A stretch of 64,000 bases of DNA from Parapedobacter koreensis (GTDB lineage: Bacteria > Bacteroidota > Bacteroidia > Sphingobacteriales > Sphingobacteriaceae), in assembly GCF_900109365.1 (NCBI RefSeq), contig NZ_FNZR01000008.1:62001-126000 (forward strand), given 5' to 3'. The position numbers and the translations under genes were made by a program. The notes below the pieces were generated by a model. The model was not told the origin of the DNA, searched no databases, and saw only the letters and a program-made list of their open reading frames with translations. Each line of letters begins with the position of its first letter. The stretch's first letter is position 1. Below are positions 1 through 64,000 of the stretch, piece after piece.

Positions 1-164
1 AAAAAGCCTTTGCCAACGATTTTTTCCCGTTCGATAGTACCACTCAGCGCCAAATAGGTATTGCTCGCATTGATGATGGTAAATACGGGGGCATTTGGAA
101 GCAGAATCAAGCATGGTGTAGGCAAAGCCTCAAACATCGCTGAATAATGCTTTTCGCTTATCAT
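1..164 (-). CDS. PAS-domain protein, N-terminal fragment cut by window edge
   Basis: On the minus strand an ATG at 164 opens a frame of 54 codons that runs off the left end. The visible peptide begins MISEKHYSAMFEALPTPCLI and continues with hydrophobic and Asn-Ala-Ser-Asn residues typical of the first strands of a PAS fold (a 'F..LP.p.lvL.p...i...N..yl..' pattern). In Bacteroidota such an N-terminus usually begins a PAS-containing sensor histidine kinase, but the kinase part lies outside the window, so only the PAS start is supported. It is read in the same direction as gdhA and follows it at about 300 bp, separated by a strong hairpin. Confidence 0.55.
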   Translation of the reverse strand, partial: MISEKHYSAMFEALPTPCLILLPNAPVFTIINASNTYLALSGTIEREKIVGKGF

Positions 165-465
165 AGCTGTGAACTAATATTACACTATTTTTGAACGAGT
201 AGAAAGACCTTAATTGAGCAATCTTACGATTACGGAAATAAAGTTAATGCCTTTTTTATTAAAATCCTAACTTTTCAGCTATAAACTTGTCGCAGTAGAT
301 AGGCGAAGGATCAGGACGAGGCATGCATGCTATCGAACAGGCGGCAACAGATAAAATATTCATGAAGGTTTAGTGGTGGAATACTGGAATGGACAGCGAA
401 ATGAAGCTATCGGGGTATCCAAAAAAGCACTTGTTTTTTTGGATACCCCGTTAAGCTTGAAAATA
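165..465. other. intergenic region with one strong hairpin
   Basis: About 300 bases lie between the PAS gene start and the gdhA stop. Apart from the 16-bp perfect inverted repeat next to gdhA I see no conserved coding frame and no tRNA. The short open frame across the hairpin (373-561, plus) is antisense to the gdhA end and has no recognisable protein character. A promoter for the PAS gene should lie here, but no clean TAnnTTTG element is visible on the minus strand. Confidence 0.6.
411..450 (-). terminator. perfect 16-bp inverted repeat after gdhA
   Basis: CGGGGTATCCAAAAAA at 411-426 is matched exactly by its reverse complement at 435-450, leaving an 8-base loop. It starts 15 bases past the gdhA stop codon, as expected for a transcription terminator of that gene. 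The A/T block sits inside the stem next to the loop and not after it, so it is not a textbook U-tract terminator. Confidence 0.6.
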
Positions 466-1902
466 TTACGGCCAAATACCCAGGTTTTGGTAAGAGCCGG
501 CGATTTTATCAATGGCACCTACGAAAGCGGCAGTCCGCAGCGTATCGATGGCTTTGTTTGAGTTTTTAATTTCCCTGATTTCGTGGTAAGCGCGTATCAT
601 GGTATCTTCCAGCCCGGAGTTGACCAGCTCCAATTCGTCTGCGCCCTTTACAATGGTCATCCGTTGGGCTGGGGTAAGTGACTTGCCCGTGATGGCCTCT
701 ACAGTGTTTACTAAATTGAGGTTGGCCATTTCTTCATACCGTTTATCCATGCGGCCAAAGGCCACGTGCGACAGGTTTTTCAGCCATTCAAAGTAAGATA
801 CCGTCACACCTCCTGCATTGCAATACATATCAGGGATAATAATCCCTCCCTTTTTGACGAATGCAGCTTCGGCGCCGGGAGTAGTGGGGCCGTTGGCACC
901 TTCGGCGATAATTTTAGCTTGGATGCGGCCGATATTTTCTTCGGTCAATTGGTTTTCCAATGCTGCGGGAACCAAGATGTCACAAGGCTGTTCCAACCCT
1001 TCTGCCGATGTCTTAAATTCTTTGGAAGCTTTTTTGTAGCCCAATATCGAACCCGTATTTTTACGGTGTTCGAGGATGGCATCCGGGTCTAAGCCATCCG
1101 GATTGTACAGTGCGCCATCGTACTCGCATATCCCCACGATGACAGCACCAAACTCCATCAGTACCTTTGCCGTATTGTATCCAACATTACCCAGCCCTTG
1201 TACAATTACCTTTTTTCCTGTGATGCCGGGCGTAAGGCCGATTTCCTTCATGTCTTCGGTGACATCCACGCATTCGCGTATGGCGATGGCCACACCGCGT
1301 CCGGTGGCGGCTTTGCGCCCATTGATGCCATGCAATGAAATCGGTTTGCCCGTCACGCATCCGAAAGCATCCAACTGCCCCGGATTCATTGTCGTATAGG
1401 TGTCGGCTATCCAGCTCATTTCCCGTTCTCCGGTGCCGTAATCGGGAGCAGGTACATCAATAGCAGGGCCGATAAAATTCTTCTTGATCAATTCAACAGT
1501 GTATCGCCGGGTAATATTCTCTAACTCGGCAACGGAGTAGTTTTTCGGGTTTATGGCAATTCCGCCCTTGGCGCCCCCAAATGGTACGTTGACAATGGCA
1601 CATTTGTACGTCATTAAGGCAGCGAGCGCCATCACCTCATCTTCATTGACCATTTCGCTGTACCGGATACCCCCCTTGGTGGGTGACATGTGTTGCGAAT
1701 GCTCAACCCGCCAAGCGTTGATTACTTCTAACGTGTCGCCTCTTCGGAAAGGGAAACTAAAACGATAAACGCTATTACACACCTTAATTTGGTTGAGCAA
1801 GCCTTGGGAATGCTTCGTGAATTGCGCTGCATGATCAAAAAATGCGGATACATCGTCAAAAAAATGGGGTTCCTGCGCTGTTTTTGCTATTGACTTAGCC
1901 AT
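466..1902 (-). CDS. gdhA: glutamate dehydrogenase (Glu/Leu/Phe/Val dehydrogenase family)
   Basis: This 478-residue cytoplasmic enzyme interconverts glutamate and 2-oxoglutarate plus ammonium with NAD(P). The N-terminal Glu/Leu/Phe/Val dehydrogenase domain contains three conserved lysines with the usual spacing, K76 (SPTKGGIR), K100 (MTYK) and K112 (PFGGAKGG), plus the catalytic aspartate D154 in VPAPDYGTG. The Rossmann nucleotide-binding loop GLGNVG is at 236-241. It is longer than the roughly 420-450 residues of many bacterial homologues, with an extended N-terminus and C-terminal helices. Leu, Phe and Val dehydrogenases share the fold, but the context and motifs fit glutamate. It is the last gene of a minus-strand run with the ccm genes, 70 bp after the ccmD-like gene, and ends just before a hairpin. 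Confidence 0.9.
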
Positions 1903-1972
1903 AACAATAGTTATTATTAGATAATCGGTAATTTTAAATGAACAAGCAGCTTAACGGTGTTTCACGAATGTA

Positions 1973-2191
1973 CTAGTGTTTTTGCTGTTTTTCCAAGCGA
2001 GCAAGTTTCTTGTCGATGGTAAACAGGTAGATGGCGAGTCCTAAAAAGAGTACCACCAATACGGTCACCACTACATAAATTTTGCCTGAGCTGCGTAAAC
2101 CCGTGGCCATTTCGACCCCGGTGTTTGATTGCGCAAAACTACATATTAACCCATTGATAACTAATAGCAAAGAAAGAATTATCTTTTTCAT
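1973..2191 (-). CDS. CcmD-like small membrane protein
   Basis: This 72-residue protein has a signal-like hydrophobic start (MKKIILSLLLVINGLICSFA), a second membrane segment at about 38-58 (YVVVTVLVVLFLGLAIYLF) and a charged basic tail (DKKLARLEKQQKH). That layout, and its position directly after ccmC in an operon with ccmB, match the CcmD-family proteins of Bacteroidota cytochrome c maturation loci. CcmD helps release the heme-carrying chaperone from the exporter in system I. The frame also allows a TTG start four codons upstream (2203), but the ATG at 2191 is the natural start of the hydrophobic leader. Similarity at this length is weak, so the call depends on context. Confidence 0.65.
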   Translation of the reverse strand: MKKIILSLLLVINGLICSFAQSNTGVEMATGLRSSGKIYVVVTVLVVLFLGLAIYLFTIDKKLARLEKQQKH

Positions 2192-2259
2192 AGTGTTTTG
2201 CAATAAACGTTGTCAATTTTTGTTGTTTAATCGTTTTACAATTGTCATTATACCAAAGT

Positions 2260-2928
2260 TTATGCCGCTGTGGCTTGATGTTGGTATTCCAATTTGCGGA
2301 TGCGAAACCGTAAGGTCATCAGCCAGGTGCCGATGAGTATCCAGCCCAACGATGCGGGGTATAAGACCGCTTTCATTGAACCATCGAGATCAAATTGTCC
2401 AAACCCAGCATTCCCACCGCTGCCCGGATGGAGCGAATCGGTCGTCTTGGGCAGGATATACATCAGTACAATCATGATGGGAAAGGCAAAGACATTATAA
2501 ACAGCGGATATTTTCGCACGCTTTTGTTCTTCTTCCAGGGCATTGCGAAGCACCAAATAGGCTAAGTACATTAGGGTGGCAATGGCGGATCCATTAAGCT
2601 TGGGGTCATTGGGCCAGGGATCGCCCCATGTGAAATTGGCCCATAACATACCGCTGGCCAGTCCAAATATGCAGAATACGATGCCTACATTGACACTTTC
2701 AACGGCTACTAAATCATGTTGTGGATTGCCAGCAGCTAAGTATTTAATGCTGTAGACAACCGATATGAAATAGAGGGTAAACATGGTAAACCACATGGGT
2801 ACGTGGAAATACACATTGCGGATGGTTTCGTGCACGATGGGAAGAGCCGGTACTGGGCCCAATATACCCATGATAATGCTGTACAGCAGCAACAAAATAC
2901 CCAGGATTTTCCACCAATAGTGTTTCAT
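2260..2928 (-). CDS. ccmC: heme exporter / cytochrome c assembly protein CcmC (CcsA family)
   Basis: This 222-residue integral membrane protein has about six hydrophobic segments. CcmC presents heme in the membrane for loading onto CcmE during cytochrome c maturation. The heme-handling tryptophan-rich stretch is visible as TWGDPWPNDPKLNGS near residues 100-114, a variant of the WGxxWxWD motif. Candidate axial histidines are H42 (YFHVPMW) and H167 (TTDSLHPGS), on either side of that motif. It lies about 100 bp after ccmB and 68 bp before the ccmD-like gene, all on the minus strand. No ccmA or ccmE gene is present in the window, so the rest of the system must be elsewhere. Confidence 0.9.
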   Translation of the reverse strand: MKHYWWKILGILLLLYSIIMGILGPVPALPIVHETIRNVYFHVPMWFTMFTLYFISVVYSIKYLAAGNPQHDLVAVESVNVGIVFCIFGLASGMLWANFTWGDPWPNDPKLNGSAIATLMYLAYLVLRNALEEEQKRAKISAVYNVFAFPIMIVLMYILPKTTDSLHPGSGGNAGFGQFDLDGSMKAVLYPASLGWILIGTWLMTLRFRIRKLEYQHQATAA

Positions 2929-2960
2929 TGAAAGTGATATTGAACAACGATATAATGATT

Positions 2961-3017
2961 AAGGAGCAAAGATAGGAAATGAACGTTAAAGTCTTTGTTC
3001 CTAATATCCTTGTTCCT
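2961..3017. repeat. purine/pyrimidine-biased intergenic repeat
   Basis: The gap between ccmB and ccmC carries units resembling GGAACAAAGA and GGAACAAGGAT (read on the minus strand at about 2991-3017) and a related copy on the plus strand at about 2961-2983. The same AGAACAAAGAACAAGGAT wording recurs upstream of maeB at 36521-36545. This suggests a dispersed low-complexity intergenic repeat of this genome. Confidence 0.4.
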
Positions 3018-3029
3018 CCCTCTCACCAA

Positions 3030-3689
3030 TCAGTCTCGCCAAAGGTAAGGAAATAACAATAAAGAAATAGCAATGGTGATCATGTTGATGGCAAGAAGTA
3101 CAACCAATTCGTCATAGCTGACACTGCGATCCAAGCCGTCCATTGCGTTCTTGGAAACCTTGATAAGCACAAGAAGCAGGGGGATAATGATAGGGAAGCT
3201 TAGCACGGCCATCAGCGTGCTGTTGTTGCCTGCTTTTGCGCTTATTCCTGAAACCATGGTGAAGACGGAGGCGAACCCCGTGCTCCCCAAAAAGACAGTG
3301 AGCAAATAGAGTGTAGGATCACCAAGGGGATTCTGGAAGATTACGGAATATACCAAATAGGCTATCGCTGAAAGCAATAGCATGACAAGCATATTGTAAA
3401 TGATTTTCGAAAGGATAACGGCCTTTGCGCTTGCTAAGGTATAATAATACAACTGGCGGCTGTGGCTCTCTTGCACAAAGCTTTTGTTGATGGCATTGAC
3501 TGACGCAAATAAGAGGATAATCCAAAACAACGCATTCCATGTTGTAGGATCCACGGATTTGAATGCTTGATAGCATACAAAAACCGTGGATACTACATAA
3601 AGTAAAATGCTATTGATGGCATACTTGGAACGCCATTCCAATACGACGTCTTTGTGGACGAGGGATTTGACCTCTTTGAGCAAACTCAT
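3030..3689 (-). CDS. ccmB: heme exporter permease CcmB
   Basis: This 219-residue polytopic membrane protein is the permease of the CcmAB ABC complex of system I cytochrome c maturation. The N-terminus (LVHKDVVLEWRSKYAINSILLYVV) has the charged, amphipathic form characteristic of CcmB, followed by about six membrane spans up to ALLINMITIAISLLLFPYLW-like C-terminal hydrophobics. The cognate ATPase CcmA is not encoded nearby. The gene is first of the ccmB-ccmC-ccmD-like series, 48 bp after the YtxH-like gene and in the same direction. Confidence 0.88.
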   Translation of the reverse strand: MSLLKEVKSLVHKDVVLEWRSKYAINSILLYVVSTVFVCYQAFKSVDPTTWNALFWIILLFASVNAINKSFVQESHSRQLYYYTLASAKAVILSKIIYNMLVMLLLSAIAYLVYSVIFQNPLGDPTLYLLTVFLGSTGFASVFTMVSGISAKAGNNSTLMAVLSFPIIIPLLLVLIKVSKNAMDGLDRSVSYDELVVLLAINMITIAISLLLFPYLWRD

Positions 3690-3737
3690 TCCCGCAAAGA
3701 TACGATTCGCAAGGCATTTTTGTGGGAGAAGCGAAAT

Positions 3738-4082
3738 CTAAATTTCCTCTTCGACCTTCTGCTTCGCTGTTTTGACGGCTTTGCTTGCATTATCGATGCC
3801 ATCCTTGGCCAATCGATCGGCCTTATGGATGGCTGCTTGGCCTTTGCTCCGTGCCTGCGCACGTAAATCGTCGAGTTCATGGGCAGCGCGGTTGGCTAAT
3901 TTAGAGGCTTCGCGTATGCTCTTTTTTGTACTTTTCCGGATGGAACTGGAGAGCTCACGTATGCCATCACTTGCGCGGTCCAATTGTTTGCGGCCTTCCT
4001 TTGTGCCCAACAGTAGCCAAGCTACGGTACCGGCTGCCAATCCTACCAACGCATACGTAACGATACTGTTTTTTGTGTTCAT
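3738..4082 (-). CDS. YtxH-like membrane-anchored protein
   Basis: This 114-residue protein has one N-terminal membrane span (about residues 8-26, VTYALVGLAAGTVAWLLLGT) followed directly by TKEGRKQLD. The GT-K-GR-K pattern after the span is the hallmark of the YtxH family. The rest is a long charged amphipathic helix, rich in Lys, Ala, Ser and Arg, likely a coiled coil. Family members are often stress-linked, but their biochemical role is not established. It sits between the ABC exporter and ccmB on the minus strand with 74 and 48 bp gaps. Confidence 0.75.
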   Translation of the reverse strand: MNTKNSIVTYALVGLAAGTVAWLLLGTKEGRKQLDRASDGIRELSSSIRKSTKKSIREASKLANRAAHELDDLRAQARSKGQAAIHKADRLAKDGIDNASKAVKTAKQKVEEEI

Positions 4083-4156
4083 CTTGTTGTCCTTTTAATT
4101 ATGTTTCGCTTTCACTTTTTATACCTTAAGAACAACGGCATGCAAAAAAAGTTTTC

Positions 4157-5992
4157 TTACGTGGCCCATTTATCCGCCAGCTGGAGCTTATAGAGATGAT
4201 GATATAATCCTTCGCCTTTGTCCATAAGTTCTTCATGGGTGCCTGAAGCGACCACCTGGCCGCATTCGACGACGACGATTTGATCGGCTTCCCGGATGGT
4301 AGAAAGCCGATGGGCGATGATGATGGACGTGCGATTCTTCATCAATTCCTCCAGCGCTTGCTGTACTTGCCGTTCGGACTCGGAGTCTAATGAAGAGGTG
4401 GCCTCATCAAGAATTAAAATAGCGGGATCTTTGAGTAAAGCCCGGGCAATGGCGATACGCTGGCGCTGGCCGCCGGACAATTTTACGCCACGTTCGCCAA
4501 CCACGGTGTCATATCCCTCGGGAAAATCCATGATAAAGTCGTGCGCATTGGCCCGTTGGGCGGCAGTAATGATTTCACCCGCATCGGCATCCAGCCTTCC
4601 GTAGGCTATATTTTCACGAATAGTACCCCCAAAGAGCAATACATCTTGTGGTACAATGGCCACTTGGTGACGAATATCAGTCAATGGGTAACTGCCCGCT
4701 TCATGGCCATCAAATAAAATGCGGCCGCTACCGGGCTTGTAAAATTGCAAGATCAGGGCAGCGATGGTAGATTTGCCTGTACCGCTTGGCCCCACAATGG
4801 CGATCTTTTTGCCTGCCTGTACCTCGAATGATACGTTTTTCAAGACGGTGATTTCGCGCCGGGACGGGTAGGTAAACGTAACATTTTCAAATGCAATATG
4901 CCCAGTTATCAGGTTTTTGATGGTTTTATCTTCCTGTAATAAACCGATATCCTCCTGCGGCTCATCCAAAATCTCGATGACGCGCTCACTGGCACCTATC
5001 GCTTTTTGAATGTTGGCGTATAGCTCCGGAAAGCTGCCCATCGATCCTGCCACAAATATGGAGTAAAGGATATAAGTGGTCAGATCGCCGACGGATATGT
5101 CACCCGAAGCCACCAATGCCGAGCCATACCAGATAACAGCTACTACTGCGCCGAAGAGGCAGAATATAATAAAAGACGCAAAGATGCCGCGGTATGTAGC
5201 CCCCTTGACGGCGATATCGACCACAGCTTGGAGTGTCTTGGAATAGCGTGCTGCTTCGTAGGCTTCATTGACGAATGCTTTCACATTGCTGATGCCCTGA
5301 AGCGTTTCCTGTACTACGGTGTTTGACTCGGCCAACTTGTCCTGTGCTTTGCGCGATAGCTTGCGGATAAATCGGCCGAAGACAACGGCTACCACCACCA
5401 GTATAGGTAAAATACTTAGATTGAGTAAGGTGAGCTTGCCTGAAACAATGAATAGTAAGCATACGCCGCCGTTGAGCAGGACAACCTGCCTGATGATTTC
5501 CGCTAACGTCGTCGTCATGGTGTCCTGTATCTGTGCCAAGTCGGCGGAAAGGCGGCTGTTTAATTCACCTACTCTTCTGTTGGCAAAGAAATCAAGTGGC
5601 AGCGTGATCAGTGTATAGTACGAATCACGGCGGATATCTGCGAGGGATTTTTCGGCTACCTCCACAAAGAGGCGTATCCGGAAAAACGACACAACCGATT
5701 GGGCAAATAGGATGAGGAATGCAATTATTCCGATGGTGCGGATGTCTGCCGGAATCCATGCATAACCTTGTTTGCCTTGGGCGGCATCGATCATGGCACC
5801 CAACAGTGCGGGAAAGGTGAGCGCTGTCAAGCTGGATAAAAACAAAAAGACCATGCCGATGATGAATTTCATCCGGTATGGTTTGAGGTAGGCCAGCAAC
5901 TTGGCAGCCTTCCTAAGCGTTGTCTTGGTGAGCTTTGGTTTGGGTAGATCCTCCGATGGCGTATCCCCACTATTTAACCGTTGTCTTGCCAT
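4157..5992 (-). CDS. ABC exporter, fused permease and ATPase (MsbA/MdlB-like)
   Basis: This 611-residue half-transporter has a type I exporter membrane domain (about residues 40-330, six spans) and a C-terminal nucleotide-binding domain. Motifs are Walker A GPSGTGKST (401-409), Q-loop glutamine at 449, signature LSGGQRQ (505-511), Walker B ILILDE (525-530) followed by the D-loop SSLD, and the switch histidine in AHRLST. It probably works as a homodimer in the inner membrane exporting a lipid, drug or peptide; the substrate cannot be told. It stands alone, followed by the YtxH-like gene after a gap of about 75 bp. A -7-like element (TACTTTTG on the minus strand, 6018-6025) lies 26 bases upstream of the ATG. 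Confidence 0.9.
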   Translation of the reverse strand: MARQRLNSGDTPSEDLPKPKLTKTTLRKAAKLLAYLKPYRMKFIIGMVFLFLSSLTALTFPALLGAMIDAAQGKQGYAWIPADIRTIGIIAFLILFAQSVVSFFRIRLFVEVAEKSLADIRRDSYYTLITLPLDFFANRRVGELNSRLSADLAQIQDTMTTTLAEIIRQVVLLNGGVCLLFIVSGKLTLLNLSILPILVVVAVVFGRFIRKLSRKAQDKLAESNTVVQETLQGISNVKAFVNEAYEAARYSKTLQAVVDIAVKGATYRGIFASFIIFCLFGAVVAVIWYGSALVASGDISVGDLTTYILYSIFVAGSMGSFPELYANIQKAIGASERVIEILDEPQEDIGLLQEDKTIKNLITGHIAFENVTFTYPSRREITVLKNVSFEVQAGKKIAIVGPSGTGKSTIAALILQFYKPGSGRILFDGHEAGSYPLTDIRHQVAIVPQDVLLFGGTIRENIAYGRLDADAGEIITAAQRANAHDFIMDFPEGYDTVVGERGVKLSGGQRQRIAIARALLKDPAILILDEATSSLDSESERQVQQALEELMKNRTSIIIAHRLSTIREADQIVVVECGQVVASGTHEELMDKGEGLYHHLYKLQLADKWAT

Positions 5993-6017
5993 GTCCTATA
6001 ACTAAAAACTATAAGGG

Positions 6018-6025
6018 CAAAAGTA
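6018..6025 (-). promoter_or_regulatory. candidate Bacteroidota -7 element for the ABC exporter
   Basis: The minus strand reads TACTTTTG, matching the TAnnTTTG -7 consensus of Bacteroidota, 26 bases before the exporter start. No clear -33 TTTG is seen at the expected distance. Confidence 0.35.
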
Positions 6026-6047
6026 TAGACAATAATGCGTTAGCATA

Positions 6048-6590
6048 TCACGTTTTCGTCAATTTTTGACGGTTGATAAACACATACGTGATACCGCCCA
6101 ATAGTATTAGCCCCAGCAATACGGCAATGCCCTCATAAATTTGATTGGTTTTTTCGAGGCCATTGATTTCGCTGGCCAATTGTTCCTGCTGAAGCTGTAG
6201 CTTGCTGATGGTCTTTATATAGCCATTGATACGGCCATCAAATTCGGACGCCTGATCGGCTATCTGCGACTTTTCAAAGTCCTTATAGTCTAACAGCATT
6301 TTTGTTTCGCGGAAGATGTCATTGTCCATCAATACAATTTGCTTGAGGATGTCAATGGATGCCTGCATGTCTTTTTTTGTTTTCAGGCCAAAGATGCCGG
6401 TGCGCCTTTTGAGGCTTTCGTCAAATTGACCAAAGCGCTGGCTGCGCTGGGTCAACAGTTCGTTTACCTTTTGGCGTTGGTTTTCATAGCCCAAAGTGTC
6501 AGCCGCTTGGCGCTGGGCCATGGATGGGGTAAAGGTGAGCAGCAAGGCACAACTTGCTAACAGGAGGCGTATGGGGGAAAACTTCATCAT
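6048..6590 (-). CDS. secreted coiled-coil protein with C-terminal membrane anchor
   Basis: This 180-residue protein of unknown function has a cleavable-looking signal peptide (FSPIRLLLASCALLLTFTPSMAQ, cut near residue 25) and a long charged helical region (about 30-145) with heptad-like Leu/Ile spacing. A C-terminal membrane span follows (IYEGIAVLLGLILLGGITYVFI, about 152-173) and then a short basic tail. It should be exposed to the periplasm, anchored at its C-terminus. It starts 7 bases after the stop of the SAM hydroxide adenosyltransferase-like gene, so the two are probably co-transcribed. A functional link is not known to me. A second ATG one codon in is equally possible. Confidence 0.6.
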   Translation of the reverse strand: MMKFSPIRLLLASCALLLTFTPSMAQRQAADTLGYENQRQKVNELLTQRSQRFGQFDESLKRRTGIFGLKTKKDMQASIDILKQIVLMDNDIFRETKMLLDYKDFEKSQIADQASEFDGRINGYIKTISKLQLQQEQLASEINGLEKTNQIYEGIAVLLGLILLGGITYVFINRQKLTKT

Positions 6591-6596
6591 ATGTGT

Positions 6597-7376
6597 TCAT
6601 TTACGAAATTCCACGCGGATGATATCTCCTTTGTGAAGCCCGAGCAGCCCGCTCGCATTGCCTTTATTGATGGCTATCTCCAGGTAATTGCTGATGCCGA
6701 AGAGGCAAAGTTTTTCGCCTTCAGGCACTTCATTGTAATGCCAGCTCATTTGGTCAATCGTCTCGTTGCGTCTGAAATATAAGACAAAATTACGGCCGCG
6801 CTGTACTTTGTTAAATAGTTCTTTGCTGATGTTGCTAATTACATTGCCAAATGAATCGATGAATACAACATTGCCTCGCAAGCTGTCTTTTTCTACTACG
6901 GGCTGTACCAAGGTGCGATCCACTACTGCATTTACCGGATCTCCGATGTCGGTAAGTCTGCCGCCTTTTGCAAGGTGACATGCCGCCTTGGCAAAAATAT
7001 CGGTCAGCGGAAAATGCAGGTACTTCAAATCCTGGATGATATTCAGTTCTACAGCGTCTGTAGGCGGCCCTTCCAATATCAATGAAAAAATACCATTGTC
7101 TGCACCGATAAAAAAATGGCCATTGTACTGTAAAGCAAGATAACGGGTGTCCTGGTTGAATACGGAATCGATACCAATGAGATGGACGGTGTTTTCCGGA
7201 AAATACCTATACGCATTTTTTAAGACGAATGCCGCATACTGAATGTCAAAGGGAGGGATTTCATGGGATATGTCCACCAACTGCACAGCAGGGAATTGGC
7301 TAATGATACTGCCCTTAAGTGCAGCTTGATAAAAATCTTTATTCCCTAAATCTGTTGTTAAGGTAATGACACCCAT
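6597..7376 (-). CDS. SAM hydroxide adenosyltransferase (DUF62 / SAM hydrolase family)
   Basis: This 259-residue cytoplasmic enzyme belongs to the family related to fluorinase and chlorinase, which hydrolyses S-adenosylmethionine to adenosine and methionine. The start GVITLTTDLGNKDFY carries the conserved T-D-F/L-G-xx-D pattern that binds the ribose. DISHEIPPFDIQYAAF matches the family's D-I-xH-xI-xxxd-i..aa region, and the C-terminal domain contains VVFIDSFGNVISNI (family F-G-N-xxT/SN). I chose the ATG at 7376 because family members begin with this strand. An upstream in-frame ATG pair at 7424/7421 would add 16 residues with no family character. The physiological role in Bacteroidota is not settled. 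Confidence 0.8.
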   Translation of the reverse strand: MGVITLTTDLGNKDFYQAALKGSIISQFPAVQLVDISHEIPPFDIQYAAFVLKNAYRYFPENTVHLIGIDSVFNQDTRYLALQYNGHFFIGADNGIFSLILEGPPTDAVELNIIQDLKYLHFPLTDIFAKAACHLAKGGRLTDIGDPVNAVVDRTLVQPVVEKDSLRGNVVFIDSFGNVISNISKELFNKVQRGRNFVLYFRRNETIDQMSWHYNEVPEGEKLCLFGISNYLEIAINKGNASGLLGLHKGDIIRVEFRK

Positions 7377-7483
7377 ACCCGCCTTGATTGCAATCGATGC
7401 AAACTTAGATAAACTTGGCATCATTTAAAAATTGTCCGTAAAGTAGATTTTTTATTTCGCCGATACGAATTGCAATTTATCGC

Positions 7484-7491
7484 TATATTTG
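7484..7491 (+). promoter_or_regulatory. candidate -7 element for the phoH operon
   Basis: TATATTTG fits TAnnTTTG and lies about 110 bases before phoH in the divergent gap. A -33 match is not convincing. Confidence 0.35.
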
Positions 7492-7602
7492 AGGGCAGTA
7501 AGAAGCGGAATGAGGGGAATGCTAGCAGGAGTTGGATATAAAATAGAAGAAAAGGGAAATGCTGGTGGCCGATGGCTGGCAGCAGATAGCTAACTGAAGA
7601 AT

Positions 7603-8568
7603 TTGAGCGAATTAAACATTACCTTAGAATATGTGAACCCCGCCGTGTTATGGGGGGCGCAAAACGAACACTTCGAGGTGTTCAAAAAGCAGTTTCCGAA
7701 ATTGCGGATTGTCGCCAGGGGCAACGAGGTGAAACTATTAGGGGATGGGCGTGAAATCTCCTTGTTCAAGGAAAGTTTTGACAAAGTAATTGCCCATATT
7801 GAGCAATATAATAGCTTGACCGCTAACGATGTGGAGACGATTCTTGGGGCTCCGGTATCGTCGGATATATCCAAAAAAATGGATCATCCTGTGGCAAGCA
7901 GCCATGTCGGTGGGGAGCCCATTGTCTTCGGGCCCAACGGTATTGTTGTCAAAGCGCGGACGGCGAACCAACGGCGGATGGTGGAAAGTATCATTAAGAA
8001 TGATATCTTATTTGCCATTGGCCCAGCTGGAACAGGTAAAACATATACCGCAGTGGCATTGGCTGTACGGGCATTGCGTAATAAGGAAATACGGCGCATC
8101 ATCCTGACGAGGCCTGCGGTGGAGGCGGGTGAAAACCTGGGATTCCTGCCCGGCGACCTCAAGGAAAAGGTAGATCCCTACTTACGGCCACTTTACGATG
8201 CGTTGGATGATATGATTCCGGCTGAAAAATTGAAGATTTTTTTGGAAAACCGGACGATAGAAGTCGCTCCCCTGGCTTTCATGCGGGGCCGTACGCTGGA
8301 CAATTGTTTCGTTATCTTAGATGAAGCTCAGAATGCCACCGATATGCAGATGAAAATGTTCCTGACCCGGATGGGACCTACGGCCAAGTTTATTGTTACC
8401 GGAGACGTTACACAGATTGATCTTCCCAAAAAGCAACAATCGGGATTGCAGACTGCACTGAGATTACTGGATGACGTTGAAGGGATAGATATCATTTACC
8501 TGAGCGGCGGGGATGTCGTGCGGCACAAACTCGTGAGACGTATCTTGGAGGCGTACGGGGATATTTAG
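7603..8568 (+). CDS. phoH: PhoH-family ATPase
   Basis: This 321-residue protein has an N-terminal KH-like/PhoH-associated part (residues 1-100) and a PhoH ATPase domain with Walker A GPAGTGKT (140-147), a [16 protein letters not shown] segment typical of the family, and Walker [11 protein letters not shown] (235-244). PhoH proteins are RNA-associated nucleotide-binding proteins, often linked to ribosome or rRNA metabolism (YbeZ-like). The start is probably TTG at 7603: the frame is closed by TAA at 7591-7593 and the only other option is CTG at 7594, while the peptide from TTG begins exactly like family members ([18 protein letters not shown]). It is the first gene of a plus-strand series leading to purC. 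Confidence 0.9.
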
Positions 8569-8644
8569 TCGGGAGTCTGAAAGGAGTCAGAAGTCGGGCG
8601 TCCGAAAACGGATAGTTGGACGCCGAAAAGTCGAAAGCAGAAAA
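8569..8644. repeat. imperfect intergenic GTCGG/GTCCGAAA repeat
   Basis: The gap between phoH and purC consists of degenerate units of the form AGTCGG(GA/GC)GTC(T/C)GAAA, for example at 8568-8582, 8590-8606 and 8614-8636. No protein frame is supported. Short degenerate GTCGGAAAGTC-type intergenic repeats of this kind are familiar from Sphingobacteriaceae genomes, although I cannot count copies genome-wide here. Confidence 0.45.
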
Positions 8645-9595
8645 ATGAATACCATAAAAGAAACAAATTTCCATTTTGAGGGCCAGACAGCCTTTTACCG
8701 GGGTAAAGTGCGGGATGTATACACCATCGCCAACAAATACTTAGCAATGGTCGCGACAGACCGTATTTCGGCGTTTGATGTGGTGCTTCCACGGGCTATT
8801 CCTTACAAGGGCCAGGTACTCAACCAGGTTGCAGCAAAATTCCTTAAGGCTACGGAAGACATTGTGCCTAATTGGATCATGGCAGTACCTGATCCCTGTG
8901 TGGCCATTGGTCGCTTATGCCAGCCGTTTAAAGTGGAAATGGTCATCCGGGGTTACCTGTCCGGCCACGCTTGGCGGGAATACCAGGCAGGCAAACGCGA
9001 AATTTGCGGCGAATTGCTTCCCGATGGACTCCGGGAAAATGATCGCTTGCCAGCGCCTATCATCACACCAACTACAAAAGCGGCCGTCGGCCACGATGAG
9101 GATATCTCGCGAGCGGATATCTTAAAACAGGGTATCGTATCGGAGGCGGATTACACCCAACTGGAACAATACACCCAACTGCTTTTTAAACGCGGTACAG
9201 CATTAGCCGCCGAACGTGGGCTAATCTTAGTGGATACCAAATATGAATTTGGTAAGCTGGATGGAAAAATATACCTCATCGATGAAATCCATACGCCGGA
9301 TTCATCGCGCTATTTCTATGCGGATAGTTACGAACAGCTGCAACAAGACGGAGAACCGCAACGGCAATTGTCTAAAGAGTTTGTGCGGAAATGGTTGATT
9401 GAAAACGGTTTTCAAGGAAAAGAAGATCAAAAAGTTCCTGAAATGACAGATGAAGTTGTATCTTCGATAGCTGAAAGGTATATCGAGCTCTTCGAACACA
9501 TTACGGGGGAACGATTTGTATACCCGGATGGTATTGATGTATTGGAAAGGGTGGAACGCAATACCGCAGCTGCCCTCCAACAGTTAGGTAATTAG
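8645..9595 (+). CDS. purC: phosphoribosylaminoimidazole-succinocarboxamide synthase
   Basis: This 316-residue SAICAR synthetase joins CAIR and aspartate with ATP in step eight of purine biosynthesis. The start [12 protein letters not shown] carries the conserved G-K-V-R-D-x-Y ATP-binding motif. [26 protein letters not shown] and the C-terminal [28 protein letters not shown] segments are signature stretches of the family. At 316 residues it is the longer (eukaryote/Bacteroidota-type) form rather than the approximately 240-residue enterobacterial one. It stands between phoH (76 bp upstream) and the STAS gene (27 bp downstream) with no other pur genes nearby. Confidence 0.95.
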
Positions 9596-9622
9596 GGGTA
9601 TTATAAAAAAGTTATTGCCGTC

Positions 9623-10006
9623 ATGAAATTTACAATTGATAAACACGAAAAATATGTAGTCATCCAGCCACACGTGGAAGTATTGGATGGCGACTCGGCA
9701 CCAAAAATTAAAGCTGAATTTCTCCTGCGCAATACAGGTGGGCAACGCAATATTGTATTTGATTTGTCCCAAGTAAAGGAGGCCGACTCATCGGGCTTGC
9801 GTACCGGGCTGCTGGCCCATCGGCTATGCAAAGCGGCGGGCGGCGTATTTATCCTGGCCTGTGCAAACCAACAAATCAAAAATCTGATTTCAATGTGTAA
9901 ATTGGACGAAGTGTTGACGGTGGCGCCAAATACAGCTGATGCTGAAGACCTCATATTTTCAAAAGAACTGGAGAAGGATTTGAGGGGCGCCGTAGAAGAG
10001 GGATGA
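9623..10006 (+). CDS. STAS-domain protein, anti-sigma-factor-antagonist-like
   Basis: This 127-residue protein is made up almost entirely of one STAS domain: two N-terminal strands (MKFTIDKHEKYVVIQPHVEVLDGDSAPKIK), then VFDLSQVKEADSSGLRTGL, where the D-S/T-S-G motif (DSSG, about residues 54-57) contains the serine phosphorylated in SpoIIAA-type antagonists. Its stop overlaps the RNase Z start by four bases (ATGA at 10003-10006), so the two are translationally coupled. No anti-sigma kinase or phosphatase is next to it, so the partner is unknown. STAS domains also serve in transport and lipid-asymmetry systems, but none of those genes is here. Confidence 0.8.
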   Translation: MKFTIDKHEKYVVIQPHVEVLDGDSAPKIKAEFLLRNTGGQRNIVFDLSQVKEADSSGLRTGLLAHRLCKAAGGVFILACANQQIKNLISMCKLDEVLTVAPNTADAEDLIFSKELEKDLRGAVEEG

Positions 10007-10914
10007 GGTTTGATGTATTGATTTTAGGAAGTAGCTCTGCCACGCCAATATACGGGCGCCACCCGACAGCGCAACTCATCAATATCAATGAACAATTGTA
10101 CTTGGTCGATTGCGGCGAAGGTACGCAGGTACAATTGATTAAGTATGGCATCAGGAGCAACCGCATTAAACATATTTTCATTAGTCACTTACATGGCGAC
10201 CATTACCTGGGGCTGATTGGCCTCCTTTCTTCGATGCACCTGATCGGGCGCAAGGAAGCGGTACATGTCTATGGTCCTCCTGCATTGAAGGAAATCATTG
10301 ACTTGAATTTTCTGCATTCCCAAACCGTATTGAGGTATCCGTTATATGTGCATGCCACACAAGATCAAACGATGGAAATGATTTTTGAGAATGAACATGT
10401 GCAGGTGAGCAGCTTTCCACTCGATCACCGTATCGCATGCACGGGCTTCCGGTTTGATGAAAAAAAGCGCCTGCCTGCAATTGATCGGGAAAAGACGGAA
10501 GCGCTTGGTATTCCCAATGATTATCTGCCCCTTATTAAACGCGGGCATGACTACGTGGCTCCCAATGGAACGGTATACCGCTGGGAGGACTTGACTTTTG
10601 CATCGCCTATTCCGCGAAGCTATGCCTACTGCTCGGATACCGTAAGGACAGCAAGCTATCTCCCTTATATCCAGCAGACAGATCTGCTCTATCACGAAGC
10701 TACGTTTATGCATAATATGCTTGATAGGGCGCTGGAGACGTTTCATACGACGGCATTGCAGGCCGGGGAAATAGCGGCTCAGGTACAAGCCAAAAAATTG
10801 CTTATCGGACATTATTCAGCGAGATATAAGGATCTGAATCCCTTATTGGAAGAAAGCAAAACGGCATTTGAGGCTACGCAATTAGCGCAGGAAGGCAATT
10901 GGTATAGCGTATAA
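10003..10914 (+). CDS. rnz: ribonuclease Z
   Basis: This 303-residue metallo-beta-lactamase-fold endonuclease trims tRNA 3' trailers. The zinc motif HLHGDH is at residues 62-67. Further metal ligands are plausible in FPLDHRIACTGF, YCSDTV and LIGHYSARY, all standard positions for RNase Z. The N-terminal LGSSSATPIYGRHPTAQ is typical of the short-form bacterial enzyme. The length fits the family (about 300). It overlaps the STAS gene by 4 bp and precedes hisC by 21 bp. Confidence 0.93.
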   Translation: MRFDVLILGSSSATPIYGRHPTAQLININEQLYLVDCGEGTQVQLIKYGIRSNRIKHIFISHLHGDHYLGLIGLLSSMHLIGRKEAVHVYGPPALKEIIDLNFLHSQTVLRYPLYVHATQDQTMEMIFENEHVQVSSFPLDHRIACTGFRFDEKKRLPAIDREKTEALGIPNDYLPLIKRGHDYVAPNGTVYRWEDLTFASPIPRSYAYCSDTVRTASYLPYIQQTDLLYHEATFMHNMLDRALETFHTTALQAGEIAAQVQAKKLLIGHYSARYKDLNPLLEESKTAFEATQLAQEGNWYSV

Positions 10915-10935
10915 AATTCAGGTTGAAAGTTATAA

Positions 10936-12000
10936 ATGGCAAATTCATTTGATTTAACGAATTTATTGAGGGAGAATATCCGGAAATTGATCCCTTATTC
11001 CTCTGCACGGGACGAATTTAAAGGTGAGGCTTCTGTTTTATTGGATGCCAATGAGAATGCATATGGCTCTCCGTTGGAACGAAATTATAACCGCTATCCC
11101 GATCCCCTGCAACAACAGCTGAAGCTGAAACTGAGCAAAATCAAGGGTGTCCCCGCCCGAAACATCTTCCTCGGCAACGGGAGCGATGAGGCGATAGACA
11201 TCCTATACCGGGCGTTTTGCCGCCCGGGTATAGACAATGTCTTGCTGGTACCCCCTACGTATGGCATGTATGAGGTGTCTGCCCATATCAACGATGTAGC
11301 GATCAAGAAGGTAAACCTTACAGCAGACTTCCAACTCGATTTGGAGGGCATTGCAGAGACCATTGATGCCAATACACGGATGATTTTCCTGTGTTCGCCC
11401 AATAACCCGACGGGCAATTCCTTGCATCGGGAAGATGTGGAGACCATCTTGGCGAATTTCGGTGGACTGGTAGTCATTGATGAAGCGTATATCAACTATT
11501 CCAGGCAGAAAACATTTATCCAAGAGCTGACGGAATATAGCAACTTGGTCGTGCTGCAAACCCTGTCTAAGGCCTGGGGCTTGGCGGGCTTGCGCCTGGG
11601 GATGGCATTTGCAAGTGAGGAAATTATTGAGGTATTCAATAAAATAAAACCGCCTTACAACATCAATCAGGCTACACAGGAATTGGCATTGAAGGCTTTG
11701 GATAACGTGGAAACGGTGAATGCATGGATTAGGGAAGCTGTGGCTGAGCGGGAACGGCTATCGGAGGTATTGCGCCAAATGAAGTTTGTCGTGCATGTTT
11801 ATCCTTCAGATGCTAACTTTATATTGGTGAAAACGGTCGAACCACGGCATTTATATACGTATTTGGTGGAAAAGAGCATCATAATACGCGACCGTTCGAA
11901 GGTGGAGTTGTGCGCGGGCTGCCTGCGCATTACCGTGGGGACGCCGGAAGAAAATAGCCTGTTGGTGGAAGCGCTGGCGCACTATCACCCGGAAAACTGA
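10936..12000 (+). CDS. hisC: histidinol-phosphate aminotransferase
   Basis: This 354-residue PLP-dependent class I/II aminotransferase makes histidinol phosphate from imidazole-acetol phosphate and glutamate. The Schiff-base lysine is K212 in QTLSKAWGLAGLRLG. Cofactor contacts are visible in CSPNNPTGN (153-161) and VVIDEAYINY (179-188), and the start of the fold at LDANENAYGSP. It is the first his gene in the window, since hisG and hisD, which usually precede it, are missing. RNase Z lies 21 bp upstream and hisB 116 bp downstream, the latter with its own likely promoter. Confidence 0.95.
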   Translation: MANSFDLTNLLRENIRKLIPYSSARDEFKGEASVLLDANENAYGSPLERNYNRYPDPLQQQLKLKLSKIKGVPARNIFLGNGSDEAIDILYRAFCRPGIDNVLLVPPTYGMYEVSAHINDVAIKKVNLTADFQLDLEGIAETIDANTRMIFLCSPNNPTGNSLHREDVETILANFGGLVVIDEAYINYSRQKTFIQELTEYSNLVVLQTLSKAWGLAGLRLGMAFASEEIIEVFNKIKPPYNINQATQELALKALDNVETVNAWIREAVAERERLSEVLRQMKFVVHVYPSDANFILVKTVEPRHLYTYLVEKSIIIRDRSKVELCAGCLRITVGTPEENSLLVEALAHYHPEN

Positions 12001-12061
12001 ATCGTTAGGGAAGTACATGCCGAAAGGAATAAAATTGTTTTATTGCATTAACAATTTTTCC

Positions 12062-12069
12062 TAAGTTTG
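12062..12069 (+). promoter_or_regulatory. candidate promoter -7 element for hisB-hisIE
   Basis: TAAGTTTG matches the TAnnTTTG -7 consensus and lies 47 bases before the hisB ATG. A TTG at 12043-12045 is 16 bases upstream and a second at 12035-12037, so a -33 element is plausible. It would give the hisBHAFI part an internal promoter separate from hisC. Confidence 0.5.
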
Positions 12070-12116
12070 GCAGGTTCAACACGACCTTGGTATAGATAGA
12101 GGCAAATAATAAATCG

Positions 12117-13256
12117 ATGCCTGATACAATTAAACGACTACTTTTTATAGACCGGGACGGTACGCTGATTACCGAACCGGAAGACGAGCAGGTTGATTCC
12201 TTCGCCAAATTGAAGTTCTATCCGGGAGCGTTGCACTATTTGCCACGCATTGCGAGCGAACTGGGGTTTGAATTGGTGTTGGTGACCAACCAGGATGGAT
12301 TGGGGACGGCTTCGCACCCCGAAGAAAATTTCTGGCCCGTGCACCAGTTTGTCATCGATACTTTTGCCGGTGAAGGCGTCGTGTTTGCGGCACAGCATAT
12401 CGACCGTACATTCCCCCACGAAAATGCACCTACACGCAAGCCGGGTACTGCTTTACTGACGGCCTATTTCGATAGGGAAAAGTATGACCTCGCCCATTCC
12501 TTTGTGATTGGCGATCGCATCAATGACGTCAAGCTGGCCCAGAATCTTGGGGCTAAAGCCATCTGGTTGCGTAATAACGATGCACTTGGTGCTTCGGAAG
12601 CTCTCCAAATTGATGAATCCGTGGTGGCATTGGAATCCCCGGATTGGAAAACCATTTACGAGTTTTTGAAATTGGGCGTCCGGGTAGGCGAACACCACCG
12701 CAAAACCAACGAAACGGACATTTATGTCAAGCTAAATCTCGATGGAAAGGGGAAAGCTGATATCCATACCGGGTTGCCCTTTTTTGATCATATGCTTGAT
12801 CAAATTGCCCGCCATGGTCAGATCGACCTGACCCTACATGCCAAGGGTGATCTGCATATTGATGAGCATCATACCATTGAGGATACCGGCATCGCCTTGG
12901 GCGAGGCCTTTGCCAAGACGCTGGGTGATAAGCGAGGCATCGAACGCTATGCCTTTACGCTACCCATGGACGATTGCTTGGCACAGGTAGCCATCGATTT
13001 CGGTGGGAGAAGCTGGATGGTATGGGATGCTGAATTCAAGCGGGAAAAAATAGGGGATATGCCCACGGAAATGTTTTTCCATTTTTTCAAATCATTCTCC
13101 GATGCGGCCAAATGTAACCTCAATATCAAGGCCGAGGGTGAAAATGAACACCATAAAATAGAGGCAATTTTTAAAGCGTTCGCCAAATCCATCAAAAAGG
13201 CCGTAAGGCGCGATGCGGAACACATGGAGTTGCCCAGTACAAAAGGCGTTTTATGA
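12117..13256 (+). CDS. hisB: bifunctional histidinol-phosphatase / imidazoleglycerol-phosphate dehydratase
   Basis: This 379-residue two-domain enzyme catalyses two steps of histidine synthesis. The N-terminal HAD phosphatase domain (1-165) starts FIDRDGTLI with nucleophile D12 and acid/base D14. The C-terminal dehydratase domain (about 185-379) has [31 protein letters not shown] and [17 protein letters not shown] with its manganese-binding histidine clusters, and ends ...[10 protein letters not shown], typical of the family. The fusion is the form found in Enterobacteria and Bacteroidota. It is followed by hisH only 7 bases after the stop. Confidence 0.95.
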
Positions 13257-13263
13257 TACTAAA

Positions 13264-13857
13264 ATGATAGGCATCATCAATTACGGAGCGGGGAATATTT
13301 TTTCACTTACGGCTGCTTTAAACCGTTTGAATATCCCCTATGGAATGGTCAATAAGGTAGATGAATTGGCGGGCTACGACCGTATCATCATCCCGGGAGT
13401 AGGACACGCAGGGGCAGCGATGCGGAAATTAGCAGCTTCGGGCCTTGCGGCTTCGATTGGCCAGCTGACGAAACCCGTTTTGGGGATATGTGTGGGCATG
13501 CAATTGCTGACGGCCTATTCGGAGGAGGGTGATAGTCCCTTGTTGGATATTATTTCCTTGAATACGTTGCATTTTGACAAGCGTATTGCTGAAAAGGTGC
13601 CTCACATGGGCTGGAATAAGGTGTTTCATGAAAATGGATGTCCGATATTCGACAATATAAAAAAAGATGCCTACTTTTACTTTGTACACTCTTATTTTAT
13701 TGAATATAATGCTACTTTTACAGCCGCTTCCGCTCAATATGGACTGAAGTTTTCAGCTGCCATACAGGATAGGAATTTTTATGGGGTACAATTCCATCCT
13801 GAAAAATCCGGGGAAGCGGGTGAACAGTTATTGTTGAATTTTTCAAACTTATATTAA
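13264..13857 (+). CDS. hisH: imidazole glycerol phosphate synthase, glutamine amidotransferase subunit
   Basis: This 197-residue class I amidotransferase supplies ammonia to HisF. The nucleophile is C76 in PVLGICVGMQLL. The triad is completed by H and E in GVQFHPEKSG near the C-terminus, and the oxyanion region is IIPGVGHAGAAM. I start it at the ATG 13264 (MIGIINYGAGN), which is the family's universal start. An upstream in-frame ATG at 13213 lies inside hisB and would add 17 non-family residues. It is part of the tight hisB-H-A-F-IE series. Confidence 0.95.
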   Translation: MIGIINYGAGNIFSLTAALNRLNIPYGMVNKVDELAGYDRIIIPGVGHAGAAMRKLAASGLAASIGQLTKPVLGICVGMQLLTAYSEEGDSPLLDIISLNTLHFDKRIAEKVPHMGWNKVFHENGCPIFDNIKKDAYFYFVHSYFIEYNATFTAASAQYGLKFSAAIQDRNFYGVQFHPEKSGEAGEQLLLNFSNLY

Positions 13858-13877
13858 CGATCAACCTTAAAAAAAGT

Positions 13878-14627
13878 ATGTATATCATTCCAGCAATAGA
13901 TGTATTGGACAAAAAGGTCGTCCGCTTACGTGAAGGCAATTACGACGATGCCACTATATATGGCGTAAGCCTTGAAGAAATGATTGAAAAGTACCAATCC
14001 AACGGTACCGAATTTGTCCATATTGTGGATCTCAATGGTGCGAAAGGTGATCTTTCCAATCAAACCTACCTGTTGGATATTGTCCGTCATACCGATATGA
14101 AGGTGCAATATGGCGGCGGTGTACGCAGTATAGATAAGGTGAAAGAATTGGTGGATGCGGGGATACATCGGGTGGTCATTGGTACGCAAGCGATCACAAA
14201 TCCCGAATTTTTGGATGAGCTCAGCAAACTTAACCAAGGCAAGCGTAAATATGCCGACCATGTAGTCATTGCCATTGATGTGCTGGATGAAGTGATCAAA
14301 TATTCCGGTTGGATGGAAAGCTCTCCCGTGAAATTGCTGGATTATATTGACAGATGCCTCTCTTTGGGCTTTTTCCGCTTTCTGTGTACCGATATCAATA
14401 AAGATGGTAAACTGGGGGGAGCAGGGGTAGACCTGTATCAGAAATTACTGGACCATTCGCCCATTATTAAACTCATTGCATCGGGCGGCATCAGCTCAAT
14501 GGAGGATATCTATGCGTTGGATGCCATCAAGGTGGAGGCATGCGTAGTAGGTAAAGCTATCTACGAGAACCGCATTACCATTGAGCAAATTAAGGAGTGG
14601 AACCTGAAATCCCTTATCCGTTTTTAA
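13878..14627 (+). CDS. hisA: ProFAR isomerase
   Basis: This 249-residue (beta-alpha)8-barrel enzyme performs the Amadori rearrangement of ProFAR to PRFAR. The catalytic aspartate is D8 in IIPAIDVLDKKVVRL. Half-barrel phosphate-binding repeats are visible as VQYGGGVRSIDKV and ASGGISSMEDI, and the second catalytic aspartate lies in CTDINKDGKLGG. It follows hisH by 20 bp and precedes hisF by 6 bp. Confidence 0.95.
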   Translation: MYIIPAIDVLDKKVVRLREGNYDDATIYGVSLEEMIEKYQSNGTEFVHIVDLNGAKGDLSNQTYLLDIVRHTDMKVQYGGGVRSIDKVKELVDAGIHRVVIGTQAITNPEFLDELSKLNQGKRKYADHVVIAIDVLDEVIKYSGWMESSPVKLLDYIDRCLSLGFFRFLCTDINKDGKLGGAGVDLYQKLLDHSPIIKLIASGGISSMEDIYALDAIKVEACVVGKAIYENRITIEQIKEWNLKSLIRF

Positions 14628-14633
14628 CTAATC

Positions 14634-15386
14634 ATGCTGGCCAAACGCATCATTCCCTGCTTGGATGTCAAAGATGGGCGGACGGTGAAAGGCGTCAACT
14701 TTGTTGACCTGCGCGATGCGGGTGATCCGGTGGAACTGGCTTGGCAATATTCGAGGCAAGGGGCTGACGAATTGGTGTTTCTGGATATTACGGCTACGCA
14801 CGAACGGCGCAAAACCACGGCAGAACTCGTCAAGGCTGTGGCGCGGCAACTGAATATCCCCTTTACCATCGGCGGCGGCATTAATGAACTGGCCGATGCG
14901 GATGTGTTATTGCACGCTGGTGCGGATAAAATATCCATCAATTCGGCTGCTGTACGGAATCCCGCATTAATTAATCAATTGGCTGATGCTTTCGGTATAC
15001 AGTTTGTGGTGGTCGCAGTGGATACGCGGCATGTGGATGGCAAAAACTTTGTCCATCTCAATGGTGGCCGTTTGAAAACCGACATCGAAACCGAAGATTG
15101 GATCAAGGAAGCCGAGGATCGGGGGGCAGGGGAGATTTTGCTGACCTCCATGGATCACGATGGCACCAAAAATGGATTCGATTGTGTGTTCTTGAAAAAA
15201 ATTAATGATAACTTGTCCATACCGCTGATTGCTTCGGGCGGGGCAGGCAGCAAGCAGCATTTTGTGGATGTGTTCCAGCAAAGCAATGTGGATGCAGCGC
15301 TGGCAGCTTCTGTATTCCATTATGGCGAGATACTGATTCCCGACTTGAAGGACGAACTGCGGCGGCATGGGATTGAAGTAAGGTAA
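14634..15386 (+). CDS. hisF: imidazole glycerol phosphate synthase, cyclase subunit
   Basis: This 250-residue barrel enzyme condenses PRFAR with ammonia from HisH to give IGP and AICAR. The catalytic aspartates are D11 ([10 protein letters not shown]) and the one in [11 protein letters not shown]. Phosphate-binding repeats are [12 protein letters not shown] and [11 protein letters not shown], and the conserved [15 protein letters not shown] is present. The length is standard. It lies between hisA and hisIE with gaps of 6 and 11 bp. Confidence 0.95.
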
Positions 15387-15397
15387 TTTCTTTGGAT

Positions 15398-15982
15398 ATG
15401 TTGGATTTTGAAAAAAGCGGAGGCCTCATCCCGGCCATCATACAGGATGCGCAGACCTTGGAGGTACTGATGTTGGGCTACATGAATCAAGAAGCTTGGG
15501 AGAAAACACAGACCGATGGACGCGTTACTTTTTTTTCAAGGAGTAAGAACCGGTTGTGGACAAAAGGCGAAGAGAGCGGTCATTTCCTCGAAGTGGTGGG
15601 CACACATATCGATTGCGATCGGGATACGCTATTAATCAAGGTGCAACCCAAGGGTCCGACCTGCCATACAGGAAGCCGAAGCTGCTTTAATACGGATTAC
15701 AACCAAAATTTTATCTTCGAACTGGTAAATATTATCAATAACCGCTACGAATTTCCGACAGCAGACTCTTACGTCAATCGGTTGCGCGAACGCGGGTTGA
15801 ATAAGATCGCCCAAAAAGTTGGCGAAGAAGCGGTGGAAACGGTGATAGCTGCGCTAGCTGAAAGGGAGGTGGATTTCGTCAATGAAGCATCTGACCTGCT
15901 GTTTCACCTGCTGGTATTGCTGCGGGAAAAGGCGGTATCCCTGGAGACCATTACCAAAAACCTGGAAAGCAGGCATCAATAA
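15398..15982 (+). CDS. hisI: bifunctional phosphoribosyl-AMP cyclohydrolase / phosphoribosyl-ATP pyrophosphatase
   Basis: This 194-residue HisIE fusion carries out steps two and three of histidine synthesis. The N-terminal HisI domain contains [22 protein letters not shown] and the metal-binding cysteine/aspartate set in [11 protein letters not shown] and [12 protein letters not shown]. The C-terminal HisE helix bundle contains [14 protein letters not shown] and [14 protein letters not shown] use the ATG at 15398; a TTG two codons earlier (15392) is possible. It is the last his gene, since the next gene is a WD40 protein. Confidence 0.94.
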
Positions 15983-16018
15983 TTTTAAGCCCAATCAGCT
16001 GCTGTATCCTTGTTCATC

Positions 16019-16939
16019 ATGAATAAGCTTCAGATTCATAAAGCAGGTACGTTGTCGGGGCACCAAAATCCGATTTTTGCCGTGGAGAATGGCCGTGAAC
16101 CTCATGTCATTTTCACAGCGGGCAATGACAAGGGGGTGGTACAGTGGGATTTAGAGAAAATGGCGTTCGATCGCATCTTGTACCCTGTGCAGTTTTCCGT
16201 ATACGTACTTCATTTAATTGCGCATACGCCGCTGTTGGCTATCGGGATGCGGGATGGCAACGTCCTGATCGTAGACACTGCCTCACAGCGGTTAGCGGCC
16301 AAGCTTCAATATCACCAACGGCCTGTTTTCGATATCAAAACTTTTACAACCAAACCCGAAATGATAGTTTCATCGGAAGATGGTACAGTCTCTATTTGGA
16401 ATACGGACACCTTTAACCTTTTGTATCATTTTAAAGTAGCCGAGCAGACTGTACGAACCATTGCCATCAGCAATGACGAACAATGGGTGGTCTTTGGAAC
16501 AAAGGAGGGTAACGTCAAATTGTACAATGCGCTTGATTATTCGTTGGTGGAAGCGCTACCTGGCCATACCATGCCCGTTACGTCGCTTTGCTTTTCGCCA
16601 GATGGGCAATATTTGCTTACGGGCGGCCGCGATGCGCAGTTGAACGTGTTGGACGCTACCGGGGGATTTTCGCTTGCCAAGGCATTTACACCGCACCTCT
16701 TTACCGTCTACGCCATCAAATACCACCCTACATTGCCTATTTTTGCGACAGGTAGCCGGGACAAAAGCATCAAGGTCTGGTCGGGAACGGATTTCCGGTT
16801 ACTGCGGGTGATCAGTATTGAACGTGGGTTTGATAGCCATCTCTTGTCCATTAATGACGTGGCATGGAATGGTTATAAAAACCAGCTTGTGTCTGTCAGT
16901 GATGATAAGCAAGCGATGGTTTGGGATATTACGCTCTAA
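16019..16939 (+). CDS. WD40-repeat protein
   Basis: This 306-residue beta-propeller protein of unknown role has about seven WD40-like blades across its whole length. Good examples are KVWSGTDF preceded by GSRDKSI (C-terminal third), LTGGRDAQLNVLDA, and the closing SVSDDKQAMVWDI. The repeated G-H...F-S-P-D-G pattern (GHTMPVTSLCFSPDGQYL) is typical. There is no signal peptide, so it should be cytoplasmic. The start is the ATG at 16019; a TTG three codons upstream is less likely. It follows hisIE by 36 bp and its 3' end overlaps the convergent methionine sulfoxide reductase gene by 11 bases. Confidence 0.82.
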   Translation: MNKLQIHKAGTLSGHQNPIFAVENGREPHVIFTAGNDKGVVQWDLEKMAFDRILYPVQFSVYVLHLIAHTPLLAIGMRDGNVLIVDTASQRLAAKLQYHQRPVFDIKTFTTKPEMIVSSEDGTVSIWNTDTFNLLYHFKVAEQTVRTIAISNDEQWVVFGTKEGNVKLYNALDYSLVEALPGHTMPVTSLCFSPDGQYLLTGGRDAQLNVLDATGGFSLAKAFTPHLFTVYAIKYHPTLPIFATGSRDKSIKVWSGTDFRLLRVISIERGFDSHLLSINDVAWNGYKNQLVSVSDDKQAMVWDITL

Positions 16940-17429
16940 GACCAAGCGTAGTAACCTCGCTTGAAAGCAAGCCTACAATTTGCGCCAAGTATGCAGCATC
17001 GATCTCGTCGAAGTGATTAAGGTACTCACTATCAACATCCAGAACGGCTACCACTTGACCCTCTTTTAGGAGTGGCACAACAATCTCAGATTTCGAAAGC
17101 GAACTGCATGCTATGTGACCGGGAAAAGCGTCCACATCGGGTACTGTGATTATTTCCTTGCGTTCCCAAGCCGTACCACATACGCCTTTTCCTTTGGCGA
17201 TCCGGGTGCAGGCCAATGGTCCTTGGAATGGGCCAAGCACCAATGATGCGTCCCGCACGATATAGAAGCCTACCCAGAAAAAATCGAATTGCGTTTTGAG
17301 CACGGCAGATACATTGGCCATATTGGCAATAAGATCCGTTTCTCCTGAAACTAATGCTTCGAGCTGTGGAAGCAGTGATCGATACTGTTCCTCCTTGCTG
17401 CCTGTGGCAATATATAATTCCTCTGCCAT
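16929..17429 (-). CDS. msrC: free methionine-(R)-sulfoxide reductase (GAF domain)
   Basis: This 166-residue single GAF-domain protein reduces free Met-R-sulfoxide using thioredoxin. All three family cysteines are present at C74 (PLACTRI), C84 (KGVCGTAW) and C108 (HIACSS), with exactly the 10- and 24-residue spacing of E. coli YebR/MsrC. FWVGFYIV and VLDVDSEYLNHFDEID are further family stretches. It is convergent with and overlaps the WD40 gene by 11 bases. A TAGTTTTG -7-like element lies 43 bases upstream. Confidence 0.92.
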   Translation of the reverse strand: MAEELYIATGSKEEQYRSLLPQLEALVSGETDLIANMANVSAVLKTQFDFFWVGFYIVRDASLVLGPFQGPLACTRIAKGKGVCGTAWERKEIITVPDVDAFPGHIACSSLSKSEIVVPLLKEGQVVAVLDVDSEYLNHFDEIDAAYLAQIVGLLSSEVTTLGLRA

Positions 17430-17472
17430 AAATCAAATCTTAACGAGAACTGAAATCCATACAAATGGAGTG

Positions 17473-17480
17473 CAAAACTA
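17473..17480 (-). promoter_or_regulatory. candidate -7 element for msrC
   Basis: The minus strand reads TAGTTTTG, matching TAnnTTTG, 44 bases upstream of the msrC ATG. No convincing -33 motif was found. Confidence 0.35.
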
Positions 17481-17674
17481 CGGAGAAAACCGTTGGTGTT
17501 TGTCATCTTGACGCAATAGCTGTGAGAGCAGTAAACTAATTTTAAAAAGGTATATTTACGAATTTTGATGTATAATTGAGGTTCAAAAAGCAACCGCTGT
17601 ACAGCTTGTTGCTGTAGTGCCGATGCGGCGAGCATTATTTAGGTCAACTATTTTGGGAGTTTAGCGATTTTTGA

Positions 17675-18748
17675 ATGAAAGAAAAACCTAGCGTTAGCCA
17701 ACTTTCCGGTGTAAAGGAAATAGCCAGGCGAGCAAATGTATCCATTGCTACCGTAGACCGCGTGATTCATAACAGAAAGGGCGTGTCGGAAGCGACAAAG
17801 GAAAAGATCAATGGGATTATCAAGGAGATTGGGTTTCAACCCAACATCCTCGCCAGCCGTCTTGCGTCAAAAAAAACAAACCGCTTTGCGTTTCTAATCC
17901 CTAATGCCAACGAAACCGACTATTGGGATGCTTCGTTGAAAGGCATAGAACGCGCCCATCAGGAGATTAAACAATATGGAATCCAGCTCGACAAATACCT
18001 GTTCGATCTGAATGACAAAGCGACATTTACCAAGAACGTGAATGAAATAGCCAAAGGTGACTATGACGGTATCGTCATGGCTCCTTCATTCATCGAGGAG
18101 GCGACTGAATTGGCGGCGCGCTGCCAAAGCCGGAAAATTCCCTATGTGTTTATCAATTCGGATATACCGGGAAAGAACAACATTGCTTACATAGGCCCCC
18201 ATTTATACCAAAGCGGGTGCCAGGCGGGCCAATTGGTTCGTTTCGGATTGAAGCGGGGGAAAGTACTCATTATCAATATTTCCAGGGAAATAGACAGCTA
18301 CCATCACTTGTTGAGGAAGGAAGATGGTTTTCGCCACTATATTGAGGATAGCAATACCGCAGCGAACCATATCGCGATTGAAAAGATGGATATTACCAAC
18401 ACAACGGATGAATCGGTGAGCGTTGCGCTTGATACGTTTCTGAAAAACCATACAGATATCGATGCCTTTTTTGTGACCAATTCGAGGGTACGGAGCGTCG
18501 CCACATACCTTCGAACGCACGCATCACCGCATCGGATCCTCATCGGTTATGATTTATCGGGAGAGAATATAAAATACCTGAAAGATGGTACGATTGATTT
18601 CTTGATAGGCCAAAAACCGGAAGAACAGGGATATGCAGGTCTCATGGCTTTGTTTCAGCATGTCGTGGCTGGTAGTACGGTCATTAAGAACCAATATATG
18701 CCAATCGATATCATTACCAAGGAGAATTTCGAGTTTTATAAGAATTAA
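17675..18748 (+). CDS. LacI-family transcriptional regulator
   Basis: This 357-residue DNA-binding sugar-responsive regulator has an N-terminal helix-turn-helix (about 12-33, VKEIARRANVSIATVDRVIH) with the family's minor-groove hinge helix (PNILASRLASKK, about 55-66). A periplasmic-binding-protein-like effector domain (70-357) follows. The recognition sequence SIATVDRVIHNRKGVS is of the PurR/CcpA type and the ligand domain resembles the ribose/rhizopine-binding group. A run of palindromes lies immediately downstream at 18786-18836, before the first oxidoreductase gene, and is the obvious candidate operator. It is transcribed in the same direction as the oxidoreductase and nag genes, so the regulator probably controls them. 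Confidence 0.88.
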   Translation: MKEKPSVSQLSGVKEIARRANVSIATVDRVIHNRKGVSEATKEKINGIIKEIGFQPNILASRLASKKTNRFAFLIPNANETDYWDASLKGIERAHQEIKQYGIQLDKYLFDLNDKATFTKNVNEIAKGDYDGIVMAPSFIEEATELAARCQSRKIPYVFINSDIPGKNNIAYIGPHLYQSGCQAGQLVRFGLKRGKVLIINISREIDSYHHLLRKEDGFRHYIEDSNTAANHIAIEKMDITNTTDESVSVALDTFLKNHTDIDAFFVTNSRVRSVATYLRTHASPHRILIGYDLSGENIKYLKDGTIDFLIGQKPEEQGYAGLMALFQHVVAGSTVIKNQYMPIDIITKENFEFYKN

Positions 18749-18785
18749 CATTAAATTTTTCAGATCATTTGGAAGTGAAATACGA

Positions 18786-18836
18786 AATTACGTAATTAGC
18801 GGGTACGTTACCGTTTTTCGGGTACGTACCCGAAAA
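18786..18836. promoter_or_regulatory. array of three palindromes, candidate LacI-type operators
   Basis: Three palindromes with an ACGT or ACG core lie in tandem between the LacI gene and the first oxidoreductase: AATTACGTAATT (18786-18797, perfect), CGGGTACGTTACCG (18800-18813, one mismatch pair) and CGGGTACGTACCCG (18819-18832). The last extends with flanking TTTT/AAAA to a perfect 22-bp palindrome at 18815-18836. Centres are about 15 and 19 bp apart. Symmetric CG-centred palindromes are the usual target form of LacI-family proteins, and the array is 26 bp or more before the ATG at 18862, a position suited to repression. Confidence 0.65.
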
Positions 18837-18861
18837 GGGCTGGCTATTAAAAATTGGGTAT

Positions 18862-19854
18862 ATGAATAGAAGAAAATTTATTACGAATACATCTTTGGCG
18901 ATGGTCGGTATCGGAGCGGGGATCGACGCGGCGATGGCTGGCGGCAGGCAGCCTTTGGGGTCGGCGAAGCGTGTTGGGATCATTGGTTTGGACACATCGC
19001 ATAGCTTGGCTTTCGCGGAGGGATTAAACGATCCGTCGAGTGCATTAAGTACTTCCGGCTATCGGGTCACCGCCGCTTACCCATACGGGAGTACGATCGC
19101 GATCAGTACGAGCCGTATTCCCGGCTACATCAAGGACATCCAGCCGTATGGGGTAAAAATCGTTGAATCTGTCAGCGCATTGTTGGCGGAGGTGGACTAT
19201 GTGCTGTTGGAGACTAATGATGGCAACCCAAGACTGGCGCAGGCAACGGAAGTCATTGAGGCTGGTAAGCCCGTTTTTATAGATAAACCTATCGCAGCAT
19301 CCTTGGCAGATGTCCGGAAAATCTATGCACTGGCTGAGGCACGGCGAGTCCCGATATTTTCCGCATCTTCTTTGCGCTATATGGATACCATCCAAGATGC
19401 CATCAACGGCAAAATCGGAAAGATTTTGGGGGCCGATACATACAGCCCAGCAACGTTTGAACCGCATCATTCCGATTTTTTTTGGTACGGCATCCACGGC
19501 GTGGAATCCTTAGTCGCACTAATGGGTGTCGGTTGCAAAGAGGTGACGCGCACGCATACCGAAGGGACTGATGTGGTAGTTGGTACGTGGTCGGATGGCC
19601 GCATCGGTACATTCCGAGGCAATCGCACGGGTAAACATACCTATGGTGGTACAGCATATGGTGAAAACGGGGATCTGACTTTGGGGCCCTATAAGGGATA
19701 TGATAGCTTATTGAGTGAGATTATCCGTTTTTTTGACACTGGCCAATCTCCGGTAGCGGCGAAAGAAACATTGGAAATTTACCGGTTTATGGCTGCGGCT
19801 GATGTGAGCAAGTCCCGAGGCGGTGCAGTGGTTGCCCTGTCGGAGGTAGACTGA
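18862..19854 (+). CDS. Gfo/Idh/MocA-family oxidoreductase, Tat-exported
   Basis: This 330-residue NAD(P)-dependent oxidoreductase-like protein begins with a twin-arginine signal (NRRKFI, then a hydrophobic stretch to about residue 26), so it should be exported folded with its cofactor. The Rossmann domain starts at KRVGIIGLDTSHS. The family lysine lies in GKPVFIDKPIA (about residue 141), and the C-terminal substrate domain has DFFWYGIHGVESL with the likely catalytic histidine. Substrates of family members are sugars, inositols or glycosides, but none can be assigned here. It is the first gene after the LacI operator array and is followed by a second, larger Gfo/Idh gene 53 bp on. Confidence 0.82.
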   Translation: MNRRKFITNTSLAMVGIGAGIDAAMAGGRQPLGSAKRVGIIGLDTSHSLAFAEGLNDPSSALSTSGYRVTAAYPYGSTIAISTSRIPGYIKDIQPYGVKIVESVSALLAEVDYVLLETNDGNPRLAQATEVIEAGKPVFIDKPIAASLADVRKIYALAEARRVPIFSASSLRYMDTIQDAINGKIGKILGADTYSPATFEPHHSDFFWYGIHGVESLVALMGVGCKEVTRTHTEGTDVVVGTWSDGRIGTFRGNRTGKHTYGGTAYGENGDLTLGPYKGYDSLLSEIIRFFDTGQSPVAAKETLEIYRFMAAADVSKSRGGAVVALSEVD

Positions 19855-19907
19855 GGACTGGCTGCGGGAAAAACTTCAGAAAACAGGCATATATAACTAC
19901 ATAGCTA

Positions 19908-21263
19908 ATGAAAGAACAAACAAATAATACAAGGAGGGAATTTCTTAAGAAAGCCTCATTTGGTGTAGCGGCATTATCTGCCGGTAGCATTTTCAACGGC
20001 ATATCTGCCACCAGCTATCGACGTATCGTCGGAGCCAATGAGCGGATCCAGGTAGCGATGATGGGGGTCAATTCCAGGGGATTTGCACTGGCCAATAATT
20101 TTTCCTCCCAGCCAAATAGTGAGGTTACCTACATTTGTGATGTGGATCGCCGTGCTGCTGAAAAATGCCTGAGGGATGTCGTCAAAAACCAATCCCGCCA
20201 GCCTAAGTTGCAACCGGATTTCCGTAAGGCACTTGACGATAAGGACGTAGACGTGCTCGTCGTCGCTGCGCCCGACCATTGGCACGCGCCGGCAGCTATC
20301 CTGGCTTCCAAAGCGGGTAAACATGTATACCTTGAGAAGCCATGCAGCCACAATCCCGCCGAAGGAGAGTTGTTGATGGCTGCAAGCAAAAAATACGGTA
20401 ATGTCATCCAAATGGGCAACCAACGGCGCTCATGGCCCAATGTCAAGCAGGCCATCGAAGCGCTTCATGGAGGGATTATCGGCCAACCCTATTATGCCAA
20501 AACCTGGTACACAAACAATAGAGCCTCTATCGGTGTCGGCAAGCCCGCGCCTGTTCCTGATTGGTTGGATTTTGACCTATGGCAAGGACCTGCCCCACGC
20601 CGGGAATTCCAAGATAACCTCATTCACTACAACTGGCATTGGTTTTGGCACTGGGGGACTGGCGAGGCGCTTAATAATGGTACCCACATGGTGGATCTTG
20701 CGCGCTGGGGGCTGCAAGTAGCTTACCCCGAGCGGGTGACTTCCACCGGGGGCCGATATCGCTATCAAGACGATTGGGAGGCACCCGATACACAACTGAT
20801 TACCCTGGATTTTGGTCAGCGGGGTATGATTGCATGGGAAGGCCGGAGCTGCAATGGCCGTGTGAACGAAGGTGAGTCGACAGGCGTAGTCTTCTACGGT
20901 GAAAAGGGATCGGTTCAAATTGGTGGTGGCAATGCCTATCAAGTCTATGATTTAGAAAACAAGCTGGTCAAAGATGTCAAGAATGAAGTAACCATCGATC
21001 CCCGCAACCGTACCAATCCGTCGCAATCGCTGGATGCCATCCATATCCAGGATTTTTTCAAGGGTATAAAAAATGGCCAAAAACTCGCTTCAGACATCGA
21101 AAGCGGGCATATTAGCACGTTGCTGGTACAATTGGGCAATATCGCTCAACGCAGTGGTGGACTATTGGATATTGACCCGTCAAACGGCTATATCCTTGAC
21201 AACCTGGAAGCCCAGGCGCTATGGAGCCGCGAATACGAAAAGGGATGGGAGCCTAAGATTTAA
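19908..21263 (+). CDS. Gfo/Idh/MocA-family oxidoreductase, Tat-exported, long form
   Basis: This 451-residue protein has a Tat signal (TRREFLKKASFGVAALSAGSIF, residues 8-29) and a Rossmann domain from about 45 (RIQVAMMGVNSRG). The lysine motif is HVYLEKPCSHNPAEG, followed by IQMGNQRRSW and a substrate domain with HYNWHWFWHWGTGEALNNGTH. This is the secreted Gfo/Idh group common in Bacteroidota. Relatives include retaining NAD-dependent glycosidases of GH109 and the 3-dehydrogenases of keto-glycoside pathways, so a role on a glycoside is plausible but not proven. The stop is 19 bp before the transporter start. Confidence 0.82.
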   Translation: MKEQTNNTRREFLKKASFGVAALSAGSIFNGISATSYRRIVGANERIQVAMMGVNSRGFALANNFSSQPNSEVTYICDVDRRAAEKCLRDVVKNQSRQPKLQPDFRKALDDKDVDVLVVAAPDHWHAPAAILASKAGKHVYLEKPCSHNPAEGELLMAASKKYGNVIQMGNQRRSWPNVKQAIEALHGGIIGQPYYAKTWYTNNRASIGVGKPAPVPDWLDFDLWQGPAPRREFQDNLIHYNWHWFWHWGTGEALNNGTHMVDLARWGLQVAYPERVTSTGGRYRYQDDWEAPDTQLITLDFGQRGMIAWEGRSCNGRVNEGESTGVVFYGEKGSVQIGGGNAYQVYDLENKLVKDVKNEVTIDPRNRTNPSQSLDAIHIQDFFKGIKNGQKLASDIESGHISTLLVQLGNIAQRSGGLLDIDPSNGYILDNLEAQALWSREYEKGWEPKI

Positions 21264-21282
21264 TGAAAAATACCGCATACAA

Positions 21283-22599
21283 ATGGCAGCATCACAGGCA
21301 GCGGTAAGTGTAGCATCACTGTCGCGTCGCGATACCGTGGTATCGATCATCATCATTGCAGGAATGTTTTTTATCTTCGGGTTCCTCTCTTGGATAAATG
21401 CCATCCTCATTCCGTATTTCAAGATAGCGTGCGAACTTACCCATTTCCAGTCTTACCTCGTGGCCTTTGCGTTTTATATCGCTTACTTTGTCATGTCAGT
21501 ACCCGCATCCTACCTGCTGAAAGCCGTGGGGTTCAAACAGGGGATGATGGTGGGATTTTTCGCATTGAGCCTGGGAGCCTTTATCTTTGTGCCTGCCGCA
21601 ATGACACGCACTTACGGGGTATTCCTCCTGGGGCTCTTTACCATCGGGGTAGGGCTGGCAATCCTTCAGACGGCTGCCAACCCTTACATCACTATCCTTG
21701 GCCCGAAGGAGCGGGCGGCGCAGCGGATCAGCATCATGGGCATCTGCAACAAGTTTGCAGGAATCGTCGCGCCGCTGCTGTTTGCGGCGGCAGTTTTGCG
21801 GCCCACGGACCAGGCGCTGTTCGATAGCCTGGCATCCATGGCGGATGAGGTGCGTGCGGCTACGCTCGATGAACTGATTAGGCGGGTGATCGTACCTTAT
21901 TCCGTTGTAGGTAGTATATTGCTGCTGGTCGGCATTGGCGTGCGTTACTCCCCATTGCCCGAAATTGATACGGCCGAGGAACAAGACGACGTTGCCCGGG
22001 CTAATACCGGGAAAACGAGCGTTTTCCAGTTTCCGCATCTGGTGCTTGGGGCGGTGGCTATTTTTATCCACGTGGGCGCACAGGTCATCTCCATTGATAC
22101 GGTCATCAACTATGCCGGTTCAATGGGCATATCCCTGATTGAGGCGAAAGTCTTCCCGTCGTACACGTTGGGGATGGCCATTGTGGGTTATTTCCTCGGT
22201 ATTTCGGTTATCCCCCGATGGATCAGCCAGAAAAACATGCTGCGCCTCGTGACCTTTATGGGAGCGGTACTTTCGTTGCTGATTGTTTTTACTCATGGGC
22301 AGGTGAGGCTGTTCGGGCATCAGACAGACGTCTCCATTTGGTTCATCGTGATGCTCGGAATCCCGAATTCGCTGACGTGGGCAGGCATCTGGCCGTTGGC
22401 CATGGATGGCTTGGGTCGCTTTACCAAGGTGGGTGCTTCCTTGATGATCATGGGGCTATGCGGCAATGCGATACTGCCGTTGGTATATGGCTATTTCGCG
22501 GATAAGTTCGGTCTACGGGAAGCCTATTGGATACTGTTGCCGTGTTACCTGTACTTGATTTATTATGCAATGTGGGGGCATAAGCTTAAAAAGTGGTAA
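21283..22599 (+). CDS. FucP-family sugar:H+ symporter
   Basis: This 438-residue MFS transporter with 12 membrane spans belongs to the fucose/glucose/galactose permease group. Family marks are FFIFGFLSWINAILIPYFK in the first span, GVGLAILQTAANPYITILGP (the Q-TxANPY motif in span 4) and GICNKFAGIVAPLLF. The start is the ATG at 21283 (MAASQAAVSV). The longer open frame to 21073 overlaps the upstream oxidoreductase and lacks family similarity. It probably imports the sugar released or oxidised in the periplasm by the neighbouring enzymes. NagA follows 39 bp downstream, suggesting N-acetylglucosamine or a related amino sugar as substrate. Confidence 0.88.
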   Translation: MAASQAAVSVASLSRRDTVVSIIIIAGMFFIFGFLSWINAILIPYFKIACELTHFQSYLVAFAFYIAYFVMSVPASYLLKAVGFKQGMMVGFFALSLGAFIFVPAAMTRTYGVFLLGLFTIGVGLAILQTAANPYITILGPKERAAQRISIMGICNKFAGIVAPLLFAAAVLRPTDQALFDSLASMADEVRAATLDELIRRVIVPYSVVGSILLLVGIGVRYSPLPEIDTAEEQDDVARANTGKTSVFQFPHLVLGAVAIFIHVGAQVISIDTVINYAGSMGISLIEAKVFPSYTLGMAIVGYFLGISVIPRWISQKNMLRLVTFMGAVLSLLIVFTHGQVRLFGHQTDVSIWFIVMLGIPNSLTWAGIWPLAMDGLGRFTKVGASLMIMGLCGNAILPLVYGYFADKFGLREAYWILLPCYLYLIYYAMWGHKLKKW

Positions 22600-22610
22600 A
22601 AGCAAAAGTC

Positions 22611-22627
22611 CTATTGCACAACAATAG
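22611..22627. promoter_or_regulatory. short inverted repeat before nagA
   Basis: CTATTG and CAATAG flank a 5-base loop, 11 bases upstream of the nagA ATG. It could be a minor operator or mRNA hairpin; nothing else supports it. Confidence 0.25.
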
Positions 22628-22638
22628 TTAAAATACTG

Positions 22639-23871
22639 ATGTCAAAAAACGATATAAAGATTATAAACGGTCATATCATCACCCCTTACCGTGTGATTAA
22701 AAATGGGGAGCTATTCATACGGAATGGCAAGATTGAGGCCGTATGTGAAGGCAAAGCTGACATGGAAGATGCCCAGATCATCGATGCGAATGGCCACTAT
22801 ATCGCACCTGGATTTATCGATATCCATGTGCATGGTGGAGGAGGATCCGATTTCATGGATGGTAGCACGGATGCTTTTGTGCAGGTTGCAGAGACCCATG
22901 CTCGGTATGGCACTACAGCGATGCTGCCTACCATACTGACGAGTACCAAAGCGGAAATTATCCGATCCCTGGCACTGTATGATCAGGTTGTGGCAAGCAC
23001 GGTACGCGGTTCGAGGTTCTTGGGGGTGCATATCGAAGGACCATATTTCTCCATGCAGCAACGGGGCGCACAGGATCCGCGGTATATACGGGATCCGGAT
23101 CCAGCTGAATATTTCGAGATATTGGAAAGTTCGCCGTCAATCAAACGGTGGAGTGTGGCACCCGAGAAAGAAGGGGCATTACCATTTGGGCAATTGCTGC
23201 GTGAGCGTGGTATTTTGCCCTCAATTGCACATTCTGATGCATTGTACAACGATGTTGTCCATGCGTTCGAAAATGGTTATTCGCTGGTTACACACCTGTA
23301 TTCCGCCATGTCTGGTGTTACGAGGCGAAATGCTTTTCGGTATGGTGGAATTATTGAAAGTGCTTATCTTATTGATGAAATGGATGTGGAAATCATCGCC
23401 GACGGCCGCCATCTGCCGCCCGAATTACTCAAGCTGGTGTACAAAATCAAGGGTGCTGACCGCACGGCGCTGATCACGGACGCGATGCGTGCCGCTGCCA
23501 TGCCCGAAGGGCGCAGTATCCTTGGAAGCGCCACCAATGGCATGGATGTACTGGTGGAAGATGGTGTGGCTAAATTGCCTGACCGGAGTGCATTTGCAGG
23601 CAGTACAGCCACGGCGGATCGATTAGTACGCACCATTACGGAGGTTGCGGACATCCCGCTCATCGACGCCGTACGTATGATGACTGCAACTCCGGCACGT
23701 ATCCTCGGTGTGGATAGTTACATGGGCTCGTTAGTTCCCGGGAATGATGCAGACATTGTGATTTTTGATCAGGGCGTCAATATCATGATGACCCTTATCA
23801 AAGGCCGTATCGTTTATGATAGGGATGAACGTACCAGCACAGATATTACTAAGGAAAAGATTACCATTTGA
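22639..23871 (+). CDS. nagA: N-acetylglucosamine-6-phosphate deacetylase
   Basis: This 410-residue amidohydrolase removes acetate from GlcNAc-6-phosphate to give glucosamine-6-phosphate. The metal motif is HVH (H63, H65 in GFIDIHVHGGGG). The family's HIEGPYFS, SIAHSDA, THLYSAMSG (usually THLFNAM) and LITDAMRAAAMPEG with the catalytic aspartate are all in order. The C-terminal SLVPGNDADIVIFD closes the small beta domain. The stop overlaps a possible TTG start of nagB, and the nagB ATG is 5 bases downstream, so the two are co-translated. Confidence 0.93.
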   Translation: MSKNDIKIINGHIITPYRVIKNGELFIRNGKIEAVCEGKADMEDAQIIDANGHYIAPGFIDIHVHGGGGSDFMDGSTDAFVQVAETHARYGTTAMLPTILTSTKAEIIRSLALYDQVVASTVRGSRFLGVHIEGPYFSMQQRGAQDPRYIRDPDPAEYFEILESSPSIKRWSVAPEKEGALPFGQLLRERGILPSIAHSDALYNDVVHAFENGYSLVTHLYSAMSGVTRRNAFRYGGIIESAYLIDEMDVEIIADGRHLPPELLKLVYKIKGADRTALITDAMRAAAMPEGRSILGSATNGMDVLVEDGVAKLPDRSAFAGSTATADRLVRTITEVADIPLIDAVRMMTATPARILGVDSYMGSLVPGNDADIVIFDQGVNIMMTLIKGRIVYDRDERTSTDITKEKITI

Positions 23872-23876
23872 ACGAA

Positions 23877-24638
23877 ATGACAATAAATAAAATTGATTCG
23901 TTGACCATCGCGAGGTTTGACGACCGCCCGTCACTGGGAAGGGCAGCCGCTGCTGCTGTGGCCGCCAATATGCATGAGCTCCTCGATCAGCGGCGGGAGT
24001 CTGTAAACGTCGTTTTTGCCGCGGCTCCTTCCCAAAACGAATTTTTGGCAGCCCTTGTTCTGGATAAAAGGGTGGATTGGAGCCGTGTGAATGCTTTTCA
24101 TATGGACGAATACATCGGTCTGCCGATAGCTGCATCCCAGCGCTTCGGCAACTTTCTGAAAGAACGGCTGTTTGCGAAACTGCCTTTCCGGTCAGTCAAT
24201 TACCTGGATGGAAATGCTACCGATCCCCAAAGGGAATGCCAGCGGTATACCGATTTGCTGAAGCAATACCCGACCGACATCGCCTGCATGGGAATCGGGG
24301 AAAATGGCCATATTGCTTTTAATGATCCGCATATTGCGGATTTTAATGACCCAGCTTGGGTCAAGATTGTTGACCTGGATTTGGCGTGTCGGCAACAGCA
24401 GGTAAATGATGGCTGTTTCAAGGCATTGGAGGAGGTGCCAACGTATGCCTTGACGCTGACGGTGCCGGCATTAATGGCCGCGCAGTATGTCTATTGCATG
24501 GTGCCCGGTATCAATAAGGCCCCGGCAGTATACCATACCTTAAATGAGGAAATCACAGCCGCACACCCAGCTACTGTTTTAAGAGAACACCCGAGGGCTG
24601 TATTGTTTCTTGATGCCGACAGTGCGTCAGCACTGTGA
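23877..24638 (+). CDS. nagB: glucosamine-6-phosphate deaminase
   Basis: This 253-residue isomerase-deaminase converts glucosamine-6-phosphate to fructose-6-phosphate and ammonium. Family motifs are VNAFHMDEYIGL (active-site acid region) and IACMGIGENGHIAFNDP with the catalytic histidine of GENGHIAFND. The usual N-terminal LGLATGxTP loop is replaced by VVFAAAPSQNEFL, which puts it in the NagB-like subgroup common in Bacteroidota, so activity on a different amino sugar phosphate is possible. I start it at the ATG 23877, while TTG 23868 would overlap the nagA stop. It ends in a hairpin. Confidence 0.85.
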   Translation: MTINKIDSLTIARFDDRPSLGRAAAAAVAANMHELLDQRRESVNVVFAAAPSQNEFLAALVLDKRVDWSRVNAFHMDEYIGLPIAASQRFGNFLKERLFAKLPFRSVNYLDGNATDPQRECQRYTDLLKQYPTDIACMGIGENGHIAFNDPHIADFNDPAWVKIVDLDLACRQQQVNDGCFKALEEVPTYALTLTVPALMAAQYVYCMVPGINKAPAVYHTLNEEITAAHPATVLREHPRAVLFLDADSASAL

Positions 24639-24651
24639 CGCAAAGTTTTTG
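24619..24651 (+). terminator. terminator-like hairpin at the nagB end, two alternative stems
   Basis: ACAGTGC/GCACTGT (24619-24625 with 24630-24636) and GCGTCA/TGACGC (24624-24629 with 24636-24641) are two mutually exclusive stems that overlap the nagB stop. The second is followed by CAAAG and four to five T residues. It may reduce read-through into the downstream transporter gene. Confidence 0.45.
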
Positions 24652-24748
24652 GTATTTCTAAATGGAAATTCAACAATAGTGATTACTTTAGTGCCACAGT
24701 CGACCCGGCAGTGGGCGCTATTAACCAATTTGGAAATACTGCTAATTT

Positions 24749-26251
24749 ATGCAAGAAACGATAACTGTTGTTGCGTCTTCCGACAAGAAAAACCTATGGA
24801 AAGTTATTGGCGCATCTTCCTTGGGCACGTTGATCGAATGGTATGATTTTTATATTTTCGGTAGTTTGGCCATCGTCATCTCCACCAAGTTTTTTCCGCC
24901 GGACAACCCCACGGCAGCTTTTCTTTCCACGCTAGCCACATTTGCTGCGGGATTTGTGGTACGGCCGTTTGGGGCCTTGTTTTTTGGAAGATTGGGCGAT
25001 ATCATTGGCCGTAAGTACACCTTTATGGTCACCCTATTGGTCATGGGGCTGGCTACGTGTGCCATCGGGCTGGTACCGGGGTATGAGACCATCGGGTTTG
25101 CCGCCCCCATTCTGGTGCTGGTACTGCGGCTATTGCAGGGGTTGGCCCTCGGGGGTGAATACGGTGGCGCGGCTACCTATGTGGCTGAGCATTCGGAACC
25201 GCATAAGCGGGGCTTCCGTACCTCGTGGATACAGACAACCGCCACGTTTGGGTTGTTCATCTCCTTGGCTGTCATTATGCTGACCAAAAGCAGCATGTCT
25301 GCCGAGGCATTTGACGATTGGGGCTGGCGGGTGCCTTTCCTGATTTCATCGCTTATGGTGGTGGTGTCCTATTTCATTCGCCGGAATATGGACGAATCCC
25401 CGCTATTCAAGAAGGCCAAGAACGAGGGAAAAACGTCCAGCAATCCGCTCAAGGAGTCCTTTGGCAAAAAGTATAATTTCAAATTTGTGCTGCTTGCCCT
25501 ATTCGGGGCAACCATGGGACAGGGAGTCATTTGGTATACCGGACAATTCTATGCCCTGTCTTTCCTGCAGAATGTTTGCCATGTGGACTTTGACCAGACA
25601 AACTTCATCATCGGCGCCGCGCTTTTGGCAGGCACGGGATTTTTTGTCGTATTCGGATGGCTTTCTGACAAAATCGGACGCAAACCGATCATGTTAGCGG
25701 GTATGCTGCTGGCTATCCTGACTTATCGGCCCATCTATGACCGGATTTACCAGCTCACCGATGTGACGAACAAGCACGAACTGGTAGACCAACAGCGGAT
25801 AGCGGAAGAAACTGTCGTCAAAATGTATGACGATGGCAGTACGGCCACATTGACTAAGACCGGTGATACCATCAAGCAAACCGTACGCGTGGGAGCAGGG
25901 ACATTTTTTTCGATAGCATTGTTGGTGTTTATTCAGGTGCTCTATGTGACGATGGTCTACGGCCCGATAGCGGCCTTTCTGGTAGAGATGTTTCCCGTAC
26001 GGATTCGCTACACATCCATGTCGCTGCCTTACCACATCGGCAATGGGATATTCGGCGGCTTGCTTCCTGCGGTGGCCACCTACCTCGTGACGAAAGCGCA
26101 AGTGGCCAATGCAGCAGTTGTGCAAACATCGGCAGCAATCCCGCACGACAGACCTTACCTGGCAGGGCTATGGTATCCTATTATCATTGCTGGCGTTAGC
26201 TTTGTGATTGGATTGTGCTACCTCAAGAATAAAAACCAAAATGTCCAATAA
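24749..26251 (+). CDS. MFS transporter, metabolite:H+ symporter (MHS) family
   Basis: This 500-residue inner-membrane transporter has 12 spans. The MHS form is seen in the N-terminal GTLIEWYDFYIFGSLA, the MFS loop FFGRLGDIIGRKYTF between spans 2 and 3, and LALGGEYGGAATYVAEHS in span 4. A charged insert of about 50 residues (RPIYDRIYQLTDVTNKHELV onward, near 330-380) separates two later spans and is typical of Bacteroidota members. Known MHS substrates are organic acids, betaine, proline and related solutes, so the link to the nag genes is only positional. It is followed after 3 bases by a small membrane protein gene. Confidence 0.87.
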   Translation: MQETITVVASSDKKNLWKVIGASSLGTLIEWYDFYIFGSLAIVISTKFFPPDNPTAAFLSTLATFAAGFVVRPFGALFFGRLGDIIGRKYTFMVTLLVMGLATCAIGLVPGYETIGFAAPILVLVLRLLQGLALGGEYGGAATYVAEHSEPHKRGFRTSWIQTTATFGLFISLAVIMLTKSSMSAEAFDDWGWRVPFLISSLMVVVSYFIRRNMDESPLFKKAKNEGKTSSNPLKESFGKKYNFKFVLLALFGATMGQGVIWYTGQFYALSFLQNVCHVDFDQTNFIIGAALLAGTGFFVVFGWLSDKIGRKPIMLAGMLLAILTYRPIYDRIYQLTDVTNKHELVDQQRIAEETVVKMYDDGSTATLTKTGDTIKQTVRVGAGTFFSIALLVFIQVLYVTMVYGPIAAFLVEMFPVRIRYTSMSLPYHIGNGIFGGLLPAVATYLVTKAQVANAAVVQTSAAIPHDRPYLAGLWYPIIIAGVSFVIGLCYLKNKNQNVQ

Positions 26252-26254
26252 GCT

Positions 26255-26473
26255 ATGAATACGGTCAAACGAGTTTTAGGTGTAGTTTGGATCATCCTTG
26301 GATTAGCCGCTGGTTATTATTTGATTGGAAGCCAAGCTATCCCACAATTTACCAGCGGTAAGTCGGAAGACTTAGTACCTGCTATTATCTATACGTTTAT
26401 CTTGATGCCAATCATCACGGGCGGGCTCTGCATATTCGGATGGTATGCACTGCAGGGTGAGTATGATGATTGA
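26255..26473 (+). CDS. small two-span membrane protein paired with the MHS transporter
   Basis: This 72-residue protein has two hydrophobic segments (VLGVVWIILGLAAGYYLIG, about 7-25, and AIIYTFILMPIITGGLCIFGWYAL, about 43-66) and an acidic C-terminus (GEYDD). It starts 3 bases after the MHS transporter stop. A small protein of this form is a regular neighbour of MHS transporters in Bacteroidota (I associate it with the DUF6814 group), which suggests an accessory subunit. There is no experimental role known to me. It ends 8 bases from the convergent sprA end. Confidence 0.7.
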   Translation: MNTVKRVLGVVWIILGLAAGYYLIGSQAIPQFTSGKSEDLVPAIIYTFILMPIITGGLCIFGWYALQGEYDD

Positions 26474-26481
26474 ACGGGAGA

Positions 26482-29400
26482 TTACTGCAACATCAACCGC
26501 AGGTTAAAGCCAAAATTGGTATACGACGTAGCGAACGTCTGGGAAGTATAGGGGCGTACAGCGTTGCTGTCAAAGAATACCCGGATATTGAACCGCTGGT
26601 TGATCACATAATCCACTGACGGGCGGTAGGAGATGCTTTTGTTGCCGGCGGATACTTCCGATTCGTTGACATCCGATCGGTACACCAATGTTTTGAGGTC
26701 GTTAATAGCAACATCCAACCGGAAATTCAGGTCATTATTCATTTTGAAGTTGTTGAACCATCCGAAGGGCATCTGGAAACCAGTGGCCCGGTAGCCTGCG
26801 CCCAATATGAAGGACTGGTCGCTCAGCATGGCGAGTTGGCTGTTTTGCAGGCTGAGGTTCAGTGTACGGGCTCTGCGATATTCGGCGTTGGCGGTGAGGT
26901 TGTTTCTAAACCGTGCGTCAAGGCCGAGTAAGGGTACAAACTGTTCGAAAATAGATACCTGCTGAAACTGGAATTCGGGCAGGAAATTGTCATTGACATC
27001 CCGTTCGGAAGGGAAACCATTGGTTTCATTGTACCGTATCAAGGAGTTATATCCATTGATTGAATAGCGCGTATTATAGCCATGGCGAAGCGTGAGTGAG
27101 GTAAGCACTTCACTGAACAGCGGAAGCTTGCCCAATCCGTTATAAGTGACATTCCAGTTGGGAATCGGAATTTCGGGAAAACTTCCCAGCTTCACGCGCC
27201 CGGCATCTTGGCCGCGGTATGCTGCAAGGAATGCATTGACCACGACATCTTGGGCCGTGTTGCCGTAGCCATCGGCAAAACCATCGTTTTCACCGGAAGA
27301 GTTGGGGTTCAACTGGCCAAGCCGCTGTGATACCGCCTGACGGTTGCGTTCAAACTCCCGGAAGAGTGCTTCGTGGTCTTTGAAAGCGGTGCCTATGGCC
27401 AGGTAGGAGATGCTGTAATTGCCGGTAGTGACCGGGGTCAGGCTTTGGAAGGCATTGTCTTGTGCCGAATACTGGAACGAGGTGGTGTAATTCCGGTTAT
27501 TGAGCTTTACGGCCGTCAGCTCGATATTCAGATCGCGGAGCGGTTCGAGTATGGCCCGTATGGAGATATCTTCCGTCAATGACGTCATGTAAAGCTGGGT
27601 TTGCAGCGTATCCGTCGTAATCCATCCGTTTACGGCGGCCCGTTCGCGGATGTCGCGCTGGCTACCGAAGAGAAAGCCCCATCCGGGAGCATTGTGATCA
27701 AAGTCGTACCCCAGCATATTGGTCTTCGGCAGGTATCCGGGCAGGAAGGTGTTTTGTACCCTTGTATAAGCCGCGTTCACGTTTTTGATACTGGTAAGCA
27801 GGCCGGTGAAAAATGCTGCCGCACCGCTGGCATCCAGCCCGCTATTGTTGCGGATAAAGCCAAACTTGTTGTAGAGTCCCGCCATATTGAGTGTGGGGTT
27901 TACCTGGATATTCCGTGAGTTTTGGATGCTGTTGCCCATGCTGATATCCGCACTCCGCATCGATAGAAGGGGCTCTGTCTGCCAGTTGAACTGTGTACCA
28001 TAACGTGCATCCACATTTACCCAATCCAGTCCCGGCAGCTTATTGATAGGCAGCGTATAGGTAATGTTCATCATGTGGCTGTAGTCCGTGGTACGGCCTA
28101 GTCGCCAGAAGTTCTCCCAGAGGGTATCGCGCTTTAACCCATTCAGGCGCCCATCCGGCTCGTCTACGATGGCATAGTTGGTGGCATTGAAGTCAAGTTT
28201 CAACGATTTGGAGAGGTTCCAACTGATGCCATAGATGCGATTCATCGTGAAATTCTTGTTGTATAAGGTGCCCATGGCTGGCAGGAAATTGTCTGCCGAA
28301 TTGTTTACCCGTAAGGTATTTTCGTTGTATATCCGGTTGACATCGATACGGAAGTTGAGCAGCGACGGCATCAGATTGAAGTTGAAATCGCTGAGGATGC
28401 CCAAGTGCCTATTCTTGATGAATTTCTTAAAAGGCTCGAATGTCAGATCGTCGTTGGCGTTGAAGGTATAATCCAGTGCGGCACGGTAGTTTTTCTGAAG
28501 GGCTACTTCCGTCAGGTAATCGCGGTGGTAATTTTGCGAATATGCGTAGGTAGCGCTGAAATTTTCGATATTCCATGGACGTACGGGCTTGTCGATGTCG
28601 GTGCGTACCTTGCGTACGTTGGTGAGGTTAAAACTTCTGCGGGTGGTAAAGTCCTGGGTTACACGGAGCAACGAATCGCGCTGGTTGCGTGAAAGATTGG
28701 CCAGCGCGCTATTGAGCTCGATATCGGGCATCAACGGGTTATATTCCGGTGTGCCCACCTGCCGGGTATAGCTGAAAAAGAGCGGAATACGTATGCCATA
28801 GTCTACGGGAAAAAACTTGCCAAGTTCGGCATTGGTGACCAGGTCGAGGTACACATCATCACTACGGCTACGTTCGCCAATCCGCTGTTCAATGGAGCCG
28901 AAGCCAACAGTACTCTTACTTCCGGATACCGTAATATTCGCAAAATCGGCCAATTGCGCGTTCATTCTGGCGGTGGCCGCCCAGCCGCCTTTATTGTCAA
29001 AGTCTGTAAGCCGCATTTCGTTAAACCAGAATAATCCCGATTTGTCGAGTCCGTCGTCATTGCCTGTACTCACATCCGTGCCACGCAGGGGATTCATCAC
29101 GCCAAGCATATAGAAGCGCACTTTGCTGATATCGGGTTGTCCGATGATGGTCACACGGTTTTCACCGTCGAAGAAGGTAAAGGGTACGTCCACAGGCCAA
29201 GGCTGGCCATTAAGCGTAGCCCGGTTACGAGCTTGTTTGGCATCCTGGAAGATGCTGATACGGATATTCATCCGGTTTTCCTGGGGCCATATAAGCTCGG
29301 CATCATTGGTGCCGGGTGGGGTGATTTTCAGCGGGGCGTCATATTGATAGTAATTGTACTGATCGTCGGTACCTACCCGTATAAAAGCCCTGAAATCGCC

Positions 29401-32400
29401 ATCGCGCAGGTATTGTCCCTCAGCATGGATAAACATTTCCAAACGGCCATATGCCCGGAAGTCATTGGTCGCTGTGCGGTATGCGGCACGGCCGTAGCCA
29501 TCCCGGAGGTTTTTGACATCCAGCGATAACGACTGCTCATTGAGCTGTACATTATTGTTGAGGTTGCCCCAGTCTAGCTGGCGTTCGATGCCGGGCGGCA
29601 CCACGTAGGGGATGGGTTGCCGGTTGCCATTCTGCTCAATGTTAAATGCCGCCACTTCAACGGTTGAGTTGTCCAAGGGTACATTGCCCATGCTGGGGTC
29701 TGCAATGACCTTAGCATTATTATTTTCTGCATTGTACCTGCGCCATTCACCCCTTACCAATTGCACTTGTGCAAGGCGCACCACTGCAGTATCGGCAAAA
29801 TCGGTCATAAACATGCGGACGAAACGGATGGATTTGAAATCCCGTACATTGCCCACACGTTCTTGGTATTGGGCGAGTGGTATACGGAATTGATACCATC
29901 TTACTTGTTCCGTGCGACCGTTGGCCAGCACCACTTCGGTGGTATGCATGTCAGCAATGTAATTTTGGCCTACCTGCATATCCTGTGGCCGGAGCGATAT
30001 CCGGTATTGATAGTATTCTTCCGCTTCGTTCATGTTGTTGTCCCGGTTGATATCTTCACCGTCTGGAAGGAGCGTAGATGCGGAGGTCTCTACGCCAACT
30101 GATTGCTCGGGTGTCCGTGAATTTCCTTCGGGGCCATTGAAGCGCTCATAACGTTTCAGGATACCAGCATTCTGGTTGTCGAGCTCGGGGCCCCGGAAAT
30201 ATTGGAAGTTGTCGCCCGAAGGATCATTGGCCAGTTCTTGGGAGGCTGTAGGATTGAGCAGGCCTTGCATTTGGGATAGGAAATCGCCATGGAAACCGCG
30301 TTCGTCCACATCATCGAGGCCGTCCAGTCCGATATCCTGACGGGCACGCGCTACGGGATCATTATCAAAAGCTTGGATGACTGGCTGATTGCGGGGTACC
30401 CTTCCCCAATTGGTTTCGTCAATCTGCGAGAGGTCTCCCGAAGGCGACATGCCGTTTTCCATTGCCTTACGCCCATCTTTCAGGATATCTTCAGAAATAT
30501 TGCCGAGGTTGAAATACAGATCCCCTCCCCTCGATTCTGGATTGGTGAGAAAGGGATCCATCATCCACAACTCGATGAATTCGATATTCTGTGCCTCGAA
30601 GTCGGGCGCATCTATCCTGCGGAACATCCCGCCCCAACGGCTGCGCGGATTGGCGAGCGTGCCATCCGGATTGAGACCCGTCCGGGCATAATTATAAGGA
30701 CCACGGATAGTGGGGTAGAAGGCGAGGTCCAACGTTGACAGGAAAAGCGGCAAGCCCGTGGTAGACTCCCGGTAGGGAAATACTTCCTGTTCGAGCACTT
30801 CCCGCACGCGATGCTGCGATAGTTCGGTGCTATTGATGTTGCTGGGCGTGAGGTTGATGTTGCGGTAAAATATCGGATCGATGTTGTAGAAAGCCAACCG
30901 TGCACGGTTGAAACCGTATTGCAAATCGTCTAGTTGCTGGGACTCCGGAAAAAGCTGTGGCGTGCCCGAAAGCTGCCAGTTATAAGCCCCTTTGAGGTCG
31001 ACAAACGAACGGCTGTTTTCAAAATCATCAATATAGGTGATACCGCTCTGCGTACCGGCAAAGTTCAATGCCCGTGGATGTCCGGGTAGCAACTGGGCAA
31101 ATTCGCCATAGAATGAGATAGACGAAGGTTCCTTGGTATCCAAAAAAGGAATTTTATCGACCATACGGGTGAGCCAGCGTGAGGGCGAATTGTACGTGAC
31201 ATCCAATCCCCACATGGTATTGGAGATGGGTTCCTCACCGATGTTTACCTTTTGGGTGAGCGGCCTTTCGGTTAGGTTCATGATGGTACCGCCAAGTTGC
31301 AAGTTGTCATTGACCAGGTAGTCAAGCCTACCGCCCACCATCGTGCGCTGTTGCAGGCCGAATAGCTGATTGTTTTCCATCTTGATGCGGATAGGCTGGC
31401 CCGATTGCAGCAAGGCCTGGTTGAGGATACGTACCCTTCCGATGTCATAGTCGACGATGAAATCCACCCCTTCCTGAAGTGGCGCCGGACCTGCGAATAC
31501 CTGCACGGATCCGCGGGGTACGTTGATGGCACCGAGTTGAAATTCAGTGCCTACCTCCGATTCGTAGGACCCCTTGATGAGGTATCGGTTTTGATTGGGA
31601 AAATACTGCTGAGCGAGTACTTTGGTGGAGTCATACAGGGCTTGGTAGGTATACTTGTCGATCAATACCTGTTCGGCGCCGGGGGTAAATTGGCTGGCCA
31701 GATCGCTGCCGAAAGGTTCTACCAGCGGAAACATGACGCGGCCCCGCTCGGGATCGATGGTGATGCCGGAAAGAAAATCAAAGAAGCCATCCGGCTGCTG
31801 AGCATTCTGCGGGTTGAGCCTATCGAGCCCGGTGAGCTGTATCCATAGTTTGTTTTGGGTGTTTTGCCCTTCATACATGACGGGGCGCTCAACACCGCTT
31901 TCATCTTCGATGCGGAAGATATTGAACCTGAAGTTGGTTTGACCTACACCATATGCACCGATGGAATAGATGTTTTTCATCATGAGATCCCATATCGGCA
32001 GGTTGGTCTTCAGAATTTCATTCTTCAATAGCTTAGCTACCAGCATCTGCGGTTGCGAAGGACTTACCGGCACGTCTGTTGAAAATTCGCCCACTTGGTA
32101 TTCCCGTCCCCCAGCGGTGTAGCGGTAAGACACGGCGAGTATCTGGTCGTTGTTGAGGGGCATATTGAGCGAGATGAAACCCAACCGTCGGTTTACGGTG
32201 TATTCGGTGCCCTCGCGTAGCTTGCGGGCATAAGTGAGCTTGGCGTAGTTGTCATTGGCACCGCTGCCCTGGAAAAACTGTTGCACTTCATTGGACTGCG
32301 TGTAGCGCGCACCATCAGGTAGCACCTGCAACAGCGTGTTGGAATAAAATTGGGCAGGCTCGCCCGGAATGCCGGTGGAAGGGTAGCGCGTGTTGCCCTG

Positions 32401-33516
32401 GCTGACGAGCATCGTATTATACGGTTGGTATTCGCCCAAGTCCATCAGTGCCAACACATCTCGGGAATCGTCTACGGAATTGCTGCGGTTGCTTATCCAG
32501 ACTTCGATCTGCGTGATATTGACATCCGTAGTGAGGATGGGAGCCAGGGCCATCGCCCGGTTAAAATTGTCCCTGAAATAATGTGCGAGGAAATAGTGCT
32601 GATTGTCCTCGTATTCGTCGGCTTTCAGTGCAAACTCACTTTCCTGCGCGCCGTTTTTGATAGTGATTTCCCGCTGTTGCGACCGCTGTTGGGAGAAGAT
32701 ACCCGTCACGTTCAGCCGCCCGAATTGCAATTGGGTTTTGAGTCCGAACAGCGCCTGTGTGCCACTAATTAAGGTGGTATTGAGCGGCATGCTCACGTTG
32801 CCCAGTTCTATCCGCTTGATGATGTCGTCGTCCTTTCCCGTGTAATCCAGGCGAATCTGGTTTTCAAAATCAAATTGCGCCTCGGTATTGTAATTGGTGG
32901 TCAGCTTCAGGCGATCCCCGATTTGTCCGGTGAGGTTCATCTGGATACGCTGGTCGAAGTCAAACCCCCATTGCCTACGCTGCCGTTCGTTGAACATCGG
33001 GTTAGCATTCTTATTGTGCTGCGCCATGATACTGATATCGGCGCTGCCGCGTGGGATGATATCGATGGTGTTGCCTCCGAAAATCTTCTCGAACGCCTCG
33101 CTTTGCACATAAATCGTCGGTATAAGACGATCCTGGCGGTAATCCGTCAGCTGCTTATCCGATAGCTCACGCCAGTAGCTGCGTTTCAGCAGTTGGCTTT
33201 CATATTGCTGGTATTCGTCTATGGTGAGGTATTGTGGGGGACGGTAGAGGCGGCTTCCCAATTTTTCACGGACGATGTACTGGCGGGTTACCGGATCGAA
33301 AATAATTTCGCGGCTGATGTTGGAAGGCACACCGAGATCAAGCGGCCTTTTTTTTTGATACAGATTGAGGAAAGGAAGATCGCGGAGCGGATACCGGAGT
33401 TTGATGCTATCCTGCTTCAATGAATCAACAGGCGTCTGCGCGGTGATATTTCCCACGATGGCCAACAAAGACAGCAAAAGCATCAAAAAAAAGCGAGGCG
33501 GTATCGTTCTTTTCAA
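26482..33516 (-). CDS. sprA: SprA, type IX secretion outer-membrane translocon
   Basis: This 2344-residue outer-membrane protein is the largest gene here. SprA forms the giant single-chain beta-barrel through which type IX secretion substrates leave the cell, and in gliding species it also exports adhesins. A signal peptide precedes AQTPVDSLKQDS. N-terminal SprA signature stretches include KRPLDLGVPSNISREIIFDP and SIMAQHNKNANPMFNERQRRQWGFDFDQ. Long alternating Tyr/Asn/Arg-rich barrel strands fill the rest, and the chain ends on a beta-signal-like FNLRLMLQ. The length is normal for the family. The start appears to be TTG at 33516: no in-frame ATG lies upstream before a stop, and the alternative ATG at 33483 would remove the basic n-region of the signal peptide. 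It follows ruvA on the same strand. Confidence 0.95.
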   Translation of the reverse strand: MKRTIPPRFFLMLLLSLLAIVGNITAQTPVDSLKQDSIKLRYPLRDLPFLNLYQKKRPLDLGVPSNISREIIFDPVTRQYIVREKLGSRLYRPPQYLTIDEYQQYESQLLKRSYWRELSDKQLTDYRQDRLIPTIYVQSEAFEKIFGGNTIDIIPRGSADISIMAQHNKNANPMFNERQRRQWGFDFDQRIQMNLTGQIGDRLKLTTNYNTEAQFDFENQIRLDYTGKDDDIIKRIELGNVSMPLNTTLISGTQALFGLKTQLQFGRLNVTGIFSQQRSQQREITIKNGAQESEFALKADEYEDNQHYFLAHYFRDNFNRAMALAPILTTDVNITQIEVWISNRSNSVDDSRDVLALMDLGEYQPYNTMLVSQGNTRYPSTGIPGEPAQFYSNTLLQVLPDGARYTQSNEVQQFFQGSGANDNYAKLTYARKLREGTEYTVNRRLGFISLNMPLNNDQILAVSYRYTAGGREYQVGEFSTDVPVSPSQPQMLVAKLLKNEILKTNLPIWDLMMKNIYSIGAYGVGQTNFRFNIFRIEDESGVERPVMYEGQNTQNKLWIQLTGLDRLNPQNAQQPDGFFDFLSGITIDPERGRVMFPLVEPFGSDLASQFTPGAEQVLIDKYTYQALYDSTKVLAQQYFPNQNRYLIKGSYESEVGTEFQLGAINVPRGSVQVFAGPAPLQEGVDFIVDYDIGRVRILNQALLQSGQPIRIKMENNQLFGLQQRTMVGGRLDYLVNDNLQLGGTIMNLTERPLTQKVNIGEEPISNTMWGLDVTYNSPSRWLTRMVDKIPFLDTKEPSSISFYGEFAQLLPGHPRALNFAGTQSGITYIDDFENSRSFVDLKGAYNWQLSGTPQLFPESQQLDDLQYGFNRARLAFYNIDPIFYRNINLTPSNINSTELSQHRVREVLEQEVFPYRESTTGLPLFLSTLDLAFYPTIRGPYNYARTGLNPDGTLANPRSRWGGMFRRIDAPDFEAQNIEFIELWMMDPFLTNPESRGGDLYFNLGNISEDILKDGRKAMENGMSPSGDLSQIDETNWGRVPRNQPVIQAFDNDPVARARQDIGLDGLDDVDERGFHGDFLSQMQGLLNPTASQELANDPSGDNFQYFRGPELDNQNAGILKRYERFNGPEGNSRTPEQSVGVETSASTLLPDGEDINRDNNMNEAEEYYQYRISLRPQDMQVGQNYIADMHTTEVVLANGRTEQVRWYQFRIPLAQYQERVGNVRDFKSIRFVRMFMTDFADTAVVRLAQVQLVRGEWRRYNAENNNAKVIADPSMGNVPLDNSTVEVAAFNIEQNGNRQPIPYVVPPGIERQLDWGNLNNNVQLNEQSLSLDVKNLRDGYGRAAYRTATNDFRAYGRLEMFIHAEGQYLRDGDFRAFIRVGTDDQYNYYQYDAPLKITPPGTNDAELIWPQENRMNIRISIFQDAKQARNRATLNGQPWPVDVPFTFFDGENRVTIIGQPDISKVRFYMLGVMNPLRGTDVSTGNDDGLDKSGLFWFNEMRLTDFDNKGGWAATARMNAQLADFANITVSGSKSTVGFGSIEQRIGERSRSDDVYLDLVTNAELGKFFPVDYGIRIPLFFSYTRQVGTPEYNPLMPDIELNSALANLSRNQRDSLLRVTQDFTTRRSFNLTNVRKVRTDIDKPVRPWNIENFSATYAYSQNYHRDYLTEVALQKNYRAALDYTFNANDDLTFEPFKKFIKNRHLGILSDFNFNLMPSLLNFRIDVNRIYNENTLRVNNSADNFLPAMGTLYNKNFTMNRIYGISWNLSKSLKLDFNATNYAIVDEPDGRLNGLKRDTLWENFWRLGRTTDYSHMMNITYTLPINKLPGLDWVNVDARYGTQFNWQTEPLLSMRSADISMGNSIQNSRNIQVNPTLNMAGLYNKFGFIRNNSGLDASGAAAFFTGLLTSIKNVNAAYTRVQNTFLPGYLPKTNMLGYDFDHNAPGWGFLFGSQRDIRERAAVNGWITTDTLQTQLYMTSLTEDISIRAILEPLRDLNIELTAVKLNNRNYTTSFQYSAQDNAFQSLTPVTTGNYSISYLAIGTAFKDHEALFREFERNRQAVSQRLGQLNPNSSGENDGFADGYGNTAQDVVVNAFLAAYRGQDAGRVKLGSFPEIPIPNWNVTYNGLGKLPLFSEVLTSLTLRHGYNTRYSINGYNSLIRYNETNGFPSERDVNDNFLPEFQFQQVSIFEQFVPLLGLDARFRNNLTANAEYRRARTLNLSLQNSQLAMLSDQSFILGAGYRATGFQMPFGWFNNFKMNNDLNFRLDVAINDLKTLVYRSDVNESEVSAGNKSISYRPSVDYVINQRFNIRVFFDSNAVRPYTSQTFATSYTNFGFNLRLMLQ

Positions 33517-33578
33517 GTAAGATTCTTTTAAATAGCTGAGATGATGTTCTTTTCCGTTGCCAATTTATATAAAATTCC

Positions 33579-34160
33579 TTATAATTTTTTCAGTGCTTCC
33601 TTGATAAGTGCCTCCACGGTCAGGTCGGGATTTTCCCGCAAGATGCCTGTCAATATTTTTTCTGCCTGCGTGCGCACAAATCCGAGCATGACCAGCGCGC
33701 TGAGCGCTTCATCGGGTACACTTTGTTGGCTATACGTCGTAGTCAGTGCGTCGGGTCCCTGCTTTTTGAGCTTGTCCTGCAACTCCAATACCATGCGCTG
33801 AGCTGTTTTAGGCCCTATCCCTTTGATGCGTTGAATGAGCGGCACGTTGCCGTGGATGATGGCAGCTTGAATTTCTTCCGGCGTAATGGATGAAAGAATC
33901 ATCCTACCCGTGTTGGGGCCGATACCGGAGACGGAGATGAGGTGTTCAAACAAGCGTCGTTCGCGCTCTTCCGCAAATCCGTAAAGCGTATGGGCGTCTT
34001 CACGCACTTGGAAGCTGATATAGAGCTTGCATTGTTCCTGGTCTTTGATTTGCGAATAGGTATGCAAGGAAATATGCACGTGATACCCGATTCCGCCGAC
34101 ATCGAGTATCACGTGTGTTGGCGCTTTGTAAGCCAATTTGCCGTTTAGGTATTCGTACAT
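33579..34160 (-). CDS. ruvA: Holliday junction branch migration protein RuvA
   Basis: This 193-residue subunit binds four-way junctions and, with RuvB, drives branch migration. The N-terminal OB-fold domain is MYEYLNGKLAYKAPTHVILD onward. Two helix-hairpin-helix motifs follow (LISVSGIGPNTGRMIL and IQRIKGIGPKTAQRMVLEL), and a C-terminal three-helix domain contacts RuvB (DEALSALVMLGF onward). The length is normal. It lies between maeB (9 bp upstream) and sprA (62 bp downstream) on the minus strand, an arrangement recurring in Bacteroidota. Confidence 0.95.
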   Translation of the reverse strand: MYEYLNGKLAYKAPTHVILDVGGIGYHVHISLHTYSQIKDQEQCKLYISFQVREDAHTLYGFAEERERRLFEHLISVSGIGPNTGRMILSSITPEEIQAAIIHGNVPLIQRIKGIGPKTAQRMVLELQDKLKKQGPDALTTTYSQQSVPDEALSALVMLGFVRTQAEKILTGILRENPDLTVEALIKEALKKL

Positions 34161-34169
34161 GCCGCAATA

Positions 34170-36458
34170 TTATTTCTTTTTGCGGGAAATGGGCTCCCGT
34201 GATTGCACATCAACCACGGCGATGGTCACCATGTTGACGATCTCGCGCACCGAGCTATCCAATTGCAACACATGCACAGGTTTATTCATGCCCAGCAAGA
34301 TGGGGCCTACGGCCTCCGCACTGCCGATTTCCTGAAGCAATTTATAAGCAATATTACCCGATTCCAGGTTGGGGAATACCAGTGTATTAGCTGGACTGCC
34401 ATTTAATGCACTGAACGGGAAGTTGGAAGCGAGCAGGTCGCTGTTCACGGCAAAGTTGGCCTGCATCTCACCATCCACCAAAACATCGGGGTATTGCTCA
34501 TGCAGGATGCGTACCGCTTCACGTACCTTGAGGGGCACGTCTCCGTCGTTCGAGCCGAAGTTGGAGTAAGAAAGCAACGCGATGCGGGGCGATATATTCA
34601 TCTTCTTGACAGCGTCATGGAGCAACAAGGTGATAGCGACCAGTTCTTCGGCAGAAGGATTAGCATTGACGGTGGTATCACCAAAAAATACAGGCCCTTT
34701 TGCTGTAAGCATCATATACATGCCTGCAATCTTGCTGCCCGGCTGGTTGCCGATGACGTGGAGCGCTGGTCTGATGGTGTTCCCGTAATTTTTGGTAAGC
34801 CCCGATATGAGGGTGTCGGCTTCTCCAAATTGCACCATGCTGGCACCGAAGTAGTTCCTGTCCAACATGAGTTTTTGGGCATCCAGGTAGGAGACGCCCC
34901 TGCGCTGGCGTTTGGTATACAGAAAGTCTACGTATTTCAGGAAGCGAGGATTTGCTTTCTCTTCCAGGGGATCGATGATAGTGACCTCTCCCAATTCCAG
35001 CAGGTTTTCGTTGATAAGTTGTTGTATTTTTTGCCTATTGCCCAATAGGATAGGAATGGCGATGCCTTCGTCTTTTACAATCTGGGCGGCACGGAGTGTC
35101 TTGTAGTTATCGGCTTCGGCAAAGACTACCCGTTTGGGGTTGCGTTTGGCGGCTTCGCTGAGGTTACGCATGATGCGATCATCCTGTCCTAAGCGTTGGC
35201 GCAATTCTTCGGCATATTTGTCCCAATCGGTAATTGGGTTCCGTGCGACACCTGAATCCATGGCTGCCTTGGCTACCGCCGGGGCCACCTCGGTAATGAG
35301 CCGTGGATCTGTAGGTTTAGGGATGATGTATTCTGGTCCGAACTTTAGGTTTTGCGTATTGTATGCTTGGTTTACCGCTTCGGGTACGGGTCTTTTGGCC
35401 AATTCGGCAATTGCCCTTACTGCGGCTATTTTCATTTCCTCATTGATGGTGGTTGCCCGCACATCCAATGCGCCCCGGAAAATATAGGGGAATCCCAGGA
35501 CGTTGTTCACCTGATTGGGATAGTCGGAGCGACCGGTGGCCATAATGACATCTTTGCGGGTTTCGATGGCCAGGGGATATTCGATTTCCGGATCGGGATT
35601 GGCCATGGCGAATACGATGGGATTTTTAGCCATGCTTTTGAGCATCTCGGGCGTCACCACATCAGCCACAGATAGGCCGATGAATACATCGGCACCTTTG
35701 AGGGCCTCTTCCAGCGTATCGATACTTTGTACGGTAGCAAATTCAGCCTTCGTTGCATCCAGGTTTGGGCGGTCGTGACGGATACATCCCTTGCTATCAA
35801 GCATCACGATGTTTTCCTTGCGGGCGCCTAACGCTACGTACATACGTGTGCAGGAGATTGCTGCCGCACCGGCACCGTTGACTACGATTTTGACCTTTTC
35901 GAGTTTCTTTTTCTGCAAGATGCATGCATTGAGGAGTGCCGCACCAGAGATGATGGCTGTACCATGTTGATCGTCATGCATGACAGGAATGCTCATCTCT
36001 GCCTTGAGCCTGCGTTCGATTTCAAAACATTCAGGAGCTTTGATGTCTTCCAGGTTGACACCGCCGAAGGTAGGTTCCAAGCACTTGACAATGCGCACAA
36101 ATTCATCGACATCTTTGGTATCCAGTTCGATGTCAAACACGTCGATGTCTGCAAAAATCTTAAATAGCAATCCCTTGCCTTCCATGACGGGCTTGCCGGC
36201 TTCAGGACCGATGTCTCCAAGCCCCAGTACGGCTGTGCCGTTGCTGATGACCGCTACCAGATTACCCTTTGCTGTGTACTTGTATGCATCTTCCTTGTTT
36301 TCAGCTATTCGCAGGCAGGGCTCAGCCACGCCCGGAGAGTAAGCTAATGATAAATCACGTTGTGATTGCGTCGGTTTTGTGGGTACAACGGCGATTTTGC
36401 CTGGCCTTCCTTTTGAATGATAGTCCAAGGCATCTTGCTTTCGATTCGTTTTGCTCAT
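34170..36458 (-). CDS. maeB: NADP-dependent malic enzyme with phosphotransacetylase-like domain
   Basis: This 762-residue enzyme decarboxylates malate to pyruvate, yielding NADPH. The malic domain begins [12 protein letters not shown] with Y40. It continues with [15 protein letters not shown] and [18 protein letters not shown], followed by the Rossmann domain with [12 protein letters not shown]. Residues from about 430 to the end form a phosphate acetyltransferase-like domain ([38 protein letters not shown]), which in MaeB-type enzymes is regulatory and binds acetyl-CoA. The length is standard for this fusion. It is upstream of ruvA by 9 bp. Confidence 0.94.
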
Positions 36459-36508
36459 TTCTTATTTTGGTTTATGCAGCAGCAATCCAGTGCAAAGGTA
36501 ATACTTTA

Positions 36509-36556
36509 TGGAAGAAGAAAGATAAAAAGAACAAAGAACAAGGATGAAAAGAAAAA
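36509..36556. repeat. purine-rich intergenic repeat upstream of maeB
   Basis: The gap between dacB and maeB holds AAAGAACAAAGAACAAGGATG-like wording, a near match to the element between ccmB and ccmC. It has no coding or hairpin character. Confidence 0.35.
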
Positions 36557-36560
36557 GCGC

Positions 36561-37979
36561 TCATTTAAGTGTATCCAACAACTTAAACATCCGTTGCCGC
36601 ATCGGGGTTGCGGTGCCCTGGTAATTATTGACGAGGAGCGCGAAAACCAAAGGGGTGCCGTCTTTGGATGTCTGATAACCTACATAACCCAATACGCCAC
36701 CAATGGTGCCGCTTTTCATTTTCATGCCATTGTACACGGGAAGGCTTTCAAAAAAACTGGCGAACCAGGGTTCCTGTTTTGCAAATGCAAGGATACGAAC
36801 CAAAGCATGGGTGGTCACACGATTTTCAGGGGAAAGGCCGCTGCCATCCATGATTTTAAGTTCCCCGGCCGGGATACCCAATTTGGCTGTCCAGAATTTC
36901 TGTAGCATTTCCGCGGCGTCACGGGTATCGGTCTTGCCGTCTGTCTTGGCAGCCACAGCTTTTAATAGCGCCTCGCCATAAAGGTTGATGCTTTTTTGGT
37001 TAAACCAATAGACCAATTCACCAAGCGCAGGTGATCGATGACTATGCAGTATGGAACCGCCGCTGGGGACTTCACTCCCGGCAAGGAGCAGTAAATGTGT
37101 GGTAGCAGGTGTGCTGGTCTGCTGGATACCTGCCTGTTCCAATTTGCGGTGCAGCTGATAGGCAGCATCATAAGCGCCATCGGGGAGGGCGATATAAATC
37201 GTCTTTTTGAGGTCAATACCATATGAACCCCGGAGGTATATGCGGGATGAATACGGAGCGGAAAACGCATATACATGGTCGCCTGTTCCCCGGTTTCCGG
37301 TAGTGGTTTCATTGATGAGTTGCAGATAGGCAATGTCGGCGGTCGTATTGGCAATGCGGGTAAGGGCATCGGGTGTGGGGCCGGCGATGAAATTAATACC
37401 CACTGCGTTTTCACGCCAGTTGAGTGCGGATATGCCTGCGCCATAGTAATTACCCATATCCTGCCACGTCCAGCCGCCCGGCGCCGTATGGCCATTGTAT
37501 TGCCGGTCATCGGCGATGATCATGCCATCGATACTACGGATACCCGCGGCTTGTATAGCCCGTATCCATGCGGATAGCAAGAGGGTGTCTGTTGTTTGGG
37601 GAAAACGGTCGCTGCCAAGTGAGGGATCGCCGCTACCATGGATGATGATATCACCTTTCAGGGTGCCGGAGGCATCGATTTGGCCGGTATACGACAAGGT
37701 CGTCTCGAAGGTGTAAGCTGGGCCGAGGACATGATACGCTGCCGCGGAGGTGAGGGTTTTGAGTGTAGACGCGGGGGCCATGCCCACTTGTTCGTTTTTA
37801 GCAAAGATCACTTGGCCGGTCTTGGCATTGATGACGGTGAACGAGGCCACGCCATTAGCCAGGCTTTCATGCGTTTCAAATGCACGGAAAGCGGCAGCAA
37901 TTTTAGCGGGCAACGTTTGGGCGTGGGCGTGGAGTGCGAGTATAAAAGCAACAAAGGATGTGAGTAATGTTCGTTTCAT
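36561..37979 (-). CDS. dacB: D-alanyl-D-alanine carboxypeptidase/endopeptidase (PBP4, S13 family)
   Basis: This 472-residue periplasmic serine peptidase trims peptidoglycan stem peptides or cuts cross-links. The signal peptide is residues 1-20 (LLTSFVAFILALHAHA). The SxxK motif is S71-T-L-K74 in MAPASTLKTLTSAAAY, the SxN motif is in ISALNWRENAVGI and the KTG-like motif is KSG in MKMKSGTIGGVLGYVGY. The length and the large insert between SxxK and SxN are typical of S13 enzymes. It is divergent from the GH3-superfamily gene with a 104-bp gap. Confidence 0.93.
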   Translation of the reverse strand: MKRTLLTSFVAFILALHAHAQTLPAKIAAAFRAFETHESLANGVASFTVINAKTGQVIFAKNEQVGMAPASTLKTLTSAAAYHVLGPAYTFETTLSYTGQIDASGTLKGDIIIHGSGDPSLGSDRFPQTTDTLLLSAWIRAIQAAGIRSIDGMIIADDRQYNGHTAPGGWTWQDMGNYYGAGISALNWRENAVGINFIAGPTPDALTRIANTTADIAYLQLINETTTGNRGTGDHVYAFSAPYSSRIYLRGSYGIDLKKTIYIALPDGAYDAAYQLHRKLEQAGIQQTSTPATTHLLLLAGSEVPSGGSILHSHRSPALGELVYWFNQKSINLYGEALLKAVAAKTDGKTDTRDAAEMLQKFWTAKLGIPAGELKIMDGSGLSPENRVTTHALVRILAFAKQEPWFASFFESLPVYNGMKMKSGTIGGVLGYVGYQTSKDGTPLVFALLVNNYQGTATPMRQRMFKLLDTLK

Positions 37980-38083
37980 CAGCAGCAGTCAATTTTCAGC
38001 GCTAAAATAGCCAAAAAATGCATGAAAATAAATGAGCCAACAAAAAGTCAGTTGTACTGTTTTCTTACAACAAGCGGAGGAAA

Positions 38084-39616
38084 ATGACAATGGCTATCAT
38101 TGGTGAATTAATTAAGCGAGCAATTGACGTGACGGGTTACATAAGTAACGACCCATTACCAGCAAAAGCACAGCGGAATGTATTGTTGCACTTGCTGGAT
38201 AACGCCAAACACACGGCATTTGGTAAGGTGTATCACTTTGAAGCGATTCTTGCTAGCGATGATCCAGTCAAGGCCTTTCAGCAGGCTGTCCCGATTTATG
38301 ACTATGACAAATTATATGCAGCATGGTGGCATTACCTACGTGAAGGCCACCAGAATGTGACATGGCCCGGCGGACAACGTTATTTTGCATTGAGCAGCGG
38401 TACCACGACCAATAGCAAGGCTATCCCGGTGACAGATGACATGTTGGATGCAGTTAAGCGATCAGGCATCCAACAGATCATGAGCCTCAAGAATTTTGAT
38501 TTGCCGGGCGATTTCTTTGAAAGGCAAATCATGATGCTGGGCAGCAGTACGGCATTGACGTCCAATGGTGAATTTCTCGAAGGCGAAATCAGCGGAATCA
38601 GCGCAGCGAATATTCCGCTTTGGTTCAGGCAATTTTATAAGCCCGGTGCGCGTATCGCTGCTACGAAAAACTGGGATGAACGGGTGCGAAAAATTGCCAA
38701 ATATGCGCCGAGGTGGGACATCGGCAGCATGACCGGCATCCCTTCCTGGTCGGAATTGTTGCTTAAGGAAATCATCCGCTACAATAAAGCCGACACGATA
38801 CACGATATTTGGCCCAACCTCCAAGTATATACCTCCGGCGGCGTGGCATTCGAACCTTATAGGAAAAGTTTCGAAACCTTGGTGGCCAAGCCGCTTACCT
38901 ACATCGATACGTACCTCGCTTCAGAAGGGTACTTGGCTACACAAAAACGACCGGATACCCAGTCCATGGCATTGATTGTAGACAACGGTGTATTTTTTGA
39001 GTTTGTCCCGTTTACGGAAGAAAACATGGACGAACAGGGATGTGTGAGACAAGACGCCGAGGTACTGACGCTTGAAGATGCGCAGCCTAATGTCCAGTAT
39101 GTACTGCTGATTTCTACCGTGGCGGGTGCGTGGCGATACATGATAGGGGATACGGTGATGATCACGGATATCGATAGGGCGGAGATCATCATTACGGGCC
39201 GAACCAAACATTTTTTGAATGTGGTGGGCGAACAACTTTCAGTACATCAGATGAATACCGCCATGAAAAGACTGGGCGAGCAATTTGATGCGGAAGTGCT
39301 GGAGTTTACCGTGGCAGCTGTCCGAAAAGGGGAAAACTATATCAATAAATGGTATCTTGGAACAAACAAAGCCATGGAACCGGCAACCGTTACCTCTTTT
39401 TTGGACCGCGAACTGGCAGGAAACAATAAAAACTATCAGGTAGCTCGCAACAAAGCCTTGAAAGGGGTGGAGGTTGAGATCGTGCCGGCGGATGTCTTCT
39501 ATCAATGGAGTAAGGCGACAAAAAAGATGGGTGGGCAGGCGAAGATACCTCGTGTGATGAAAGAAGAAGAGTTCAGGGAGTTTGAAGCCTTTGTTGAAAA
39601 CTTATCCCGTGTTTAA
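38084..39616 (+). CDS. GH3-superfamily (auxin-responsive-promoter-type) adenylating enzyme homologue
   Basis: This 510-residue protein is related to plant GH3 acyl-acid amido synthetases of the ANL-like adenylating fold. Seen motifs are ALSSGTTTNSKAIPVT (the phosphate-binding SSGTT loop, about residues 104-119), VYTSGGVAFEPY, TYLASEGYLA and YMIGDTVMITDIDRAEIIITGRTKHFLN (the hinge before the C-terminal subdomain). The family in plants couples amino acids to jasmonate or auxin. The bacterial substrates are not known. A second ATG at 38090 is possible. Its last 4 bases overlap the convergent peptidase-like gene. Confidence 0.85.
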   Translation: MTMAIIGELIKRAIDVTGYISNDPLPAKAQRNVLLHLLDNAKHTAFGKVYHFEAILASDDPVKAFQQAVPIYDYDKLYAAWWHYLREGHQNVTWPGGQRYFALSSGTTTNSKAIPVTDDMLDAVKRSGIQQIMSLKNFDLPGDFFERQIMMLGSSTALTSNGEFLEGEISGISAANIPLWFRQFYKPGARIAATKNWDERVRKIAKYAPRWDIGSMTGIPSWSELLLKEIIRYNKADTIHDIWPNLQVYTSGGVAFEPYRKSFETLVAKPLTYIDTYLASEGYLATQKRPDTQSMALIVDNGVFFEFVPFTEENMDEQGCVRQDAEVLTLEDAQPNVQYVLLISTVAGAWRYMIGDTVMITDIDRAEIIITGRTKHFLNVVGEQLSVHQMNTAMKRLGEQFDAEVLEFTVAAVRKGENYINKWYLGTNKAMEPATVTSFLDRELAGNNKNYQVARNKALKGVEVEIVPADVFYQWSKATKKMGGQAKIPRVMKEEEFREFEAFVENLSRV

Positions 39617-40317
39617 CCCCCGCTTCGCAACTCCATATCGGCTTCGCGCACCACTTCTTCCTCTTCCTGAAGTATTTCTTCTTTTTTGTGTTCATTTTCT
39701 TTTTCCAGTTCGGCTACCAGCTCAACAATGTCGTCGGGCGAGAGGTATAAGCTTGCAATTTTGTCTTTATAGGCTTGAGGCAATTCCGTGTGGTCCAGAA
39801 TAAACGATTTGGTGGCCAGCAGGTATCTGCCCATTCCACGGTTGACTGCAAAAGCATCTGCTATACGTTCGGCTTTGCGGATGTATTTTTTTGATAGCCA
39901 ATACGAAAGTCCGAATCCCATGATTCTCCATGTACTCTTACCTTCGTAATCCATAATGTGGCCGAGTTCATGGCCTATCCAGCCGACCATCACACTGTCA
40001 GGAATTTGACGGATAGTTTCAAAACTGTGCTCAAGTTTGAAAACCGGATTGATCAAAATGTCATATATGCGGTTTTTACGCTTTTTGAACAACGATCCCG
40101 GTACAGGCCGGGCTGCCATGATTGAGCCTTTCAGTTTTCGGGTGAAGGTAAAGCGGATCTGGGTGCCTTTCAATTCCGGATAATGGGATAAAGCAATCAA
40201 TACCTGCTTTTCAATAACAGCGGGGATTACCTTATTGCATTTGTAGGCGAGCAATTCCTTTTGAATAATATGCTGGGTAAAAGGTGTAGAAAGTAGTGCA
40301 AATAATATAAAACTCAT
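39613..40317 (-). CDS. HELGH zinc metallopeptidase-like protein
   Basis: This 234-residue protein has the gluzincin motif HELGH at residues 116-120, followed 30 residues on by ERIADAFAV (150-158), a third-ligand/E-xx-A-D pattern seen in M48-like and related peptidases. A hydrophobic N-terminus (MSFILFALLSTPF) may be a signal or anchor. The C-terminal 35 residues are strongly acidic (EKENEHKKEEILQEEEEVVRE). I cannot name a specific family, and a role in proteolysis is inference from the motif. It overlaps the convergent GH3-type gene by 4 bases. Confidence 0.7.
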   Translation of the reverse strand: MSFILFALLSTPFTQHIIQKELLAYKCNKVIPAVIEKQVLIALSHYPELKGTQIRFTFTRKLKGSIMAARPVPGSLFKKRKNRIYDILINPVFKLEHSFETIRQIPDSVMVGWIGHELGHIMDYEGKSTWRIMGFGLSYWLSKKYIRKAERIADAFAVNRGMGRYLLATKSFILDHTELPQAYKDKIASLYLSPDDIVELVAELEKENEHKKEEILQEEEEVVREADMELRSGG

Positions 40318-40460
40318 ATGTTAAGAACGTGCAGCCGATATAAAGGTTTGCAACAAGGATGTAACATTCCGTATAAAATACTGTTGCTAAGCGAATACCC
40401 CACCCGGGATCTGCGTACCGGAAAGTTTTGTAACTTGCATCCCTCAAAATGTAAAGGAAC

Positions 40461-42239
40461 ATGACCCATATGGAAAAACTGGCCGCTATCCGCGGCCTGA
40501 TGAGACAGCAACATATCGATGCGTATATCATTCCCTCGTCCGACCCGCACATCAGTGAGTACCTGCCCGATCGCTACAAGTGCATGGCTTGGGCCTCGGG
40601 GTTTACAGGTTCTGCTGGCACACTGGCCATTACGCAGGAATTTGCCGGATTATGGACGGACTCCCGGTATTTCGTTCAGGCTGCTGAACAATTGTCGGGC
40701 AGCGGATACGAATTGGTCAAACTGGTCGTGCAGCATGCCCCCGAATATGCCGATTGGCTGGCCGAACAGCTTCCAAAAGGAGCCGTGGTGGCATTCGATG
40801 GTATGCTGGCCTCGGTAGCGTTGGCCAACACCGTGCAAGATAAATTGATGCCCGCAGGGATACTCGTGAAAGGAGAGGTGGATCTGCTGACACCGCTTTG
40901 GGAGGATCGTCCGGCATTGCCTACTGCGCCGGCCTACCTATTGGATGTGGCCGTGACCGGCGAATCAACCATAACCAAGCTGCAACGCCTGCGCCAGGAG
41001 ATGGCGCGGCTGCGGGTGAATGCCCACCTGATTTCATCGCTGGACGATCTGGCTTGGCTTTTCAACATCCGGGGTAGTGATGTGTCATGTAATCCCGTGG
41101 TTTTGGGCTTTGCGCTGATAACGGCCACTGCGGCCACGTTGTTTATCGACAATACGAAGCTAATGGCCGCCGACCGGGCCGCATTGGAGGCTGCAGGCGT
41201 AGTGCTGGCGGACTATGAATCGGTGGAAACTGCATTGCGCAATCTGGACGGAGGCAATGCGTTGCTCATCGACACCAAACGCACCTGCTTTGCCATGCGT
41301 AGCCGGGTGCCGGATGCGGTCACCGTCATCGCGCAGACGAATCCTACTACCTCGTTCAAGGCGATAAAAAATGAGGTTGAAATCGCCCATACTCGCGAGA
41401 CAATGATTCACGATGGTGTGGCCCTCACCCGGTTTTTCAAATGGCTGGAAGAAACCATTGGCCGGGAGCCTATCTCGGAGATTTCCCTGGCTATGCAGTT
41501 GCGCCAGTTTCGTGCAGCACAGGAAGGGTTCGTCGGGGAGAGTTTTGATACCATAGCAGGATATAAGGCACACGGTGCGTTGCCACACTACAAGGCTACG
41601 CCTACAAGCAACAGCACGTTACAACCGGATGGCTTGTTGCTGGTCGACTCCGGCGGGCAATACCGTACAGGCACCACAGATATCACCCGCGTCATATCGT
41701 TGGGTCATGTTACAGACGCGGAGCGGACGGATTATACGTTGGTGCTGCGGGGCATGATTGAAGGGGCGGCGACCTTATTCCCCAAAGGTACACGCGGATA
41801 CCAAATCGACGCTATCACACGCAAACCATTATGGGATCATCTGCGCAATTATGGGCATGGCACTGGGCATGGCGTTGGTTTTTTCCTGAATGTACATGAA
41901 GGGCCGCACACGTTTAATGCGGCAGCCATCGATGTGCCAATCGAGTCGGGCATGATCACTTCCATCGAACCGGGGTTGTACCGTGAAGGCGAGTATGGCA
42001 TCCGCATTGAAAATCTCGTGTTGAGCATCACTCATCAGAATACCTTGTTTGGTTCCTTTATGGCTTTCGAGACGATGACATTATGCTACATCGATACGCA
42101 GCTCATTGACAAGTCATTGCTTGATGCCAAGCATGTCAATTGGTTGAATAGCTACCACGCAACGGTATATGAAAGGCTTGCACCTTATTTGGATGAACAG
42201 GAACGACTATGGCTGGCCGATAAAACAGCCATCATCTAA
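40461..42239 (+). CDS. Xaa-Pro aminopeptidase, three-domain form (M24B)
   Basis: This 592-residue cytoplasmic metallopeptidase removes an N-terminal residue preceding proline. Two creatinase-like N-terminal domains (residues 1-300) precede the pita-bread catalytic domain. The dimetal ligands are the aspartates in LLVDSGGQYRTGTTDITR, the histidine in GHGTGHGVGFFLNVHEGP, and the glutamates in ITSIEPGLYREGEYGIRIEN. The two-creatinase layout corresponds to the eukaryotic APP1-like type, longer than E. coli PepP. It is followed by a clear hairpin terminator. Confidence 0.92.
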   Translation: MTHMEKLAAIRGLMRQQHIDAYIIPSSDPHISEYLPDRYKCMAWASGFTGSAGTLAITQEFAGLWTDSRYFVQAAEQLSGSGYELVKLVVQHAPEYADWLAEQLPKGAVVAFDGMLASVALANTVQDKLMPAGILVKGEVDLLTPLWEDRPALPTAPAYLLDVAVTGESTITKLQRLRQEMARLRVNAHLISSLDDLAWLFNIRGSDVSCNPVVLGFALITATAATLFIDNTKLMAADRAALEAAGVVLADYESVETALRNLDGGNALLIDTKRTCFAMRSRVPDAVTVIAQTNPTTSFKAIKNEVEIAHTRETMIHDGVALTRFFKWLEETIGREPISEISLAMQLRQFRAAQEGFVGESFDTIAGYKAHGALPHYKATPTSNSTLQPDGLLLVDSGGQYRTGTTDITRVISLGHVTDAERTDYTLVLRGMIEGAATLFPKGTRGYQIDAITRKPLWDHLRNYGHGTGHGVGFFLNVHEGPHTFNAAAIDVPIESGMITSIEPGLYREGEYGIRIENLVLSITHQNTLFGSFMAFETMTLCYIDTQLIDKSLLDAKHVNWLNSYHATVYERLAPYLDEQERLWLADKTAII

Positions 42240-42262
42240 CGGCACCACAAGACATAAAAATG

Positions 42263-42298
42263 GAAGAGCCGATTACCAGGGCGGTAATCGGCATCTTC
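42263..42298 (+). terminator. terminator after the Xaa-Pro aminopeptidase
   Basis: GCCGATTACC (42268-42277) pairs perfectly with GGTAATCGGC (42283-42292) around a 5-base loop, and the stem extends with GAAGA/TCTTC around one bulged base. It starts 24 bases after the stop codon. No long U-tract follows. Confidence 0.65.
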
Positions 42299-42517
42299 CT
42301 ACCTATTAAAACAAACCAAAATCTTATCGATCTATCAAGACCTATATATCGTCAAAACATCAATTTTTATGTCGTACGCAGTTTCCATCAAGGATATGCT
42401 GAATCTTCAGGGTCTGTGATGGGAAACCTCTTTATTTTATCGGTTGACCGTTGATGCAAACATACAATAAAATTTAAATATCCATCGTTAAAAAATGTTA
42501 AATTGTTTTTTGCATGG

Positions 42518-42550
42518 ATTGGAGGCGTTTTTTAAAGATATCGCTCCAAT
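42518..42550 (-). terminator. weak hairpin after the GH20 gene
   Basis: ATTGGAG...CTCCAAT with an extra GCG/CGC pairing and one bulge lies about 12 bases beyond the GH20 stop on the minus strand. There is no U-tract, so termination is only a possibility. Confidence 0.35.
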
Positions 42551-42561
42551 TAACCGGCCGT

Positions 42562-45084
42562 TTATAAATTATTGACTACTATCATCCTACTGGAACGGGC
42601 TGTCTTCTTGTGGAATGCCTTAAACCGGTAGATTCCTTTTTCCTTCAATGGCCCTTTGACTTCCTTATCTGTGATTGACGGAATACCTCCGTTGACAGTA
42701 TAATGTATCGTCAACGCTTCAGATTCCGTATTTGCGTGAATGTGGTTGTTGTCGATTTTGATGCCCGGCGCAGGTATGCGATAAAGAATCGCTTTCCAAT
42801 ACCGATCAAAACGGGGCAACTCATCGTGCCATAAAATAGCATTAAACCGGCTCCAGGCATCGTTGTATTGCGTTTCGAATGCTTCGTTCGGGGCCGTAGC
42901 CCATGCAGGCTGCGGAGCCCACGCCCGCTCGGCAAACGCAATCAGTTTTGGATACAGCATATAATCAAAATTGTCTTTATTGATGAGGGTCTCCGACCAC
43001 AGCGCACACTGCAATCCGTTGATGTGCTTTAGTCCTTCCGAATTCAGTCTTATCTTATCGCGCAGGGAGGCGGAATCGATGGGATGATCCATATCATCAC
43101 GCAAGAACGTACGGTAATAATTCTCCGGAACAAATCCGAATATTTTTTCAGGGCTGACATATCCACCCCAATACATGCCCGGTTCATAAAAACTTCTGGT
43201 CGATGCCAAATCAAGATACATGTGAGTCACATTTGACAATACGATGTCAAATCCTTGATTCGCCAGCCGATAAGCAAGATCCTCCGCCCCTGTGCCGTAT
43301 ACATTGTTCCACACATCCAGCAGGTATCCGTTTTTCCGGAGTGCAGGTACAATTTCCATTTTCTTACGCCCATTGACATCTATGCGTTTCATGCCGATTT
43401 CTTCCCATCCTTGCATCCGGATATCTTTCTTGGCCAGAATCCCGCCTACGCGGCCATAGAAATATTCCCAAAGATCGTCTGCGGTGTCAAATGAACGGTT
43501 GTCGGCCAGAAAACGTCGTACAGCTGCTGACCGTTCCCATACACCTGCGGGTACTTCGTCTCCGCCCATGTGGATAATCCGGAGCTCCGCTCCGGCATCC
43601 TGGTACATCAATGCTAATTCCGTTATTACCTTCTCGACAAAATGATAGCTGGACTCCAGTGCCGGATTGATGGCGTCGTCATTCCAGCCTTGTACGGTGC
43701 GGTATACCGACTGATCCCCTACATCGTTAAGCAGGTATTCCATTGCTTTGCTGGTATCCGAATTTAGGTATTTGCGGTATCGGTGCTCCATCGATTTGAT
43801 AGCAGCACGTGCGTGCCCCGGTGTTTCCAATTCTGGGATGACGGTGATAAAGCGGTCTTTTGCGTAGGTGAGGATATCGATGAAATCCTTCCGGGTATAA
43901 AACCCGCTGCCTCGCGTTGAGGCCGAATCCGGCCCCGATCCGTGCGACGGTGGGAGGTAATCTTGCTGTGCGGTGGTATGCCCCCGATATCCACCAAAAT
44001 CGGTGAGCTCCGGCAATCCAGGGATCGCCAGCCGCCATCCTTCATCGTCGTTGAAATGAAAGTGCAAGGTGTTGATTTTATAGGCCGCCATCATATCCAA
44101 CACTTCCAGCAGTTTTTCTTTCGGTAAATAATTGCGCGCAACATCCAGCATCACTGATCGATGCTTAAAGCGGGGTTTGTCATCCACTTCCAGGCCAGGC
44201 AGCACGCATTTACCATCACGATAATGATCCAGAATCAATCGCTTCAGTGTCTGTATGCCGTAAAACATTCCCGAAGCAGTACCCGCAGTGATTTCGATAC
44301 CGGTATTTTCGATTCGGAGCTGGTAGGCTTCTTCTTCCAGATTCCAGTACTTCAGCTTGATGCCACCCTTGGTTGGGTCGCTGATCACGTGAAGATTAAG
44401 ATTGGTATATTTCTTTATTTCATCAATCAAGTAGCTGGCTTGCCCCATGAATGGATTGTCTGCAATGATATAAAGACCGTCCGTAAGTGTATAGTATTGC
44501 TCATTGGATTTAATCGCCTTTGGAGAAGGTAAGAGCTGATCTTCCGGTTTGATTGGTATATTGGCTGCCAGCCGTTGGTTGCTTTCGTAAATTTCCTCAG
44601 CCAGCGCATTTTCAGGCAAAACGATATGGTCATAAAGCGGGTTTTCGTTGATGAACGGATAATATTGATCCGGTTTATCGTCATAAACCAAGTAGAAGCC
44701 GGTAGGAAAATCGGAGATATTCCGCAGCCGTGCTTGCCGGATGGGTATGGTGAGGCTATCCGCATCCTGCTGCAGGCTGAAATGGGCAGTAGGTTCTATG
44801 TAGTTTAAGTCTCCATTGACATGGACAATATTGAACTGGTCAGCATCCGTGCTGTCTACCTGGGGTTTTTTATATGAATTGAAATAGAGTTTCCAATTTT
44901 TCTTGTTTAAATCATGTTCCCGCGAAAGGTGGAAGCTGACATAACAAACCGGTACCAACTGTTGGCTGGCATCCGTGCGAATTTCTACGTTGTACGTCAA
45001 GCCGTGCTGTGCTCGTTCTTTTGTCGTACAGCCAAAAAAAATAACGGTAAAGATGAATAGGATAATCGGTGCGTTTGTTTTCAT
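42562..45084 (-). CDS. beta-N-acetylhexosaminidase lipoprotein, GH20
   Basis: This 840-residue enzyme releases terminal N-acetylhexosamine. It starts with a lipoprotein signal (MKTNAPIILFIFTVIFFGC, lipid Cys at 19). An N-terminal carbohydrate-binding/CHB-type beta domain (about 25-165) and a GH20 N-terminal domain (GIQTLKRLIL region) precede the catalytic barrel starting at HRSVMLDVARNYLP. The catalytic pair D509-E510 is in HMGGDEVPAGVWE. A C-terminal CHB_HEX_C-type domain (PAPGIKIDNNHI onward) ends the chain. I chose the ATG at 45084 because it gives a normal lipoprotein signal; an upstream in-frame ATG at 45129 adds 15 residues. It is divergent from susC, so it probably belongs to the same utilisation locus. 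Confidence 0.92.
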   Translation of the reverse strand: MKTNAPIILFIFTVIFFGCTTKERAQHGLTYNVEIRTDASQQLVPVCYVSFHLSREHDLNKKNWKLYFNSYKKPQVDSTDADQFNIVHVNGDLNYIEPTAHFSLQQDADSLTIPIRQARLRNISDFPTGFYLVYDDKPDQYYPFINENPLYDHIVLPENALAEEIYESNQRLAANIPIKPEDQLLPSPKAIKSNEQYYTLTDGLYIIADNPFMGQASYLIDEIKKYTNLNLHVISDPTKGGIKLKYWNLEEEAYQLRIENTGIEITAGTASGMFYGIQTLKRLILDHYRDGKCVLPGLEVDDKPRFKHRSVMLDVARNYLPKEKLLEVLDMMAAYKINTLHFHFNDDEGWRLAIPGLPELTDFGGYRGHTTAQQDYLPPSHGSGPDSASTRGSGFYTRKDFIDILTYAKDRFITVIPELETPGHARAAIKSMEHRYRKYLNSDTSKAMEYLLNDVGDQSVYRTVQGWNDDAINPALESSYHFVEKVITELALMYQDAGAELRIIHMGGDEVPAGVWERSAAVRRFLADNRSFDTADDLWEYFYGRVGGILAKKDIRMQGWEEIGMKRIDVNGRKKMEIVPALRKNGYLLDVWNNVYGTGAEDLAYRLANQGFDIVLSNVTHMYLDLASTRSFYEPGMYWGGYVSPEKIFGFVPENYYRTFLRDDMDHPIDSASLRDKIRLNSEGLKHINGLQCALWSETLINKDNFDYMLYPKLIAFAERAWAPQPAWATAPNEAFETQYNDAWSRFNAILWHDELPRFDRYWKAILYRIPAPGIKIDNNHIHANTESEALTIHYTVNGGIPSITDKEVKGPLKEKGIYRFKAFHKKTARSSRMIVVNNL

Positions 45085-45092
45085 ATTGGAGG

Positions 45093-45100
45093 CAAAGTTA
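45093..45100 (-). promoter_or_regulatory. candidate -7 element for the GH20 gene
   Basis: The minus strand reads TAACTTTG, matching TAnnTTTG, only 8 bases upstream of the preferred ATG. If used, the mRNA would have almost no leader. The alternative is that the longer upstream start is not used and this is a chance match. Confidence 0.35.
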
Positions 45101-45222
45101 ATTGACCGTTTTGAAAGCCTTTTTTCCATATTCCTGAAAAATTGGCCTGTAGTCCACCTTGGTTTTCGGATAAATGGACAAAAAATACGGACTATAGGAA
45201 TTTTACTTGAGACTTAGGTCGA

Positions 45223-45256
45223 TAAATTTGTACTTCATTGTTGGTATGGAACCAAC
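45223..45256 (+). promoter_or_regulatory. susC promoter candidate with a downstream inverted repeat
   Basis: TAAATTTG (45223-45230) matches the -7 consensus, with a TTTA at 45202-45205 in the -33 position (17-base gap). Ten bases on, GTTGGT (45240-45245) and ACCAAC (45251-45256) form an inverted repeat around ATGGA, close to the expected transcript start, suiting an operator or a 5' hairpin. The leader to the susC ATG is about 60 nt. Confidence 0.5.
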
Positions 45257-45299
45257 AAAATCCTAAATTCCAAATGTACTTAATGTAAATTGAACAACT

Positions 45300-48200
45300 A
45301 TGGTAAATTGTAAACCCAAGTTTATCCGATTGACAAGCCTACTATTGTTGCTATGGATGGGAAATAGCTTATTGGTAAGCGCCCAGACACAAATCAACAT
45401 TTCCGGCACTGTCATCGATGAAAACGGAACCTTGCTTAGTGACGTCAATGTAGGCGTAACAGGTGGGTCGACGCTAACCAAATCAACAGAAACGGGTACG
45501 TTCACGCTCGTGGTTCCGGCAAACAGTTCGCTGGTGTTTTCGCGGGTGGGCTATGCCCGGCAAACGTATCAAACCGGTGACGCCTCAGTCAACGCACTTA
45601 CCATCACGCTGCAAAGCGAACAAGAGACATTAGATGAAGTCGTGGTGGTGGGCTATGGTACGCGTGACAGGAGCCTTTTTGCGGGTGCTGCGGTTTCGTT
45701 AGACGCAGAAGATTTAAATAGGTCTTCCATCTCCGTGGCAAACATGCTTCAGGGAAGGGCCGCGGGTGTGCAGGTAAGCCAGAATAATGGTACACCAGGC
45801 GCTAGCTTATCTATCCGTATCCGGGGTACAAACTCGATTAACGCAGACAGTGAGCCGCTATATGTCATCGATGGCTTCCCGTCGTCGGAAGGCATCGGAA
45901 TGACGATAAAACCGGAAGATATCGAAAGTATTACCATCCTGAAAGACGCAGCTTCGACATCCATCTATGGTGCGCGTGGTGCAAACGGTGTGGTGTTGAT
46001 CACGACCAAAAAGGGTACCGATAAAAGAAGCAGTTTGAACATCAACAGCTCCGTCGGATACCAGCGTATCATTGATCGCTACAATTTGTTAGGTTCATAT
46101 GACTATGCATTGCGGCGTAACCGGATATCCGAACAAAACGGCGTAATACCGCCTTATTCGGAAGGTCGATTGGATTCATTGCAGGCAGGGATATTAGGTA
46201 CCGATTGGCAAAACGAAGTTTTTCAGGTTGGCCATGTCAATGACCATTCGCTCAATTTTATCGGTGGAACCGACAGAACCGGCGTATATACCTCTTTTGA
46301 TTACCTCAATCAAGAAGGAGTCGTCACCCATTCCAAGTACTCCCGGATTGGGGCGCGTATCAATGTGGACCATCGTGTCAGCGATCAGTTCACGCTTTCA
46401 GGCCGTGTATTTGGAAACTATGGGATACAAAACGATCTTCCATTGGCACCTTCAACCATCAACGGTTTTCTGAAGCAGGTGCTGCATGCCAATCCGGCAT
46501 CCACATTTGACTCGGGAGTATCCGCACGCCTCGATGCACAGAATCCATTACATTTTATAGAAGCGGAAGACCGGGAGAATACCAGCTACCGTACCAATGG
46601 GTATTTTTCCATGAAATATGAGCCCATCCACAACCTCTTTTTGCAGGCGGATTTCGGGGCCGACATCAATAAAACAGAACAATTTTATTTCGCACCTTCC
46701 ACTGTACCCAATGCATCGGCAACCAACGGAAGGGGTTCTATCATTTCTTTTGATTCCAAGGAACTTATTTTCAACCCTACAGCGCGCTATAACCGCACCT
46801 TTGCAAAACACAATATCGGTTTATTGGCTGGTTATAATTACCAGACCTATCTGTATTTTGAATACGGTACTACTGCTACAAACTTCAGCAGCGACAACCT
46901 GGGGTACAACAACCTGGGTACGGCCCAGAATTTTAGCAGCTACTCAGCCCGTAACCGTACCAATCGTGCGAGCTGGTTTGGCCGTGTCGACTATGACTAC
47001 GATACGCGTTACAGTCTGACGGCGACCTATCGCATCGATGGTTCTTCGGTGTTTGGCAGGTCGAATAAGTTGGGCTATTTTCCATCGGTCGCTGCCGCGT
47101 GGAACGTGAAACATGAAAGCTTTGCAACCGATCTAACGTGGTTGTCGCAAGCCAAGCTACGGGCCAGCTACGGCCTCACCGGCAACGACCGGATCAGTCC
47201 GGGTATCTCCTTGGCTACCTATGCGAGCAACAATTCCACCCGGTATACGGAAGATGGCCTCACCTCGGTCAACGGGATAGCGGTAGTTAGGCTATCCAAT
47301 CCCGATCTGAAATGGGAAAGCACCAAGGCGTTGGATTTGGGTGTCGAACTCGGGTTTGTCAATGACCGGATTGTTTTGGTGGCCGACTATTACGATAAGT
47401 ATACGGATAATCTTTTGTTGGATAGAAACATATCGCCTTCTACGGGATTTATATTCCGGACGGGCAATGCCGGAGCGGTGTCCAATAAAGGGTGGGAATT
47501 TTCACTGCAAACCGTCAATGTGCGGAATGAGCATATTGAATGGAGCACATCCTTCAATTATTCCAATAACCGCAATCGCGTCCGCGAGTTGGGCAGCAAT
47601 GATGCCGACATTTATGTTGGGTCGGTAAAACCTGACGGTGCTGCTAATTTCGAAGATCCCTTCATTATCCGGGTAGGGGAGCCGATCGGATCCATAAATG
47701 GATACCTTTATGATGGCATTCTGCTACCTGATGATCCAGCATTGACGACTACACACCCCAATGCCGAGGTCGGCGATCCGAAATATGTGGATGTCAACGG
47801 TGATGGAATACTCAACACGGAAGACCGGGTGATACTGGGAACGGGTGTGCCCACTTCCTTTTTTGGCATGACTAATAGTTTGCGTTACAAAGGGTTTGAC
47901 CTGACCGTGGTACTCCAGGGCCAGGCCGGAGGTAAGCTGGTCAATGTGCAAAACCTGGACATGATGAATCCACTGACCACTGGAAATGTACTAGCTGAAA
48001 CGGAAACGGATACCTGGACGCCGGATAATCCAGGTGGTACCCTACCCCAACGGGGTTTTTATGGTACGAGCCACGGTGGATGGGTGAATTCCCGGTTTGT
48101 AGAAAGTTCTGATTTCTTGCGCTTGAAAAACGTAACATTGGCTTATCAAATTCCATCCAAGCTGCTATCCAAAATCCGTGTTTCGCAATTACAGGTCTAT

Positions 48201-48368
48201 GCCAATGCGCAAAACCTCCATACATGGACTTCCTATACGGGCTTGGATCCGGAAATTGGCAATTTGGCAACCAATGACCAACAAAATAGAAATGTGGGAA
48301 GAGGCCTTGATTTTAATGCCTATCCGCTTGCCAAAATGTATATCTTTGGTTTGAGGTTGACTTTTTAA
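45300..48368 (+). CDS. SusC/RagA-type TonB-dependent outer-membrane transporter
   Basis: This 1022-residue transporter moves oligosaccharides or other ligands captured by SusD across the outer membrane using TonB energy. The signal peptide ends near ...LLVSAQ (about residue 29). A carboxypeptidase-regulatory-like domain follows (INISGTVIDENGTLLSDVNV), then the plug, entered by TLDEVVVVGYGTRDRSLFAGA and containing SIRIRGTNSINADSEPLYVIDGFP and ASTSIYGARGANGVVLITTKKG, and finally a 22-strand barrel ending in IFGLRLTF. The length is normal for SusC. It is the first gene of an operon continuing through susD into sulfur-transfer genes. The ligand cannot be read from the sequence. Confidence 0.95.
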   Translation: MVNCKPKFIRLTSLLLLLWMGNSLLVSAQTQINISGTVIDENGTLLSDVNVGVTGGSTLTKSTETGTFTLVVPANSSLVFSRVGYARQTYQTGDASVNALTITLQSEQETLDEVVVVGYGTRDRSLFAGAAVSLDAEDLNRSSISVANMLQGRAAGVQVSQNNGTPGASLSIRIRGTNSINADSEPLYVIDGFPSSEGIGMTIKPEDIESITILKDAASTSIYGARGANGVVLITTKKGTDKRSSLNINSSVGYQRIIDRYNLLGSYDYALRRNRISEQNGVIPPYSEGRLDSLQAGILGTDWQNEVFQVGHVNDHSLNFIGGTDRTGVYTSFDYLNQEGVVTHSKYSRIGARINVDHRVSDQFTLSGRVFGNYGIQNDLPLAPSTINGFLKQVLHANPASTFDSGVSARLDAQNPLHFIEAEDRENTSYRTNGYFSMKYEPIHNLFLQADFGADINKTEQFYFAPSTVPNASATNGRGSIISFDSKELIFNPTARYNRTFAKHNIGLLAGYNYQTYLYFEYGTTATNFSSDNLGYNNLGTAQNFSSYSARNRTNRASWFGRVDYDYDTRYSLTATYRIDGSSVFGRSNKLGYFPSVAAAWNVKHESFATDLTWLSQAKLRASYGLTGNDRISPGISLATYASNNSTRYTEDGLTSVNGIAVVRLSNPDLKWESTKALDLGVELGFVNDRIVLVADYYDKYTDNLLLDRNISPSTGFIFRTGNAGAVSNKGWEFSLQTVNVRNEHIEWSTSFNYSNNRNRVRELGSNDADIYVGSVKPDGAANFEDPFIIRVGEPIGSINGYLYDGILLPDDPALTTTHPNAEVGDPKYVDVNGDGILNTEDRVILGTGVPTSFFGMTNSLRYKGFDLTVVLQGQAGGKLVNVQNLDMMNPLTTGNVLAETETDTWTPDNPGGTLPQRGFYGTSHGGWVNSRFVESSDFLRLKNVTLAYQIPSKLLSKIRVSQLQVYANAQNLHTWTSYTGLDPEIGNLATNDQQNRNVGRGLDFNAYPLAKMYIFGLRLTF

Positions 48369-48388
48369 CTCCTATAAATTTAACAGTA

Positions 48389-49963
48389 ATGAAACACTAC
48401 AAAAAACCAACCTTATATGCACTCTTGCTCTGCTCACTCATGCCGGTGGCCTGTGAGAACGGCTTGCAAGAGGAATCCTATTCTGTTTTTGACGAGACGA
48501 CATTGACCAAGCCTGAAAACGGCCTGCAAGGTGTGCGCGGGGTGTACTCCGCACTTCGGGATAATGGGGGAAATGGGTACTATGCCGGTTACTTGCACCA
48601 ATTGACTGAATATCCGTCCGATATCGTGACCACAAAACCGGATAGCCGGCAAGGTATCCAATTGGATCAGCTGACCTACGATGCCAGCAATTCCATCATC
48701 AATGATGTATGGACAAGTATTTTCAGGTTGATCTCCAGAGCCAACGAATCGGAATACCTCATTGGAAAAATCGACTACGTAGGCAATGGCGAATCGGACG
48801 AGGTCAAAATGCAGCACCTGGCGGAAGTACGGTTTTTACGGGCGCTGGCTTATTATGATGCAACATCCCTATGGGGCGACGTGCCGCTGAACCTCAAATC
48901 GTCAGCGGAGTTTGTTGAAGCCGATGAGAATCCACCATTGGTAGCACAGTCCACCATTGAAGAACAGATTATCATCGATCTGGAATTTGCCGAACAATAC
49001 CTCCCGTCAAGTTATCCGGTGGAACAGAATGGTCGGGCCACGCAAGGCGCAGCGCAAGGGCTATTGGCCAGGTTGTACATGAGACAGGGGGAGTGGCAGA
49101 AAGCAGCCGATAAATGTGCAACGATTATCACGGGCGGCATTTACGACCTACGCGCTTCCAGCGAAGGTGGCGTGGTTGCCTTGTTTGATAACATGAACCG
49201 ATCAGACAATGAGTTTATCTTTGTGATGAAATCTTCCAGCGAGCCGGGATCTTATGGTATTTTGTCCAATAGCTTCGGTATCCAATCGGTGCCATGGGAT
49301 TATAATCGGGGGTGGGGCAATTTCCCCATACACCGGGAGTTCTATGCAGAGTTCAGCCCGCAGGATCAGCGTCGGCAACTCTTGCTGGGTACCTATAAAG
49401 CATTGTATGGGCAGATCGTCACACTGCCGAAAGAATTTGGCGGTGAAGGTGGTAGCCTGCCCGATACGATACAAGCCCAATATACCTACGGCCTTAAATA
49501 TCCCCATACAAACAATTACAACTATGCGGGATACAACAATGTCAGCATCATCCGCTACTCGGATATCCTGCTGATGAGGGCAGAAGCACTTAACGAGTTA
49601 AATGGCCCCAATAACGAGTCTATCTCCTTGATCAACGAGATCCGGGAACGAAGCAATGCCTCATCGGTAGATGTGTCGAATTTTTCTTCCACGGAAGCTT
49701 TGCGGGATTTTATTTTTGAAGAACGTGGGCTGGAATTATTTATGGAAGGACGCCGACGGGACGATTTGATCCGCTGGGGGCGCAGCGCGACAAACGGTGC
49801 GGATCCCTTGTTGAAGTTCAAGGAGCGTGTCAGGCCGCTGTTACGGGATCAGAATACCTATTCCGATGCAGTTAATTATGCGTTGTTTCCCTATCCCATT
49901 CAGGAGATACAGGCAAATACGTCACTGAATGTCGGCATTAACCAAGGCAGGGTAAGACAATAA
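48389..49963 (+). CDS. SusD/RagB-type surface nutrient-binding lipoprotein
   Basis: This 524-residue lipoprotein forms the lid of the SusC channel. The lipid cysteine is C22 in LCSLMPVACENG. The helical SusD fold with TPR-like pairs is evident: RFLRALAYYDATSLWGDVPL, QGAAQGLLARLYMRQGEWQKAADKC, the RYSDILLMRAEALNEL helix and the C-terminal FEERGLELFMEGRRRDDLIRWG, all standard SusD segments. It lies 20 bp after susC and 4 bp before the sulfotransferase-like gene, so it is in the same operon as those genes. Confidence 0.94.
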   Translation: MKHYKKPTLYALLLCSLMPVACENGLQEESYSVFDETTLTKPENGLQGVRGVYSALRDNGGNGYYAGYLHQLTEYPSDIVTTKPDSRQGIQLDQLTYDASNSIINDVWTSIFRLISRANESEYLIGKIDYVGNGESDEVKMQHLAEVRFLRALAYYDATSLWGDVPLNLKSSAEFVEADENPPLVAQSTIEEQIIIDLEFAEQYLPSSYPVEQNGRATQGAAQGLLARLYMRQGEWQKAADKCATIITGGIYDLRASSEGGVVALFDNMNRSDNEFIFVMKSSSEPGSYGILSNSFGIQSVPWDYNRGWGNFPIHREFYAEFSPQDQRRQLLLGTYKALYGQIVTLPKEFGGEGGSLPDTIQAQYTYGLKYPHTNNYNYAGYNNVSIIRYSDILLMRAEALNELNGPNNESISLINEIRERSNASSVDVSNFSSTEALRDFIFEERGLELFMEGRRRDDLIRWGRSATNGADPLLKFKERVRPLLRDQNTYSDAVNYALFPYPIQEIQANTSLNVGINQGRVRQ

Positions 49964-49967
49964 TGGA

Positions 49968-51368
49968 ATGAAACAAATCCCTGCCGTTGTATATATTATT
50001 GTTATGGTGCTGATTGCTGTCGGCACCATAATCCTTTACAAGGCATTGCAGCCATTGAATATCGAAAAGATAGCGTTGCACTACCTACCTGAAAATCGGT
50101 TGCGTGTACGGGTTGACGTCTCGACAAACAAGTCATCTGCCGTGCAGGTTAAGTATTGGCTCGATGGCGGCAGGGATACCTTATGGTCGGATCGCTATCC
50201 CGATGGCGCTGAGCAAACCATCATTTTGTACAACCTATTGCCTGATCGCCAGTATGCTTATCAGGTGAAAGCGCAGCGGGGATCCCATACAGACTGGAGC
50301 AAGGTATATGCCATTAAGACCAAGTCTATCTACCATACCACGCCGTATTTTACATTGGACAGTATTGCCGACTCGCTAAGGGAAGACATGCAATCCCGGC
50401 ATTTCCTCACACAAATACTTACCGAACCCGGTGCCGCGGTTATCATCAATGGGCTTGGCGACATGGTGTGGTATGAGCCCTTTGCGAAAGGTGTAAAGGT
50501 GTCTTCGTGGACGCCAGACCGTACTGTACTATGCATTGTGGGATCGGAAGATATACCGTCATCAGGTGGGGACGAAATCGTCGAAGTAAACCTAAAGGGT
50601 GAATACTTGAAGCATTTCAAGGTAGGAGAGGGCGATATGGACAAGCTGGTGCATCATGAGGTACGTAAAGATACCGAAGGTAATATTTACGCCATTACCT
50701 TTGACCGCAAAGTGTTTGACCTGAGCGCCGTGGGTGGCGGCCACAGCGATACAGTCAAGGCAGATGGCATTGTCGTATTCAACCCACAGGGTAAGAAAAT
50801 CTGGGAATGGTCGGTACTGGATCATCTTGATGTATTGCATTACCCTACGATATTGAAAGACAAAGACGACCTTGTACATGCCAATGCGTTATATGACGAT
50901 GGAAAGGGGTATTTCCTGCTGTCATTCCGGGATTTGAACCAGGTTTGGAAAATCAATAAGACGACCGGGGAAGTGGTGTGGAAATTCGGCCAGCAAGGGG
51001 ATTTCCCCATGCAGGAAGCAGATTTTTTCTTCGCCCAGCATTATACCCACATGAACCGCAATGGCGAGCTCATGTTGTTGGATAATGGGATAAAGCGCAA
51101 ACAATCAAGAACGTTGTCTTTTAAGCTGAATGAATCAACCAAGCAATATCGCCGTATGCTGGAAATCAACTATCCACCTGCATTCTTCTCGTCAGTAAAA
51201 GGCAATTCGGCCCTTCTCGGCGAAGATAAGGTGTTGACTTGTTTGACCGACCCACGCTTGTTCTTGCTTTCCGACTATGCAGGCAACCTCCTTTGGAAAG
51301 TCAGTGTAGGCGGGGATCCCTATCGCATTGAAGAAGTGCCCTTACTAACAAGCATGAAGGATGAATAG
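49968..51368 (+). CDS. membrane-anchored aryl-sulfate sulfotransferase (ASST family)
   Basis: This 466-residue protein has one N-terminal membrane span (VVYIIVMVLIAVGTIILY, residues 7-24), a small beta domain (about 33-118, fibronectin-like) and a C-terminal beta-propeller of the arylsulfotransferase family. ASST enzymes pass sulfate from one aryl sulfate to another acceptor through a histidine intermediate, without PAPS. Active-site counterparts are visible: H229/H230 (LVHHEV), H304 and N306 in LVHANAL (the H-x-N of the E. coli-type enzyme), R321 in SFRDLNQVW, and H358 in FAQHYTHM, the candidate sulfate-carrying histidine. It would face the periplasm. It starts 4 bp after susD and its stop overlaps the next start by 8 bases. 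Related members may act on other groups, so the donor and acceptor are unknown. Confidence 0.82.
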   Translation: MKQIPAVVYIIVMVLIAVGTIILYKALQPLNIEKIALHYLPENRLRVRVDVSTNKSSAVQVKYWLDGGRDTLWSDRYPDGAEQTIILYNLLPDRQYAYQVKAQRGSHTDWSKVYAIKTKSIYHTTPYFTLDSIADSLREDMQSRHFLTQILTEPGAAVIINGLGDMVWYEPFAKGVKVSSWTPDRTVLCIVGSEDIPSSGGDEIVEVNLKGEYLKHFKVGEGDMDKLVHHEVRKDTEGNIYAITFDRKVFDLSAVGGGHSDTVKADGIVVFNPQGKKIWEWSVLDHLDVLHYPTILKDKDDLVHANALYDDGKGYFLLSFRDLNQVWKINKTTGEVVWKFGQQGDFPMQEADFFFAQHYTHMNRNGELMLLDNGIKRKQSRTLSFKLNESTKQYRRMLEINYPPAFFSSVKGNSALLGEDKVLTCLTDPRLFLLSDYAGNLLWKVSVGGDPYRIEEVPLLTSMKDE

Positions 51369-52569
51369 CCATTTGATGACTCATAATCGCGCACAGGCAG
51401 CCACCTATTCACTCCTGCGACTTTCGTGGGGTATTTTTAAAGTGGGTGCCCTGGCTTTCGGGGGCCATGCCGCCTTGGTCGTCATGGTAGAGCGCTATTT
51501 GGTTGTTCAGAAAAAGTTGTTCAGTAGCGAAGATATCTTGGATGCCATGAGTTTGGCGACACTTTTGCCGGGGCCAATGGCCGTCAATGTAGTGTGTTAT
51601 TTAGGCTACCGGCTAAACGGCTGGTTGGGTGCAGGTGTTTTTTTTGTTGCGATTGCGGCACCACCCACCATCTTAATGGTCATCATCGCCGCTTGGTACT
51701 ATCAAGCAGGGGGGCAATTCGGTACGGGTGGCTCCAATACATTTGTGTTGCTTACCGTCGCAGCTGTGATCCTGTCTACTGGACTCACGTTGTATAAAAA
51801 ACAGATTCATAGGGATGCCGCCGGGCTGGCGCTATGCTTATTGGCGTTTGTAAGCACATTGGTTTTCAGCGGTTTTGTCGTATCCATCGCGCTAATTCTG
51901 GCAGGAGCAATCATTGGTTATTCCGTTTATCGAACGTCATCAGACGCGCACGTTGCCGAACAATACATCGTCCCCAAATTAGGTGTAAACCTGCTTATTA
52001 TCCTGTTGCTGGCTGTCGTCTTCCTTGGGTATTTATTTGGTGGCTATCGGTTTGCTCCCCACGGACCCTGGCAAATCGTTTCTGTTTTCAGCGGCATGAG
52101 CCTCACGCTTTTTGGCGGGGGTATGGTCATTATACCGTATATGCAAGCGATTTTGGTCGACGAACTGAGCTGGTTGCAAACAAAAGAGTATGTAGATGCC
52201 ATTGCATTTGGGCAGATTACACCAGGCCCCATACTCGTGAGTGTCACGTTTATTGGTTACAAAGTGGCTGGTATCCTTGGTGCGGTATTGGCTACATTGG
52301 CGATTTTTCTCCCTTCGGCTAGCCTTATGATCATTCTTGCCCAATATATCAATTACCAGCATGGCCGTATCAAAGCAGTATTCAGGGGTATCCGGCCCGT
52401 AGTGATCGGGATGATCATGGCAGCAGGCATACAGCTATTGATGGCAACGCCAGGTTTTTCATTACCTGCCGTTTTATTTGGATTGATTGGGTTTGCTTGG
52501 CTATCCTTCGGGAGGCTGAATCCGATCTATCTTATTTTAATAGGATTTTTTATAGATTTTATTTTTTGA
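51361..52569 (+). CDS. two-domain CHR-family (chromate/sulfate-type) transporter
   Basis: This 402-residue inner-membrane protein is built of two homologous CHR halves, each with an F-x-x-G-xx-x-F-GG motif: FKVGALAFGGHAALV at the start and FSGMSLTLFGGGMVIIP in the second half. The matching proline motifs are LATLLPGPMAVNV and FGQITPGPILVSV. Bidomain CHR proteins are best known as chromate exporters. Chromate is a sulfate analogue, and here the neighbours handle sulfate, so an oxyanion such as sulfate is a reasonable alternative substrate. The start overlaps the ASST gene by 8 bases; a second ATG is at 51376. The stop overlaps the sulfotransferase ATG by one base (TGATG). Confidence 0.85.
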   Translation: MNSHLMTHNRAQAATYSLLRLSWGIFKVGALAFGGHAALVVMVERYLVVQKKLFSSEDILDAMSLATLLPGPMAVNVVCYLGYRLNGWLGAGVFFVAIAAPPTILMVIIAAWYYQAGGQFGTGGSNTFVLLTVAAVILSTGLTLYKKQIHRDAAGLALCLLAFVSTLVFSGFVVSIALILAGAIIGYSVYRTSSDAHVAEQYIVPKLGVNLLIILLLAVVFLGYLFGGYRFAPHGPWQIVSVFSGMSLTLFGGGMVIIPYMQAILVDELSWLQTKEYVDAIAFGQITPGPILVSVTFIGYKVAGILGAVLATLAIFLPSASLMIILAQYINYQHGRIKAVFRGIRPVVIGMIMAAGIQLLMATPGFSLPAVLFGLIGFAWLSFGRLNPIYLILIGFFIDFIF

Positions 52570-53579
52570 TGATGAAGATACAAGGCATACAAATTATCGG
52601 TACCCAACGGTCGGGCTCTAATTTACTACGGGTGATTCTCAACCAGTCCGACCAGTTGGTTTCTCCTCATCCAGCCCACCTATTGACCAATTTCGCTCCG
52701 TTATTGCCTTATTACCATCCGCTTGATGTACTTTCCTACAAGCGGCTCGTAGATGACGCAGTGGATTATATTCACGTCAACCCTGTGGACTGGGGTATCC
52801 GTTTGGACAAAGAGGAAATCTATCGGATGGCAACACAATTCAGCCTTTTTGAATTGAATAAAAACATTTATGAATTTCTTGCCCGCCAATGCGGGGCTTC
52901 CCATTGGTGTTGCAAAAGCATGGGCAACATGTACTTCTCAGACGAATTAGAAAAAGTATCGGACGGCCTTAAGTATATTTATCTTTATCGTGATGGGCGG
53001 GACGTGGCGTTATCGTTTCAGAAGGCTATTGTCGGGGAGAAACATGCTTATCATATTGCCAAGCAGTGGCATAATGACCAGCAAACTTGCCTGAAACTCC
53101 GCGATCGGGTACCCCCTGAACGCTTCTTCATGCTCAATTATGAACAGCTTATTACACATCCCGAACAAACGATTAGACAATTGTGTTTATTCTTGGGTAT
53201 CGCATTCCAGGGTACGATGCTGGACTACTATACCTCAGACGAGTCCAAACGAACCGCTGAAGGAGGCGATATGTGGACAAACCTGACGAAGCCCGTCATG
53301 CAAGACAACTTCAACAAATTCCTCCGGGAAATGCCGGCCGAAGATATCCGTGTTTTCGAATCCGTGGCAGCTGATAGTTTGGTGTCGTTGGGTTATGAAC
53401 CGATCACGGCATATGAAGATCTCAAACAGTTTACCAAAGAAGAAATAGCGATCTTTAGTGAAAGAAATGAGCAACTGAAACGTACATTTCAAGCCAAAGG
53501 TGACGATGTGAAAAAGAGACTACCGCAGCTTGATCTGATTAAACGCATCAAAGAAGCAGCGGTGGGTGTATATGAATGA
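52569..53579 (+). CDS. PAPS-dependent sulfotransferase
   Basis: This 336-residue cytoplasmic enzyme transfers the sulfo group of 3'-phosphoadenylyl sulfate. The 5'-phosphosulfate loop is at the very start (IIGTQRSGSNLLRVIL, residues 9-24), and the 3'-phosphate-binding segment is YLYRDGRDVALSFQ near residues 138-151. Between them, WCCKSMGNM fits the core fold, and FMLNYEQLITHPEQTIRQLCLFLGI is the standard C-terminal helix region. I start it at the ATG 52569; the frame stays open upstream into the CHR gene but without family similarity. The acceptor (glycan, lipid, sterol or other small molecule) is unknown. The stop overlaps the cysQ start by 8 bases, which fits removal of the PAP by-product. 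Confidence 0.88.
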   Translation: MMKIQGIQIIGTQRSGSNLLRVILNQSDQLVSPHPAHLLTNFAPLLPYYHPLDVLSYKRLVDDAVDYIHVNPVDWGIRLDKEEIYRMATQFSLFELNKNIYEFLARQCGASHWCCKSMGNMYFSDELEKVSDGLKYIYLYRDGRDVALSFQKAIVGEKHAYHIAKQWHNDQQTCLKLRDRVPPERFFMLNYEQLITHPEQTIRQLCLFLGIAFQGTMLDYYTSDESKRTAEGGDMWTNLTKPVMQDNFNKFLREMPAEDIRVFESVAADSLVSLGYEPITAYEDLKQFTKEEIAIFSERNEQLKRTFQAKGDDVKKRLPQLDLIKRIKEAAVGVYE

Positions 53580-54381
53580 AATAAGCAACGGACAAACGAT
53601 GTATATTCCTTTTCTGCCGGACGATATCCCTGCCTTGATAGCCATCGCCAAGGAAGCCGGAAAAGCAATTCTAAAGGTGTACCATACGGATATGGACGAA
53701 TGGCATATCCTCCAAAAAAGCGATGCTTCGCCCCTCACTGTGGCAGACACCTTATCCCATCGGATAATCAGCGAGGGTTTGACGAACCTTTTTCCGGCAA
53801 TTCCGGTATTATCGGAAGAAGGGAGGGACATCCCGTATGCACAGCGGAAAGACTGGGAATGTTATTGGTGTGTAGACCCGCTTGATGGGACGAAAGAATT
53901 TATTTCCAGAAATGGGGAGTTTACCGTCAATATTGCCTTGATCATTGGGAACGCTCCGGTTTTTGGCCTTATTTACGTGCCCGTGACCGATACGGTGTAC
54001 TACGGCTTAAACGATCACGGCAGTTTCCAAATCGTGGGCAGCGGTGAAGCCCGTAACATACAGGCACGGACCAGTGAACCCCCCGTGGCTGTGGGTAGTA
54101 AATCCCATAAGACAGCAGCGGAAAGTACATTTCTGGCTTCACGGGGGATTCAGCAGGTAGTCAGCATCGGAAGCTCCCTGAAATTTTGCTTGATAGCCGA
54201 GGGTAAGGCGCAGGTATATTACCGGCATGGACCCACCATGGAGTGGGATACTGCTGCGGGACATGCCATCGCTGTCAACAGTGGAGCGCGGATGACCAAT
54301 GCGGACGGAAGCGCATTTACCTACAACAAAGTCAATTTGGTAAACGGTAGTTTTATTTGTAGCGTCCTGACTGGGGAATAG
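53572..54381 (+). CDS. cysQ: 3'(2'),5'-bisphosphate nucleotidase CysQ
   Basis: This 269-residue inositol-monophosphatase-fold enzyme hydrolyses PAP (and PAPS) to AMP or APS, relieving product inhibition of sulfotransferases. Metal-binding motifs are SEEGRD, WCVDPLDGTKEFISRNGEF and EWDTAAGHAIAVNSGA. The ATG at 53572 overlaps the sulfotransferase stop (ATGAATGA); a GTG two codons before and an ATG at 53599 are alternatives. Overlap with the sulfotransferase gene indicates that PAP recycling is built into the operon. It ends 2 bases from the convergent cysC stop. Confidence 0.92.
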   Translation: MNEISNGQTMYIPFLPDDIPALIAIAKEAGKAILKVYHTDMDEWHILQKSDASPLTVADTLSHRIISEGLTNLFPAIPVLSEEGRDIPYAQRKDWECYWCVDPLDGTKEFISRNGEFTVNIALIIGNAPVFGLIYVPVTDTVYYGLNDHGSFQIVGSGEARNIQARTSEPPVAVGSKSHKTAAESTFLASRGIQQVVSIGSSLKFCLIAEGKAQVYYRHGPTMEWDTAAGHAIAVNSGARMTNADGSAFTYNKVNLVNGSFICSVLTGE

Positions 54382-54383
54382 AC

Positions 54384-54899
54384 CTATCCGGTCAATTCCC
54401 GGAGCAGCATATCCACGCATTCCTCCGGTGTATGGTGCTGTGTGTTGATGGATAGTACAGCTGCGTTTGGTAGTTCAAAAGCGGCGGAAATCCCCGTAAA
54501 ATCAGCAATGGCATTGTTTCTAGCTTGCCTGTAGAGCCCCTTTACATCCCGGCGCTCACATTCGGATGTTGGGCAATCCAGGTAGACAAGCAGGAGTTCA
54601 TCCCCCACAATCTGGGATATGAGTTGCCGGTGGTCATTAAGCGGCGTGATAAAACTGCCGATACAGACGATGTCGCGTTTCACCAGCAAGCTGGCAATAT
54701 GGCTTGCCCGCCGGATGTTCTCCGCACGGTCTGCATTCGAAAACCCCAAGTCTGCATTCAATCCTGCCCTTAAATCATCCCCATCCAACAGGACGACGTT
54801 GAGGCCAAGGTTTTCCAGCTTTTCAGCAAGCAGGTGGGATAAGGTGGTCTTGCCAGCTCCTGACAATCCAAAGAGCCATATCACTCTTTTTTTAATCAT
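54384..54899 (-). CDS. cysC: adenylylsulfate kinase
   Basis: This 171-residue enzyme phosphorylates APS to PAPS, the donor for the neighbouring sulfotransferase. The P-loop is GLSGAGKTT (11-19). Further family motifs are LLDGDDLRAGLNADLGFSNADR, VYLDCPTSECERRDVKGLYRQAR and DFTGISAAFELP. The usual GSFISPYRxDR loop is altered to GSFITPLNDHR. The length is slightly shorter than E. coli CysC. The sulfate adenylyltransferase subunits CysD/CysN are not in the window. Its ATG overlaps the 3' end of the HTCS gene by 8 bases on the same strand, so its expression is probably tied to that sensor. Confidence 0.92.
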   Translation of the reverse strand: MIKKRVIWLFGLSGAGKTTLSHLLAEKLENLGLNVVLLDGDDLRAGLNADLGFSNADRAENIRRASHIASLLVKRDIVCIGSFITPLNDHRQLISQIVGDELLLVYLDCPTSECERRDVKGLYRQARNNAIADFTGISAAFELPNAAVLSINTQHHTPEECVDMLLRELTG

Positions 54900-57800
54900 A
54901 TGGTTTGGTGTTTTTCTGATACGTCTTGGGCGATACGTTCATCTGTTTTGAAAATGACTTTGAAAAATAAGATACGGAATTAAATCCTACCGTATAGGCA
55001 ATTTGGCTGATATTCAATTTGCCTTCGTGAAGGAGTTTTTCCGCTTCGGATAGCCGGATGGATTTGATGTAGTCGTGTACTCCCTTGCCCGTAATTGCCT
55101 TGAATTTTGCATACAGGACGGAGCGGCTCATTCCAAATTGGCGGCATAGGCTTTTATAATCGAGGTCATATTCGGCCATGTGTACCACGACAAAATCCCG
55201 CACATCAGCCATGAATGCTTTATCCAACTCCGACAATGCCAGGGCATCTTCGGCGTTATCCGGCGTGCCCATCGAATCTTTTTGAATCGGCTTGGGTTTG
55301 TTTAAAAAATTCCTGATGACGGCAAGTAGCAAATCGGCACGTATTGGTTTCGTCAGGTAGCTGTCTGCCCCTGCTTTATATCCCCGCAACTGGCTCGCTT
55401 CTTGATCTTCGCCCGTCAGCAGCAAAACAGGGATGTGGGACGTTGTGATATCGCTTTTGAGCGATTTGGTGAGGGATATGCCGTCTATGCCCGGCATGAT
55501 GAGGTCAGTGATGATCAAATCAGGCTGGGTCTTTCTGGCGGTATCCAACCCTTCCTGCCCATCGCAGGCTTCATCCACCTCGAAATAGTTTTCCAACGTA
55601 TGCTTGAGCAACGAACGTATGCTCTGGTTATCATCTACGACCAATATACGTACATTTGCAAATTGCTGTAACGATTCAACGGTTATCGGCGTCGGGCTGG
55701 CAAGATCAAGTTGCTGGCCATTGGTGCTGGCCTGCGCATCGGGTATTGAAATTGTGAATACGGATCCGTGTCCTTTGGTGCTTTCAATGGCCAATTCGCC
55801 GTTATGGGCTTTGATAAACTCCCGGCATATCTGAAATCCCAAACCTGTACCTGTCTCGCCATTGGTACCTATAGTTGAGTCGGATTGGCCATGAAAGATT
55901 TTTGTTATTTGGGCAGCTTCCATACCTACGCCGTTGTCAGCTATCGTAATGCGTATATATCCATGCTCAATGGTACAGGCAAAGGTCACCCGCCCTCCTT
56001 CGTTTGTATATTTGATGGAATTGCTCAAGATGTTCCTGATGATGGCATTCATCATCTGATAGTCTGCAAACAGCTGGATACCGGGGTCGAGCAGTACATC
56101 GCACGTGATGCGTTTGGCCTGCAACTGCAAGGCAAAGAGGTAGCGATTCTTTTGGATCAGATCATAGAGATTAAATGATTTTGGTGAAAAATGCAGTTTA
56201 TTTGTTTTTGTTTTTCCCCATTCCAGCAGGTTGACGACCAAGTTGCTCAATGAATTGGATGACACGCTCAGGTCTTCGATATACGTTGTGATCTCTTTTC
56301 TGGACAAATGGGTTAGGTTTTCTTTCAGCAAATCCGTGAGACCGGTGAGCGCCGACAATGGGTTTTTTAAATCATGCACCAAGATGGATAAAAATTTATC
56401 CTTCATCTGATTGCTTGTTTCCAGCTCGTTGATTACGGATTCCAGTTTGTTGTTTTGCTCAATGATTTGCCGTTGTTGCTGGCTGATTTCATCATTTTTT
56501 AAAGCAAGCGTAGTATTTTGATGGCGTATCTCATTATTGGTCGCCAGTAGTTCGTTGTTGGCATTGTGCAACAACACGGTTTTTTCGGCGATTTTTTGTT
56601 CCAATAGGGTGTTCTGGCGGCGGATCGTCCTCAACCGGTAGTAGTAAATGGATACCATGATGCACAGTACCAGCAATCCGATAGCTGCTTTAAACCACCA
56701 AGTCAGCCAGAAAGGAGGGGCAATCAGTATCCGGATGCTGGCCAGGTTGTCTGACCAATTGCCGCTGTTGTCTGTACCACGGACAAACAGCTTATACGTG
56801 CCGGGCTGCAGGTTATTGAAAGAAAGTACATTTTTATTGCCAAGGGGCAGCCACTTTTGATCCAAGCCGTCAAGCTTATAGGCGTAGGTTTTCATGGCCG
56901 GATCGATGTAATTAAGCGATGCGAACTCAAGCGAAAAAACGTTTTGTGTATAATCCAGTGTGACGGTCTCCGTATAGTTGATGTCCTGCGCCAACGGGGT
57001 CGCATGCTCCGGCGTGCTGATAGGCACATCGATATTGCCCAATTGGAAATTTGTAAATACGAGCGAAGGCGTATAGCTCCTGGGTTTGATGCCCGATTTG
57101 TTAATCATGTTCAATCCGTTGACCCCACCGAAGTAGAGGTTGCCTTCCCGGTCTACCAGTTTCGCCCGCCTGAATTCGTCTCCTTGCAGGCCATTCGATG
57201 GCATGTAATTGACCATGGCTTGGGTGCGATCGTCGATTTTTGTAATTCCTTTGTTGGTCGCTGCCCAAATGTGGCCATAATTATCCATCGCTACGGCATT
57301 GACGATATCACTTTGGATCGCAGAATTGGATGTAAAATAGACACTATTCTGTCTATGCACGTGGTTCAGCTTGTTGAGGCCATATGCGGTTCCGATCCAA
57401 ATGTTCCCATGGCGATCTTCCGTGAAGCTCTTAATGGTATTGCTAGAAAGCGGGCTTCCTGCCATATCCGAATCTGTGGTGATAAAATGAAAAGACCCGC
57501 TTGCCGGCGTGTATAGTCCTACGCCGCTGCCTTCCGTGCCTATCCAAATCGTCCCGTCGGATGATTCAAAAAGCGAAAGTATATGGTTGCTGTTGATCCG
57601 GTTGCCTTCTTCCTTGATACCGTAATGCTGAAATCCGGCAGTAGACGGGTTATACAGGGTCAGCCCTCCGCCGTATGTCCCAATCCAGATGCGGCCATTC
57701 CTGTCTTTTAGCAAACTGTTGATGTTATCGCTTTTTAAGGCTGGAGTATTGGCTGTATTTATTTGTTTCAAACTGTTCTTCTCCGGATGATAGCGATAGA

Positions 57801-59076
57801 TCCCCTTCCCCCAGGTACCTATCCAAAGTTCTCCGCTATTATCTTCTGTGATCGAAACAACATAGCATCCGACACCCAGTTGCTGGAAGGGAATACGTGT
57901 TCCGTTGGCAAAAGTGTTGTTTGTTTTGTCGAACTTGTTGAGCCCTCCGCCATCCGTGCCCACCCAGATGTTATTACGCGAATCCTGGTAGAGGCAATTG
58001 ATGATGTTGTTGTTCAGGCTGCTGGGGCTGTCTGTGTGCCTGAAATGTAAAATATTGATTTCGTCAATATTGACCATCGAAATACCTGCGCCGGATGTGC
58101 CTATCCACATGTTGCCTTTTCTATCCTGGCGTATGCAATTGATTGAATTGCTGGCGATACTTCTGGCATCCTGTTTATCTGTGCGGTAAATTTTACAACT
58201 CCGCTGGCGCAGATTCAGGATATACAACCCTTCATTCTCCGTGCCGAACCAGACTTGGCCGTCGATATCCTCACCGATGCACAAGACTTTTGTCCGGTCC
58301 ACGAGTTTACCGGCAAAATTGAGGTGTTCGTTTGTAAAGCTATCGCTTATCGGATTATAATAATAAATTCCGGATGTCGCTGAACTTGCCCAAATCCGTC
58401 CTGACTTATCAATATGGATATCCGTAATCGGGCCATCATCGGAAATAGCGTACTTACGGAGTATCTCGCCATGTCGGTTCGTCATGGCAATGCCTTGCTG
58501 GTAGGTGCCTATCCACAGGTTTCCCTGCTGATCCTGCTCGGCGCAGGTAACCGGAAAACTCACCCCTGTACCCGTAATCTCCCTGCGTTGATGGTTATAA
58601 ATCAGCAAGCCGGATGATCGACTGCAAAGCAAAACGTCACCGTCCCTTGTGGTCGAAAAAGAAATGACATTGGACAGATCGGTGTTTTTGTCGGCTAAAT
58701 AACTATTCGCTCCCTTGATCTGCCCGGTGACCGGATCTAAGATATTGGGGTATTCGGAATCCGAAGTGGTGATCCAAAGCTGCTTATCCTTATCCTGGAT
58801 GATTGCTTTGATGTCATTGGAATGAAGGGTGTATTCGGCATCGGGGGTTTTTCTGATGATGTGGAACTTGTAGCTATCGTATTTGTTTATTCCATCCTGT
58901 GTTCCGAACCACATAAAACCCAGATCGTCTTCAAAGATGGTTTGTATGGTATTCTGAGAAAGGCCGTCGGACGTTTTCAGTTGTCTGAACTTCAGGTAGT
59001 CCCATTGTGCCCTGACAAGACAGCAATTGCTTAGGCAGGCAAAAATAAGGCAACAACGGAACAACACACTATTCAT
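54892..59076 (-). CDS. hybrid two-component system sensor/regulator (HTCS)
   Basis: This 1394-residue single-chain regulator senses periplasmic glycans or related ligands and activates nearby operons. After a signal sequence come two seven-bladed Reg_prop propellers (about 30-690, repeats such as LWIGTYQQGIA and IWIGTYGGGL) and a Y_Y_Y domain (about 700-785). A membrane span (WWFKAAIGLLVLCIMVSIYYY, about 787-810) and a coiled coil follow. The kinase has its phospho-histidine in LVHDLKNPLS (about 903), and the ATP-binding domain contains DNGVGMEA and GLGFQICREF. The receiver holds its aspartate in LIITDLIMPG (about 1190), and the AraC-type helix-turn-helix (about 1290-1390) contains ISQIAYTVGFNSVSYFSKSF. 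It shares 8 bases with cysC downstream. Confidence 0.94.
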   Translation of the reverse strand: MNSVLFRCCLIFACLSNCCLVRAQWDYLKFRQLKTSDGLSQNTIQTIFEDDLGFMWFGTQDGINKYDSYKFHIIRKTPDAEYTLHSNDIKAIIQDKDKQLWITTSDSEYPNILDPVTGQIKGANSYLADKNTDLSNVISFSTTRDGDVLLCSRSSGLLIYNHQRREITGTGVSFPVTCAEQDQQGNLWIGTYQQGIAMTNRHGEILRKYAISDDGPITDIHIDKSGRIWASSATSGIYYYNPISDSFTNEHLNFAGKLVDRTKVLCIGEDIDGQVWFGTENEGLYILNLRQRSCKIYRTDKQDARSIASNSINCIRQDRKGNMWIGTSGAGISMVNIDEINILHFRHTDSPSSLNNNIINCLYQDSRNNIWVGTDGGGLNKFDKTNNTFANGTRIPFQQLGVGCYVVSITEDNSGELWIGTWGKGIYRYHPEKNSLKQINTANTPALKSDNINSLLKDRNGRIWIGTYGGGLTLYNPSTAGFQHYGIKEEGNRINSNHILSLFESSDGTIWIGTEGSGVGLYTPASGSFHFITTDSDMAGSPLSSNTIKSFTEDRHGNIWIGTAYGLNKLNHVHRQNSVYFTSNSAIQSDIVNAVAMDNYGHIWAATNKGITKIDDRTQAMVNYMPSNGLQGDEFRRAKLVDREGNLYFGGVNGLNMINKSGIKPRSYTPSLVFTNFQLGNIDVPISTPEHATPLAQDINYTETVTLDYTQNVFSLEFASLNYIDPAMKTYAYKLDGLDQKWLPLGNKNVLSFNNLQPGTYKLFVRGTDNSGNWSDNLASIRILIAPPFWLTWWFKAAIGLLVLCIMVSIYYYRLRTIRRQNTLLEQKIAEKTVLLHNANNELLATNNEIRHQNTTLALKNDEISQQQRQIIEQNNKLESVINELETSNQMKDKFLSILVHDLKNPLSALTGLTDLLKENLTHLSRKEITTYIEDLSVSSNSLSNLVVNLLEWGKTKTNKLHFSPKSFNLYDLIQKNRYLFALQLQAKRITCDVLLDPGIQLFADYQMMNAIIRNILSNSIKYTNEGGRVTFACTIEHGYIRITIADNGVGMEAAQITKIFHGQSDSTIGTNGETGTGLGFQICREFIKAHNGELAIESTKGHGSVFTISIPDAQASTNGQQLDLASPTPITVESLQQFANVRILVVDDNQSIRSLLKHTLENYFEVDEACDGQEGLDTARKTQPDLIITDLIMPGIDGISLTKSLKSDITTSHIPVLLLTGEDQEASQLRGYKAGADSYLTKPIRADLLLAVIRNFLNKPKPIQKDSMGTPDNAEDALALSELDKAFMADVRDFVVVHMAEYDLDYKSLCRQFGMSRSVLYAKFKAITGKGVHDYIKSIRLSEAEKLLHEGKLNISQIAYTVGFNSVSYFSKSFSKQMNVSPKTYQKNTKPYD

Positions 59077-59089
59077 TGCAAGATTTATA

Positions 59090-59097
59090 CAAATATA
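59090..59097 (-). promoter_or_regulatory. candidate -7 element for the HTCS gene
   Basis: The minus strand reads TATATTTG, a match to TAnnTTTG 13 bases before the HTCS ATG. No -33 match at the expected distance. Confidence 0.35.
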
Positions 59098-59131
59098 GAG
59101 GAAAATATCGGCATACCACGTTGCAGGTAGG

Positions 59132-59986
59132 CTATGGGATAAATGTAAAATCGTTTATAACCACCTCGGTCTCCGTACTGTTTAATGCATAGTCGCCTAC
59201 ATTTTTGTATTTTGTCCATAGTTGGATATACACGGGCATTGCTTTGGTCGGTACGTTATCCAGTTCATCAAAAACCCACCCCGTAACGCCGCCTGGCATA
59301 TTTAGGAATGGTGTATTGGTATCATGACCATGATAACTTTTGAAGATTATCTGGTCTTCTTGGCGCGTGTAAACATGCGTGGAGTACGTCCCATCCAAGG
59401 GTTCCGAAAAGTCAGTATGCGCATAGTTCGTTTCAGGATTTGATGTCGTCACTTGTTTGCGGTATACGGTATAGTTGCACCAATTATTATTCGCCTTATT
59501 CCACCTTGTAAATTCAAAATCTATTTCATTGATATAATCTGTCCCACCATACTGAAATAGGCCGAAGATAACGTCTTTATGCAAGCCATCGAGATCGGAG
59601 GTGACTTTCCACGTATACGTTCCGTATTGGTAGTTGTTTTCACTCCTTAGTTCAGCACATAAATACCTGCCGTCCGGTTGACGGGTGATTTTTAAATGGA
59701 GCTTGTCTTCCTCGTCTATCCAAACATTGCTACTGCTCCAGATATTTTCGCCGGGGCCTTTTGGTTCGTCCCGATTGGGTGCATGTTTCACCAGCCAGGT
59801 AATTCCTTTCCAAGCAATCCGGTATTGGCCATCCGTACCCTGGATGGGGGCTGTTATACGTGGTGCCGGGATGGTGTCCGGTTTAACTTGTCCTTGGGAT
59901 TCCGCCTTTGCAGATTCGCCGGGGTCACAGGCAAAACAGGAACTTGCTAAAAATAAAACCATGACAAGGCTTCTAATCATACTCAT
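59132..59986 (-). CDS. GH16-like secreted glycosidase, probable lipoprotein
   Basis: This 284-residue protein has a signal peptide with lipoprotein-like cysteines (LVMVLFLASSCFACD, C17 or C20) and a concanavalin-type beta-sandwich. The GH16-like catalytic motif E-x-D-x-E is visible as E154-I-D156-F-E158 in INEIDFEFTRW, with WSSSNVWIDEEDKLHLKI and YGTYTWKVTSDLDG in the standard strands before it. GH16 members cut beta-glucans, agars, carrageenans, keratan sulfate and similar chains; the substrate cannot be decided. It is upstream of the HTCS gene on the same strand (55-bp gap). Confidence 0.82.
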   Translation of the reverse strand: MSMIRSLVMVLFLASSCFACDPGESAKAESQGQVKPDTIPAPRITAPIQGTDGQYRIAWKGITWLVKHAPNRDEPKGPGENIWSSSNVWIDEEDKLHLKITRQPDGRYLCAELRSENNYQYGTYTWKVTSDLDGLHKDVIFGLFQYGGTDYINEIDFEFTRWNKANNNWCNYTVYRKQVTTSNPETNYAHTDFSEPLDGTYSTHVYTRQEDQIIFKSYHGHDTNTPFLNMPGGVTGWVFDELDNVPTKAMPVYIQLWTKYKNVGDYALNSTETEVVINDFTFIP

Positions 59987-60282
59987 AAATTTTGTGCTTA
60001 CGTGTTTGAAATGATGTCGTCCAAATATATCGGTGCCTATCTGATAAAAATTTCCTATATGCCGTATTTTTGGTAAGCTGGTTCTTTACTGCTGGGCCTC
60101 AACCCGGCTTTCTTATTATTCAACTTTGTTGTTCTGCTTGAAAATCTGATTTTTCGGCTGACTTATAAAAAAATATTAAAAAGTTATTTCTTTTTTTATA
60201 TGCTTTTTATGAAGTTTGCTGTTAATAACCAATATGACCAATTTCAGGGAGGCTTAGGTAAAATAATTTAACAAATACTAAA
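59987..60282. other. divergent promoter region between GH16-like and GH18 genes
   Basis: Nearly 300 AT-rich bases hold the promoters of two divergent glycosidase genes. A TATATTTG element lies at 60022-60029 on the minus strand and a TATTTTTG on the plus strand at 60065-60072. I see no coding frame or RNA gene. Confidence 0.5.
60022..60029 (-). promoter_or_regulatory. candidate -7 element for the GH16-like gene
   Basis: The minus strand reads TATATTTG, identical to the element before the HTCS gene, 35 bases upstream of the GH16-like ATG. Confidence 0.4.
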
Positions 60283-61374
60283 ATGAAAAGACAAACATTA
60301 TCGGCTGTGGCATGTATATTCCTCGCAATCCTGCAAGGAATCAGCCAGCCGTCACATGATTTCTCGGTGATTGCTTATTACACTGGAGATGACAAAAAGA
60401 TTGATGCGTATGAGTTGGATAAACTTACGCACATCATTTTCAGTTTTGGGCATCTGAAGGAAGGCCGTTTCCACATCAGTAATGCGCGCGATACCACGAC
60501 CATCAAACACCTGGTAGGCTTGAAGCAGGAATACCCACAGTTGAAGATCATGCTTTCTTTGGGTGGGTGGAGTGGCTGCGAACCGTGTTCGGATGTGTTT
60601 TCAACCAATGAGGGCCGGTTATTGTTTGCCAAATCGGTGAAGGAAGTAAATGATTATTTCGGGACTGACGGTATTGATTTGGACTGGGAGTATCCGGCGA
60701 TTGCTGGTTTTCCCGGGCACCCCTATAAACCGGAAGACCGTGAGAATTTTACGGAATTGGTCAAATCATTAAGGCAGGTATTGGGCGACAAAAACGAGCT
60801 GAGTTTTGCCGCCGGTGGATTCCAGAAGTTCCTTGATCAATCCATTGAATGGAATAAGGTAATGCCATTGGTGGATCGGGTAAATATCATGAGCTACGAT
60901 TTGGTTCATGGTTATTCGACGGTCACGGGGCATCACACCCCCATTTACAGTGTGCGCGCGGATGAGGAGTCGGCCAACCGTGCAGTGGCGTATTTGTTGA
61001 ATATCGGTATTCCGTCCAGCAAGCTGGTCATCGGTGCTGCATTTTACACCCGCGTCTGGAAAGATGTGGCCCCGGAAAATAATGGAAGGTATCAGCCGGG
61101 TGAGCATACCAATGGCTATGGTTTCCAGCAGTACGAAACCGAACTGACTGAACAGAAAGGCTGGAAGTATTACTACGACGAAGCCGCAGAGGCACCGTAT
61201 TGGTACCATGCGAGGGACAAGCGATATGCCACCGGTGATAACCTTCGGTCGGTAGCGGCGAAGACCCACTATGCATTGGATAAAGGCCTTGGGGGCATCA
61301 TGTTTTGGGAATTGACGTTAGACAAGGAAAGGGAAGGGATGGTGGACGCGATAGATCGGGTTGTGCACCAATAA
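60283..61374 (+). CDS. GH18 chitinase-like enzyme
   Basis: This 363-residue secreted enzyme has a signal peptide (about 1-22). The GH18 barrel motifs are both intact: SLGG in MLSLGGWSG (92-95) and DGIDLDWEYP (129-138) with the proton donor E136. MSYDLVHGY (the M-x-Y-D motif) and the C-terminal GGIMFWELTLD follow. It should cut chitin or other beta-1,4-N-acetylglucosamine-containing chains by substrate-assisted catalysis, supplying products for the GH20 and nag enzymes elsewhere in the window. Only the catalytic domain is present. A gene remnant begins immediately after its stop. Confidence 0.92.
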   Translation: MKRQTLSAVACIFLAILQGISQPSHDFSVIAYYTGDDKKIDAYELDKLTHIIFSFGHLKEGRFHISNARDTTTIKHLVGLKQEYPQLKIMLSLGGWSGCEPCSDVFSTNEGRLLFAKSVKEVNDYFGTDGIDLDWEYPAIAGFPGHPYKPEDRENFTELVKSLRQVLGDKNELSFAAGGFQKFLDQSIEWNKVMPLVDRVNIMSYDLVHGYSTVTGHHTPIYSVRADEESANRAVAYLLNIGIPSSKLVIGAAFYTRVWKDVAPENNGRYQPGEHTNGYGFQQYETELTEQKGWKYYYDEAAEAPYWYHARDKRYATGDNLRSVAAKTHYALDKGLGGIMFWELTLDKEREGMVDAIDRVVHQ

Positions 61375-61502
61375 ACTGTTAACTTTTGAAGGGTGTCTCT
61401 TTGCTGGCCAATTTCTGGATGATGAGCAGCTTCAATCGGTCGCTATAACCACCGTGATGAACATTGCGTTGGACAACAAGCCGTATTATGGAACACCAGT
61501 TC
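61373..61502 (+). pseudogene. remnant of a HEAT-repeat/DUF1080-associated protein
   Basis: Directly after the GH18 stop a different frame encodes LTFEGCLFAGQFLDD, then EQLQSVAITTVMNIALDNKP and YYG. The pattern 'FaGqfLDd..lq..A...vMnIALdnk.yyG' is that of an alpha-helical HEAT repeat I associate with Bacteroidota DUF1080 (3-keto-disaccharide hydrolase-type) proteins. There is no start codon, the likeness ends at about 61500, and the frame then runs antisense into the next gene. It therefore looks like a fragment left by deletion or recombination. Confidence 0.5.
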
Positions 61503-61526
61503 TGACACTATTAGTTTTTGGCCTTG

Positions 61527-63884
61527 TTATTTGATTTGCGCGGTACTCTCCAGCAGTTTGATACTCAGCACAGCTTTGACGTCCTCACTTGCATCCATAA
61601 CCGCATCGAACAATAGGTCATGTGACCCCACAGTCAGTTCAGGCAAAGCCCTTGGCAACGGGACGGTTTTGATAAAGCGTCCTTTATTGTTATACAGCTT
61701 TGCGGCATCGGTGTCATCCAATACCAGGCTTTCGCCTGCCGCCAATACGATAGGGATCTGCATACTAAATGAATTGTCCAATTCAATGGTAGGATTACGG
61801 ATTTCCCCTGACTTGCCACTTGCCAGTAGGACGTATTGTGCTTGTTGGGGCACCATGGCATTTTCAAATACCCAAGACGATGACGTAGGCTGGCCGGGTT
61901 GCAGTACTTGCGCTTCGTGCTCAAAGACATGCTTGCGGAATCGTTGGACGAACCATTGGTTCGATTCGCGGTACAGGTGCATGTCATTGGCTGGATCCTT
62001 CAACCACATCCGCTGCTCGTCAGAAAAGAGATTTGACCGCTGTGCTTCTGTCCACAGGTTAATTTGGTTGACGATTTCTTCCAGATTCGGATTTGCCAAA
62101 GCAGGTTCCCTCAACACCAAAGCGTAGCCGGCATGGTAACCTGCCGCAAGGCCAAGCATCCAATCGACATCTTCTACCGTAGTGTGTTCGGTGATTAGGA
62201 ACCAGCCAAGCATGTTGGGCAGGTAATTGTTTTCCAGGAACGGCTGGTTGGCAAAGCGCACATCCGCTTGGCTCTCGCGGAAACCGGCATACCAGGGTTC
62301 ACCCCAGTTGAGGTAATGGTTGAAATGCCAGAAATAATGGTTGGCCCTGCTGGATCCGAATACGACCGGGTGATTCGCGCCACGGAATACCTGCTCGGCG
62401 AAGGTGTTGAAGGATAAATCACCCATGCCGGTGGCATAGGTGCCTTCATGTCCATCGAAATCCATTTGGTTGGCACCCGTCTCATTGATGAATTGGACGA
62501 TGTTGTCTGCGACTTCGCGTTGCAGTGTCCAATCCGGAAAAAGCACTTTGTATGGATGGTCGATAAGCCGATGTGCAGCAGTTCCGGCGGCATGTTTCTG
62601 TGCCATGGTGCCGAACGCCCCACGTACACATCCCAGTAGCCGGTACGGTGCCGTTTGGCTGACCTCGCGGAAGCGGATAAGTTCGGTGCCGATGCGTACA
62701 CAGTTCAGGTCGCTCCGCATCTGGAAGTATTCAGACGAGCTGACAGTGATTTCGGTTTCCTGTTCGGAAATGGCCTGTTCGAGCGCTGCGGATCCGGCAG
62801 TCATGAGGTGCTCGCTGGGAACCGGTGTCACGTAAGCATCGTTGGTGGTGAGAAAGGTTGTCAGCGTGTGGAAGCCCAGCCGCAGTCCGAGTGCTTTCGC
62901 CTTGTCCACCGCTGTTTTAAAGCCGTTACGCCCGTTGGGAAATAACGATGCCTTCAACACAAAATGACCCCACGTATCAAACGGATCCTCGTGATACACG
63001 CCCGCCATTCCCATCCGCTTGGCAAGGTTCAGGAAAGTGTCTACATTGGATTCGTTGAACGAGGTGATGAGGTAAGGCCTGCCTACTTCTTTGGACGTCC
63101 GAATCCACTCGTCCTGCCACATGGCATATGGGAGTTTCTCCGCTTTGGCAATGGAAAGGATCGTGGGCAGGGCCATGGCTGGCTTGCAACCGAACAGGGC
63201 AATCGCTGAACCTTCGATCTGTCCGTCCGGTATGGCCGGCACCGGGACATTCTGCCAGCGATCCCATACCTTGATATTCCGAGCTACTGACCGATTAATT
63301 GTAAAGGCCTGTAAAGACGATCCGGAAGGACGGGAAAGCGCGGCAGTACCGGTGTCGAAAATAGCCCCTTCCTGATTTACCCATTTTCCGCCGGAGGTCT
63401 TGGTATTGAGTCCCTGCATGCCGATGGCATATGCTGCATCGCGCACTACACCTACCGTGTTGCCGATGCTGTCCTTGAGTGACGTATGGATGTTGCCCCA
63501 GACGAGCGCCTCCACATCCTTGCTGATGTCCTGCACTTCAAACCGAAGGTATTGTTTGTGCGGGGTAGCGCGGATTCGCACAAACAGGTCGCCCGGGAAA
63601 TCGAAGGTGATCAGTTGCTTGTCAAACCGCGCTTGCACGGGTGATATGCTATGCCCATCGTGTATGAGCTGTACCAAAAAATTGCGATCGGTATCGATAG
63701 CATATTCTTTGCCCGAAGAAATGGCCTTTAAGGAAGTGATGTTGCCCTTTGGGCCGATGGATAACGATAACGATTCGCTTTTGTAGGTCTGTGCCTGTGC
63801 CAGTGAAATTGGTAATAAAAAAAGGCAAATGCATGTAATTACGGTGCGGAAACGAAGTTTTGTAGGATCTGTTTGTCGTATCAT
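61527..63884 (-). CDS. unclassified secreted glycosidase-like protein
   Basis: This 785-residue protein has a signal peptide (VITCICLFLLPISLAQA, cleaved near residue 32), an N-terminal beta-sandwich-like region (about 35-240) and a middle part with (beta/alpha)-barrel wording: PYLITSFNESNVDTF, MAGVYHEDPFDTWGHF, LGLRLGFHTLTTF and NQMDFDGHEGTYATGMG near residue 475. The D-F-D and H-E-D sites are candidate acids. A C-terminal beta domain ends the chain. The architecture resembles TIM-barrel glycosidases, but I cannot assign a GH family. The start is the ATG at 63884; an upstream TTG (63902) adds six residues. It converges with the GH18 gene and remnant. Confidence 0.6.
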   Translation of the reverse strand: MIRQTDPTKLRFRTVITCICLFLLPISLAQAQTYKSESLSLSIGPKGNITSLKAISSGKEYAIDTDRNFLVQLIHDGHSISPVQARFDKQLITFDFPGDLFVRIRATPHKQYLRFEVQDISKDVEALVWGNIHTSLKDSIGNTVGVVRDAAYAIGMQGLNTKTSGGKWVNQEGAIFDTGTAALSRPSGSSLQAFTINRSVARNIKVWDRWQNVPVPAIPDGQIEGSAIALFGCKPAMALPTILSIAKAEKLPYAMWQDEWIRTSKEVGRPYLITSFNESNVDTFLNLAKRMGMAGVYHEDPFDTWGHFVLKASLFPNGRNGFKTAVDKAKALGLRLGFHTLTTFLTTNDAYVTPVPSEHLMTAGSAALEQAISEQETEITVSSSEYFQMRSDLNCVRIGTELIRFREVSQTAPYRLLGCVRGAFGTMAQKHAAGTAAHRLIDHPYKVLFPDWTLQREVADNIVQFINETGANQMDFDGHEGTYATGMGDLSFNTFAEQVFRGANHPVVFGSSRANHYFWHFNHYLNWGEPWYAGFRESQADVRFANQPFLENNYLPNMLGWFLITEHTTVEDVDWMLGLAAGYHAGYALVLREPALANPNLEEIVNQINLWTEAQRSNLFSDEQRMWLKDPANDMHLYRESNQWFVQRFRKHVFEHEAQVLQPGQPTSSSWVFENAMVPQQAQYVLLASGKSGEIRNPTIELDNSFSMQIPIVLAAGESLVLDDTDAAKLYNNKGRFIKTVPLPRALPELTVGSHDLLFDAVMDASEDVKAVLSIKLLESTAQIK

Positions 63885-64000
63885 GTTAAAATGTAAATGC
63901 AATTATTCGGTAACTATCTTGGAGTTTGGTAATGAAAGCGCGAACTATTCACGTTGTAGCATGATAGCACGATTTCTGATATCAGTGACTCAATTTGATG

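Follow-up and report, generated by a model that had tools for sequence, protein, structure and literature searches.

Why a SusC-SusD uptake pair should share a run of genes with both a PAPS-independent and a PAPS-dependent sulfotransferase is the question raised by a locus of Parapedobacter koreensis, which we analyzed within a window of 64,000 nucleotides. Pfam and TIGRFAM profile matches placed all seven genes of the initial annotation where it had put them and in the families it had named. On the plus strand, susC, encoding a TonB-dependent outer-membrane transporter (45300 to 48368; TIGR04056, 823 bits; closest PDB chain 8aa4, a SusC homolog, E = 1.2e-131), is followed by susD, encoding its surface lipoprotein partner (48389 to 49963; PF07980, 112.9 bits), and by the genes for the PAPS-independent sulfotransferase ASST (49968 to 51368; PF05935, 82.1 bits versus a cutoff of 24.2), a CHR-family inner-membrane anion transporter (51361 to 52569; PF02417, 215.8 bits in two stretches), the PAPS-dependent sulfotransferase ST (52569 to 53579, starting at ATG 52569; PF13469, 100.7 bits), and the PAP phosphatase CysQ (53572 to 54381, starting at ATG 53572; TIGR01331, 280.6 bits, above the cutoff). 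These six genes form one tight run from 45300 to 54381, with successive junctions of +20, +4, −8, −1, and −8 bp; three are overlaps, in line with the tight or overlapping junctions described earlier. The APS kinase gene cysC (54384 to 54899, minus strand; TIGR00455, 174.3 bits, above the cutoff) converges on cysQ at a distance of 2 bp, also as described, and is the sole PF01583 match in the genome.

The inventory was right for these seven genes but missed three neighbors. A gene for an HTCS hybrid two-component sensor/regulator (54892 to 59076, minus strand; Reg_prop, Y_Y_Y, HisKA, HATPase_c, Response_reg, and HTH_18) overlaps cysC by 8 bp. Upstream of it lies a GH16-like gene (59132 to 59986, minus strand), which gave no match in a Pfam search on its own; its E-x-D-x-E motif, invariant across nine aligned homologues, we take to be the GH16 signature. 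Divergent from susC is a GH20 beta-N-acetylhexosaminidase gene (42562 to 45129, minus strand; PF00728, 291.8 bits), found at the equivalent position in loci L004, L005, and L006 as well. The region upstream of susC (45130 to 45299, plus strand) contains a TAnATTTG element, presumably a promoter element, and a second conserved block ~20 to 50 bp before it, both conserved across four aligned genomes from the genus. With a susC-susD pair and a regulator and glycoside hydrolase genes close by, the locus resembles a Sus-like polysaccharide utilization locus (PUL), although susCD is followed directly by sulfate-transfer genes in place of hydrolase genes. A GH123, GH20, GH16, or GH16-like gene, counted anywhere in the fetched stretch, was present in 31 of 38 loci with consecutive ASST-CHR-ST genes (from the best 80 of 219; see below). 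The HTCS and GH16-like genes here, together with the GH20, GH123, and GH16 genes near relatives, suggest a glycan locus. Assignment of the cargo through SusC and SusD homology yielded nothing specific, as none of their PDB relatives named a cargo.

The initial annotation regarded the run as a single unit whose order should be sought across the Bacteroidota. By both order and co-occurrence in relatives, the genes behave as one unit, and the order recurs in five Bacteroidota orders, though ST is rare in a sample of the phylum (3 of 296 genomes). In a sample of 301 genomes of the family, ST occurred in 26 and ASST in 51; ASST was present in 26 of 26 ST genomes versus 25 of the 275 others (Fisher p = 1.1e-23, uncorrected for kinship). 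CHR adjoined ST in all 26 family loci. Thirteen had the P. koreensis order (including L012, whose susC lies past the contig end), in 11 the CHR-ST pair lay upstream and susC-susD-ASST followed in the same stretch, and the remaining 2 had the halves at separate places in the genome. Within the genus, ASST, ST, CHR, and cysC were all found in the same four of nine genomes.

Open reading frames of relatives were called by a greedy longest-ORF method and labeled by BLAST against the window proteins or by purpose-built profiles, with Pfam applied to representatives. A pattern-based scan using the ST sequence alone, from which the best 80 of 219 were kept, provided 79 loci after L117 yielded no ST ORF and was dropped; the locus sets L004 to L043 and L044 to L123 share genomes and were counted separately. 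Among these 79 loci, CHR adjoined ST in 69 (L099, where a weak ST paralogue was kept instead of the matched ST, was scored as not adjacent), ASST-CHR-ST were consecutive in 38, and the complete susC-susD-ASST-CHR-ST run was present in 36, in five Bacteroidota orders assigned by hand from record titles. Both junctions were at most 40 bp in 36 of the 38 ASST-CHR-ST loci when starts were taken from the longest ORF. In the fetched stretches of the same 79, cysQ and cysC were each present in 36, and 27 were without ASST. Parabacteroides was among the distant Bacteroidota carrying the operon. The ST-CHR half also occurred in cyanobacterial, proteobacterial, and Nitrospirae contigs, and in Moorena and proteobacterial stretches no ASST was seen beside it. 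In one Armatimonadetes contig, TauE/SafE replaced CHR in an ASST-TauE-ST arrangement with gaps of 31 and 9 bp. Chance adjacency is ruled out by the repeated order and co-occurrence.

The link between APS kinase and the cluster proposed earlier also holds beyond the four cluster-bearing genomes of the genus. In the family, all 26 ST genomes carried cysC, as against 61 of the 275 others, and in 25 of the 26 it lay no more than 18 kb from ST; genome G057 carried two copies each of cysC and CHR, and G093 had a second, partial cysC match. Since PF01507 (CysD/CysH-type) was found in nine of nine genomes of the genus and cysC in four, assimilation there seems independent of cysC. Given this genus pattern of cysC with the cluster and CysD/CysH-type genes everywhere, sulfation seems to be what PAPS is produced for. 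The fold of ST matched those of TPST2, TPST1, and CurM. Its motifs TQRSGSN and R141-D-G-R144 with S149, invariant among 45 aligned sequences, lie in loops that we take to be nucleotide-binding, and at locus L082 ST is fused to CysQ. In Bacteroides thetaiotaomicron, the cholesterol sulfation cluster BT_0411-BT_0416 likewise groups PAPS synthesis genes, a transporter, and a sulfotransferase, but no ASST, SusCD, or CysQ is named in the available portions of its description (PMC9417993). As far as that description goes, the distinction drawn earlier from this cluster stands for ASST and SusCD.

The CHR protein contains both PF02417 halves and passes TIGR00937 (chromate efflux transporter; 183 versus 171.7 bits); against the ChrA and ChrB equivalogs, models of ~180 positions that fit half of the protein, it scored 81 and 89 bits versus 250. 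Members of the CHR family are known as chromate/sulfate transporters. In a tree built by a quick method with midpoint rooting, with long-branch warnings and identical sequences collapsed, 80 ST-adjacent CHRs fell into a single clade (support 100) and 19 others fell outside. The comparison set consisted of 20 CHRs fetched from one bacterial family and hand-picked from the listed matches, with L139 (311 aa) lost to the length filter. The same clade also takes in two CHRs from other ST loci; the tree label "other" also covered L099 and L117, both inside the linked clade. Members of this clade accompany ST in cyanobacterial and proteobacterial loci where neither ASST nor SusCD was seen. At the family level the mere presence of CHR says little, as it occurs in 228 of 301 genomes; no CHR was found in the five genomes of the genus that are without the cluster. 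The ST-linked clade and this absence make it unlikely that CHR is a bystander, and the gene set points to what a distinct subfamily of CHR may do. A search of open-licence PMC full text returned no paper tying a CHR transporter to a sulfotransferase or to sulfate ester export.

ASST has a predicted N-terminal helix at residues 4 to 27, probably a membrane anchor, and a predicted strand layout compatible with a beta-sandwich plus propeller. Five of the six active-site residues given for EcAST (Escherichia coli CFT073 AssT, also PF05935), whose nucleophile is His436 (PMC13426309, section 6), align with it: His252, His356, Asn358, Arg374, and His436 correspond to H229, H304, N306, R321, and H358, with positions counted by hand on the alignment and Thr501 not placed. 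In PMC11576661, a search for residue names found none. Among solved proteins, Cpz4 stands closest to ASST in both sequence and fold. It was the best PDB match by phmmer (E = 6.5e-10) and exceeded EcAST in profile comparison (1e-26 versus 3.6e-6); in Foldseek it matched at E = 9.1e-15 (TM 0.61, 19 percent identity), the next other match being at 9.6e-8 and EcAST not appearing among the matches listed. Cpz4 and ASST also align at the His, Asn, Arg, and His positions surrounding the active site. EcAST is more distant and differs in context, its gene sharing an operon with those for DsbL/DsbI (PMC13426309, section 5). The Arg374 position is variable among 73 distinct strong ASSTs (Arg 29, Tyr 24, Pro 12, Phe 5, Ala 3), so a single mechanism may not fit all of them; ASSTs beside ST in Parabacteroides and in most Dyadobacter loci are non-Arg, and a uniform chemistry across relatives is not supported.

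Cpz4 acts in caprazamycin biosynthesis in Streptomyces, where, according to the available portions of PMC4257720 and PMC6731281, Cpz8 produces phenolic sulfate esters that serve as donors for Cpz4; Cpz4 favors sugar hydroxyls (PMC13426309, in part). In both systems a PAPS-dependent sulfotransferase and an ASST belong to one pathway; in P. koreensis they are encoded together. Unlike the operon described here, the caprazamycin system uses a triketide carrier built by a type III polyketide synthase (PKS), and the portions of the three papers available make no mention of SusCD, CHR, cysC, or cysQ. No clear type III PKS gene was found in P. koreensis: nine of nine genus genomes, cluster-bearing or not, gave partial matches of 23 to 31 bits, those of three exceeding the cutoff and that of P. 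koreensis falling below it. Such an enzyme is therefore not supported as the carrier source, and no carrier-making gene was seen among the operon genes. We propose that the operon may work like the two-step sulfation of caprazamycin, without classing it as a member of that system. The view that this module was undescribed holds in part: the pairing of PAPS-dependent and PAPS-free enzymes has a precedent in Cpz8/Cpz4, but full-text searches of open-licence PMC papers found neither a published account of this gene set nor a paper joining chromate transporter, sulfotransferase, and polysaccharide utilization loci; 13 hits obtained along the way seem, judged by title, to be accidental word matches.

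The reading that we favor, with a confidence just short of even, is that the operon is a PAPS-fed, two-step sulfo-relay coupled to a Sus-type importer. CysC would make cytoplasmic PAPS from APS produced elsewhere in the genome, ST would use PAPS to sulfate a small hydroxyl compound, probably a phenolic carrier, and CysQ would clear the by-product PAP. CHR would then carry the sulfated carrier out across the inner membrane to the membrane-anchored, periplasm-facing ASST, which would accept the sulfuryl group at H358 and hand it on to a hydroxyl group on a SusCD-imported compound, most likely a beta-HexNAc-containing oligosaccharide. The HTCS would sense the imported material and switch on the set. 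The sequences themselves show which genes are present and how they are ordered, that they are inherited together and with APS kinase, that ASST has the catalytic residues and is kin to Cpz4, and that the CHR proteins form a clade; the identity of the carrier, the direction and cargo of CHR, the acceptor, the regulation, and the action of the unit on an imported compound we infer. Several findings weigh against the relay: the operon has no visible carrier-making gene, the Arg374 position varies, many of the 79 ST loci have no ASST, cysQ, or cysC in their stretches, and in the family cysC and CHR also occur in genomes without ST.

A real alternative, if a rather unlikely one, is that two sulfations run in parallel without a relay: ST sulfates a cytoplasmic product of its own, sulfate for PAPS synthesis enters through CHR, and ASST separately exchanges sulfate among aryl compounds taken up by SusCD. 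The transport activities of the CHR family and the TIGR00937 match suit this account, as do the stretches from Moorena and Proteobacteria in which ST-CHR occurs without ASST. CHR as a sulfate importer has to be taken seriously because extra sulfate uptake, limiting for sulfation in engineered E. coli, raised it there (PMC6731281, in part), and BT_0412 of B. thetaiotaomicron is a predicted sulfate importer beside PAPS genes (PMC9417993, in part). However, a CHR clade that tracks one ST family across phyla exceeds what generic sulfate supply needs, and CHR lies between ASST and ST with short junctions in 38 of 79 loci (from the best 80 of 219), TauE taking that place once.

The sulfated product could also be a secreted surface polysaccharide, lipid, or signal that SusCD returns or exchanges, making the unit biosynthetic rather than a nutrient locus. 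We regard this as improbable even though ST relatives at L103, L104, and L123 lie in stretches with no Sus gene seen and the closest folds to ST are those of tyrosylprotein sulfotransferases and CurM: uptake loci are typically equipped with SusCD, HTCS, and glycoside hydrolases, and no glycosyltransferase was found among the representatives scanned with Pfam, a selected rather than systematic set. Least probable, and in our judgment very unlikely, is a salvage route in which ASST strips imported aryl sulfates or sulfated glycans onto a carrier, CHR imports it, and ST runs backwards from PAP to PAPS for assimilation. Such salvage would make a sulfatase unnecessary; the operon has none, P. koreensis has three PF00884 matches, SusCD imports, and phenol sulfotransferases can catalyze the reverse reaction. 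Against it, CysC makes PAPS and CysQ destroys PAP, both opposed to this flow, cysC accompanies ST in every family genome with ST, and sulfatase matches number 60, 28, and 9 in the three further genomes of the genus that carry the cluster. The earlier view of the equipment as serving sulfation rather than desulfation is supported.

Returning to the relay, we offer a tentative and somewhat doubtful extension: the ST-linked CHR clade may consist of organosulfate exporters, rather than pumps for chromate or sulfate, that feed a PAPS-derived sulfate ester to a periplasmic, Cpz4-like ASST, which sulfates glycans during SusCD import, tagging or trapping them before breakdown. If true, both the transporter function and the step in glycan uptake would be new, and would occur in five Bacteroidota orders. 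For most bacterial ASSTs, neither the natural acceptor nor the physiological role is known (PMC13426309, in part). The operon offers an ASST related to Cpz4, an enzyme acting on sugar hydroxyls, and through it the so far unknown natural role of a periplasmic ASST becomes testable; because one operon supplies the donor-making enzyme, transporter, ASST, and uptake system, deleting its genes one at a time can test donor, route, and acceptor separately.

The susC, susD, ASST, CHR, ST and cysQ genes, which encode a SusCD pair, a PAPS-independent arylsulfate sulfotransferase (ASST; PF05935), a CHR-family transporter (PF02417), a PAPS-dependent sulfotransferase (ST; PF13469) and a PAP phosphatase, form one six-gene run on the plus strand (45300-54381) of a 5.5-Mb, 27-contig genome. 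The tight run with a convergent cysC (APS kinase) described in the initial annotation was borne out: successive junctions measure +20, +4, −8, −1 and −8 bp, giving two short gaps and three overlaps, and cysC converges on cysQ 2 bp past the operon end. A GH16-like gene, a hybrid two-component sensor/regulator (HTCS) gene and cysC lie on the minus strand, with an 8-bp HTCS/cysC overlap. GH20 diverges from susC across a 170-bp region in which a TAnATTTG element and a block upstream of it are kept in all four genomes of the genus that carry the cluster, G057 and G078 among them. Elsewhere in the window, minus-strand ORFs encode 2344 aa (26482-33516) and 791 aa (61527-63902), the latter with a borderline sole Pfam match (Rcc01698_C, 27.7 bits; cut-off, 27).

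Across 301 genomes of the family, ST was detected in 26 and ASST in 51; ASST was present in all 26 ST genomes versus 25 of the 275 without ST. CHR adjoins ST in every one of the 26 family ST loci (25 from relatives plus the window). The window gene order is found in 13 of these (including L012, where susC lies past the contig end), CHR-ST is upstream of susC-susD-ASST in 11, with intervening genes in some, and the ST and ASST halves are separated in 2 (L016 and L018). An ST alignment with a pattern-based scan of a species-genome collection gave 219 relatives. Among the 79 loci with an ST ORF from the best 80 of these 219, CHR adjoins ST in 69. The stretch contains a strong ASST in 49 cases and a weak ASST in 3; ASST, CHR and ST directly follow one another in 38 loci, and 36 have the full susC-susD-ASST-CHR-ST run. 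The initial annotation had proposed looking for this gene order across Bacteroidota, and it does recur, in five orders as judged by organism names: Sphingobacteriales, Chitinophagales, Cytophagales (Dyadobacter), Flavobacteriales (Formosa and Lutibacter) and Bacteroidales (Parabacteroides and Phocaeicola oris). ST is rare in a phylum sample (matches in 3 of 296 genomes, one of them weak). Gene content and order are solid. In four cyanobacterial Moorena contigs (L110, L111, L115 and L118), the order is reversed, ST then CHR, and no ASST or SusCD was seen in their stretches. In an uncultured Bacteroidetes bin (L103:7335-10999), a PhyH-type dioxygenase gene and a weak ASST (PF05935, 49 bits) in divergent orientation lie close to ST.

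The tie between the cluster and APS kinase is likewise solid. In the family, cysC is present in 26/26 ST genomes versus 61/275 others and lies at most 18 kb from ST in 25 of the 26. Within the genus, APS kinase occurs in all four cluster genomes and was not found in the five cluster-free genomes, save for a 21-bit match in G068 that covers 43 of 152 positions and was not accepted as CysC. Since PF01507 proteins, including an adjoining pair read as CysD and CysH, occur in all nine genus genomes, sulfate assimilation there seems to have no need for cysC. In the wider set, cysC and cysQ are each present in only 36 of 79 stretches; one 621-residue ORF (L082:9962-11827) fuses ST to CysQ. Passages of a study in engineered Escherichia coli report a strong rise in sulfation when CysQ is added to CysDNC and describe PAP as inhibitory (PMC6731281).

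The predicted model of the window ASST is confident (mean pLDDT, 92.5) and places an N-terminal helix before strands compatible with a sandwich plus propeller. Simple rules pick out a hydrophobic stretch at the N terminus of 84 of the 88 strong ASSTs in the loci, and a lipobox in 30. The best PDB match by phmmer, profile and fold is Cpz4 of Streptomyces caprazamycin sulfation, a kinship that is solid, and the residues aligned with His252, His356, Asn358, Arg374 and His436 of E. coli CFT073 AssT (PMC13426309) are kept. Passages in PMC4257720 and PMC6731281 describe the Cpz4 sulfate donor as a phenolic ester made by PAPS-dependent Cpz8, and a passage in PMC13426309 gives its preference as sugar hydroxyls.

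In a quick-method tree of 101 CHR sequences, the 80 that adjoin ST group with the 2 from other ST loci (branch support, 100), and the ST-adjoining members of this clade span Bacteroidota, Cyanobacteriota, Pseudomonadota and Nitrospirota; the other 19, from non-ST places in the same bacterial family as the host, fall outside it. On one strand of an Armatimonadetes contig (L121:4441-8116), the order is ASST-TauE/SafE-ST, the slot of CHR being taken by another kind of anion transporter. Given this clade and this substitution, CHR is read as serving ST, most simply by exporting the ST product to the side of ASST; the main alternative is that CHR imports sulfate instead. The window CHR scores above the cut-off of the broad TIGR00937 model and below those of the ChrA and ChrB equivalogs, whose models are half its length. 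A second CHR gene in the cluster-bearing genome G057 (C12:162759-163796) has a stop codon reported within the match of one half.

A two-step relay, in which ST would sulfate a carrier, CHR would export it and ASST would sulfate a SusCD-imported compound, is the best single explanation as a whole, held with slightly less than even confidence. It is proposed to work like caprazamycin sulfation; the carrier gene of that pathway (type III PKS) was sought and no clear one was found, so the operon is not classed as a caprazamycin-type member. Searches of open-licence PMC papers turned up no account of a gene set like this. Not everything fits: among 73 distinct strong ASSTs, the Arg374 position holds Arg in 29, and the 44 that differ have Tyr, Pro, Phe or Ala there, with His252, Asn358 and His436 kept in all 73 and His356 in 70. 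Some susC-susD-ASST loci have no ST, and several of these carry cytochrome c and GH123; of 15 examined, 12 differ at the Arg374 position, and the remaining 3 keep Arg there and show a gap where His356 would align. In one such locus (L032:4590-18163), and similarly in L033-L037, genes for a SoxA/TsdA-type cytochrome c and for GH123 lie downstream, in some of these loci with others in between. The ASSTs of these six loci carry Tyr or Phe at the Arg374 position and may therefore perform different chemistry.

The window operon is flanked by GH20 and the GH16-like gene, and stretches from relatives (n = 80) contain GH123 (24), GH16 (12), GH20 (7) and GH16-like genes (7), with at least one of these four in 31 of 38 ASST-CHR-ST loci. 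GH20 and GH123 are both active on beta-HexNAc. Several characterised ASTs accept N-acetylglucosamine, according to a table in PMC13426309. Together, these specificities favour a HexNAc glycan as the acceptor, which is our leading guess. In Formosa algae (L092), ST is followed by GH20, an MFS transporter and a BLAST counterpart of the glucosamine-6-phosphate isomerase-like gene of the window. That gene and an MFS transporter gene lie at 21073-24638 in the window, and proteins similar to the pair come after ST in both L092 and L102 (Formosa and Lutibacter).
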